36,672 nucleotides of DNA, from positions 1 through 36,672 of IMG/VR virus record IMGVR_UViG_3300005663_000023; one strand, 5' to 3'. Under the pieces are notes generated by a model. The model searched no databases and had not been told where the DNA came from. It saw only the letters and a program-made list of their open reading frames with translations. The translations under genes and the position numbers were made by a program. This stretch comes from a virus. Positions 1 through 36,672 of this stretch are shown in pieces; the stretch's first letter is position 1; every line of letters starts with the position of its first letter.

Positions 1-77
1 GACCTTAGATTGCTGGGCCGGTCGAGTCGCTGTCACGACTCCCGGCCCTCTGCCGTTTATACCACGTCGCGTCGAAC
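1..77. repeat. 77-bp terminal direct repeat (contig circularity)
   Basis: Positions 1-77 are identical to 36596-36672. An exact short overlap of this size is what an assembler leaves when it closes a circular or circularly permuted molecule, so this is probably one locus counted twice and not a true terminal repeat. The locus is copy A of the promoter-hairpin leader, pointing to the minus strand: stem bases 15-21 pair with 42-48, and 24-29 pair with 36-41. The -10-like TATAAA lies at 56-61 on the minus strand. Confidence 0.9.
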
Positions 78-257
78 CTGCGCCAGCAAGCCGAGCGCTC
101 TCCTGTACCTGTCCTCGTCCGGCTCGCCGCCGATGATCACCATCGCGACCGGCTCGTCGATGGTCGCGGCGATCTCTTGGAAGGTCGCGCATCGGAAGTC
201 GATCCCGGGCGGTGGTCCGGGCGGTGTGGGTAGGTCGAAGAGCATAGGGTGCGTCAT
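57..257 (-). CDS. Small hypothetical protein (66 aa)
   Basis: I do not recognise this protein. It starts MTHPMLFDLP, is proline-rich at the N terminus (PTPPGPPPG) and then acidic (GGEPDEDRYRRALG). No membrane segment or metal-binding motif is visible. Its ATG overlaps the stop of the upstream minus-strand gene as ATGA, so translation is probably coupled. Its TAA stop lies inside the -10-like element of leader copy A, so the 3' end directly abuts, and may have been trimmed by, that repeated cassette. Confidence 0.7.
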   Translation of the reverse strand: MTHPMLFDLPTPPGPPPGIDFRCATFQEIAATIDEPVAMVIIGGEPDEDRYRRALGLLAQVRRDVV

Positions 258-502
258 GACGACCGCCCTGCGACGTGCAACAGATCGCCGGCCATCATCT
301 CCAAGCTTCGATCGAGCGCTTCGGCGATGGGCACGATGTCTTCGTGTAGCTGCATGCCGAAGCGGGTAGCGCAGAACTTCCGCAGCAGGTAGCGGTCCGC
401 GGCGAGCATGCGCGCGACTCGCTCTGGTACGCGACAGACGAAGCGGGCCCGCGAGCCACCACCCACATTGGGTGTTTGTCTTCTGATTTCGATGTGTTTC
501 AT
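254..502 (-). CDS. Hypothetical protein (82 aa), first gene of its leftward operon
   Basis: The ATG at 502 follows a purine-rich ribosome site (GGGAAGGA) and begins MKHIEIRRQT; a longer reading frame starting at 625 would run through the divergent promoter. The product is basic, with an R-rich centre (RARFVCRVPERVARML) and a weakly helical C terminus. No known family is recognised. It is the first gene after the bidirectional GGTATACC element and overlaps the next gene by ATGA. Its position in the early leftward arm suggests an early-function small protein, but no role can be assigned. Confidence 0.75.
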   Translation of the reverse strand: MKHIEIRRQTPNVGGGSRARFVCRVPERVARMLAADRYLLRKFCATRFGMQLHEDIVPIAEALDRSLEMMAGDLLHVAGRSS

Positions 503-504
503 GG

Positions 505-533
505 TTGTCCTTCCCTCCCCCTCATGGTATACC
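505..533 (+). promoter_or_regulatory. Divergent promoter with palindrome GGTATACC
   Basis: On the plus strand TTGTCC (505-510) is 17 bases from TATACC (528-533), a sigma70-like arrangement feeding the genes at 553 and 663. The octamer GGTATACC (526-533) is a perfect palindrome, so it also offers TATACC as a -10 for the minus-strand gene starting at 502; the -35 in that direction is poor. The same octamer precedes five other genes or operons. It could act as a -10 element, an operator, or both. Confidence 0.65.
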
Positions 534-552
534 TTGCTCGTCAGGAGAGCAA

Positions 553-666
553 ATGAACAGAACAACAGTTTTCGTTGCAATACTCGCTTTCGTGCTCGGC
601 GCCTACGCCGTGTACAGCGACGCAACCCTCAACTCGTGCAGCTCGTTCGAGAGGTCACGACGATGA
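553..666 (+). CDS. Mini membrane protein (37 aa)
   Basis: This short frame starts at ATG 553 behind AGGAGAGCAA and encodes MNRTTVFVAILAFVLGAYAV followed by a short polar tail. The N-terminal third is a single hydrophobic helix, either a membrane anchor or an uncleaved signal. Its TGA overlaps the ATG of the ERF gene (ATGA), which supports a real, translationally coupled gene. It is the first gene after the divergent promoter at 505-533. The function is unknown; similar one-helix minis occur three more times in the leftward arm. Confidence 0.65.
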   Translation: MNRTTVFVAILAFVLGAYAVYSDATLNSCSSFERSRR

Positions 667-1322
667 GTGTAGGCAAACTTGCCGCAGCCCTTGCGAACAT
701 CGCGGGAGAGTGCGGCGTCATCTTGAAGACCGGTGACAACACCCATCAGCGCTACACGTACGCCTCGGACTCCGACCTCAAGAAGCAACTTCAGCCGCTG
801 TTCGCGAAGTACGGGATCACCATCGTACCGCGCGGCATCGATGCGACATGGGACGAGGCGAAGCAGAAGAACGCCACCGCCGCGCGATGCCGCATGCAGG
901 TGACCTACACCATCGCTCACGAGAGCGGCGAGATGATGCAGGCCGTAGCGTTCGGCGAGGGCATCAACAACGGCGACAAGGCTGCTTACGTCGCACAGAC
1001 TGGCGCGTACAAGTACTTGGTTCGCACCATCTTCGCGGTGCCGACGACCGACGACGCCGAGCAGGCCTCTCCCGCGGTAGTGCCGCAACACGCACCGGCA
1101 GGCGAGGGGCACGATCAGGATTTCTCCGCCGACCAGGGGAGCTTTTTCGCTGCGTTGAACGACGTCGGGTGTGACTACGAAGACGTCAAGGCGTTCGCGC
1201 AGGCGAATGATCAGCCGAAGCCGTCGAGCGCTGGCAACAAGGGACGCCGCCAGCTCGTCGAGTACCTGCGAAGCGAGAAGGGCAAGGCGGACTTCCTCGG
1301 ATTCCTCGAGTCTGCGAGATGA
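663..1322 (+). CDS. erf: ERF-family single-strand annealing recombinase
   Basis: This 219-aa protein matches the ERF family of phage single-strand annealing proteins, which bind single-stranded DNA and promote annealing for recombination or genome circularisation. The ERF core covers roughly residues 5-130: helical ALANIAGECGVILKTGD, then YTYASDSDLKKQLQPLF, the strand TYTIAHESGEMMQAVAFGEG, and the hallmark GDKAAYVAQTGAYKYLVR (about 104-121). A variable acidic linker and a helical C-terminal domain follow. The start at 663 overlaps the upstream mini gene and excludes an unsupported N-terminal extension from 408. The last codons and stop form the sequence TGCGAGATGA, which is duplicated at the far end of the HNH cassette downstream. 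Confidence 0.92.
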   Translation: MSVGKLAAALANIAGECGVILKTGDNTHQRYTYASDSDLKKQLQPLFAKYGITIVPRGIDATWDEAKQKNATAARCRMQVTYTIAHESGEMMQAVAFGEGINNGDKAAYVAQTGAYKYLVRTIFAVPTTDDAEQASPAVVPQHAPAGEGHDQDFSADQGSFFAALNDVGCDYEDVKAFAQANDQPKPSSAGNKGRRQLVEYLRSEKGKADFLGFLESAR

Positions 1323-1329
1323 GCGCGCA

Positions 1330-1394
1330 TGCTACAATGAAAGGGCGGGGAGCACTGGAATGCTCGACCCGCCCACGCACACAGGCTCAGGAGG
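1330..1394 (+). promoter_or_regulatory. Extended -10 promoter and 5' hairpin leader of HNH gene 1
   Basis: TG at 1330-1331 plus TACAAT at 1333-1338 forms a near-consensus extended -10. The predicted transcript start falls at the hairpin base. GGGCGGG (1343-1349) pairs with CCCGCCC (1368-1374), GAGCA (1350-1354) pairs with TGCTC (1361-1365), the loop is CTGGAA, and a GA bulge (1366-1367) separates the two stems. The same architecture, with compensatory base changes, occurs in the three minus-strand leaders. AGGAGG (1389-1394) is the ribosome site, 5 bases before the ATG. Confidence 0.7.
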
Positions 1395-1399
1395 CCCGA

Positions 1400-1918
1400 A
1401 TGCTCGACAACGCTATCACGTTCTCACCTAGGACACCTGCCCTCTTCTGGGCCAAGGTCGACAAGTCCGCAGGAGTAAACGGGTGCTGGCCATGGACGGC
1501 GGCCACATACCACGACGGGTACGGGATGCTCGGGGTCCTGGTCGGCCCGGGGACATGGAGGGCGCAGCGGGCTCATAGGATAAGCTTGCTCGCCAATGGT
1601 CCCATCTCTGATGGGATGCACATCCTTCACTCGTGCGACAGCCCGCCATGCGTGAATCCCGCGCACCTCCGGGAGGGGACGCACCAGGACAATATGGCAG
1701 ACATGGCGGCCAGGGGTCGGTTGCATAGGCCTGCGGGAGAACTCAACGGCAGCGCCAAACTGAAGCAGCGCGAAGTCGAATCCATCAGGTCGGAGTATGC
1801 GGCAGGCGGTATTACACAGCAGGCTCTAGCCGATAAGTACGGTGTCGCTCAGTCCGTTGTCAGTGACGTGGTCAATGGCAAGCGGTGGGCCTGCCTGCTT
1901 GACGGAGGTGCGAGATGA
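1400..1918 (+). CDS. HNH homing-type endonuclease 1
   Basis: This 172-aa protein has the phage HNH endonuclease core LHSCDSPPCVNPAHL (about residues 76-90): His77, Asn86 and His89 fit the catalytic/metal set, and Cys79/Cys84 are typical of this subgroup. Upstream is the aromatic segment NGCWPWTAA with GYG. The C terminus (about 117-165) looks like a helix-turn-helix (KQREVESIRSEYAAGG, then ITQQALADKYGVAQSVVSDV) that would give target specificity. It is clearly paralogous to the HNH gene at 35500-35991. The ATG at 1400 is chosen for its AGGAGG site. The family makes DNA nicks or breaks that drive its own spread. Confidence 0.9.
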   Translation: MLDNAITFSPRTPALFWAKVDKSAGVNGCWPWTAATYHDGYGMLGVLVGPGTWRAQRAHRISLLANGPISDGMHILHSCDSPPCVNPAHLREGTHQDNMADMAARGRLHRPAGELNGSAKLKQREVESIRSEYAAGGITQQALADKYGVAQSVVSDVVNGKRWACLLDGGAR

Positions 1919-2310
1919 AAGCCTCCGACTTCCACCTGAAAGTGCTGGCGATGCCGCAGATGATGCAGCCGGTGATCAGCCGCAGCTACGCCCTGCTCAA
2001 CCTAGAACGTGTGCCTGTGGACCACTGGGGCGTCAGTGGCAGGGGGAACGCAGAGATCGTTATCCAGGAGTTTCACGACGCTGTTGCTGAGCTTCGCGCC
2101 TACCTCGACGCGCTAGACGAGGCGATGACGGCGAGCGTGGGCCCCGCTGTGCTAGAGCGCATCGACAAGTCCGCCGCCGATGCGAAGCACCTAGAGCAGC
2201 GCACGCCGTTCCGCCGGCCGAAGCTGCACCCCGATTTGGCCAGGCGACGCAAAGAGGCGGCGCTGTCTAGGTGCGCAGAGCTCGACGATGAGAGCGAAGA
2301 TGGGGACTGA
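1915..2310 (+). CDS. Hypothetical protein (131 aa)
   Basis: I do not recognise this protein. It begins MKASDFHLKV, has a helical middle (IVIQEFHDAVAELRAYLDAL) and a basic stretch (RRPKLHPDLARRRKEAAL) before an acidic tail, with no membrane segment. Its ATG overlaps the HNH stop as ATGA. If the HNH cassette is an insertion, this gene was originally coupled directly to erf and may be a partner in recombination or early DNA metabolism; that is inference from position only. Confidence 0.75.
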   Translation: MKASDFHLKVLAMPQMMQPVISRSYALLNLERVPVDHWGVSGRGNAEIVIQEFHDAVAELRAYLDALDEAMTASVGPAVLERIDKSAADAKHLEQRTPFRRPKLHPDLARRRKEAALSRCAELDDESEDGD

Positions 2311-2428
2311 ATTCTACCTCATCGACAGCGAGCGCAAGATCGCCGAAAGAAGTCGAGGCGACGGAATCGGCGCAGATAGGCCGCACCGCTCACTTATTTT
2401 GTGCAACATGGCCCCTGTGTATGAATAG
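2288..2428 (+). CDS. Possible small protein (46 aa)
   Basis: An open frame from ATG 2288 (or ATG 2300, 42 aa) reads MGTEFYLIDSERKIAERSRG and continues to TAG at 2426-2428, filling an otherwise empty interval. It overlaps the end of the 1915 gene by 23 bases in another frame. The opening strand plus basic helix looks protein-like, but the ribosome site is weak (GAGCTCGACG or GCGAAG) and there is no homology evidence. Its 3' end overlaps the promoter region of the next gene. Confidence 0.4.
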   Translation: MRAKMGTEFYLIDSERKIAERSRGDGIGADRPHRSLILCNMAPVYE

Positions 2429-2457
2429 CGTGTTACATGTAATACATACAAGGAAGG
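2399..2457 (+). promoter_or_regulatory. Candidate promoter/operator before the 2462 gene
   Basis: TTGTGC (2399-2404) and TATGAA (2420-2425) form a suboptimal -35/-10 pair with a 15-base spacer. Just downstream TTACATGTAA (2433-2442) is a perfect 10-bp palindrome inside a longer imperfect one, a plausible operator, in a locally AT-rich patch. AAGGAAGG (2450-2457) is the ribosome site. The nearby ribbon-helix-helix protein (2848) is a possible ligand, which is speculative. Confidence 0.45.
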
Positions 2458-2461
2458 CAGC

Positions 2462-2851
2462 ATGAACAACGGAACAAACGAAACCGCTCACCTCTGGTCA
2501 GACGCAGACGTGACCGCCAGTCAGTCGGACATCATCGACGCAGCTAACGGAGCGTGGAACAGCGACAACACAAAATTCAAGCGCTTCGAGTCGAGCGATG
2601 TGTCTACATGGCTCGCCCCCTTCTTCATCGACGGCGCACAAGTGGGCTGGCTCCGCAGTGATGCTGCGGTTGTGCGCATGGCGCCTCCGCAGAGCAGCCC
2701 CGGTAGGTTCGGGGATGTCATCCCGACCCACGTGGACGGCTACGGCGTGATTGTGGACGACGCGGATGGGCCGAGCATGACCTTGGCAGAAGCAAAAGAC
2801 GCGCTTGGTACGGACGGCCTCGCGTGGACCGTCGGCGGCCATGTCTCGTGA
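2462..2851 (+). CDS. Hypothetical protein (129 aa)
   Basis: The ATG at 2462 is preceded by AAGGAAGGCAGC. The protein is acidic and rich in Asp, Asn and aromatic residues (WSDADVTASQSDIIDAANGA, then STWLAPFFIDGAQVGWLRSD). There is no signal peptide, membrane helix or metal motif. No family is recognised. It is translationally coupled to the following GTG-start gene by a GTGA overlap and has its own candidate promoter, so it may be an early or regulatory two-gene unit. Confidence 0.75.
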   Translation: MNNGTNETAHLWSDADVTASQSDIIDAANGAWNSDNTKFKRFESSDVSTWLAPFFIDGAQVGWLRSDAAVVRMAPPQSSPGRFGDVIPTHVDGYGVIVDDADGPSMTLAEAKDALGTDGLAWTVGGHVS

Positions 2852-3048
2852 GCCGAGGCGGCAAGCGCGCGGGCGCGGGAAGACCAATCGGGAGCGGCAC
2901 AAAGCCCGCCGAAGAAAAGCGCTCCGTGCGCGTTGTGGTCAACCTGACGCGTCTTGAGGCTGATGGACTTGACGCTACCCGCACGGGCGACGAGGCCCGC
3001 TCGCAGGCAGCTCGCAGGCTTATACTGGCCTCATGTAAAACGCTGTAG
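2848..3048 (+). CDS. Small ribbon-helix-helix-like DNA-binding protein
   Basis: GTG at 2848 overlaps the upstream TGA and gives 66 aa. Residues 3-14 (RGGKRAGAGRPI) resemble the glycine/arginine tails seen on phage DNA-binding proteins. Residues 26-62 fit a ribbon-helix-helix: strand SVRVVVNLT, helix RLEADGLDAT, then helix SQAARRLILAS. Such proteins bind palindromic operators as dimers. A longer frame from 2824 exists but overlaps the upstream gene without a ribosome site. It could autoregulate through the palindrome at 2433-2442. Confidence 0.65.
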   Translation: MSRGGKRAGAGRPIGSGTKPAEEKRSVRVVVNLTRLEADGLDATRTGDEARSQAARRLILASCKTL

Positions 3049-3079
3049 ACGCGGATAGTTCGAGGCGCTCTAATCGCAG

Positions 3080-3865
3080 CTATTCCACGAGGTAGTGCAC
3101 GATCTGGCCTCGCCCACCCTGGAATGCCACCATGATGGCGTCGGGGTTGATGCCCGTCTCGAGTTCTGTGTAGAACTGCTTTACGCCGGATTTCGGACCC
3201 GTGAGCTGCTCGAACGAGACGTTCGTTGTGTCGTTCTTGAGCTGAATCCACGTGACCCCGGCCATTCCCTCGGCAACCGTAAACCAGCTGTCCCCATTCT
3301 TGGACACGCTGGCCCCACCAGCAGTGGACGCCGCCGTGTACTCGATGATCCGAGCCCTTGAGAGATCATCGTGGCGACTGATGACCACGCCATTATCACC
3401 AGCGACGTTGTAGAATCCGATCTGGAAGCTCGCCGCGACGGTGTTGGTCGTGTTGTAGGACGAGGACACGACGCCGATCGTGATTGTGTATGGCGCCGTC
3501 GGAGCTGCCTTGTAGAACAGGGTCCTCGTCGTGGTTGGGTCGACATCAAGCACGCCGCCAATGATCGATAGGTTGGGCGTCCCGGCCACTGTCGTCCAGC
3601 TCGCATCAGGCGGAGTGACGAAACCAGCGCCGGGCAAGAGGTCATTGAACGTAGAGCCATCGTGAATTCGGATCAGCCCGGGACCATCTGTCGCGTAGCA
3701 GGTGTCGCCAGCAATGGCCCCAACACACGACGCATACGCAGCTCGCGTGGGCGTGACACCGCCGCTTGCCGTAGGGCTGAAGAAGTCAGCGGTATAGGCG
3801 CCGGAAGGCGCGAGAACGAAGAGGGCGATGAGCACGCCGAGCACGAGCGAGCGGAGCTGATTCAT
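3080..3865 (-). CDS. Secreted appendage-like protein on the opposite strand (261 aa)
   Basis: Residues 1-26 form a Sec signal peptide: MNQLR, then a hydrophobic core (SLVLGVLIALFVLAPSG), then AYTAD with likely cleavage around AYTA-D. The mature part has the tail-fibre-like segment CYATDGPGLIRIHDGSTFND (about 56-75), then a beta-rich C-terminal domain resembling a jelly-roll or carbohydrate-binding fold. The gene alone runs leftward inside the rightward arm, converges on the 2848 gene and diverges from the 3912 gene. Upstream CATAGCGTAC may be a -10, and TAGGTGTACG (3877-3886) is a degenerate relative of the GGTATACC motif. This is moron-like: a secreted or surface-acting protein. Function unknown. 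Confidence 0.75.
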   Translation of the reverse strand: MNQLRSLVLGVLIALFVLAPSGAYTADFFSPTASGGVTPTRAAYASCVGAIAGDTCYATDGPGLIRIHDGSTFNDLLPGAGFVTPPDASWTTVAGTPNLSIIGGVLDVDPTTTRTLFYKAAPTAPYTITIGVVSSSYNTTNTVAASFQIGFYNVAGDNGVVISRHDDLSRARIIEYTAASTAGGASVSKNGDSWFTVAEGMAGVTWIQLKNDTTNVSFEQLTGPKSGVKQFYTELETGINPDAIMVAFQGGRGQIVHYLVE

Positions 3866-3911
3866 TGGGGAACCCCTAGGTGTACGCTATGGTAGCCCAC
3901 AAGGGGGGCGA

Positions 3912-4304
3912 ATGAAGACACCGACATGCGCGCATGCGTCGAGGGAAGAGCCGTGCTGGGGCAAGGTCTTGCCGACCGCTCTGGGTCTAGGTGCCGACAC
4001 CTGCGCGGGCCACTACTACGTCGAGGCGACGGGCGGGCGGTACGTGGCGCAGGGTGAGCGGCACGCGTTCGAGAAGCGGATTGCGGCGATGCGGGCACCG
4101 GTTGAGTGTGGGGGGCCGTGGTACCCCCAGCCACCACGCACTGACCCGTATGGCCCCATGCTGTGCGAGCAGCATGGGGAATCCTGCCCAGAGGCAGAGA
4201 ACATGCGGCACCGAGTGGAAGATCACTACACTCCTGGCGAGTGGGAGGCCTTCCTGCGCTGCGACGCTGATCTAGCGACCCTCGCCGACCTGACGGAGGA
4301 CTGA
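3912..4304 (+). CDS. Cysteine/histidine-rich hypothetical protein (130 aa)
   Basis: The start is ATG 3912 behind AAGGGGGGCG. The protein has N-terminal CAHASREEPCWGK, then CAGHYYVEATGG, and later MLCEQHGESCPEAENMRHR, so several Cys/His pairs could bind a metal, but spacing matches no family I know. There is no signal or membrane helix. It directly precedes the small terminase gene by two bases and probably shares its transcript. Confidence 0.7.
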   Translation: MKTPTCAHASREEPCWGKVLPTALGLGADTCAGHYYVEATGGRYVAQGERHAFEKRIAAMRAPVECGGPWYPQPPRTDPYGPMLCEQHGESCPEAENMRHRVEDHYTPGEWEAFLRCDADLATLADLTED

Positions 4305-4306
4305 CC

Positions 4307-4720
4307 TTGCCTGCCAAGCCGCTAGCTCGCAGGCACTGGCCGAAGCTGATCGTTCTGCGGCTGCACGGACAGACCACGCGCCAGATCGGACGGGAGCTCG
4401 ACAAAGCGCACTCGTCGGTCGCAGCGACGCTACACCACCCCGAGGTCAAGGAAGCGATCGAGAGCGGCCTTGACGCGCTCGAGCCCGTGTTGCGTGGAGC
4501 GATGCGTGCGGCGCGCGGCGAGGCCTTTGAGGTGCTGATGGAGCTGCTCGGGTGCACGGACAACCGCGTGCGCCTCATGGCGGCGACAGCCATCCTCGAC
4601 CGCACCGGCATCACCGCGGGGCACACGATCAAGATCGAGGCGTCGGTTGACTTCGACCCGGACAAGGTGGAGGAGGAGCTCGCGCAGCTCGCAGCGAAGG
4701 CGGCGCAGGGCGCGGAGTAG
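4307..4720 (+). CDS. terS: Terminase small subunit (probable)
   Basis: This 137-aa protein has an N-terminal helix-turn-helix, KLIVLRLHGQTTRQIGREL followed by HSSVAATLHHPEV (about residues 13-46), typical of small terminases that recognise the packaging site. A helical middle (LEPVLRGAMRAARGEAFEVL) may mediate ring oligomerisation, and the region RVRLMAATAILDRTGIT is common in this family. The acidic helical C terminus would contact the large subunit. The start is TTG, with GGAGG ending 8 bases upstream. The large subunit lies 0.7 kb downstream. Assignment rests on fold pattern and position. Confidence 0.8.
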   Translation: MPAKPLARRHWPKLIVLRLHGQTTRQIGRELDKAHSSVAATLHHPEVKEAIESGLDALEPVLRGAMRAARGEAFEVLMELLGCTDNRVRLMAATAILDRTGITAGHTIKIEASVDFDPDKVEEELAQLAAKAAQGAE

Positions 4721-4749
4721 TTGACCCTCGTTGGTGCTTGGGGTATACC
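4721..4749 (+). promoter_or_regulatory. GGTATACC-type promoter before the 4768 gene
   Basis: TTGACC (4721-4726) and TATACC (4744-4749) are separated by exactly 17 bases; the octamer GGTATACC is at 4742-4749. Transcription would begin around 4756, between the octamer and the GGAGGGAAG ribosome site. It lies just past the small terminase stop and would drive the large terminase group. Confidence 0.65.
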
Positions 4750-4767
4750 TAGGTGTCTGGAGGGAAG

Positions 4768-5220
4768 ATGGCGATCGATGTAGAGGCGGTGTGTGCGGAG
4801 TGGAGGCGGCTGGGGGGCACGATCGATCGATCTGGAAAGTCGCCTATTCTTAACGGCGATGCCGAGGACGACGGCTACGACAAGGCCGCAGCATGGGTCC
4901 GCCAGGAGGGTATCAGTGCTTACTTTTCACGCGAAATCGGAACAGACCCGATCGACCTGGACGACACATCGCGTCTCCCCGAGCTCGCCCGCGTATGGGG
5001 CCTGACGCCCGCAGAGCCCGAGGTGCTGACATGGGAGCAGGCGGCGGCGTTGTGGGTGGAGTGGGGTGGGGCTGTTGTGAGGGTGTCCCTCACCCTCGGC
5101 ACCCTCGAGGACATGGCCGAAGCGTGCGGGCTGCCGAGGACGCCGGGGGCGCGATGGGCGGCCGCCGAGCAGCACGCCCGCTACAAAGCAGCGCTTGACG
5201 CGTTCTGTGGGGTGGGGTGA
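4768..5220 (+). CDS. Hypothetical protein (150 aa)
   Basis: ATG 4768 is preferred over GTG 4753 because GGAGGGAAG lies just before it and the GTG nearly abuts the -10. The protein starts MAIDVEAVCAEWRRLGG and has a second helical segment near the C terminus (TWEQAAALWVEWGGAVVRVS, then LEDMAEACGLP). There is no membrane helix or catalytic motif. It overlaps the next ATG by TGATG. Located between the terminase genes, it may be an accessory of packaging; otherwise unknown. Confidence 0.75.
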   Translation: MAIDVEAVCAEWRRLGGTIDRSGKSPILNGDAEDDGYDKAAAWVRQEGISAYFSREIGTDPIDLDDTSRLPELARVWGLTPAEPEVLTWEQAAALWVEWGGAVVRVSLTLGTLEDMAEACGLPRTPGARWAAAEQHARYKAALDAFCGVG

Positions 5221-5483
5221 TGCGTGTCTTCCCAGCGTGGGACTGCCGAGAGTGCCGAGCCTACGCAGTGGGCAAGACCAGCGACGCTGAGCCACCCACC
5301 GGATGGAAGCGCTCATGGAGAGGCTACGGAGGATGGGTGTGGGTCTGTCCTGACTGTCACCCGTATCCATGGAGGGTCAAGCCGTGCCCTCTGTGCGATG
5401 ACACTGGCCGGGTGCTTACTGGCCACTTGCGCCCTGGGGTAGATCCGTGCCCGTGCAAGGCCCCGCCACGGCGCTCAGAGTGA
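5220..5483 (+). CDS. Zinc-ribbon-like small protein (87 aa)
   Basis: Four cysteine pairs are visible: C9/C12 (CREC), C43/C46 (CPDC), C56/C59 (CPLC) and C77/C79 (CPC), the second and third being classic zinc knuckles. The CPLCDDTGRV segment resembles the Cys-rich repeats of DnaJ-type zinc fingers. Trp-rich stretches lie between (GWKRSWRGYGGWVWVC). Start ATG 5220 overlaps the upstream stop; GTG 5217 is an alternative. The gene overlaps the large terminase start by 37 bases. A nucleic-acid or protein-binding accessory is likely, but not proven. Confidence 0.75.
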   Translation: MRVFPAWDCRECRAYAVGKTSDAEPPTGWKRSWRGYGGWVWVCPDCHPYPWRVKPCPLCDDTGRVLTGHLRPGVDPCPCKAPPRRSE

Positions 5484-6967
5484 CCCTCTCTCTCGCCGAG
5501 AAGAAGCGCGCCGCCCAGCTCATGGCGCAGCTCGAGCGCCACAAGCAGACGAACCCGCTCGCGCACGCCGACCTCTGGGACAACCCCGCGCCGCAGACGT
5601 CGCAGCGCAGGTGCGTCGAGGTGCTCGGGCAGCAGGTGAGCAGCGAGGGGTTCAGGCCCGGACTGCCTGACGTCGTCTGCATCCTCGGCGGCAACGGTAG
5701 CGGCAAGAGCGAGGTCCTCTTGCAGACCGCGGTGGCTGTCGCGCTCGGCCGGCACCACAAAGATGCGGTCAGGTGGGCCAAGCGCAACGGGTTCCCGCTC
5801 GACCGGCTGCCAGAGGGTCAGGGACGCGTCATCATCTCGAGCTTGACGCACGTGGACAGTCGGAAGATCGTGAGGCCGAAGGCTGACCGCTACGCCCCAC
5901 CGCGGTCGAAGTGGCGGCAGCGATGGGCCGACAATGAGGCAGAACTCCGCATGCCGGGCTCCGATGGCGTGACGGGGATCATCGTCTTCAAAGCGAATCG
6001 ACAGGGGCGCGAGGCCTTCCAGGGCGATTGGGCCCATATGTACGGCTACGACGAGGAGCACAGCGAGGACGTTTGGAAGGAGACGCAGCACCGCCACAGC
6101 CGGCCAGAGTGCGAGGGTATCGGCTTCCACATGCTGTCGATGACCCCGCTCAAGGGCGTCACGTGGGTGGCTCGCAAGTTCCTCCCGGAGCACGCACTCA
6201 CCAAAGACGACGGGCCCGGCGAGCTCCGCGTGTCGGTGCACTGGCTGCACACCGCGGACAGCCCGCACGCGACCGAAGACAACCTCCGTGCGCTGCGCAG
6301 CTACGGCACGCACGAGCGGGAGGCCAGATCGAAGGGCGCTATCGTCGCGCTCGAGGGTCGCGTTTTCGAAGAGTTCCAGCGTCACACCCACGTCGTGCCC
6401 TCGTTCCTCCCGCCGCCGCACTGGGTACGCATGCAGTGGATCGATTGGGGCACTGCGAACCCTGCCGCGCTGTACCACGCAGCGATCGACCCGAAGGACC
6501 GCGTCATCCACGTGTATCGGGAGCGGTACCTGGCACAGCACACGCCGAAGCAACACGCCGAGGCGACGATCGACGTAGAGGCGACAGAGCGCGGGCGCCT
6601 CAAGGCCAAGTACCCGCAGGCGAAGATCCCCGACGAACTCGTGCCGTACCGCGTGGCCGACCCCGAGGACCTCGGCGCACGGCAGACGTGGGCCATGCAC
6701 CACGGGCTTGTGACCATCCCGGCAGACAAGGCTGTGCGTGAGGGCATCAACGACGTGAAGGATGTGCTGCGCCTCGACGCGATGGGGCGACCGCACCTCG
6801 TGGTGCATGACTGTTGCGTGCACATGATCAGCGAGTTCGGGCAGTACGTGTGGCAAGAGAAGAACAGCGCGACGCGGGATGATCCTGACATGCCGCGGAA
6901 GAAGAACGATCACGCGATGGACGCGGTAAGATACGGCGTGCGTCGGGCGAAGCAGCTTGGGCTGTGA
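5447..6967 (+). CDS. terL: Terminase large subunit
   Basis: This 506-aa protein is the packaging ATPase and nuclease that pumps DNA into the prohead. Walker A is GGNGSGKS (81-88), Walker B is MYGYDEE (198-204) and the coupling segment is SMTP (about 231-234). The C-terminal RNase H-like nuclease begins at WIDWG (331-335, Asp333), has further acidic residues around 405-408, and ends with KKNDHAMDAVRYG (485-497, Asp488/Asp492). The start is GTG 5447 behind GGGGTAG. Length and order of motifs are normal for the family. Confidence 0.95.
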   Translation: MPVQGPATALRVTLSLAEKKRAAQLMAQLERHKQTNPLAHADLWDNPAPQTSQRRCVEVLGQQVSSEGFRPGLPDVVCILGGNGSGKSEVLLQTAVAVALGRHHKDAVRWAKRNGFPLDRLPEGQGRVIISSLTHVDSRKIVRPKADRYAPPRSKWRQRWADNEAELRMPGSDGVTGIIVFKANRQGREAFQGDWAHMYGYDEEHSEDVWKETQHRHSRPECEGIGFHMLSMTPLKGVTWVARKFLPEHALTKDDGPGELRVSVHWLHTADSPHATEDNLRALRSYGTHEREARSKGAIVALEGRVFEEFQRHTHVVPSFLPPPHWVRMQWIDWGTANPAALYHAAIDPKDRVIHVYRERYLAQHTPKQHAEATIDVEATERGRLKAKYPQAKIPDELVPYRVADPEDLGARQTWAMHHGLVTIPADKAVREGINDVKDVLRLDAMGRPHLVVHDCCVHMISEFGQYVWQEKNSATRDDPDMPRKKNDHAMDAVRYGVRRAKQLGL

Positions 6968-6976
6968 GGGGGAACG

Positions 6977-7192
6977 GTGGCTGACAGGACAGACCAAAAC
7001 CCATACGCGTGTGGCGACGGTGCCTGCGTGCTTCTTGTGCCAGGTGCCCCGGTGGGGATGCACACCAACGGAGGGTGCCGTTGCATTGTCGCCATCATGC
7101 ACCCGAGTACTCGGGTCAGGCTGCGCCAGGGCATCCTATGGCTGGCTGTGCAGGTTGGGGATTCACTCAAGGAGGACGCATGCGAGGAATGA
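6977..7192 (+). CDS. Small conserved phage protein with TNGGCRC motif (71 aa)
   Basis: The GTG start at 6977 follows GGGGGAACG. The sequence NPYACGDGACVLLVPGAP followed by GMHTNGGCRC is a pattern I recognise from small uncharacterised proteins in other tailed phages. Cys residues C12, C17, C34 and C36 suggest metal binding or a disulphide-linked fold. No function is established. It lies between terminase and portal and overlaps the next gene by 13 bases. Confidence 0.7.
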   Translation: MADRTDQNPYACGDGACVLLVPGAPVGMHTNGGCRCIVAIMHPSTRVRLRQGILWLAVQVGDSLKEDACEE

Positions 7193-7506
7193 TCAAGGTC
7201 GTGCAGAAGTGGTCACGCACCATCGACGGCACCACCCGCACCCGCGGACGCGTGTCGTTCCCGGAACACGGGGTGGTGGTGCATGTGATCGAGGATGGGC
7301 ACCTGGTGCACCTGCATTGCAAGCGGGGCATTCGGGAGCACAAGGAGACGATCGACCTCGAGGGCCTCGACGCCGACAAGGCTGGCGAACTCGTCGTGAA
7401 GCACGCGGAGGAGGCTGTGCGTGACCTGCTGACGCGTCCGCGTCAGCAGATGTCGGCTGTGGTTGCGCTGGGCGTTGACGACGTGACGCCGATCACGAGG
7501 GGGTGA
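7180..7506 (+). CDS. Hypothetical protein (108 aa)
   Basis: The start ATG 7180 sits behind a strong AAGGAGG site; an apparent longer frame from 7009 is discarded. The protein is beta-rich at the N terminus (TRTRGRVSFPEHGVVVHVIE, then HLVHLHCKRG) and helical at the C terminus (DADKAGELVVKHAEEAVRDL). No family is recognised. It overlaps the 6977 gene, so the two are probably coupled, and it ends about 70 bases before the portal gene. Confidence 0.75.
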   Translation: MRGMIKVVQKWSRTIDGTTRTRGRVSFPEHGVVVHVIEDGHLVHLHCKRGIREHKETIDLEGLDADKAGELVVKHAEEAVRDLLTRPRQQMSAVVALGVDDVTPITRG

Positions 7507-7562
7507 GAGCGGCGGGGCGGGGTGTGCGACGAGCTCTGACACGCGCGGGCTTTCGCCTGCCG

Positions 7563-7571
7563 TGCTAACGT
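7563..7571 (+). promoter_or_regulatory. Extended -10 (TGCTAACGT) immediately upstream of portal
   Basis: TGC plus TAACGT (7566-7571) matches the TGCTANNNT pattern also seen before HNH gene 1, the 36315 gene and the 23828 gene. Only six bases separate it from ATG 7578 and no Shine-Dalgarno site is present, so the transcript is predicted to be leaderless. A weak hairpin (GCGGGC with GCCTGC, about 7546-7561) precedes it. Confidence 0.5.
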
Positions 7572-7577
7572 CACGAC

Positions 7578-9788
7578 ATGCCCGACCGATCACCGTCTCT
7601 ATGGTTGCGCGTCGCTCGCGCGCTGCGCCTCGTCTCGGAGCCCGAGGAAGCGACCTTCGTTGCGGGGGCCGACTTCATCGAGGGCGTCACTGCGGCGTCG
7701 AGCTTCCCCGTCAAGAACAGCATGAGCGCCGTTGCGGCGTTCCCCTGGATCCAGGCGTGCGTGCGCGCGAAGTTCGAAGACGTGAGCAAGCTGCCAGTGA
7801 AGATGCTTGGGGGCGATGGGCAGCCGCTCGAGTCGCACCCGTGGCTCGACCTCGTTGCGCAGCCTGCGAGCCGCACCAACTGGCTCCCGTACATCCGTCA
7901 GCTCATCCTGGACCTCGAGCTCACCGGCAACTATGCCGCGCTCGTCGCCGGCGCTGGCAGTGGCTCCGAGAGCCTGCTCCGACTGCACCCCGAGAAAGTC
8001 GAGCCGATGCCCACAACGAACGGGCAGATCGACTTCTTCTGCTACGACAGCGATGCGCGGTACGAATGGGAAGACGTGCTCCACATCGCGGACCCGTCGT
8101 GGGAGAGCGACATCAGGACGCTCATCGGTGAGGGCAAGATCCGCGCGCTGACCCGAGGCCTTGAGAGCGAGCTCGCCGCGGAGAAGATGGCCGCGAACGC
8201 TGCGGCACGCGGGCGGGTGGAGTTCATTGTGAGCCCCGCGACGGCTGGCCCCGCGTCCTTGGGGATCATGACACCGGAGGTCATCAAAAAGCTACGGGAG
8301 AAGTGGCGGCAGGTCTGGAATCAGGGTTTCGGCGTGCTGTTCTCTGGCTGGGGCCTTGAGATCACGCCCATCAGCATGACGCCCCGCGACGTCGAATTCA
8401 TTGCGAACTCCGAACGCCTGCGCAAGCAGATCTTCGCACTGTTCAGCGTGCCGCCCGCTCGCCTGGGCCTCGAGACCGCGAACTACGCGACCGCACAGCA
8501 GCAGATGAAAGCCTACTGGGAAGCGCTCGAAGGCCGACTGGCGCTCATTGCAGACGCGTTCACGGTCGTCGCACGCCGCATCGGCACCGACAAGGGCGTC
8601 AAGGTCTTCTTCGACCTGTCGGGAGTCGACGCGTTGCAGGAGTCCCGCACCGCGAGGCTCGATCGTGTAGGCGCCATCGTGAGGCTCGGCCTGCCACTGA
8701 CAGCGGCCTTGCGGTCAGAGGGCTTTGTGGGCCTACAGGCGGCAGCGGCGGACCTGGTCGACCTGGCCGACACCACGCAGGCCTTGAACGGCGCTCAGGT
8801 CCAGGCCGCCGTGCAGATTGTGCAGCTCGTTCCTCTCGGCCTGCTCACGCGTGCGATGGCTAAGGCCATGCTGATCCAGTTCTTCCGGTTGTCGGATGAG
8901 GCCGCAGAGGCGATCCTTGCCGACGTCGAGAGCATCTCGGCGCCGGATGAGCCCGTGGCCCTTGCCGAGCCAGCCGAGCGACAACTCAAGTCCGGCGTGG
9001 GTCGAGCCATCGCGTGGCAGCAGTTCATCGCGCGGACACACAACCCCGTTGAGGCCCGACTACGCCGCGCGATCAAGGCGTTCCTGCGAGCAGCCGCGAA
9101 CAGATACGCCGCGCGCGCTCGCGCCGTTCTTGGCGAACTGCGGCGCGGCAACCCGTCGACCATCACGCGTCAGGGACTCACCGACGAGGCGCTCGCGCAG
9201 ATCCTCGATGAGTCCGGAGAAGTCCGGCGGCTGATCGAGACCATGGAACCCGAGCACCGGGCGGCCATCCGCAAGGCGTTCGGCGATACACTCGGTCTTG
9301 TCGATGTGTCGTTGCCATGGGACGCATCGCTATCGGCTCACGAGCAGCTCGCCCGCACTCTGGCTGCGCAGATGACGCCGCTCAACGAGTCAGCGGTGCG
9401 CATCGTCGTGCAACGTGGTCTTGACGCAGGCGACAGCATCGCAGCGATCGCACAGTCTATCACCGACTCAACAGCGTTCAGCCCACAGCGCGCGTTCCGT
9501 GTCGCACGCACAGAGGCCACTAGGTCGGTGTCAGCCGGCACTGACCAGGCCTATACGCAGATCGAAGCCGATCCAGAGCTCGACATAGAGATCCGGAAGC
9601 AGTGGCTATCGGCGCGCGATGGCTCCGTGCGCGACACCCACCGTGGACTGGACGGTCAAGAGGTGCCCGCGGGCGCTGTATTCACGACGTCGAAGGGCGA
9701 CACTGCCACGTCACCGGGTCACTTCGGTGTAGCCTCGGAAGACATCAATTGCCGATGTACCACGATCCCCATCGTCGTCGGCGGCTAG
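7578..9788 (+). CDS. Portal protein fused to MuF-like head morphogenesis domain
   Basis: This 736-aa protein combines two head proteins that many phages encode separately. Residues about 20-430 match HK97-type portals: AVAAFPWIQACVRAKFEDVS, NYAALVAGAG, and the wing/stem segment SERLRKQIFALFSVPPARLG. Residues about 470-736 match MuF/SPP1 gp7-type minor head proteins: FRVARTEATRSVSAGTDQAY (about 638-657), KQWLSARDGSVRDTHRGLDG and the terminal DINCRCTTIPIV. The portal forms the dodecameric DNA entry ring; the MuF part is usually internal and can be co-injected. There is no frameshift at the joint, so it is a real fusion. No ribosome site is visible; see the promoter at 7563. Confidence 0.92.
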   Translation: MPDRSPSLWLRVARALRLVSEPEEATFVAGADFIEGVTAASSFPVKNSMSAVAAFPWIQACVRAKFEDVSKLPVKMLGGDGQPLESHPWLDLVAQPASRTNWLPYIRQLILDLELTGNYAALVAGAGSGSESLLRLHPEKVEPMPTTNGQIDFFCYDSDARYEWEDVLHIADPSWESDIRTLIGEGKIRALTRGLESELAAEKMAANAAARGRVEFIVSPATAGPASLGIMTPEVIKKLREKWRQVWNQGFGVLFSGWGLEITPISMTPRDVEFIANSERLRKQIFALFSVPPARLGLETANYATAQQQMKAYWEALEGRLALIADAFTVVARRIGTDKGVKVFFDLSGVDALQESRTARLDRVGAIVRLGLPLTAALRSEGFVGLQAAAADLVDLADTTQALNGAQVQAAVQIVQLVPLGLLTRAMAKAMLIQFFRLSDEAAEAILADVESISAPDEPVALAEPAERQLKSGVGRAIAWQQFIARTHNPVEARLRRAIKAFLRAAANRYAARARAVLGELRRGNPSTITRQGLTDEALAQILDESGEVRRLIETMEPEHRAAIRKAFGDTLGLVDVSLPWDASLSAHEQLARTLAAQMTPLNESAVRIVVQRGLDAGDSIAAIAQSITDSTAFSPQRAFRVARTEATRSVSAGTDQAYTQIEADPELDIEIRKQWLSARDGSVRDTHRGLDGQEVPAGAVFTTSKGDTATSPGHFGVASEDINCRCTTIPIVVGG

Positions 9789-9796
9789 GAGTTCAC

Positions 9797-10573
9797 ATGA
9801 AGACCCACCGATGCGTAGCGCGCGCCCTCTTCACCAAGCAGCAGGAGGACGGGTCACACCTCACGACGTTCATTGGCAGCACCGCGGCTGTGGATAGGGC
9901 CGACGATATCGTGGATCAGAAGTCGTGGAAGCTCGCCGAATTCAGGGCTAACCCCGTCATTTTGCAGGGGCACAACCCTGGGAAACCGGTTGTGGGCAAG
10001 GCTGTGAATGTCGAGGTTCGCGAGCACGACGGGCAAGAGTCGCTGATGTTCGACGTGAAGTTTGACGACCACGAAGACAATCCTGACGGGCAGCGCATCG
10101 CCCGCCAGGTGCGCGAGGGGTTCTTGTCCGCTGTCTCCGTTGGCTTCCGATCCGATGACGTTGTGTCGCGTCGCTCGCTTCACGACGACGACGAGCGCAA
10201 GGGTGAGCATGGGGTGCTCTTCCGCGAGAACACGCTATTCGAGCTCTCCGTGGTCGCGATCCCGATGAACCAGGAGGCCCTCGCGGTATCGCGCGGCCTG
10301 AAGAACGCCGAGCAGGCTGCCGACGATGCCCGGGTCAAGGCCTCGCTCATCCGGCTCATCGAGTCTGGCGATCCGGATGTTGCGCGCGCCGTGGAAGCTG
10401 TGCGGCTCGCTGCACCGGCCATCGATACAGACGACGCGCTGCCGTGGATGCAGGACGTCGACCTCGGTCAGCGCGTGCGCGACGCGCAAGCGAAGGCCGA
10501 CAAGGCTCTGACGTGGTTGCAAGACGATGACGACACCGACACCGACACCGACGGCGTTCCCTGGCTCAACTAG
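9797..10573 (+). CDS. HK97-family prohead protease
   Basis: This 258-aa serine protease (family S78) matures the capsid by cleaving the delta/scaffold part of the capsid protein. Family segments visible are TTFIGSTAAVDRADDIVD, VILQGHNPGKPVVGKA with probable catalytic His59, FLSAVSVGFR with probable nucleophile Ser114, and LFELSVVAIPMNQEA with the conserved Glu149. The C-terminal third is helical, then ends in an Asp-Thr repeat (DTDTDTD) encoded by three GACACC units. Start ATG 9797 is chosen because the protease homology begins there; the frame before it lies inside the portal gene. Confidence 0.92.
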   Translation: MKTHRCVARALFTKQQEDGSHLTTFIGSTAAVDRADDIVDQKSWKLAEFRANPVILQGHNPGKPVVGKAVNVEVREHDGQESLMFDVKFDDHEDNPDGQRIARQVREGFLSAVSVGFRSDDVVSRRSLHDDDERKGEHGVLFRENTLFELSVVAIPMNQEALAVSRGLKNAEQAADDARVKASLIRLIESGDPDVARAVEAVRLAAPAIDTDDALPWMQDVDLGQRVRDAQAKADKALTWLQDDDDTDTDTDGVPWLN

Positions 10574-10637
10574 GTTCCCCGAGATGCGTAGCCGCGGGCC
10601 TGCGTTTCTTTCCCTCCCCAAGTCCGCACCCCTGAGT

Positions 10638-10664
10638 CCCTCGATCCCGTTGTGGGATCGGGGG
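10638..10664 (+). terminator. Strong hairpin upstream of the capsid promoter
   Basis: CGATCCC (10642-10648) pairs with GGGATCG (10654-10660) around the loop GTTGT, extended by a further CCC/GGG after one mismatch. It is not followed by a T-run, so it is either a Rho-dependent or weak terminator or an insulator. It sits between the protease gene and the consensus-like promoter of the major capsid gene. Confidence 0.55.
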
Positions 10665-10672
10665 CCTCTACG

Positions 10673-10701
10673 TTGACAACGACCGCGTAGACGGGTAGCG
10701 T
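10673..10701 (+). promoter_or_regulatory. Sigma70-like promoter of the major capsid gene
   Basis: A consensus -35, TTGACA (10673-10678), and TAGCGT (10696-10701) are spaced by exactly 17 bases. The predicted start (about 10708) leaves a short leader containing AAAGGA before ATG 10727. This is the best -35 in the window and fits the need for abundant capsid protein. Confidence 0.7.
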
Positions 10702-10726
10702 TCACGCGGGGAACAAAGGATTCATC

Positions 10727-12259
10727 ATGCCTTACGACGACATTCCGGTTGACCTGTCTACCGCCAAGGCGGCCACGGAGACCGTCGAGAAGATCACCGC
10801 GACGATCAAGGGCCTGCATGAGAGCGGAGCCACGAAGTCGGAGGTCAATGCTGCCGTCGAGAAGGTCGCGGGCGAATTCAAGGCCTCGCTGAAGACCATC
10901 AACGAGCGTTTCGCGCACGTCAACAAGCCTACCGAGAACTTCGGCGCCGATGTGGAGGTCAGTCGCTACCTGCCGCATGAGGGTGATGAGGTCGAGCTCG
11001 CGACCAGGGGCACCTACGCGAAGAACAGCGAAGGCGCGGTGCAGCTGTACACTCGCCACTTCGCCGACGGAGGCCATGCGCCAGGCCTTCTCGACGACGC
11101 CCCACGCACCGAATGGCAAGCCGAATTGCAGGGCCTCGCATCGAAGCGGTCGCTGGTGCGCTCGTGCCAGAAGGACCCCAGCACCCCCGGACTCGATCGG
11201 CAGATCGCCCGCCACATGCGCGTCGCCCCGCCATCCATTCGCCGCATCTTCGCTGACCAGGCGGGCATCGGCGCCGAGTGGATTGCCGACACCTTCTCGA
11301 GCACGCTCGAGCGCGATGTGTTTGCGCCCCGCCCCATCCCGGCCCTGTTCCGGGAGATCGTGGTCCCGCCTGGCGGACAGTTCCGCATGCCGTACCGCGT
11401 TGGCGGGCTCACTCCGTACATCGGCGCAGCGCCCACCGCAGACGACCCCGCGCAGTTCCGCAAGACGTCGCTGACCACTGACGAGCGCACGACCGACCCC
11501 GTCAAGTTCGTGGTCAACGTTCAGATCGACGAGGACGCGAGCGAGGACAGCCTGATCGCGGTTGAGCCCGAACTCCGGTTCGCCATCTCGCAGGCCTTCG
11601 CGGACTCGCAGGAAGACACCATCCTCAATGGCGACCTCGCGGGAACGCGCGATCTGCTCGCCAACTGGAACCCGCGTAACCGCTGGGATGCTGCGGGCCT
11701 CGGCGTCACCGCCGATCACCGCCGCGCCTACGATGGCCTGCGTGAGGTCGCGCTCGACGCAGCACAGGCGAACAACTCGGCAGACCGGAGCGGCGCCATC
11801 ACCGCCACCGGCCTGCGTGAGGACATCAAGACCCTGACCGCCGCCCACTGGCTCAACGGCCAGACTGGCATCGCCATTCTCCCCACGCCCGAGTACTACC
11901 TTGGCACGATGCTGGGATTTGCAGAGGTCATCACGGTTGACGTGGCCGGCCCCCTCGCCACCTTCCAGACCGGTCAGCTTGCCAGCGCATGGGGCTACCC
12001 GATCCATGTGTCCGAGTTCATGACCGCGGACCTCAACGCCTCGGGCGTGTTCGACAACGTGACGACCAACCTCGGAGGCATGATCATCGTCTCGACCAGC
12101 CGGTTCCGCCGGTTCCGTCGCCGGGGACAGCGCATCCGCCTCCAGACCGACATCACGCGCGGCGTGGTGAACATGGTCGCTGACGGCCGCTGGGACTTCA
12201 AGAAGATCAGCCCGCTGACCGAGACGAACGTCCGCTACGCCTTCAACCTCCCGACCTAG
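10727..12259 (+). CDS. Major capsid protein, HK97 fold with N-terminal delta domain
   Basis: This 510-aa protein forms the icosahedral shell. Residues about 10-70 are a coiled-coil-like scaffold (delta) segment (TAKAATETVEKITATIKGLH, then AAVEKVAGEFKASLKTINER) that the neighbouring protease would remove. Residues about 180-510 match the HK97 capsid fold: GAEWIADTFSSTLERDVF, SQAFADSQEDTILNG (E-loop/spine region), ILPTPEYYLGTM, and near the end VSTSRFRRFRRRGQRIRLQT and RWDFKKISP. Its own promoter (10673) and a flanking UUCG hairpin suggest high and separately controlled expression. Confidence 0.93.
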   Translation: MPYDDIPVDLSTAKAATETVEKITATIKGLHESGATKSEVNAAVEKVAGEFKASLKTINERFAHVNKPTENFGADVEVSRYLPHEGDEVELATRGTYAKNSEGAVQLYTRHFADGGHAPGLLDDAPRTEWQAELQGLASKRSLVRSCQKDPSTPGLDRQIARHMRVAPPSIRRIFADQAGIGAEWIADTFSSTLERDVFAPRPIPALFREIVVPPGGQFRMPYRVGGLTPYIGAAPTADDPAQFRKTSLTTDERTTDPVKFVVNVQIDEDASEDSLIAVEPELRFAISQAFADSQEDTILNGDLAGTRDLLANWNPRNRWDAAGLGVTADHRRAYDGLREVALDAAQANNSADRSGAITATGLREDIKTLTAAHWLNGQTGIAILPTPEYYLGTMLGFAEVITVDVAGPLATFQTGQLASAWGYPIHVSEFMTADLNASGVFDNVTTNLGGMIIVSTSRFRRFRRRGQRIRLQTDITRGVVNMVADGRWDFKKISPLTETNVRYAFNLPT

Positions 12260-12265
12260 TGACGG

Positions 12266-12281
12266 CGGGCCTTCGGGCCCG
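12266..12281 (+). terminator. UUCG-tetraloop hairpin after the capsid gene
   Basis: CGGGCC (12266-12271), loop TTCG, and GGCCCG (12276-12281) make a very stable cUUCGg hairpin just after the capsid stop codon. It is followed by a moderately T-rich stretch (TTCTATCTT), so partial termination or 3'-end protection of the capsid message is likely. Downstream genes have no obvious separate promoter, so readthrough must occur. Confidence 0.65.
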
Positions 12282-12310
12282 TAGCCGCCCGCTTCTATCT
12301 TGGAGTTCTC

Positions 12311-12694
12311 ATGCCCTCCCCAGTTTTCACCGTCGTGGAGTGCCCTTTTACCGAGGCCGCTGGCGTCGACGAGGTCAAGAGCCGAGTCGTCACCGTGCCC
12401 GGTACGCACCGCGTGGTCAAGGTCTTCGTCGTAGACAATGACGGCATTACACTCGACGCTTCGGACTTCACCGTCCTATCCGTCGAGACCGCTGCCGCAG
12501 TCGAGATCGCCACTTTCAGCACGGTCGCTACCACGCTGGTCGCCAAGACTCCGGTTGACGTGGCGCTCACTGGCACCCCGATCGCACTGGAGTTCGATCA
12601 GGGAGACTCGATCGTGTTTCTGAAGACCGACACCGGCGCCACGGGCGTCGCAGTCGAGGGCTCGATCGCCGTGCTGCTCGAGCAGGTGCGATAG
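12311..12694 (+). CDS. Putative capsid-associated (decoration-type) protein
   Basis: This 127-aa beta-rich protein (MPSPVFTVVECPFTEAAGV, then HRVVKVFVVDNDGITL) lacks signal or membrane segments. Alternating Val/Thr strands are typical of small virion components, and the position directly after the capsid gene is where head decoration or cement proteins often lie. No sequence family is recognised, so the role is inferred from position. Start ATG 12311 has TTGGAG upstream. It could equally be an internal head protein. Confidence 0.7.
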   Translation: MPSPVFTVVECPFTEAAGVDEVKSRVVTVPGTHRVVKVFVVDNDGITLDASDFTVLSVETAAAVEIATFSTVATTLVAKTPVDVALTGTPIALEFDQGDSIVFLKTDTGATGVAVEGSIAVLLEQVR

Positions 12695-12695
12695 C

Positions 12696-12923
12696 ATGCC
12701 GAATCCGTCAACTGTGCTCGTTGTGAACACCATGGACCGCACCTACAGGGGTCGGCACTGTGGTAACGAGTGCGACGACGGGATCGACCCAGGCGAAACG
12801 GCTGAGGTCTCCGAAGAGGCCGCGGCCTACCTCGTTGCAACCCACGGCTTCGCTCGCGTCGTGAAGCCGACCCCCAAGAAGCGAACGCGCCAGCGCTCGA
12901 CCCGGGGCGCATCCCCGGAGTAG
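12696..12923 (+). CDS. Small virion-region protein (75 aa)
   Basis: The segment DPGETAEVSEEAAAYLVATH resembles the GE-V-(S/P)E-A-A-L-V pattern found in small proteins encoded between the capsid and head-tail connector genes of many phages. The first half has a Cys pair (HCGNECDDG) and the C terminus is a basic tail (TPKKRTRQRSTRG). It starts one base after the upstream stop. Function unknown; a head-tail interface or head-fibre role is possible. Confidence 0.7.
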   Translation: MPNPSTVLVVNTMDRTYRGRHCGNECDDGIDPGETAEVSEEAAAYLVATHGFARVVKPTPKKRTRQRSTRGASPE

Positions 12924-12926
12924 CCT

Positions 12927-13532
12927 GTGCCCCTTCTCACGACAGCAGAGGCGAAAGTGTACCTGACGGAGGTCACCGACTCGTCGACTACTCAGGATGC
13001 TCGTATTGATGCCCTGGTCCTTGCTGCTGATGACCTGTTGGCTCGCGCGCTCGGTTATCCCGAGAACGATTCGAACACGCGCACGCTGGACAGCGCGACG
13101 TACACCGAGTTCCTCGACGGACCCAGCGAGACGGACAGGCGTTCGCTGCTGCTTGCGGTGTCGCCGGTGACGTCCATCACGTCGATCCACGACTCACCCA
13201 CCTGGGCGTACGACGCAGGCGATCTGGTGGACGCGACGGACTACCTCTCCGTCCGTGACGGCTGGGTGCATCTGACGCCGACGGGTACGCACGCATGGAG
13301 CAAGCAACTGCGGGTGCTCCAGGTGATCTACGTGGCCGGTGAGGCGCTCGACGACGGCGAAAAGGAAGCAGTGGGGCAGTTCGTCGCGCACCTCTTCCGC
13401 CTACCCAAGCGTCAGGGGCGACAGTCGACGAGCCAGAAAGGCCACACCGCGAGCTTCCGCGTCGAGGACATCCCCGCGCACGTGCTGCGCCAGCTGACCC
13501 ACCGCGCGAACCCGGCGGTCATCATTGGCTGA
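12927..13532 (+). CDS. Head-tail connector (adaptor) protein, gp6-like
   Basis: This 201-aa protein fits the HK97 gp6/SPP1 gp15 adaptor type: an N-terminal helical half (LTTAEAKVYLTEVTDSSTTQ, then RIDALVLAADDLLARALGYP), a beta section with SLLLAVSPVTSITSI (the common L-PV-(S/T)-I motif), and a C-terminal helix (KEAVGQFVAHLFRLPKRQG). These form a ring under the portal. Start GTG 12927 follows CCCCGGAG. It overlaps the next gene by 8 bases. Confidence 0.8.
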   Translation: MPLLTTAEAKVYLTEVTDSSTTQDARIDALVLAADDLLARALGYPENDSNTRTLDSATYTEFLDGPSETDRRSLLLAVSPVTSITSIHDSPTWAYDAGDLVDATDYLSVRDGWVHLTPTGTHAWSKQLRVLQVIYVAGEALDDGEKEAVGQFVAHLFRLPKRQGRQSTSQKGHTASFRVEDIPAHVLRQLTHRANPAVIIG

Positions 13533-14112
13533 GACACTCGCCGACTTCACCGCCCGCATAGAGGCTCTCGCTGCACGCCGGGGCACCGGCTCACTGCGCG
13601 CTGCGATCCGCAAGAAGCTCACGATCTCTGGTCTGCGCATGGAGGCCGACGCGAAGAAGAACGCCACACGACGCCCCCGCGTGCGCTCTGGGCTGTTGCG
13701 GAACTCGATCAGGCACGAGGTCATCGACGCAGAGGGGCGCGGCCTGTCGCTCACCCTGCGCGCTGGAAACCGGACGTCTGTGCGCTATGCCCGCATCCAA
13801 GAAGAGGGCGGCATCATCCGCCCGAAGAAGGGCCGCTTCCTCGCCATCCCGATGAGCAACGCGAAGACGGCAGCAGGCGTGCCACGCTGGCCGAGCCCGC
13901 GCGCCGTGCCTGGCCTGTTCTCGATCAGCCTCGGCGGTCGCGTGTTCCTGGTGCGGAAGCAGGGCGAAGGCCTTGAGTTTCTCTACCGCCTCAAGGAACG
14001 CGTGCGCATCCCGGCCACACACTACCTGGCCCGCGCCGTGAAGCGCCAAACGAAGCCGCTGATCGATGGGCTCATTGAGCTCACGGTCAAGGCCATCGAG
14101 GGGGACGCTTGA
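13525..14112 (+). CDS. Head-tail joining/tail completion protein, gp10-like
   Basis: This 195-aa basic protein has the pattern of HK97 gp10-type proteins: a helical N terminus, then RRPRVRSGLLRNSIRHEV (the typical TGxLRxSI segment), strands, then YARIQEEGGIIRPKKGRF (the common YA-xxxExG motif), and a C-terminal helix. Start TTG 13525 overlaps the upstream stop. It would bridge connector and tail. The central GRVFLVRKQGEGLEFLYRLK segment is longer than in the minimal family. Confidence 0.8.
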   Translation: MAETLADFTARIEALAARRGTGSLRAAIRKKLTISGLRMEADAKKNATRRPRVRSGLLRNSIRHEVIDAEGRGLSLTLRAGNRTSVRYARIQEEGGIIRPKKGRFLAIPMSNAKTAAGVPRWPSPRAVPGLFSISLGGRVFLVRKQGEGLEFLYRLKERVRIPATHYLARAVKRQTKPLIDGLIELTVKAIEGDA

Positions 14113-14609
14113 GCGTCGGCGACTTCAGAGCAGTGGTGGAGCGCGCGGTGGTCGTGCTGCGCACCGTCATCGACGGCACAGGTGATTACCACTTCGACCT
14201 CACCGACGACGGCACCGTGCAGTTCGGGCTTGCCCCGATCGACATGGCCGGCATGCATGACGCCGAGGTTTGGATCTCGGGCATCACCCCGCGCTCGAGC
14301 GAGGACGGTCCGCGTGCGTCGCTCGGCAAGTACGCCCGCCATGTGAGCTTCGAGATCTGGGGCCTCGTCAAGGGTGGAACCATCGAAGAGCGCACGCTCA
14401 ATGCGCTCGACCTGTACCAGGACATTCAGAAGGCGCTCGAGATCGACTCGGTGCCGTCTACCGGCAGCGCGCCTGCGTACCAGGTCGTGATCTCCGATGC
14501 TGCGGTCATAGCCGCGGAACTGATAGACTCCGAATCACTCGGGGCGGTGACGTTCACCGTCTCGTACGTCTGGGCTACCGACCTCGGCGCAATCACAGGT
14601 ACATCATGA
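14109..14609 (+). CDS. Tail terminator-type protein (probable)
   Basis: This 166-aa protein begins at TTG 14109, overlapping the upstream TGA. The arrangement helix (VERAVVVLRTVIDGTG), strands (HVSFEIWGLVKGG), helix (LDLYQDIQKALEID) and a final strand (GAVTFTVSYVW) matches minor tail or tail terminator proteins that cap the tail tube below the head. Assignment rests on fold pattern and on its place between the gp10-like and tail genes. Confidence 0.7.
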   Translation: MSVGDFRAVVERAVVVLRTVIDGTGDYHFDLTDDGTVQFGLAPIDMAGMHDAEVWISGITPRSSEDGPRASLGKYARHVSFEIWGLVKGGTIEERTLNALDLYQDIQKALEIDSVPSTGSAPAYQVVISDAAVIAAELIDSESLGAVTFTVSYVWATDLGAITGTS

Positions 14610-15409
14610 GCTGGCTAGACGAAGCATATCCATTTCGCGTCGCGGTGACCGTCGACGGCTCTGCGGATACCTTCGGGTCTTTCGACGTGAGCGCGATCAT
14701 CAGCGAAGAGTGGGACTTCTTCTGGACCCTGATCGACACCGACGGCTTCGGTATTCGGGTTGCCCTTGAAGACGGGATCAAGGCGCCAACATCGTATCAG
14801 TGGTCAGGGTTCAGTAAGGCGAACAAAACAGGCACTCTCGAGGTCGAAGACTACGTAAGCACGGGCAATATCGTATCCCTGGTCTGGCTTTACTTCGGGA
14901 TCAACGCAGGCGACGAGACAGACGGCTCAGGCACATTTACCCCCGTCTCTCCACTCAATGGATACATAGAACAGGCCTTGCCCGGGCTCCGACAAGTGCT
15001 TTTCGCGCCCGAGCGCCCCGATAGCGACATCCCCCTATCTGAGTTCTCGAAGATATCCGCTGAGCAGATGTTCGTATGGGTCGACGTCACCGACGAGATC
15101 CCATCGTCTAGCGAAGCTATCCAGGGAGCGACGGATCTCGGGGAGCTCTTCTCGGTGGTGTTCACGGTCTCGACTGGTGGAACACCGCAGGGGTCCATGA
15201 TCGACGAGACGCTCCACCGCATCGTCTACACTCAAGGCGGTCGCACGTGGGTAAAGCTATTCGTGCAAGCGGGCAGCGACGGCACCGACTTCGTTGGGGA
15301 CATGTCGTTTACGTACTACACTGGCTCAAGAGACGGGGCCGGCGACTCGCTATTTGCGGTGTCGAATCAACGCTTTCTCATCAAGGTTCGAGACCCAGTA
15401 GAGGTCTAG
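14606..15409 (+). CDS. Tail-region structural protein, unknown (267 aa)
   Basis: ATG 14606 overlaps the previous TGA; an apparent extension from 14270 is an out-of-frame shadow of the preceding gene. The protein is acidic and beta-rich with many aromatic residues (EEWDFFWTLIDTDGFGIRVA, YTQGGRTWVKLFVQAGSDG). There is no signal or membrane helix. It sits just before the tail tube gene, so a neck, collar or tube-associated virion protein is likely. No family is recognised. Codon and base use are slightly less GC-rich than its neighbours. Confidence 0.75.
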   Translation: MSWLDEAYPFRVAVTVDGSADTFGSFDVSAIISEEWDFFWTLIDTDGFGIRVALEDGIKAPTSYQWSGFSKANKTGTLEVEDYVSTGNIVSLVWLYFGINAGDETDGSGTFTPVSPLNGYIEQALPGLRQVLFAPERPDSDIPLSEFSKISAEQMFVWVDVTDEIPSSSEAIQGATDLGELFSVVFTVSTGGTPQGSMIDETLHRIVYTQGGRTWVKLFVQAGSDGTDFVGDMSFTYYTGSRDGAGDSLFAVSNQRFLIKVRDPVEV

Positions 15410-15418
15410 GAGTACACC

Positions 15419-16414
15419 ATGGGCGCACATATTGGAGCAATGTCTTTCGTCGCCATGGCGGCGGAAGCGACCTGGGGAACGCCGAATACGACGTACCTAA
15501 ACTTCCTTCGCGTGGTGTCGTTGAATGCGAACCGCGTGATCGAGCGCACCGCACGACAGCACCTGCTTGACCAGGGCGCGGGCTCGTTCGTGCAAGAGGA
15601 GAGCTTCGACGCTCGAGACCGCGTGAGGTCGAACCTCGTGACGCTCATGAGCTACGACGACAGCAACCTGACGCTGCTCGCACACGCGATGCATCTCGAT
15701 CCTGTGACGACTGGCGCGGGTCCGTTCGTGCACACGTTCGACATCGGCAAGCCGTACGACCACGGCGGCACTGGTGCGGTAACTGGCTTGACCCTGGGCC
15801 TCGCCATGGGCGACAACGCCGAGCAGGAGAACGTCGAGGGCAACAAGTGCTCAGGCTTCTCGCTGTCCATCGAGGCCGGCGGCGAGATGCAGTTCACAAC
15901 GGACTGGATCGGCGAGACGAGCGCCGCACGCACCACGCTCTCCATGCCGACGTTCTCGAGCAACGGTCAGGGCGTTCGGCACACTCATGCGGGCTCGCTG
16001 TCGTTCAACTCGCTCACCTTCGACTGTATCCGCAACTTCGAGGTCAGCGTCGACCACCGCATCGGAGAGCGCGATTGCCTCGGCAGCACGTTGACCGCAG
16101 AGCCGATGCCCACCGGCATGCAAGAGGTCCGTGGGCGCATCGCACTCGACTCACCGAACTCGGGCCCGCTCAAGGGCCAGTTGTACGACGCCTATCTTGC
16201 GGCGACGCAGACCGACCTTGCGGTGACGTTCACGGGGAGCGGAAATAACGTGCTCACAGCCACGGTGCACGACGCGAAGATCTTCAGCTACACCGAGGCC
16301 GTCAACTCCATGGGCGTCACCGAGATCTCTTGCGAGTTCCAGGGGCACGCGGTGGTGAACTCGGGCCTGACGATCGTGATCACGAACGACAACACGCTGC
16401 ACACAGCGAACTAA
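15419..16414 (+). CDS. Major tail (tube) protein
   Basis: This 331-aa protein begins MGAHIGAMSFVAMAAEATWG, a typical tail tube opening (A-E-x-T-WGTP), and shows the tube fold: NKCSGFSLSIEAGGEMQFTT, repeated beta segments, and a C-terminal portion (LAVTFTGSGNNVLTATVHDA) with ITEISCEFQG-type closing strands. Such proteins polymerise into the hexameric-ring tail tube. Position before the chaperone and tape measure supports the call. Confidence 0.85.
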   Translation: MGAHIGAMSFVAMAAEATWGTPNTTYLNFLRVVSLNANRVIERTARQHLLDQGAGSFVQEESFDARDRVRSNLVTLMSYDDSNLTLLAHAMHLDPVTTGAGPFVHTFDIGKPYDHGGTGAVTGLTLGLAMGDNAEQENVEGNKCSGFSLSIEAGGEMQFTTDWIGETSAARTTLSMPTFSSNGQGVRHTHAGSLSFNSLTFDCIRNFEVSVDHRIGERDCLGSTLTAEPMPTGMQEVRGRIALDSPNSGPLKGQLYDAYLAATQTDLAVTFTGSGNNVLTATVHDAKIFSYTEAVNSMGVTEISCEFQGHAVVNSGLTIVITNDNTLHTAN

Positions 16415-16427
16415 GCGCCACGGGCGC
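16415..16427 (+). terminator. Short hairpin after the tail tube gene
   Basis: GCGCC (16415-16419) and GGCGC (16423-16427) with loop ACG lie directly after the tail tube stop. No T-run follows. It may protect the abundant tail tube message or reduce expression of the downstream chaperone; it is too short to be a strong terminator by itself. Confidence 0.4.
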
Positions 16428-16444
16428 GACCTTGGGAGGGGTTT

Positions 16445-17047
16445 ATGGGAATCGGGAGGATGCTGGCAAAGTCAGCACGCGAGGTTGTACGGCTACAAGT
16501 CGGCGACTCAAATATCTGGTTTGATTACGAGATCGTACCGATCGATCGGGCGGTCGTGCTCACCGCGCAGCGGACGACATCGTTCGCGCTGTACGAGGTG
16601 ACTAAGGCTATGGGCTCGTCAGAAGCCGCAGCAGCGATCAAGTTCCCGGAACAGGAAGACCTTGAAGGCATGCCTCAACGAGAACTCGAGCAGACCCTCG
16701 GGAATATGATGCACATGCTCCGCCAGATCGACCCGGGCACGATCAAGGAGGGCGCAGCGCAGATCGCATCCATCGTTTGCCTCGGTGTTCGGCGTGCGCG
16801 CGCATGGACTGACGAGGCGTACCTAGTCGGTGAGGGTGAGTCGCTCGCCCCGCGAGTCGCGCCCGATGAGGACGACCCTGATGTGCCATTTGAGGACATC
16901 GAGATCACGACTCAAGAACGCCTACAGGACGCCGAGCACGACGTCGTGTGGGTCAACTCGCTACCGCCCAGCCATATCAAGCCACTCCACGACGCTATAT
17001 TCTCGATGAGTTCGGAGGATGCCGCGCGCATTGCCCGATTTCGCTGA
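16445..17047 (+). CDS. Tail assembly chaperone, short form (G-like)
   Basis: This 200-aa protein lies between the tail tube and tape measure genes, the universal position of the tail assembly chaperone pair. The N-terminal part is beta (REVVRLQVGDSNIWFDYEIV), the middle helical (LEQTLGNMMHMLRQIDPGTI), and the C-terminal region acidic (EDDPDVPFEDIEITTQERLQ). It would coat the tape measure during tail assembly. Its 3' end overlaps the next frame by 29 bases at +1, consistent with a translational frameshift product. The start ATG follows GGGAGGGG. Confidence 0.75.
   Translation: MGIGRMLAKSAREVVRLQVGDSNIWFDYEIVPIDRAVVLTAQRTTSFALYEVTKAMGSSEAAAAIKFPEQEDLEGMPQRELEQTLGNMMHMLRQIDPGTIKEGAAQIASIVCLGVRRARAWTDEAYLVGEGESLAPRVAPDEDDPDVPFEDIEITTQERLQDAEHDVVWVNSLPPSHIKPLHDAIFSMSSEDAARIARFR
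17010..17047 (+). other. Candidate programmed +1 frameshift window
   Basis: The 16445 frame ends CGA TTT CGC TGA (17036-17047). A +1 slip at TTT-C (17039-17042) continues in the 17019 frame as TTC GCT GAG. The downstream frame has a stop at 17007-17009, so the shift must happen within 17010-17047. A GGAGG (17014-17018) directly abuts ATG 17019 with no spacer, making independent initiation there unlikely. A -2 slip would give the same frame. Confidence 0.5.
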
Positions 17048-17252
17048 GGCAAGGGAAGTCTTGCTGATGATCCACATGATCGCACGCACATACGGGCAAG
17101 CGCCCCACGAGATCCTCAACTGGACCCCGTTCCAATTGTCCATCGCGCTCATCACCTACGACGCGGGGCAGCGGGACGCTGCGTACCGCTATAAACGGAT
17201 CATGAGCCAGAAAGGCGGTATAGTCGTGCCTGTAATGAAGGTGGGTGACTAG
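17019..17252 (+). CDS. Tail assembly chaperone, frameshift extension (T-like)
   Basis: This 77-codon frame (MIHMIARTYGQAPHEILNWT, then PFQLSIALITYDAGQRDAAY) has the helical content and the E-I-L-x-W-T/x-F-Q-L-x-I-A pattern common in chaperone C-terminal domains, which recruit tail tube protein. It is probably expressed mainly as an extension of the 16445 protein by frameshifting, giving a product of about 270 aa. Its TAG overlaps the GTG of the tape measure gene. If it is translated alone, the ATG at 17019 would be the start. Confidence 0.7.
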   Translation: MPRALPDFAEAREVLLMIHMIARTYGQAPHEILNWTPFQLSIALITYDAGQRDAAYRYKRIMSQKGGIVVPVMKVGD

Positions 17253-19411
17253 TGGGCATCGCCGAAGTCATCCTGAAAGTCACCGACCGCGCCTCGAGCG
17301 AACTGCGGAAGGTCGCCGACGAGGGCAAGAAGACCGACAAGGCGATCGACAACCTGGCGACTGGCCTCCTAGGGCTAGGCGCCGGGCTCGTCGCTGCCGG
17401 CGGAGCTGGGCTTGCCTTCGCCCAGCAAATGGCCGACATGCAGAACGACATCAGCGATATGTCGGCTAGAACTGCTGTGGGCACCGACACGCTGTCAGCG
17501 CTGCGTGTGATGGCAGAGGCCACAGGGCGACAGTTCCAAGACCTCAACGAGGTGCTGAACCCGCTCGTCGCCCGCATGGGCCAGGTTGCCGCTGGCAACG
17601 AAGCTGTAACGAAGCAGTTCAGCGACCTAGGGATCGGGGTCCTCGACGCAAACGACAAGATGCTCAGCACCGACGCAGTGCTGCGGGACATCATGTCGAC
17701 CCTCACGGCCATCGAAGACCCCACAGAGCGTGCAACCGCGGCCGTGTCGCTGCTCGGCGAGAGCGGTGGGAAGCTCGTGCAGATCATGGGCGCCGGCGAG
17801 TTCGACGCGTTCGCAGAGTTCGTCAGCACGTTTGGAACAGACACCGGGCCGAAAGCAGCGAAGGCCGCAGCCGAGTGGCAGGTGGCCACCGCGCTGCTCA
17901 AGGAGACCGTGCGCGGCGCGCTGTCCGAGTTTGCAGGCATCGAGACTGCGACCGAACTCGTTGTGCAGCTGGCCGGCGCCGTCGCATTCGTGGCTGAATC
18001 GTTCAGGGCGCTTCTTGCGTTCCCGGGCGAGTTCCTCTCGCGGCTGTCGCAAGCGATGAGCCAGGCTTTCGATCTGATCAACACGGTCGCGGCGAAGATC
18101 CGCGACGCCCTGCCCGACAACATCTTGTTTGCAGACCTCCGCCGCCAGGTAGCGCTGATCGCGGACGTTGGCGCAGAGGGCGCCTTCCAGTTCAGGCAGG
18201 ACCCATCGGAGGCCCAGCAATTCGACCCGTTCGCCGCTCGAGCGGAACTCATCGCAGGATTCAGAGACGTGCTCGCGTCTAGCATCGGAGCACCGAGCGG
18301 CGGTGCTGGCGGCCTACCGCTGGCTGGCGCTGACGCACCAGGCGAGGGCCTCAAGAAGGCAGACAAGGCAGCTACCGACTTCGCTGCGGTCATGAATGAA
18401 GGCCTGGGACTGCTCGGCGACTTCAACGACGAAGCCGACAAGGCAGCCAGGGCCCTCGCAGAGGCCGAGAAAGCAGCCCGTGAGCTCGCGCTGGCCCAAA
18501 CGCAGCAGGTTGTTGGCATGGCGCAACAGGCCCTCACAGGTGACGTCTCCGGGCTTATCGGAAGCGTCGGCGCAGCGGCGGGTCCTGCCGGCATGGTCGC
18601 CGCGCAGATCGTGCAGGGCATCGAGACCATCGGTAAGCTCGGAGCGAGCGGCGTAAAGAAGAAGCTGGAAGAGTTCCAAGCGAACATGCTTGCAGGCCTC
18701 AAGGCGCTGCCCGAGATCATCGGCAAGGTGCTCCCCGAGTTCATCTCTGAGTTCGTGCCCGCCCTCATTACTGGACTTGTGGAGGCGCTCCCGGCCCTCA
18801 TGCTGGCGCAGGCGGAGGCATTCGGGAAGACGGTGAAAGCGGCTTTTTCAGACATCCCGCAAGATATAGCCGAGAGCTTTACGATCGCGTTCTTGAACGT
18901 CTGGGAGAGGATGAAGGACTTCTTTGAGTCCCTGTTCAGGGGTAGGTTCAAAGAAGCATTTGGGAAGAAGGGTCCAGGCGGAGACTTCAAGAAGTTCCTG
19001 GGATCTCTCTTGACCCTACGCTTCAAAAAGGCTTTCCAAACGAAGGCAGGCAAGACGACAGGGAAGGCGGGTCGCGTGACTGCGGCGCTGTTTTCCTTCG
19101 GTCTTTCTGAACTCGGTATAGCCATAGGTAAAGGGGTCGGGAAGGGGGTTAAGAACGCAACAGAGGGCCGCAGCTTCGCGCGCGGCGGCGTCGTCGACCG
19201 CACTGGCCTGGCGATGGTGCACGCCGGCGAGCGGTTCACACGGCAAGACGGCAGCATGTCGGGCACCACGCGTGCAGCGATGGGCGGCGGCGGGGGTGGC
19301 GTAGTCATCAATCTCCAAGGCATCATGACGAAGCGCGACCTGATCGAGCAAATCCGCCGCGAGCTCGGCGACCGCGGGTCGGGCTTGACGCTCGACCCCT
19401 TCACGTCGTGA
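17252..19411 (+). CDS. Tail tape measure protein
   Basis: This 719-aa protein is long, alanine-rich and helical, with hydrophobic segments (LLGLGAGLVAAGGAGLAF near residue 40; AALFSFGLSELGIAIGKGVG near 615-640) and a typical closing stretch GRSFARGGVVDRTGLAMVHA followed by GERF and a Gly run. It sets tail length and may help DNA pass into the cell. At roughly 1.5 angstrom per residue it predicts a tail of about 0.1 micrometre, fitting a siphovirus. Start GTG overlaps the chaperone extension stop. No lytic domain is visible. Confidence 0.9.
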   Translation: MGIAEVILKVTDRASSELRKVADEGKKTDKAIDNLATGLLGLGAGLVAAGGAGLAFAQQMADMQNDISDMSARTAVGTDTLSALRVMAEATGRQFQDLNEVLNPLVARMGQVAAGNEAVTKQFSDLGIGVLDANDKMLSTDAVLRDIMSTLTAIEDPTERATAAVSLLGESGGKLVQIMGAGEFDAFAEFVSTFGTDTGPKAAKAAAEWQVATALLKETVRGALSEFAGIETATELVVQLAGAVAFVAESFRALLAFPGEFLSRLSQAMSQAFDLINTVAAKIRDALPDNILFADLRRQVALIADVGAEGAFQFRQDPSEAQQFDPFAARAELIAGFRDVLASSIGAPSGGAGGLPLAGADAPGEGLKKADKAATDFAAVMNEGLGLLGDFNDEADKAARALAEAEKAARELALAQTQQVVGMAQQALTGDVSGLIGSVGAAAGPAGMVAAQIVQGIETIGKLGASGVKKKLEEFQANMLAGLKALPEIIGKVLPEFISEFVPALITGLVEALPALMLAQAEAFGKTVKAAFSDIPQDIAESFTIAFLNVWERMKDFFESLFRGRFKEAFGKKGPGGDFKKFLGSLLTLRFKKAFQTKAGKTTGKAGRVTAALFSFGLSELGIAIGKGVGKGVKNATEGRSFARGGVVDRTGLAMVHAGERFTRQDGSMSGTTRAAMGGGGGGVVINLQGIMTKRDLIEQIRRELGDRGSGLTLDPFTS

Positions 19412-19419
19412 GGTAGAAG

Positions 19420-20847
19420 ATGGACTTCCCACAAGTAGAGTTCCTGCAAGCGCTTCTCGGCGACTCGTCGAAGTGGAGGCTTATCGACGCGAGCGGCGTC
19501 GTTGTCTCGATCACGGACGGCGACAGCTTCACCGACATTGTAACGACGGCTACGGCCGGCACGGTCTACCTCACGAAGCCGATCGAGGACTTCACCGGCG
19601 GATCGATCAACCATGCCGCCGACTTGTTCACCACCGACCTGCTTGCGCAGCTGATCACGGCAACGAGCACTCTTGATCAGATCCTCGTGGGAACGTCCGA
19701 TAACGCCGACCCAACAGCAGGCGGCGCGCTCTTCGACGTAGCCGGCTTCCGGTTCGCGACCTCAACGACCAAGACGATCAGGGTCCAGACCGACTCGTCT
19801 AGTGCGACAGGCGTCACGATAACGGCAGACCGCGCACTGTATACCCCATCATTTCAGCTTGGAAGGTCCGAACGCGCCGCAACCATGTACGCGTACCAGG
19901 GCAACAGCTTTGTGAACGAGCGCGGCCAGGTCAGCCTTCCCCGCAGCTACGCGCCGACGCATCTCGTGGTGAGGATCACAAACGGTGCAGCGTCAGCGCA
20001 GACCATACGCGTCGGCGTTGGCGTCCATGTCCCGCAGTCCATCAAAGCGCTGGCAATCAGCGCACCGGTCGCAACCGACGACCGCGGGCGCGTCTGGTTC
20101 TACCCTGACGATGACGGCACCCTTGAAGAGGTAGACATCCGTGGGTGCTGGTCCTCCCTCGATGAGCTGCCGATGGTGAACCGCCGCACGTCTCGCTCGT
20201 ACGCAGGGCGCAGGGCGAGCGCCATCCTCGGCGGCAACTTCCAAGTGCGCGCCGTCTACGAGATGTTCAACGACGACGACGTGTTGACGGGCCTCTTCGC
20301 TGCGCAGAACCAACTCTACCGAGGCCGCACTATTGCCCTGTGCGCGAACGCGTCGAAAGCGTGGGCGGGCTACGCCATCCAGCCCCCACGGCGAGGGGAC
20401 ACGACCGTCCGTATCGCTGGCACTGGCGACACATTTGCGGGCTCTGGCTCGCTGTCCGTGGGCGACTTCGTTGTGATTCAAACTGTCGACGAAGACCCGA
20501 TCACCGAACTCGTCAAGGTCACGAGCGTATCGAACCAGCGATCGTTCGGCGTCGCCGCAGGGGTCAAGCACACGTTCCCCCGCAACGTGCCGATCTTGGT
20601 GCGGCAGAGGTACTACTGGCCGGCGCTCTGGCTCGACGAAAGGCAGAGCTCGAACGAGCTGCTCACGACAGACCACGGGCTCAACTACACCTTTGACGCG
20701 CTGCTTACCGAGGACCTCGGCGCGCTACAACGCCTTGTCGATCTCGGCGGGTCCGGCCTCATGACAGGCATCAGCCCGAGCCCGAGTAGCCGCACGTTCA
20801 CGACCGGCACGAAGTCGGCGAGCCTGACCCGGTTTAGGTTCCGATGA
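19420..20847 (+). CDS. Distal tail-type protein (475 aa)
   Basis: Located immediately after the tape measure gene, where distal tail (Dit-like) and hub genes lie. The protein is beta-rich throughout, with an N-terminal region (WRLIDASGVVVSITDGDSFT), a middle that reads like a galectin- or jelly-roll-type insert, and a C-terminal half with the segment YAIQPPRRGDTTVRIAGTGD. There is no signal or membrane helix. ATG 19420 follows GAGGTAGAAG and the stop overlaps the next gene by ATGA. The exact baseplate role is inferred from synteny. Confidence 0.7.
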   Translation: MDFPQVEFLQALLGDSSKWRLIDASGVVVSITDGDSFTDIVTTATAGTVYLTKPIEDFTGGSINHAADLFTTDLLAQLITATSTLDQILVGTSDNADPTAGGALFDVAGFRFATSTTKTIRVQTDSSSATGVTITADRALYTPSFQLGRSERAATMYAYQGNSFVNERGQVSLPRSYAPTHLVVRITNGAASAQTIRVGVGVHVPQSIKALAISAPVATDDRGRVWFYPDDDGTLEEVDIRGCWSSLDELPMVNRRTSRSYAGRRASAILGGNFQVRAVYEMFNDDDVLTGLFAAQNQLYRGRTIALCANASKAWAGYAIQPPRRGDTTVRIAGTGDTFAGSGSLSVGDFVVIQTVDEDPITELVKVTSVSNQRSFGVAAGVKHTFPRNVPILVRQRYYWPALWLDERQSSNELLTTDHGLNYTFDALLTEDLGALQRLVDLGGSGLMTGISPSPSSRTFTTGTKSASLTRFRFR

Positions 20848-22439
20848 CGTGGAGCACTAGATTTACGGATGCGATCGCGAGTGAGCACGCTGTGCCGCGG
20901 TTCATCCTTCAGACGATTCCGATCATCGGCGCCGTCACCGCTGGCGTCTCGTTCGCTACGCACGATCGCCTGACCGCATCGGTGATGACTCGTGACGGCA
21001 TTGGCACGCTGCCGATCATTGCCGAAGACGGGATCAGGGTGCAGGGCGCTCGGCTGAGCCTGCGCGAATGGTCCATGCATCTCGGCGGGTTCACCGTCGA
21101 CGTGATCTCTGAGTCCGGAGCGTTCCTATCGCAGTGCTCAAGGGGCGCGTTGTTCGAGCTCCGCTGCGGCTTTGCGGGCTTCATCTCCAGCGAGTTCCAA
21201 ACCATCACCATCGGTCAGCTCGTCGGGATCTCGAGGTCTGGGCCTGGCGAGCCATGGACACTGCGGTTCCGCGACCTGTTCAGCGCGATGCAAAGCCGCT
21301 GGACAACCACGACAGCCGAGCAGGAGTTGTTCCACACGCTCGGCACGACGACGACCGTTGCTAACCCGTACACAGCGGGCGCCGGCGGCGCGCTCGAGGT
21401 CGCGTCGACATCCAATTTCGACAAGCCAGCATCCTACGATGGTGCCCTGCAAGTCTCAACGTCGGGCGGTGACTGGTTCACCACGTACAGCGGCACCTCG
21501 GGCTCGCCCGTCTCGTTCACTGGCCTTCCCACCGCGGACAAGTTCAACACCGACCAGCAAACCGCCGCGACCTCCGACGTTGTGACCGAGGTTGGCAGGC
21601 TGCTCGGTGAGCCCCTGCACATCTTCGCTGCGATCGTGACGTCCACTGGGCTCGGCACGAACGGCACCTACGACCTCTATCCGAAAAGCTGGGGCTTCGG
21701 GCTTGACGCCAGGTTTCTCGACGAGTCCGACCTCAACATCTCAGCGGCCGATATGGCGCCGCCGAGCGGTACGAAGACGATCGACCTTCTCGTGGAGGGC
21801 GCGCAGGCCAACGGCCTATCGTGGCTGCTCGGGTGGATGTCCGATTTCGGTGTGTGGCCGGTCCTGCGGCAGGGCAAGATCTCCGCACGCCCCATCATGC
21901 CGGGCGGTGTGGCGGTCTTCACCACGATCACGCAGACGCCTGCCCGCGTCTTGAAGCCCATCGCTGACGGCGACATCGTAGAGATCGAGTGGGAGGCCTT
22001 CCACCCCGACTACATCGGCGAGGTCGAGAGTTTCCAGACGTCGCGCTTCCCGGTCGGCGCCGGCGCAGCGGTGAACAGCGCGGCGAAGACTGAGGCGATC
22101 TCCCACCTGCCAAGCCTGAGCACGAGGCTCGATCCGCTGACACTCTACGGGAGCGGTGCAAACGACGTCATGAACGCCACGCGTGATCGGATGGCAGAGT
22201 GGCAGCTCAGGATCCCCGAGCGTATCCGAGTGCGCACGCGCACGCTGTACCACTCGCAGCTCGTCCCCGGTGACTTCACGACGCTCACCACAAAGCTGAT
22301 CACCGGCCGCCTAGAGTCCACGCGCAACGGGTACAACGCGCGCCGCGTGCTCGTCACCGAGGTAACCCCCGACTGGACCGGCGCGAATGTGTCGCTCGAT
22401 CTCGCCGTGTTGCCGGACAAAGCCGACGAGTTCGACTAA
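20844..22439 (+). CDS. Central tail hub/baseplate protein (531 aa)
   Basis: This protein follows the distal tail gene with an ATGA overlap. Its layout, early strands (RFILQTIPIIGAVTAGVSFA), a long middle with WLLGWMSDFGVWPVLRQGKI (typical of hub proteins that build a local coordinate frame), and a late KLITGRLESTRNGYNARRVL segment, suits a gp27/tail-hub-like protein. It would close the tube tip and carry receptor-binding parts. No peptidase or lysozyme domain is visible. Assignment is moderate and based mostly on order. Confidence 0.7.
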   Translation: MTWSTRFTDAIASEHAVPRFILQTIPIIGAVTAGVSFATHDRLTASVMTRDGIGTLPIIAEDGIRVQGARLSLREWSMHLGGFTVDVISESGAFLSQCSRGALFELRCGFAGFISSEFQTITIGQLVGISRSGPGEPWTLRFRDLFSAMQSRWTTTTAEQELFHTLGTTTTVANPYTAGAGGALEVASTSNFDKPASYDGALQVSTSGGDWFTTYSGTSGSPVSFTGLPTADKFNTDQQTAATSDVVTEVGRLLGEPLHIFAAIVTSTGLGTNGTYDLYPKSWGFGLDARFLDESDLNISAADMAPPSGTKTIDLLVEGAQANGLSWLLGWMSDFGVWPVLRQGKISARPIMPGGVAVFTTITQTPARVLKPIADGDIVEIEWEAFHPDYIGEVESFQTSRFPVGAGAAVNSAAKTEAISHLPSLSTRLDPLTLYGSGANDVMNATRDRMAEWQLRIPERIRVRTRTLYHSQLVPGDFTTLTTKLITGRLESTRNGYNARRVLVTEVTPDWTGANVSLDLAVLPDKADEFD

Positions 22440-22460
22440 ACTGCACCGAAAGGAGCCACT

Positions 22461-22943
22461 ATGCGCCCGATGTTCGCCCTTCTCGCCTTGCTCGTCTCAC
22501 TATTCGTGTGCGCGCCGGCATCCGCGCGCCCGCCGCCTACAAGCTTCGCGTCGAGCGCCTCGCAGGGACTGACCACCACCTACGCATGCACTGAGATCAC
22601 CGACACATCGGCGACGGATGGCGCTTCAGTCAACGTGCCGCGCATGGCTGTCTTCGGTCAGCTCAACGCCGAGATCACATCCGTCGTCACAGCCGTATCG
22701 ATCACCTGGTTTCTCACCGAGTCGAGCACGGGAGAGGAGACGGGGTGGACAACCGACGAAGTCACGTCCACGATCCTCGACCACGACGCAGACGCCACAG
22801 GCAACGTCGTGAGTTCGTTGGGGCGCGAGCCCTACCGGCAAACCGCGAGGGCCACGAACGGCTCGATGTTCGTGTGTGCCAAGACGGATGCCGGCACCGC
22901 CACGGCCGTATACCGGCTACACTGGGTACAGCGCGGCGGATAG
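22461..22943 (+). CDS. Secreted small protein in the tail/lysis region (160 aa)
   Basis: Residues 1-22 are a clean Sec signal peptide: MRPMFALLALLVSLFVCAPA, then SA with cleavage expected after ASA. The mature part is beta-rich, Ser/Thr-rich and acidic, with one likely disulphide pair (YACTE and FVCAKT). No family is recognised. A strong site (AAAGGAG) precedes the ATG. Secreted proteins are unusual among tail genes; it may be a periplasmic or surface factor acting late, or a virion protein that uses its hydrophobic N terminus differently. Confidence 0.7.
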   Translation: MRPMFALLALLVSLFVCAPASARPPPTSFASSASQGLTTTYACTEITDTSATDGASVNVPRMAVFGQLNAEITSVVTAVSITWFLTESSTGEETGWTTDEVTSTILDHDADATGNVVSSLGREPYRQTARATNGSMFVCAKTDAGTATAVYRLHWVQRGG

Positions 22944-22960
22944 GCGCGCATGGGGGAGCC

Positions 22961-23233
22961 ATGGGAAGGAAGAAGAGAACCGAGCTCACGCGCGCCGAGG
23001 CTCGCAAGATCGTTCGTGATCAGGTCGTGCGGGTCGAGAGCGAAGAGAAGGGGCTCACGAGCGCGGAGAAGCACCAGCGTGCGCTCAACCTGTCGGTGAC
23101 CGCCATCGACGAGGCGCACACGTACCCGGACGACTGGGGCCTTGCGGGCAAGGCGCTCGAGCTCATCGATGCATCGGTGCTTCGGTTCTTCGTTGGCCTT
23201 CTCGTCGACCAGTTCGCTAGCGACCTCCCGTAG
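22961..23233 (+). CDS. Small helical protein before endolysin (90 aa)
   Basis: ATG 22961 is preceded by GGGGGAG. The protein is charged and helical (RTELTRAEARKIVRDQVVRV, then SEEKGLTSAEKHQRALNLSV), with a C-terminal short hydrophobic stretch (VLRFFVGLLVDQFA) too short for a confident membrane helix. The position directly upstream of the amidase, with a one-base stop/start overlap, is where holins or lysis regulators often lie, and the repeated E-K pattern resembles phage LLH-type holin partners, but this is inference only. Confidence 0.65.
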   Translation: MGRKKRTELTRAEARKIVRDQVVRVESEEKGLTSAEKHQRALNLSVTAIDEAHTYPDDWGLAGKALELIDASVLRFFVGLLVDQFASDLP

Positions 23234-23790
23234 TGCCGCGGCGCGTCCACCTGTGCCTGGGCCATACCGGCGCCACGCAAGGCAGGCCGGGCGCTGTGCA
23301 CGTCACGCCAAAGGGTGAGCGCTTCGACGAGGTGAAGATCGTCAGGGCCTACGCCGTGCACGCTGCCGAACTGCTCGAGGCCAGCGGCCTTGTCGTTGAG
23401 CTCGACGGCGCGGGTAGCTACCGCAGCCGACAGCGCCGCGCCGCGCACTACGGCTCTCCCTACATCGACTGCCACGTCAACGCGGGGTGGCGGGAAGGGT
23501 GGGCTGTCCGGGGCTCGGTGTTCCACGCGCCGCACGCTCTAGGCGGCGCGCGGCTAGCCACACAGCTCGCCGAGCACCTCGCCCCCCTGGTGGGTGGCGC
23601 GAAGGTGTGGGACACGTCCCCGGACGATTGGCGGCGTCATGCGCACTCCAACTTGATGAGCACCGGGCGCGCTCCCGCGGTCGTGTTCGAGCCCGCATTC
23701 CTCGACTGCCCTGACCACTGGCCCGTCCTGCGAGAGCCAGAGCAGATCGGCGCGGTGCTCGCCGCGGGTGTGCTGGCCTTCCTGGGCTAG
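23233..23790 (+). CDS. Endolysin: N-acetylmuramoyl-L-alanine amidase (Amidase_3 type)
   Basis: This 185-aa protein matches zinc-dependent Amidase_3 enzymes, which cut the bond between MurNAc and the stem peptide. Visible family elements are LGHTG with His11, FDEV with Glu33, DCHVNAG with His81 and PAVVFEPAFLDCPDHW with Glu153, giving the His-Glu-His zinc set and the catalytic Glu. The middle GSYRSRQRRA corresponds to the R..AN helix. It is catalytic only, without a cell-wall-binding domain, as is usual for phages of Gram-negative hosts. The start is GTG, overlapping TAG. Confidence 0.85.
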   Translation: MPRRVHLCLGHTGATQGRPGAVHVTPKGERFDEVKIVRAYAVHAAELLEASGLVVELDGAGSYRSRQRRAAHYGSPYIDCHVNAGWREGWAVRGSVFHAPHALGGARLATQLAEHLAPLVGGAKVWDTSPDDWRRHAHSNLMSTGRAPAVVFEPAFLDCPDHWPVLREPEQIGAVLAAGVLAFLG

Positions 23791-23810
23791 AGGCGCATCG
23801 CCGGAGAGGG

Positions 23811-23819
23811 TGCTAGACT
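23811..23819 (+). promoter_or_regulatory. Extended -10 (TGCTAGACT) upstream of the 23828 gene
   Basis: TGC plus TAGACT (23814-23819) ends eight bases before ATG 23828, predicting transcription at or within a base or two of the start codon. There is no ribosome site at normal distance. It matches TGCTANNNT elements at 1330, 7563 and (minus strand) 36387-36395. Confidence 0.5.
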
Positions 23820-23827
23820 CCTGCAAA

Positions 23828-25579
23828 ATGAGGTGCCCCGTGGTTCGACGCTTGCTCCTAGCCATCATGTCGGTTGTGCTGGTCTCGTGCTCGAGCGCGG
23901 GCGCGTCAGACTTCTTCGAAAACCCGGACATCGCCGAGGCTCTCAGGCGAAGCTCAGGCGACTTTCAGACGGGCGTGCTGACGCCGTGTAATGTCACGAT
24001 CAACGCCGACCCCACGAAGTTCGACTCCGTGGTGTGTACGGGAGTCGTGATCGACTCCTCGGATCCGACTAACCCCGTCTCCACTAACGTGGATATCGCC
24101 GCCCGCACTGCCGTCGCCGACGCCTTCCCCGCCAGCGACACCACTTGGCTCCTGATCGACGATACCGACACGCTCTCTCAAGTCAATGTCTCGCCGTCTG
24201 CCATCGAGCGTCGCGACAAGATTGTGATCGGGTCGCTGGTGAAGGCTGGCGGCGTCATCATCCTCACCGTGGACAACCAGATCCCCGCATACGGGCTTCT
24301 GAAGACGTTCGAAGACCAGCTGATGATGCTCGGCGGCATGGCGTCGGATGCTGTCATCGGCACGAGCGATAACGATCTAAGCCTGGACGTCACAGCCGGC
24401 GAGATCATCTCCCTCGGTCGCGGTATCCCATTCGACGTCAAGAAGCCGAACACGACCCTGACGCCCGCTCAAACACCGTTCCCCGTCGGCAAACTCTTCA
24501 AATCTTACGAGAATGTCTCTGGCGTCGTGGTCATCGACCCGACCACTAATCAGATTGACCCGAACAACTTCGCCTCGGCGGGCGTCCTTACGCCAGTGTC
24601 GGCAGGCAAATACACGATCCAGCGGGGCATCCTGTTCCCGGCCACAGATGTGCTCGCGCTGTACTATGGGAACACCGAATACGACACTTTAGCGGAGGCC
24701 GCTTCCCAGCTCGAGACCGAAGATTGGAGCGAGCATCCCGACACGATGGCGGGCGCCTTCCGTGCGTGGATAATCGTGCAGGAAGGGACCACCGACCTGT
24801 TGGCAGCGTGTGAGGCCGACCCACCAAAGGCCGCCTTCATCTCGTCCGGACCACTGCGCCCCGGCATCGCAGACAGCGCCCAGCTGCCCGTTGGCCAGAT
24901 CGTCGCCCAGGTCACCGACAGCACGAGTCAGAAGCCCGGTGTAACGACACCCGTCTTCGTGACCTTCAATACCGACGATCTGCTCTTGGGTATTGGTCAT
25001 GACCGCCCCGAAGATTTCAAAGCCCTCACCGCGCGCGCATTGCACTTCACGATCCAATACCAGGTAGAACGCACCGGATCGGGCGGCGTGGTCTTGTGGC
25101 ACGGCTGGCTCCGCCAAGGGCGTCGCGACGGCGATGTCACCGCGGTAAGCGTGGCGAATCCGACAGTCATCACGTCGAAGGACCACCGCATCACGACGGG
25201 CCAGACCGTCACGATCTCCGGGTGCACCACGAGCGCGAGCGTCAATGGCGCCAACGTGGCGACCGTGGTGGATGCCAACAGTTACACCATTCCGGTGAAC
25301 GTGACCGTGGTCACCGATGGGGTGTGCACCTGGACACGTGTCTTGGATGCTGCCGATGACGTGGCCAATTCCAACGTGGAGGAGGCCCTCCTCACTGTCA
25401 ACCAAGAGGGGGTGGTCACCGCCTCTTTCAACGTGCAGCCAAAAGAAGAGGACGTGTTCAGCTTCATGCAGTCGGTGGACGACACGACGAAGGGCGCGGG
25501 CCTCGTGGCGAAGACACCCGCGGGCGAGCCCGCCATCCCGTCTGCACACGTCTCGATCACCGTCGCCGGCACGCAGTGA
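23828..25579 (+). CDS. Large lipoprotein-like appendage protein (583 aa)
   Basis: The N terminus is a bacterial lipoprotein signal: VVRRLLLAIMSVVLVSC, with lipobox LVSC and modified Cys21. The rest is long, beta-rich and fibre-like, with repeated TLTPAQTPFPVGKLFKSY-type segments. The region around residues 435-495 (NPTVITSKDHRITTGQTVTI) fits the FCCH-like ubiquitin-E1-type beta domain common in phage tail fibres and tip proteins. A fibre-like protein with a lipobox is unexpected: it could be a receptor-masking or surface lipoprotein made by the infected cell, or a virion protein with a coincidental leader. Start 23828 is favoured over 23768 because the signal begins there. Confidence 0.75.
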   Translation: MRCPVVRRLLLAIMSVVLVSCSSAGASDFFENPDIAEALRRSSGDFQTGVLTPCNVTINADPTKFDSVVCTGVVIDSSDPTNPVSTNVDIAARTAVADAFPASDTTWLLIDDTDTLSQVNVSPSAIERRDKIVIGSLVKAGGVIILTVDNQIPAYGLLKTFEDQLMMLGGMASDAVIGTSDNDLSLDVTAGEIISLGRGIPFDVKKPNTTLTPAQTPFPVGKLFKSYENVSGVVVIDPTTNQIDPNNFASAGVLTPVSAGKYTIQRGILFPATDVLALYYGNTEYDTLAEAASQLETEDWSEHPDTMAGAFRAWIIVQEGTTDLLAACEADPPKAAFISSGPLRPGIADSAQLPVGQIVAQVTDSTSQKPGVTTPVFVTFNTDDLLLGIGHDRPEDFKALTARALHFTIQYQVERTGSGGVVLWHGWLRQGRRDGDVTAVSVANPTVITSKDHRITTGQTVTISGCTTSASVNGANVATVVDANSYTIPVNVTVVTDGVCTWTRVLDAADDVANSNVEEALLTVNQEGVVTASFNVQPKEEDVFSFMQSVDDTTKGAGLVAKTPAGEPAIPSAHVSITVAGTQ

Positions 25580-25599
25580 GCCCCAAAGGAGCGATAGCC

Positions 25600-26142
25600 A
25601 TGGTCGACCCAGACGCCGAGACGCCCATCCGACGCCCACGGTTCACTCCGCACCCGACAGCCGACGAAGCCATGGATCAGGCAGACAATGTGTTCGCGTG
25701 GATGGACGAGATGAGCAGGGCCGCAGACAAGGGGCGCCTCGAGGCGTGGCTCAAGACCGCGACCGACCCACCTGCGTCGGTCAACCTGGCGATGCACTGC
25801 CAGCAGCGGGCCGACCTGCGAGGCCTCCGGACCGAGCTCAGCATGAAGGCCAGCTCTGCCGAGGTCGCCGCGCTCCCTGGCATGTTCGCTGCGGCGGCAT
25901 TCGACCATCAGATCCAGGTCAAGGCGGAGGAAGAGAAGACGAAGCAGGCCCGGCACAAGTGCGTGAGTTCGTTCCTACAGCGGATCGCCAGCAACAACAA
26001 GGCCGTGCTGCTGCTGATCGGCCTGGGGGGCGCCGCACTGATCCTCACCATCGCCGGGGTGTTCTTCTCGAACACGACCTTTCACATCGGCGATTGGATC
26101 GGGGTGACCGCGAGCGATGCGCCAAACATTCACGCGCCCTGA
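25600..26142 (+). CDS. Putative holin/late membrane protein (180 aa)
   Basis: ATG 25600 follows AAAGGAG at normal spacing; GTG 25576 is an alternative in frame. The first 130 residues are soluble and helical, ending in the charged stretch VKAEEEKTKQARHK. Residues 134-156 form one strong membrane helix (KAVLLLIGLGGAALILTIAG) followed by a short polar tail. One C-proximal helix near the lysis gene suggests a holin-type or membrane-anchored virion protein, but no family is assigned. Its last 13 bases overlap the convergent cupin gene. Confidence 0.65.
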   Translation: MVDPDAETPIRRPRFTPHPTADEAMDQADNVFAWMDEMSRAADKGRLEAWLKTATDPPASVNLAMHCQQRADLRGLRTELSMKASSAEVAALPGMFAAAAFDHQIQVKAEEEKTKQARHKCVSSFLQRIASNNKAVLLLIGLGGAALILTIAGVFFSNTTFHIGDWIGVTASDAPNIHAP

Positions 26143-26420
26143 GCTGCATACCCAATCAGCATGACCAGCGCGATAGCGTCGTCGTCGGGCTCCATGTGAT
26201 GGCTTGAGCCAGCAGGGATCACCACAAAGCCACCCGCCTTCACCGGCATGCTCACTCCGTCTACGACTACGACGCCACTGCCCTGGGTAGCGATGGCGAT
26301 CTCATCGACGTCGTGCGTGTGCGGGCTGCCCTTGTTGATGAACTGCATCACCTCGCACCTGGCGGCGAGCCGTGATGGCAGTTCCAGTCGCGCCATTTCT
26401 CCGAACTTCGTTCGTCTCAT
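26130..26420 (-). CDS. Cupin-domain protein (96 aa)
   Basis: Cupin motif 1 reads HTHDVDEIAIATQGSG (two His, Glu, Gly), and motif 2 reads GGFVVIPAGSSHHMEP (P-x-G-x2-H). These form a small beta-barrel that usually binds a metal; the metal set HxH-E-H is complete. Small phage cupins may be sugar-modifying, sensing or regulatory, so the role here is unknown. It is the last gene of the 28088-26130 operon; its start overlaps the upstream TGA. It converges on the rightward arm with a 13-base overlap. Confidence 0.8.
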   Translation of the reverse strand: MRRTKFGEMARLELPSRLAARCEVMQFINKGSPHTHDVDEIAIATQGSGVVVVDGVSMPVKAGGFVVIPAGSSHHMEPDDDAIALVMLIGYAAQGA

Positions 26421-26824
26421 CACGTCACTCCTGCGGCCTCGTCAAAGGCCTCCTGGGTTTCGAACACGTCTCTCAGATACTCCTCCGCCGTCCAGCCGAC
26501 GTCGGCCGACACCACGCGGATCGACGCCAGGCACAGCCGCAAGAACTTCGCCCGGTCGATCCGCGTCACGAACTCCGCAAGCATCGCGTCGAGCTCCTCG
26601 CTCTGCCGCTCGCCGAGCAGCGTCAGCATCATGCGTTCGCCCTCGCGCTCGGCGCCGTCCTTGGGTGGCCTGCCCCTCGGTCGCCCCGGGCGTGCTGGAA
26701 GGCCTCGAGCAGGGCCCCGAAGACGACGCGAACACACGGGGCAGATGCGCCCCGGGAACGCGCCAGAATAGCGGCATCCCGGGCACGTGAACGAATCATT
26801 TCCCGATAAGCCGGAATCATTCAT
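26420..26824 (-). CDS. Zinc-ribbon plus AT-hook DNA-binding protein (134 aa)
   Basis: Cys14, Cys17, Cys28 and Cys31 (CPGC and CPVC) form a zinc ribbon. Residues 47-55 (GRPRGRPPK) are a near-perfect AT-hook, which binds the minor groove of AT-rich DNA. The C-terminal half is helical (EELDAMLAEFVTRIDRAKFL). The start at 26824 overlaps the upstream TGA (ATGA). A DNA-binding regulator of host or phage transcription is the natural reading; this combination in one small phage protein is unusual. Neighbouring genes are also small regulators. Confidence 0.75.
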   Translation of the reverse strand: MNDSGLSGNDSFTCPGCRYSGAFPGRICPVCSRRLRGPARGLPARPGRPRGRPPKDGAEREGERMMLTLLGERQSEELDAMLAEFVTRIDRAKFLRLCLASIRVVSADVGWTAEEYLRDVFETQEAFDEAAGVT

Positions 26825-27081
26825 TCGAGCACCGAAGCGCTCGGCCACTCCGACTCCCGCAGCACTGTGATCGACTGCACCGTGAAGAACACGAGATGCC
26901 CCTTGCCGCATCGAGCTGCCATGCCGGACACCTCGAGGGCGAACCCCACCCAATGACGCGCTTCCGCGACGGCGTCGTCGGTGGCGGCGCACTTCTTGAT
27001 CCCGTGCCCAGCAATGTTCAGCGTGATCGAGTTGCCGCGAACCCGGAGTGCGACAGCACGCAGCGTCTCATAGGCGATCAT
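26821..27081 (-). CDS. Hypothetical protein (86 aa)
   Basis: The start ATG 27081 overlaps the upstream TGA and is preceded by GAAGGATGGG; a longer frame from 27264 runs through the FmdB-like gene. The protein is a mixed alpha/beta domain (MIAYETLRAVALRVRGNSIT, then LNIAGHGIKKCAATDDAVAE) with one hydrophobic strand near HLVFFTVQSITVL. No family is recognised. It is a member of the seven-gene operon transcribed from 28109. Confidence 0.7.
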   Translation of the reverse strand: MIAYETLRAVALRVRGNSITLNIAGHGIKKCAATDDAVAEARHWVGFALEVSGMAARCGKGHLVFFTVQSITVLRESEWPSASVLE

Positions 27082-27287
27082 TGGTACCCATCCTTCGCCC
27101 AGCCCTTGCCCTTCAAGTGGAAGGGCGGGCTGACTACGGCGCGCCTCATGCGCGACGGCGTGCCGCCCTCTTCGAATGCGCGGTCGCCGTGGTAGCACAG
27201 CAGTGGCGAGTCGCGCTCGGCGAGCGTTCGCCGCAGTGTCTTCGTCGCGGGGCAGTGCGGGCACTCGTACACGTACCAGAAGGGCAT
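27078..27287 (-). CDS. FmdB-like zinc-ribbon protein (69 aa)
   Basis: The pattern MPFWYVYECPHC matches the opening of FmdB-family putative regulatory proteins (MPxYxYxCxxC). The second metal pair is partly replaced by C31/H33. The end FHLKGKGWAKDGY corresponds to the family's C-terminal F-x-x-KGxGWYxxD motif. Such proteins are common small regulators in bacteria and appear in some phages. The start overlaps the upstream gene's TGA (TGATG). Function not established. Confidence 0.75.
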   Translation of the reverse strand: MPFWYVYECPHCPATKTLRRTLAERDSPLLCYHGDRAFEEGGTPSRMRRAVVSPPFHLKGKGWAKDGYQ

Positions 27288-27598
27288 CACGCCGCCCCCA
27301 GCAGTTTCATCACGTCGCGTCTCGACACGCCCGGCACGTTGCCGTCCGCGAGCTCCGCGATGAGCACCGCTACGCCCTTGTCGGTGATCGTGTAGATCGC
27401 GGGGATGGTGTAGTCCCCCGTCGCGTGGCTGGTCTTCGTGACAAGCCGCGCCTTGAACAGCTCCGACAGCGACTTGCGCGCCGTCGACAGGCCCTGCCCG
27501 GTGTCGTCGATCACCTTGAGGTAGTTGGAAGGCCCGAGCTGCGCGAGCGTGTCGAGCACGTCGAGCTGCCGGTATCCCATGGGGTTGTTGGTGCTCAT
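27287..27598 (-). CDS. Winged helix-turn-helix DNA-binding protein (103 aa)
   Basis: The order helix (GYRQLDVLDTLAQLGP), helix (SNYLKVIDDTGQG), recognition helix (STARKSLSELFKARLVTK) and a beta wing (TIPAIYTITDKGVAVLIAEL) matches a MarR- or PadR-like winged helix. It would act as a transcription regulator, possibly of the leftward operons. Start ATG 27598 overlaps the upstream TGA. It is a good candidate for the protein that binds the GGTATACC element, but this is conjecture. Confidence 0.75.
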   Translation of the reverse strand: MSTNNPMGYRQLDVLDTLAQLGPSNYLKVIDDTGQGLSTARKSLSELFKARLVTKTSHATGDYTIPAIYTITDKGVAVLIAELADGNVPGVSRRDVMKLLGAA

Positions 27599-27867
27599 GG
27601 CGATGTCTGGAAGGATGCGGCCTCATCCAGAGGCCAGCGGATGTCGGTGTAGAGGAGCAGGGCGCGGCGGAACTTGGGCTCCATCAGCTTGCACCGCTTC
27701 CACAGCGGGTCGATGGTGTCCGAGATCATGAAGGCAGACCAGAGAACCAGCCAGCTAGGGTGACCAGGCAGCGGCATGCTGATGTGCCCACCCGTGTGCA
27801 CCCGCAGGCCATCGCTGCGGACATACAGAAAGGGCGCGATGCGGGCCCACTGGCGGGCGCCCCTCAC
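27595..27867 (-). CDS. Hypothetical protein (90 aa)
   Basis: GTG 27867 forms a GTGA overlap with the upstream gene. The protein contains aromatic, weakly hydrophobic stretches (RIAPFLYVRSDGLRVHTGGH, then GHPSWLVLWSAFMIS) and a C-terminal EPKFRRALLLYTDIRWPLDE. A single membrane-associated segment is possible (SWLVLWSAFMI) but short. No family is recognised. It is the second gene of the 28109 operon. Confidence 0.7.
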   Translation of the reverse strand: MRGARQWARIAPFLYVRSDGLRVHTGGHISMPLPGHPSWLVLWSAFMISDTIDPLWKRCKLMEPKFRRALLLYTDIRWPLDEAASFQTSP

Positions 27868-28088
27868 AGGTTCGCCGACTCTTCAGCCACCTGGCGACCC
27901 TGCGGCACGTCACGGCGCGCGGTGTTGTCACAGTCGACGCCAGACGCGGCGCGGACGTTGCGCAGCATCGCCCGTAAACGTGGTTCGTTCATGGACTCGT
28001 TGAGGCCGGCCATCACAGCAGTGCACTGCTTGACCGCCGTAGTGAGCCGGTTGATCGCCGCTTTGCGTTTCATCCATCGTGTCTTCAT
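27864..28088 (-). CDS. Small basic hypothetical protein, operon leader gene (74 aa)
   Basis: ATG 28088 is preceded by AGGAGGACAGG, a ribosome-site stretch shared nearly exactly with the 33524 gene. The protein begins MKTRWMKRKAAINRLTTAVK, is basic and helical, and has an RDVPQGRQVAEESANL tail. No family is recognised. It is the first gene of the operon from the GGTATACC promoter at 28109-28116, so it is likely expressed early and well. Confidence 0.7.
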   Translation of the reverse strand: MKTRWMKRKAAINRLTTAVKQCTAVMAGLNESMNEPRLRAMLRNVRAASGVDCDNTARRDVPQGRQVAEESANL

Positions 28089-28108
28089 CCTGTCCTCCTG
28101 ACACCTTA

Positions 28109-28137
28109 GGTATACCACATCAACGCGGACGCGGACA
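28109..28137 (-). promoter_or_regulatory. GGTATACC promoter of the 28088-26130 operon
   Basis: On the minus strand TATACC (plus 28109-28114) is 17 bases from a poor -35 (TGTCCG, plus 28132-28137). The octamer is followed by TA, a short spacer and AGGAGGACAGG before the ATG, the same arrangement as at 33545. It overlaps the 3' end of the upstream operon's last gene. Confidence 0.6.
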
Positions 28138-28299
28138 CGTTTTCTTGTCGACCCGAATGCGTGGACGCCTGCACTTCACAACACGGAGCCTGCCGTCTAG
28201 GCGTCCAACCGCAATCCAGATGCCGCAACGCCAGCACGGGTACGGCGGGCCGAGCGCGGCCTCAAGGCGCGTCTCGCAGAGCGGGCACTCGAGTCTCAC
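28120..28299 (-). CDS. Small zinc-ribbon protein (59 aa)
   Basis: Begins at GTG 28299 overlapping the mini membrane gene's TGA. Residues 5-25 contain CPLC and CWRC, a complete zinc ribbon, followed by the basic tail VVKCRRPRIRVDKKTCPRPR. Such small ribbons often bind nucleic acid or polymerase subunits. It is the last gene of the 30332-28120 operon and ends just before the GGTATACC promoter of the next operon. Confidence 0.65.
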   Translation of the reverse strand: MRLECPLCETRLEAALGPPYPCWRCGIWIAVGRLDGRLRVVKCRRPRIRVDKKTCPRPR

Positions 28300-28412
28300 C
28301 CGAGCACGCCCGTAGCCACCGCGAATGCGACGAGGGACACGAACACCCCGAAGGCCATGAGTACGCAGAACGCGGCACCGATTATGAGCCGTGAGATCAC
28401 GTCGCCAGTCAT
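28296..28412 (-). CDS. Mini membrane protein (38 aa)
   Basis: ATG 28412 overlaps the upstream TGA (ATGA). The product is MTGDVISR, then one long hydrophobic helix (LIIGAAFCVLMAFGVFVSLV, then AFAVATGVLG). It is coupled on both sides, which supports translation. One-helix minis in phage early operons can alter the host envelope or block superinfection, but the role here is unknown. Confidence 0.65.
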   Translation of the reverse strand: MTGDVISRLIIGAAFCVLMAFGVFVSLVAFAVATGVLG

Positions 28413-28981
28413 GAGCACACCGCCTCGTAAATGACCCGCAGCGCTTCGGCGGGGTCGGTGACGCCTGCGAGTGCGGGAATCTGGGTAGTCGCGAATCCCG
28501 AGTCAGGGTAGGCGCTGAATACATGCACCTTGTTGGCGCGCATGAACACCCATCGGTCAGGGGGAATCAAACCCGTCACCAAGTCCGTGGGTGAGCGCTC
28601 CAGCGCCGCCAGCGTTCCCGGCTCGACCGTCCACCCCAGCGCGCTGCGGATGGCGTGGTCACGTCCGATGTGCTCTATGCGGGCGATCATGGAGAGCAAT
28701 GCACTGGCCCCATCGAAATCTTCGAAACGGAACGCCTCTGCAATCTCGACCGACCACGCCATCCCAGTTCCACGGTCGACACCGCCCGCCTCCTCCCACT
28801 CGTCCAGCTTCATCGCCAAGCCGAACGCGGTCTGGGGGTCGGTGAGTCCGACCTGGTTGCGAGCGAGCCAGATCAGCAGCACGCCCATCGTGCCGTTGAT
28901 GGTCTGGTGGTGCCTCCCGTCGAACCACACCGGCGGCAACCCCACCCCCTCCGCAACCAGCTTCGCGCTCACCTCAGACAC
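28409..28981 (-). CDS. Hypothetical protein with MGVLLIWLARNQ segment (190 aa)
   Basis: Start GTG 28981 overlaps the upstream mini gene by 8 bases; GTG 28972 is an alternative. The protein has the segment NGTMGVLLIWLARNQ (about residues 29-43) shared, at DNA level over 49 bp, with the unrelated gene at 31732-32208. The remainder (helical VEIAEAFRFEDFDGASALLS, then IPPDRWVFMRANKVHVFSAY) matches no family I know. No signal peptide. A soluble early protein that borrowed a peptide module is possible. Confidence 0.7.
   Translation of the reverse strand: MSEVSAKLVAEGVGLPPVWFDGRHHQTINGTMGVLLIWLARNQVGLTDPQTAFGLAMKLDEWEEAGGVDRGTGMAWSVEIAEAFRFEDFDGASALLSMIARIEHIGRDHAIRSALGWTVEPGTLAALERSPTDLVTGLIPPDRWVFMRANKVHVFSAYPDSGFATTQIPALAGVTDPAEALRVIYEAVCS
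28852..28900. repeat. 49-bp dispersed repeat (partner at 32043-32091)
   Basis: Positions 28852-28900 and 32043-32091 match over 49 bases with one difference (28891 T, 32082 C). On the minus strand both encode NG(T/A)MGVLLIWLARNQ in frame, in two otherwise different proteins. This suggests recent duplication or recombination of a coding module. Confidence 0.85.
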
Positions 28982-29078
28982 AGTTCACCACCCCAACGAA
29001 GAACAGCGCGAGCAAGAACAGCGCCCACAAGGTGCACATGCGTGCGTCGAGCTTGTTCGGGTGAAGTGGCGAGCCCAT
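28974..29078 (-). CDS. Mini membrane protein (34 aa)
   Basis: ATG 29078 overlaps the upstream TGA as TGATG and follows GGAGGTGG. The product is MGSPLHPNKLDARM, then a single strongly hydrophobic helix (TLWALFLLALFFVGVV) and NCV. Coupling to both neighbours supports a real gene. Function unknown; an N-in topology is likely from the basic flank. Confidence 0.65.
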   Translation of the reverse strand: MGSPLHPNKLDARMCTLWALFLLALFFVGVVNCV

Positions 29079-29410
29079 CACCCACCTCCGACGATGCGCA
29101 GGCCGACTGGTTGCGGCACGCGTTCGGCAATGAGCCGATCAATCAGCTCGTCCGCTTCCTCGCTCACGGGCAGGATGTGCGGACGCTCGCGAACGGGCAG
29201 CGCCATCTGCTCGGCAGTCACCGCGCTGCGGTCCGCCGCTTCCATCTTGAGGCGCTCGACCTCCGCCTCTGCGGCCTCGAGCTCCGACAGTACGCCGATC
29301 GCAGCTGCGGCGAGCTCGGGATCCTGTTCGTCGGCGGCCCACGCGATGCGGTGCAGAATGTCGCGGGGGGAGGTTGCGGGCTGTAGCGCCCTATCGGTTG
29401 TGATCTTCAT
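29078..29410 (-). CDS. Coiled-coil hypothetical protein (110 aa)
   Basis: Start ATG 29410 follows GGGGATCCG and overlaps the upstream gene by 20 bases; the longer frame begins inside the GACACC repeat and is not preferred. A heptad-like stretch (IGVLSELEAAEAEVERLKME) suggests a coiled coil, followed by a second helix (EEADELIDRLIAERV). It is acidic and soluble. No family is recognised. It is part of the 30353 operon. Confidence 0.7.
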   Translation of the reverse strand: MKITTDRALQPATSPRDILHRIAWAADEQDPELAAAAIGVLSELEAAEAEVERLKMEAADRSAVTAEQMALPVRERPHILPVSEEADELIDRLIAERVPQPVGLRIVGGG

Positions 29411-29642
29411 CGGATCCCCTACGCGTGTCGGTGTCGGTGTCGGTGTCGGTGTCGAGCAGCCGATCAAGGCTCGCCTGCGCTGCCGCGACGTGGGCAGCGT
29501 GGAACGCCTCTGAGATATGCGCGGGCCTCTGCGAGGCGATCTCGCGTCGGAGGTCTGCGATGCGTTGGATCCGATCGAACGCCCTTCTCATCAGATCGCC
29601 GAGGCCCCACCGGCTGCGCGGATTCCAGTCGTCAGAACTCAC
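29391..29642 (-). CDS. Hypothetical protein with Asp-Thr repeat tail (83 aa)
   Basis: GTG 29642 overlaps the upstream TGA. The protein is helical (RRAFDRIQRIADLRREIASQ, then HISEAFHAAHVAAAQASLDR) and ends in five Asp-Thr pairs (DTDTDTDTDT) before RRGSDEDHNR. The pairs are encoded by a perfect GACACC tandem repeat, so their number may vary between strains. The same hexamer forms the tail of the prohead protease. No family is recognised. Confidence 0.7.
   Translation of the reverse strand: MSSDDWNPRSRWGLGDLMRRAFDRIQRIADLRREIASQRPAHISEAFHAAHVAAAQASLDRLLDTDTDTDTDTRRGSDEDHNR
29425..29454 (-). repeat. Five tandem GACACC units (GTGTCG on plus strand)
   Basis: Thirty bases of perfect hexamer repeat encode Asp-Thr pairs at the end of the 29391-29642 protein. 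A three-unit version occurs at 10532-10549 in the protease gene on the other strand. Such arrays are prone to slippage by multiples of six, which keeps the frame. Confidence 0.9.
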
Positions 29643-30025
29643 AGCACACCCGACAAGAAGTACACGAGCGCCCGCCCGCTACCAGGCTCCCGCCGAGCCT
29701 CACCGACAGCCACGAGAGCCCGTAGCGCTCGCTCCACGACCGCACGCGACAGGCTCGACAGCGCCACGAGCTCGGCGTGCGTGGAGCCCGGGTGATCGCA
29801 CAGAGTCTTCAGTACGGTAGCTGGACCTCGGGACGCGACGCGCCCGTTCTGCGGCGAGGGCTTCGCGAACCACAGCTTGCGCGCTTCGGTGCGTCGGAGC
29901 CTGCGCATGAGCGACTCGGCGCACCGCACGCATCGGTGCATGCTCAAGCGCTTGCCGTTGCACCCGGGGGTCAAGCAGCGCTTGTCGATGTAGCCAAGGT
30001 CTGGTGTGGCGATGACGGTCAGCAT
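29639..30025 (-). CDS. Zinc-finger/winged-helix-like DNA-binding protein (128 aa)
   Basis: Residues 17-35 (CLTPGCNGKRLSMHRCVRC) form a four-Cys zinc knuckle. The C-terminal half resembles a winged helix: KTLCDHPGSTHAELVALSSL, SRAVVERALRALVAVGEARR, then EPGSGRALVYFLSG as the wing. It is a likely regulator. ATG 30025 overlaps the upstream TGA by a short out-of-frame overlap. It belongs to the operon starting at 30332. Confidence 0.75.
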   Translation of the reverse strand: MLTVIATPDLGYIDKRCLTPGCNGKRLSMHRCVRCAESLMRRLRRTEARKLWFAKPSPQNGRVASRGPATVLKTLCDHPGSTHAELVALSSLSRAVVERALRALVAVGEARREPGSGRALVYFLSGVL

Positions 30026-30240
30026 CGGTGCACCTGCGGTCGGTCAGCCTGAACGCGCCCGGCTTCTCCGAACACCTCTGTGTCCTTGCAGGCCGAGCAG
30101 TTGACCTCGGATACCACGAACGAACACGCGGCCCGAGAAGGGCGCAGGCTCGACTTGCACGCGGGCTTCTTCTCGTGGAGTAGGCCGTGCCTCGTGGCCA
30201 CCTGTACAGGCACAGCGAAGTGGATGCGGCGGCGGGCCAT
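30019..30240 (-). CDS. Basic Cys-containing hypothetical protein (73 aa)
   Basis: ATG 30240 overlaps the mini gene's TGA (TGATG); GTG 30243 is a second possible start. It begins MARRRIHFAVPVQVATRHGL and contains CSFVVSEVNCSAC, a possible metal site or redox pair, and a QADRPQVHRC end. There is no membrane helix. No family is recognised. Confidence 0.65.
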   Translation of the reverse strand: MARRRIHFAVPVQVATRHGLLHEKKPACKSSLRPSRAACSFVVSEVNCSACKDTEVFGEAGRVQADRPQVHRC

Positions 30241-30332
30241 CACTCACCCCCGCGGGCTGTGGTGCTTTCCATTAGGGCCCAAGCAGCGAATGATAGGGCA
30301 AAGCCCCCGAGTAGTGCGACAGCGACTGACAT
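30240..30332 (-). CDS. Mini membrane protein (30 aa), first gene of its operon
   Basis: ATG 30332 follows AGGAGGTGAGT at good spacing downstream of the GGTATACC promoter. The product is MSVAVALLGGFALSFAAWAL followed by MESTTARGGE: one membrane helix and a short tail. Its TGA overlaps the next ATG. It is too short for ordinary gene callers, but the ribosome site and overlap make it convincing. Function unknown. Confidence 0.7.
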   Translation of the reverse strand: MSVAVALLGGFALSFAAWALMESTTARGGE

Positions 30333-30352
30333 ACTCACCTCCTGACTACTTA

Positions 30353-30381
30353 GGTATACCAAGAGTGAGGCAGGGTGTCTA
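30353..30381 (-). promoter_or_regulatory. GGTATACC promoter of the 30332-28120 operon
   Basis: On the minus strand TAGACA (plus 30376-30381) and TATACC (plus 30353-30358) are spaced by 17 bases. It lies between the Rho-independent terminator of the upstream RHH gene and the first ATG, and is followed by TAAGTAGTCAGGAGG, similar to the other members of the promoter family. Confidence 0.7.
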
Positions 30382-30390
30382 CTCACCAAC

Positions 30391-30420
30391 GAAAAAACCC
30401 GCGGAGGGAGTCCGCGGGTC
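30391..30420 (-). terminator. Rho-independent terminator (minus strand)
   Basis: On the minus strand ACCCGCGGA pairs with TCCGCGGGT around a 5-base loop (stem plus 30397-30405 with 30411-30419), directly followed by TTTTTT (plus 30392-30397 as A's). It is the only classic intrinsic terminator I see. It ends transcription of the RHH gene (30485-30682) and insulates the next promoter. Confidence 0.9.
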
Positions 30421-30484
30421 TTCCCGAATGGCCATGCCGCCGCGCCCCATGCCGTGTCAGGAGAACGAAGCGCGGCGGACGGCG

Positions 30485-30682
30485 TTATTCATCGTCTAGG
30501 CGGTCGAGCTTCTCGCTGATGGCATCGCGGACGAACCCGGAGCGCTTGAGGCTCTTACGGGTCACCCCCGCCGCGTCGAGCCGCGCTTCATCCACCGGCG
30601 TGATCTTCGTGGTGACGACGACCGAGCACCGCTCCCGCTCTGGCTTGCGGCTTCTGTCCCAGCTCTTCGTCTCGTCCGGCAT
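30485..30682 (-). CDS. Ribbon-helix-helix (CopG-like) regulator (65 aa)
   Basis: Residues 20-28 (SVVVTTKIT) form the DNA-contact strand, followed by helices VDEARLDAAGV and SLKRSGFVRDAISEKLDRLD, the RHH pattern. The N terminus is basic (SWDRSRKPERER). It binds palindromic operators as a dimer. It is monocistronic, with its own GGTATACC promoter (30701) and a strong terminator (30391), an arrangement suited to a self-regulated repressor. It is a prime candidate to bind GGTATACC. Confidence 0.8.
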   Translation of the reverse strand: MPDETKSWDRSRKPERERCSVVVTTKITPVDEARLDAAGVTRKSLKRSGFVRDAISEKLDRLDDE

Positions 30683-30700
30683 CGGTTCTCCTCTTGAGTG

Positions 30701-30708
30701 GGTATACC
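30701..30708 (-). promoter_or_regulatory. GGTATACC element upstream of RHH gene
   Basis: The octamer lies 18 bases before ATG 30682 with AGGAGAACC between. The upstream -35 region is poor (ATCGCA at 17-base spacing), so use may need an activator, or the octamer acts as operator for readthrough from the thyX operon, which ends at 30719. Confidence 0.55.
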
Positions 30709-30718
30709 ACGTCAGCGG

Positions 30719-31735
30719 CTAGGTGCGATCGGGATCGCGCGTCTCATCGAAGAGCGCACACGTCTCCGGGAACCGCTCGAGGATGAGCGCATGCACTGCG
30801 TTGGCGTACTGCCGGATCTCCCACTGCGCGTGGGGGTCCATCCGAAGCGTCAGGAAGCCGAGCCAGTTCCGGAGGCAGGTCGTCGCTCTCATCTGCGAGT
30901 AGTGATTGACGGGCATCCCGAGCCGGGCGAGCTCCTTCGGAACACCTGCGCCGATCGCGAGGTCGTAGTCCATCCGAAAGCGCTTCTGCCCCCTCTTGAG
31001 GACCCCCCGAAACGCCTCGGCGCTGCGCTCCGTAGCCACTGGAGCTCCGTCGGCCGCGGCTGCCTGCTTGTTCGCTGTGGTCTGGCTCCCGCTGACGATG
31101 CGATCGACGGTCGGGATGTAGGTCAGATCGGGAAGCTCCGTGTAACGGGCGCTCATCTCGTTGTAGCCCTGCGTCCGGTGTCTGTGCCACTGGCGGAAGA
31201 TGAAGATCGGCGCGCGCACCTCGAGAACCATGCCCGCGAACTCGAAGGGTGTACTGTGCTTGTTCTCGTACAGGTAGCGGAGCAGCTTGGCGTCCTGCCG
31301 CCAGCCCCGGAAGCAGCCTTGGGTCGACTGCCTGGCGGCCTCGATGATGCCGGCCTCTGGCATGCGGCTATCGCCGTGCCCCCAGTCCTCGACGAATCGC
31401 ACGAAGCCATGGTCGAGCACATCGATGCGCCGCTCTGGCAGCGGCTCGGGCATCGACGCTCGCTTGTAGGGCACGAAGCCGGGGCGGTTCGACCGAGGGT
31501 CGGTGAAATCGCCGTGAGACAGAACATGAAGCGCCATCTCCAGATACCAGCGGCGTTTTTCGGGATCGTATTCGCTTTTGTTCCGGTCGTCGTACTTCCT
31601 CGCGGCGCCTCGGCAGTGACCGACCGCGAACTCGTGATCGCTCATCGAGTCGCGGATATCGTCGATCCTCTCGCGTCCGTCTTCACCTGCGTATCGGGCT
31701 GGCACTACGAGGAATCCTGTCGCATCGTCGTTCAT
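30719..31735 (-). CDS. thyX: Flavin-dependent thymidylate synthase with DUF3310-like N terminus
   Basis: This 338-aa ThyX makes dTMP from dUMP using FAD, NADPH and methylene-tetrahydrofolate. The signature RHRTQGYNEMSAR (185-197) matches RHRxxSxNExSxR except Gly190 for Ser. LGMPVNHYSQMRATTCLRNW (272-291) and HAQWEIRQYA (302-311) are the usual C-terminal segments. The first about 80 residues are extra; HEFAVGHCRGAARKYDDRNK and EKRRWYLEMALHVL resemble the DUF3310 fold (GNAIKYxxR...WYL). ATG 31735 has TTTGGAG and an ATGA overlap. It is the last gene of the 33545 operon. Confidence 0.9.
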   Translation of the reverse strand: MNDDATGFLVVPARYAGEDGRERIDDIRDSMSDHEFAVGHCRGAARKYDDRNKSEYDPEKRRWYLEMALHVLSHGDFTDPRSNRPGFVPYKRASMPEPLPERRIDVLDHGFVRFVEDWGHGDSRMPEAGIIEAARQSTQGCFRGWRQDAKLLRYLYENKHSTPFEFAGMVLEVRAPIFIFRQWHRHRTQGYNEMSARYTELPDLTYIPTVDRIVSGSQTTANKQAAAADGAPVATERSAEAFRGVLKRGQKRFRMDYDLAIGAGVPKELARLGMPVNHYSQMRATTCLRNWLGFLTLRMDPHAQWEIRQYANAVHALILERFPETCALFDETRDPDRT

Positions 31736-32208
31736 GTCGTACTCCAAAGCTCGTTGAAATCGAACCGCACCCCGAGACACTCGCGGATCCCCCGCGGCTC
31801 ACCCTCGAACCCCAAGCACCCGCCGTTGTACACGAGCGCGTAGCGAGGCAGGCGAAAACCACCCCTCGCGAACGTGCGACCTCGAGACGTGATCCGCCAC
31901 TTCCCAGACGTGCGAGCTCGCGTGTCTTCGTCCGGTGGTAGCTCCTCGAGCAACTTCCAATACACGAGCTTTGCGAAGTCACCGCCGCCGCGCCGGTTCT
32001 GGAGCATGGGGAAGTCATCGATCGACGTCCACTCACCGGGAGCCTGGTTGCGAGCGAGCCAGATCAGCAGCACGCCCATCGCGCCGTTGATCTGCCGCTT
32101 GTACAGCCGCGCCATCTGATCGCAGCACGGGCACTTGATGCCGGCGCGCAAGCCCCTGCGCACGTCTTCGCGGGCGTCGTCGAGCGTCTTTCCGTGCGTG
32201 GTGTTCAT
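31732..32208 (-). CDS. Conserved phage protein with CPCC motif (158 aa)
   Basis: The order GIKCPCCDQMARLYKR, then NGAMGVLLIWLARNQ, then LVYWKLLEELPPDEDTRART, GKWRITSRGRTFARGG and PRYALVYNGGCLGF is a pattern I recall in uncharacterised proteins of many tailed phages (Cys-Pro-x-Cys, Tyr-Lys-Arg, Tyr-Trp-Leu, Trp-Arg-Ile-Thr, Tyr-Ala-Leu-Val-Tyr-Asn/Asp). It is probably a metal-binding winged-helix-like protein. Function not known. Start ATG 32208 overlaps the upstream TGA, and its stop overlaps thyX. It contains one copy of the 49-bp dispersed repeat. Confidence 0.8.
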   Translation of the reverse strand: MNTTHGKTLDDAREDVRRGLRAGIKCPCCDQMARLYKRQINGAMGVLLIWLARNQAPGEWTSIDDFPMLQNRRGGGDFAKLVYWKLLEELPPDEDTRARTSGKWRITSRGRTFARGGFRLPRYALVYNGGCLGFEGEPRGIRECLGVRFDFNELWSTT

Positions 32209-32609
32209 GGCGACACCTCGGCTTTTGTGAGGATCACCTCGCCGAACCTGCTCAACCACCTCTCCCCCCACCTCGCAGTCTTTGGCTTTCCACTCATGAT
32301 GCACCGCACCGCGTGCGAGATGGTACCGAAGTCAGCGTCTGCGGCCTGGTTCAGGGCGAAGATGCCGACGCCCAAAGGCTCGCCGTCCCACGCGAGCGGA
32401 AGGGCATTCGATATGGTGGCCACATAAAGCGATCCACAGTCGCACGAAAAGCGACCGTAGTGCTCGTCGGTCCACCACTGTACTCCACAGCCATCCGCGA
32501 TGCACCGTACGAGAGCCATCTGTGGCGGCCTTGCTCCGCACACACCATCGGCTAGCAGCCCAAGCGGGTCACCCGTTTCCGGGACCAACAGCACGTGAAT
32601 AGCGCTCAT
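32205..32609 (-). CDS. Hypothetical protein, tandem paralogue 1 (134 aa)
   Basis: Begins MSAIHVLLVPETGDPLGLLA and contains GVCGARPPQMALVRC, both shared with the adjacent upstream gene. A Cys cluster (CIADGCGVQWW, then CDCGSLYVA) could bind zinc, and ALPLAWDGEPLG is a third shared segment. No function is recognised. ATG overlaps the upstream TGA. It has probably diverged after duplication, gaining or keeping the metal site that the paralogue lacks. Confidence 0.75.
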   Translation of the reverse strand: MSAIHVLLVPETGDPLGLLADGVCGARPPQMALVRCIADGCGVQWWTDEHYGRFSCDCGSLYVATISNALPLAWDGEPLGVGIFALNQAADADFGTISHAVRCIMSGKPKTARWGERWLSRFGEVILTKAEVSP

Positions 32610-33022
32610 GGGGTCACCTCGAGGCCGTCGGCGTCGAGCAGGACCGGGGTCCCGAGTTCGGTGAGCGCCGTAACCAAGGTGTTGATGTTTTCTCCGAGGA
32701 ACACCGCCTCATCCAGCCAAGCCTTCAGGTGGCGCCAGTGTTTGCAGTCAGCCCGGCGCGCGGCTCGTTCGAGCCATGGCCGAGCCTGCCAAAGATCCCG
32801 GCCGTCCCATGCGAGGACTAGCGCGTGCCTTCCTGCAAGTGTGTGTCTGCGGATGTCGTAGACGGCGAACGTGCTGTGAGGCAGCCACTGATGTTCAGTG
32901 TCACCGCGCCGCTTCAAGAGCAACTTGAGCGTCGGTGGACGCGCGCCGCACGGCCCTTCTTGCAGCAACCCATGAGGGTCGACATATTCCGGGACCAACA
33001 GCACCGCGTGAATCGCGCTCAT
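32606..33022 (-). CDS. Hypothetical protein, tandem paralogue 2 (138 aa)
   Basis: Shares MSAIH-VLLVPE--DP-GLL--G-CGARPP and the later AL-LAWDG with the downstream neighbour, so the two are tandem paralogues. The C-terminal half is helical (RPWLERAARRADCKHWRHLK, then AVFLGENINTLVTALTELGT). The Cys cluster of the partner is missing. ATG 33022 overlaps the upstream gene. Function unknown. Confidence 0.75.
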   Translation of the reverse strand: MSAIHAVLLVPEYVDPHGLLQEGPCGARPPTLKLLLKRRGDTEHQWLPHSTFAVYDIRRHTLAGRHALVLAWDGRDLWQARPWLERAARRADCKHWRHLKAWLDEAVFLGENINTLVTALTELGTPVLLDADGLEVTP

Positions 33023-33294
33023 AGCCAGCCCCCTGCACGCGCCTTGCTCTCGATGGTCAGCAAGCGCAAGGTGTGATGACTGTGGTCTGACGCGCTAAGC
33101 ACCACCTCAGCAGTCAGCAGCTCCCGCGCCTTCCGTACCCTCGCCGCATACGCCCGACACAGCCGCGGCAGGCCCTCGGGGAACCCCCGCAACTCCGGGC
33201 CGCTAAGTAGGGCGTCGATGTGGTCGAAGAGGCGAGCCGCGACGGCTTCGCGTGACTCGTGGCCCCATAGCGGGGCGGTTGTGGCGACGCTCAT
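33019..33294 (-). CDS. Helical hypothetical protein (91 aa)
   Basis: Start ATG 33294 overlaps the upstream TGA; a longer frame from 33330 overlaps the upstream coding region. The protein is almost entirely helical (ESREAVAARLFDHIDALLSG, then LCRAYAARVRKARELLTAEV) with no membrane helix. No family is recognised. It is part of the thyX operon from the 33545 promoter. Confidence 0.7.
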   Translation of the reverse strand: MSVATTAPLWGHESREAVAARLFDHIDALLSGPELRGFPEGLPRLCRAYAARVRKARELLTAEVVLSASDHSHHTLRLLTIESKARAGGWL

Positions 33295-33524
33295 CGGTCT
33301 GCCTGACGCTGGATTGCTTCGCCGAACCAAGAACCCACATCGGTCGATGTCAGATTCAACGGATGGCTATCGACCCATTCACCGATGTCCAGGCCTTCTA
33401 GGTGAGCAACCCTAGGGTAGATGCAGTGATTCGGGTAGCGCGAATTCTCTAGGACCGAACTGATCTCATCAGGACCGAGCTCGTCGTGGTCGACAATAAC
33501 TAAAGTGACTCTGTAGGCTTTCAT
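33291..33524 (-). CDS. Conserved small phage protein (77 aa), operon leader gene
   Basis: The sequence MKAYRVTLVIVDHDELGPDE, then ENSRYPNHCIYPRVAHLEGL and DIGEWVDSHPLN, is a pattern I recognise from uncharacterised proteins in other tailed phages (VDHD-LG, E-N-(S/T)-RYPNHC, D-GEW-D-HPLN). A mixed alpha/beta domain is likely; function unknown. ATG 33524 follows AGGAGGACAGG, with the GGTATACC promoter 21 bases upstream. First gene of the thyX operon. Confidence 0.8.
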   Translation of the reverse strand: MKAYRVTLVIVDHDELGPDEISSVLENSRYPNHCIYPRVAHLEGLDIGEWVDSHPLNLTSTDVGSWFGEAIQRQADR

Positions 33525-33544
33525 CCTGTCCTCCTGACTCACTA

Positions 33545-33573
33545 GGTATACCAGCCATAACCGAGCGCGTCAA
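33545..33573 (-). promoter_or_regulatory. GGTATACC promoter of the 33524-30719 (thyX) operon
   Basis: On the minus strand TTGACG (plus 33568-33573) and TATACC (plus 33545-33550) are spaced by exactly 17 bases, the best of the leftward family. The -35 overlaps the methylase stop codon (TGA at 33570-33572). It is followed by TAGTGAGTCAGGAGGACAGG before the ATG. Confidence 0.75.
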
Positions 33574-34295
33574 CTCCACAGGCTAACTTGCACAGGGCCT
33601 TTGTTGTGCCAGATCACTTCTCGCGAAGTCCGGCCCTCGCCGGATCGATGCGTTGTGGCCTTGACTGCTGCAAGCGGTTGGAACGGCAGCCAGTCAGCCC
33701 CTGACGCCTCGCAAACCATCACCCGACCACGCCTAGAGCGACACCAGCGCGCCAACGCATCAAAATTGATCGCCCCAGACGAGCACCGGTAATGCTTGCC
33801 GGCGTGTTGATATGGTGGGTCTATGTGCCACGTCGCACGCAGGTCTGGAGCGCCAGAATAGTCGCCCTCTATGACCCGCCATCCGTCAACATTTGCGACT
33901 TGGGCAGCCACCCTATCGCGGCGCTGCGGGCCCCAAAATGACGCAGGATTCATCGTTGTCCACTTGGTATCTCGACCTGTTCGCCCTGGTGCTGTGGTTG
34001 CCTGTCCAAGCCAGAACCCTATCAATGCAGCCGCTCCGGGCGCGACCTCGAGGTCAGCCACTTTCTGCCCCGCGTGGATGTCTGGGAGCGCCCGTATCTG
34101 CGCTGGTGTCGCCGCAATCAGATACCGCCACAACTCCGCAATCTCCGGATCCTTCTCGACCAGAACCGCCTCCCTGACGTTGTGCCGCAGCGAGTAGCAT
34201 GCCCCGCCGGCAAACGGCTCGATCACCGGCACGCCTTCGAGAGGCGGTGGGTAGTGATGCGCTATGCGCCACTTGGATCCAAAGAACGAAAACAT
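33570..34295 (-). CDS. DNA N6-adenine methyltransferase, D12 (Dam-like) class
   Basis: This 241-aa enzyme transfers methyl from SAM to adenine N6. FSFFGSKWRI (2-11) and VIEPFAGGACYSL (24-36) form the SAM-binding motif I region, and HIDPPYQ (158-163, DPPY at 159-162) is the catalytic motif of N6-amino methylases. Typical of phage D12 methylases are EKDPEIAELWRYLI and FWGPQRRDRVAAQV. The start at 34295 (GTGAGG site) fits the family opening; ATG 34316 would add seven residues and overlap the upstream gene. It may protect phage DNA from restriction. Recognition sequence unknown. Confidence 0.9.
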   Translation of the reverse strand: MFSFFGSKWRIAHHYPPPLEGVPVIEPFAGGACYSLRHNVREAVLVEKDPEIAELWRYLIAATPAQIRALPDIHAGQKVADLEVAPGAAALIGFWLGQATTAPGRTGRDTKWTTMNPASFWGPQRRDRVAAQVANVDGWRVIEGDYSGAPDLRATWHIDPPYQHAGKHYRCSSGAINFDALARWCRSRRGRVMVCEASGADWLPFQPLAAVKATTHRSGEGRTSREVIWHNKGPVQVSLWS

Positions 34296-34300
34296 CGGCC

Positions 34301-35503
34301 TCACTTCGCCGCCCATGGCACGACGCGAAACGCCACATTAGCCCCGAGCGCCGCCTCTATCGCCGGTAGCCAGTCGGCCCCTGACAGCACCTTCACGGCC
34401 GTCTTCGTGCACTCGAGCACCACGAGTCCATCGGATACGCCGCCGAGCTTGACCGGGTTGAACCAGCTCGTGAAGTCCTCTCGGAACTGTTTCCGCAGTA
34501 GGCCCCTTGCGAAGGTCCACTCGCCGGGTGTGGGGGTGTCCAGCCATACGGGCTGATCGGATGACTGCATCGGCACAGTCAGATCACCGTCACCGTCAAC
34601 AGGCGTCAGCGCTGGCGCTGGCCTGGAGCGCCCGTCGATCTCCTCCGCGTGCTTCTCCGCCAGGAACAGTCGCTCCGACCACCCCGCGCCATTGCCAGCG
34701 CTGACGCGGAGCACCGAGCTCACCGACTTGCTCGCGTCCGACTTGCCCGCCCAGCCCTCACCGCGAACGTCTCGCTTGAAGCGGTCGTGCATGGACTCCT
34801 TGCATGCTCGAGCGATGAGCATGGCCTCTCGACGGAAGTGAGCGACCGGTATGAAGCCGTGGCCGAGCTCGCGCCACGCCCTGACAACTGCATCGCCGTC
34901 GTCGGCACCGATCTTCCGCTCGCAGATGAACTCGGCGATGGCGTTCACCGCGTCGAGGATCTCGCCTTTCGGCTGCCCGGACTCGACAGCAGCTCGGCGG
35001 ACAGCTTCCGGGAACCGCTGCCCGCTCGCCAGCTTCACCGTGCATTTTTCCTGAACCGGGGGGGAGGGGTCGCGCGAAGGCTTCCCCTTGTTCAATGGTT
35101 CAGTTGTTAGTTTTTCTGTTGTTAACCTACGCGCGTGGGGCGATTCGCTGGCGGACTTCTGGCGGTCGGCTGGCGATTCACTGGAGGTTTCTGCTCCATT
35201 ATGCAGGTTGGCACTAGTCGGAGCTGGTGATTCGCTGGCGGTCGGCTGGTGAACTTCTGGCGATTCGCTGGTGATTCCGTCTTCCCAGGCTCCAGAGGCG
35301 ATGAACGTTCGGACCTTGTGTGCGGTCCAACCCCACCTTTGGACGAGTGCCGAGCGGCCGGGCTTCCCCTTGCGGCCCATGCGTTGCTCGTTCGACCACC
35401 ACCGGAGGTCCATGCCCACCGCGGCCTCGGGCCATGGGCGGGGGATGGTGTCGGCGATCTCGGGCCACTCGTCGGCGAACATGGGCACCCACGCGCGGCT
35501 CAT
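34301..35503 (-). CDS. Replication initiator with DnaA-N-like C-terminal domain
   Basis: This 400-aa protein has an N-terminal winged-helix-like part (LRWWSNEQRMGRKGKPGRSA, then LVQRWGWTAHKVRTFIASGA, residues 33-71), resembling phage replication O-like proteins. A Ser/Pro linker carries four SESP units. The C terminus (about 319-396: GEWTFARGLLRKQFREDFTS, WFNPVKLGG, WLPAIEAALGANVAFRVVP) matches the DnaA N-terminal domain, which in DnaA recruits the helicase. Start ATG 35503 overlaps the HNH stop. No phage helicase or primase gene is seen, so host replisome recruitment is inferred. Iteron-like repeats lie inside the gene. Confidence 0.8.
   Translation of the reverse strand: MSRAWVPMFADEWPEIADTIPRPWPEAAVGMDLRWWSNEQRMGRKGKPGRSALVQRWGWTAHKVRTFIASGAWEDGITSESPEVHQPTASESPAPTSANLHNGAETSSESPADRQKSASESPHARRLTTEKLTTEPLNKGKPSRDPSPPVQEKCTVKLASGQRFPEAVRRAAVESGQPKGEILDAVNAIAEFICERKIGADDGDAVVRAWRELGHGFIPVAHFRREAMLIARACKESMHDRFKRDVRGEGWAGKSDASKSVSSVLRVSAGNGAGWSERLFLAEKHAEEIDGRSRPAPALTPVDGDGDLTVPMQSSDQPVWLDTPTPGEWTFARGLLRKQFREDFTSWFNPVKLGGVSDGLVVLECTKTAVKVLSGADWLPAIEAALGANVAFRVVPWAAK
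35087..35274. other. Candidate replication origin: iterons and AT-rich stretch
   Basis: Four copies of a 16-bp unit based on GGCGATTCGCTGG occur at 35139-35154, 35172-35187, 35226-35241 and 35259-35274, spaced 33, 54 and 33 bases. The interspersed GGCGGTCGGCTGG (35161, 35238) and ACTTCTGGCG are also duplicated. Next to them lies an AT-rich stretch (about 35087-35127) with TTGTTAG, TTTTTC and TTGTTAAC. This layout, iterons plus AT-rich DNA within the initiator gene, parallels lambda ori in gene O. The repeats encode the SESP units, so coding repetition is an alternative. Confidence 0.6.
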
Positions 35504-35509
35504 ATGTGC
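35473..35509. repeat. 37-bp repeat containing the replication gene start (partner 36079-36115)
   Basis: Positions 35473-35509 and 36079-36115 match at 33 of 37 bases. On the minus strand both encode (M/V)SRAWVPMFA, the first ten residues of the initiator. The upstream copy is a fragment only: after ten codons it runs into leader copy B. The two copies flank the HNH gene and its leader. Confidence 0.85.

Positions 35510-36672: not shown

Follow-up and report, generated by a model that had tools for sequence, protein, structure and literature searches.

The cluster O mycobacteriophages carry predicted SigA promoters, some with very short or no leaders, together with a 17-bp dyad repeat (TGTTCGG-NNN-CCGAACA) in more than 30 copies, clear intragenic ones included (PMC4351075). 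The SAS/ESAS of cluster K comprise an asymmetric 13-mer at the ribosome site, 3–7 bp from the start codon (PMC3203893), and the stoperators of cluster A are reported to be asymmetric sites for a monomeric repressor, which are spread through the genome and stop elongation (PMC9283540).

We compared with these systems an octamer, GGTATACC, repeated in the window, that is, the whole stretch of 36,672 nucleotides of the virus record IMGVR_UViG_3300005663_000023. Its surroundings resemble the cluster O SigA early promoters in having a -35 element, a 17-bp spacer and a -10 element, with several such units in the leftward early region (PMC4351075); unlike in cluster O, every putative -10 here is the identical palindrome GGTATACC, with C at -7 and at a fixed distance from a second block, GTCAGGAGG. 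An invariant palindrome repeated within one phage genome also recalls the cluster O dyad, whereas that repeat has no fixed promoter place and is separate from the promoters, and here the dyad itself would be the -10. As in cluster K, a short repeat is tied to the starts of non-structural genes and AGGAG is contained in the unit, although the element here is a palindrome in the -10 position with a -35. We rejected a cluster K SAS, since the six leaders have GTCAGGAG(G) rather than a GGGATAGGAGCCC-like 13-mer and the octamer stands 18–20 nt from the ATG. The likeness to the stoperators lies in many copies of one short site with coordinated control proposed; we discarded this identity as well, the octamer being a perfect palindrome found only at gene starts versus the asymmetric, genome-wide stoperator sites. 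The six units would thus be repeated phage promoters, possibly with a built-in operator.

The window contains exactly six copies of GGTATACC, at the coordinates given in the original prediction and nowhere else; dinucleotide-preserving shuffles yielded a mean of 0.04 copies and at most 1. It is the most frequent noncoding 8-mer in the window, and the six sites account for 6 of the 19 TATA tetramers (3 others are copies of a second, hairpin leader family). All six copies are noncoding, although noncoding DNA makes up only 9.8% of the window by our own gene calls, which combined a codon-usage model with manual additions (0.098^6 ~1e-6), and all six stand 18–20 nt ahead of an ATG. The claim that the octamers lie just before genes is thereby borne out, and the possibility that the octamer is equally common inside genes does not hold (0 of 6 copies in coding DNA). 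The sites and associated features are as follows, with the strand of each octamer given by its downstream gene.

526..533 (+), GGTATACC: putative -10, TGG-TATACC, of the rightward erf operon; -35 TTGTCC at 505-510
540..547 (+), GTCAGGAG: predicted transcript start and Shine-Dalgarno; ATG at 553
4742..4749 (+), GGTATACC: putative -10 upstream of gene 4768-5220; -35 TTGACC at 4721-4726; preceding base G, not T
28109..28116 (-), GGTATACC: putative -10, TGG-TATACC, upstream of gene 27864-28088; 17-bp hexamer TGTCCG, poor
30353..30360 (-), GGTATACC: putative -10, TGG-TATACC, upstream of the 30-aa hydrophobic ORF 30332-30240; -35 TAGACA at 30376-30381
30386..30424 (-), GACCCGCGGA-CUCCC-UCCGCGGGUUUUUU: predicted intrinsic terminator, which would end the upstream unit directly before the 30353 promoter
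30701..30708 (-), GGTATACC: putative -10, TGG-TATACC, upstream of the small basic ORF 30485-30682; weak -35 ATCGCA
33530..33538 (-), GTCAGGAGG: predicted transcript start and Shine-Dalgarno; same block at 30338-30346 and 28094-28102
33545..33552 (-), GGTATACC: putative -10, TGG-TATACC, upstream of gene 33291-33524; -35 TTGACG at 33568-33573

The 526 site is followed by a 37-aa small membrane-type peptide (ATG at 553) and then by an Erf-like annealing protein (663-1322), so that very small hydrophobic ORFs lie behind two sites (37 aa at 526, 30 aa at 30353). The 4742 site is located between a terminase-small-subunit-like gene and the terminase large subunit (5480-6967), and the leftward sites head genes in a region with a ThyX-type thymidylate synthase. 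At 33545, the -35 (33568-33573) overlaps the end of a methyltransferase-like gene (33570-34316).

Read in the direction of the gene, the unit is [-35]-N15-(T)GGTATACC-N5/6-(GTCAGGAGG)-N4-6-ATG. Two of its parts had been missed previously: GTCAGGAG(G) or a variant is conserved 5–6 nt downstream of the octamer, and a T precedes the octamer at five of the six sites, giving TGG-TATACC, an extended -10 (TGn). With the six sites pooled, the hexamers at each distance of 10–25 bp from TATACC were compared with TTGACA. At 17 bp, 24 of 36 positions matched, versus 12 or fewer at every other spacer in this range (exact P 1.8e-8 from the window's own hexamer score distribution; 3e-7 after correction for 16 spacers). 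Individually, four of the six sites have a hexamer resembling TTGACA at this distance, and the four -35 elements originally listed (TTGTCC, TTGACC, TAGACA and TTGACG) are correct; the remaining two are poor (TGTCCG at 28109, ATCGCA at 30701), and the collective peak includes them. The -10 hexamer TATACC matches the sigma70 consensus in TATA, and has CC where the consensus has AT, so that T at -7 is missing. The T at -7 of the sigma70 -10 is normally well conserved. A promoter scan found no canonical promoters with T at -7 in 26000-36672 or 1-5600, which makes the octamer sites the best promoter candidates in these regions.

The original prediction of a promoter family is strongly supported by the -35 enrichment at 17 bp, the TGn, the terminator upstream of one site and the homologous cassette carried by a syntenic relative. 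The terminator (30386..30424) folds at -27.5 kcal/mol (z -4.4) and ends just before the -35 of the 30353 site, as expected where transcription restarts; the terminator scan missed it, probably because the stem runs into the T run. The sequence itself shows the motif with its spacing, position and statistics, the terminator, and the copy in the relative; from these we infer promoter activity and a start site at the six sites. We consider it highly probable that these are sigma70/sigmaA-type promoters for the host housekeeping RNA polymerase, fused to a ribosome site. Such a polymerase would read the TTGAC-like -35, the 17-bp spacer and the extended -10 TGG-TATACC. Placing the end of the -10 at -7 puts the predicted transcript start on the G in the conserved GTCAGGAGG; in four of the six sites this G lies six nt after TATACC, at the place expected for a start. 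The leader would then be near-minimal, about 12–15 nt, with the Shine-Dalgarno almost at the 5' end, and each compact cassette would serve to restart transcription at the head of early operons and ahead of the terminase genes. On this reading, the early transcription units of an uncultivated virus, one without close relatives in the phage collection, are mapped precisely and in a form open to test. The virus presumably infects GC-rich bacteria; the strict cassette pattern described below gave 65 scattered single matches in unrelated phyla of the genome collection, about the chance expectation, so that the cassette pointed to no host.

We then searched for the cassette in other viruses. Bases 1-20000 of the window had no DNA-level match in 50,697 phage records, the TerL had distant matches only in the phage collection (e.g. 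27% identity over 97% of the query), and 8-mer searches of viral_contigs with the TerL and portal proteins yielded no relatives. The strict pattern TTGAC-N16-GGTATACC-N7-11-GGAG occurred in 8 stretches in 2.9 million viral contigs, including a locus (L098; longer locus of the same contig, L172) that has TTGACG-17-TATACC upstream of its terminase genes. Its TerL was the closest to that of the window among the loci compared (34% over 468 aa by tblastn, 37% in pairwise alignment). Eight window proteins were matched in the longer locus, across head and tail genes of conserved order and mostly at 31–43% identity (TerL 34%, portal-type protein 34%, protease 43%, homologue of 10727-12259 37%). To judge from this gene content and order, the contig is a distant, genuine syntenic relative. 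The cassette pattern is blind to protein content and nevertheless led to this relative, indicating that a short promoter cassette works as a search handle, which caught a distant syntenic relative that the protein 8-mer searches had missed.

The 27.1-kb fragment of the relative has a single octamer, and the other TerL relatives examined have none. A loose IMG/VR viral_contigs pattern gave 89 usable contexts of octamer, Shine-Dalgarno and ATG among the matches listed, and these 89 had no -35 enrichment at 17 bp, which indicates that the octamer is not a general -10 and that the peak in the window is specific. A single locus of this set, L098, is the one described above with TTGACG at 17 bp. A thymidylate synthase search returned 39 distant ThyX loci, none with two or more octamers, and the literature, among the titles listed, contained no phage-promoter use of GGTATACC. 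Three further candidates were set aside: L005 as a relative (a single chance match); L150/G045 as the same cassette (ten octamers, many of them paired at a distance of about 16 bp, an arrangement unlike the cassette); and L159/G049, where none of three GGTATACC-GGGAGA..ATG sites fits the strict cassette pattern. The GGTATACC pairs of L150 (IMGVR_UViG_3300037042_003533, 83.7 kb) lie in an inverted repeat, with several repeats near one end.

Other repeats were observed in these loci. The relative (L172/L185/L186, IMGVR_UViG_3300043395_001651) has its own 14-bp palindrome, CGAATTCGAATTCG, which is absent from the window; it occurs 13 times in 27.1 kb, six times exactly and seven times with one mismatch, and many of the copies are intergenic, while some stand just before a Shine-Dalgarno. 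In TerL relatives (L170 8480-8725; also L168, L169 and L173), thirteen GGTATA/TATACC repeats in both orientations, several at 11–12 bp, occupy the region that separates a primase/helicase-like gene from the terminase genes, and in appearance suggest either replication-origin iterons or a packaging site.

The alternative that fares best is that the octamer is primarily an operator, at which a dimeric phage-encoded protein would bind GGTATACC over the -10 and coordinate the six units as a repressor or switch. We rate this at somewhat below an even chance, and it is compatible with, not exclusive of, the promoter reading. The suggestion stems from positions -8/-7, which are invariably CC in place of the consensus AT: the 8-bp dyad is perfect in the relative's copy as well as in the six of the window, the non-consensus CC included. 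Moreover, other extended -10 candidates in the window, TGGTATAAA twice and TGCTACACT, are without CC ahead of hairpin leaders; if those are promoters, a promoter here can do without CC. One octamer also immediately precedes the small basic ORF 30485-30682, for which autoregulation is conceivable. On the other side, the sequence around the octamer contains no second conserved box and no conserved extension of the dyad, and neither protein originally named as a regulator gave a convincing match. The protein of 30485-30682, claimed to be RHH, had no PHROG match, only a sub-threshold, unrelated Pfam match and no convincing PDB relative, and its single-sequence AF2 fold was of low confidence (pLDDT 57) and uninformative; that of 27287, claimed to be wHTH, had no HTH match in the domain search. 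The small basic ORFs 2848-3048 (+) and 30485-30682 (-) show an RHH-like pattern by eye, with no relevant Pfam match for either, and the protein of 29639-30025 has sub-threshold MarR/IclR wHTH matches.

No copy of the octamer departs from the perfect palindrome, and each has C at -7, a position at which sigma70 favours T; both features suggest, more speculatively, that a dimeric phage regulator may bind the octamer and thereby block the -10. We tentatively propose, as the less probable side of the matter, that the -10 may be the complete 8-bp operator of a dimeric phage regulator, which would compete directly with sigma for the -10 and block or time all six units, the ribosome site being joined to it in a mobile, near-leaderless cassette. 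Should the palindrome prove to be an operator, a phage could control several promoters through a single switch with great economy.

The original prediction further held that the palindromic -10 at 526 could serve both strands, and a true bidirectional promoter also serving the leftward gene 254-502 would have the palindrome in its favour, as well as a divergent ORF that begins 24 bp away within a 50-bp gap. On the reverse strand, however, the 17-bp hexamer is ATTTGC (1/6), the best match is 3/6 at 15–16 bp, and TGn is absent; by the palindrome argument, every palindromic -10 would count as bidirectional, and the other five sites have no convincing reverse-strand promoter either. With neither a -35 at 17 bp nor a TGn in reverse, this proposal is left with the palindrome and the divergent gene, and we consider it unlikely, though leftward use of the site is possible.

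A start-associated translation element around the ribosome site, like the cluster K SAS and in place of a promoter, would accommodate the fixed distance of the octamer to the Shine-Dalgarno and ATG and the extended GTCAGGAGG block; it leaves unexplained the sharp -35 peak at 17 bp, a terminator precedes one site, and we regard it as improbable. A search of Rfam gave no match. A recently duplicated leader with an unconstrained octamer, as the three leftward copies (79–91% alike over 34 nt) might suggest, is disfavoured and very improbable: all six octamers are identical (pairwise identity 1.00) and the distant relative retains the element, whereas identity among the spacers (0.30) and among the upstream parts (0.28) does not rise above chance, which points to selection rather than recent copying.

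Apart from the promoter cassettes, the window has a second leader family on the minus strand (35988-36078, 36312-36402 and 36579-36669, the last continuing at 1-77), ahead of three small or HNH genes. Its members have, in order, the extended -10 (TGGTATAAA in two, TGCTACACT in one), a 13-bp hairpin with a conserved stem and a variable loop, and GGTC-nnnGGA-GACC around the Shine-Dalgarno, and they fold at -32 to -35 kcal/mol (z -3.8 to -5.1); the 19-nt core had no exact match in viral_contigs. The contig ends (1-77 and 36596-36672) are identical over 77 bp, a repeat that is also part of this family, and the contig is therefore probably a complete, circularly closed assembly. Tandem-like GGCGATTCGCTGGCGG repeats were also observed at 35139-35287, within ORF 34301-35545.
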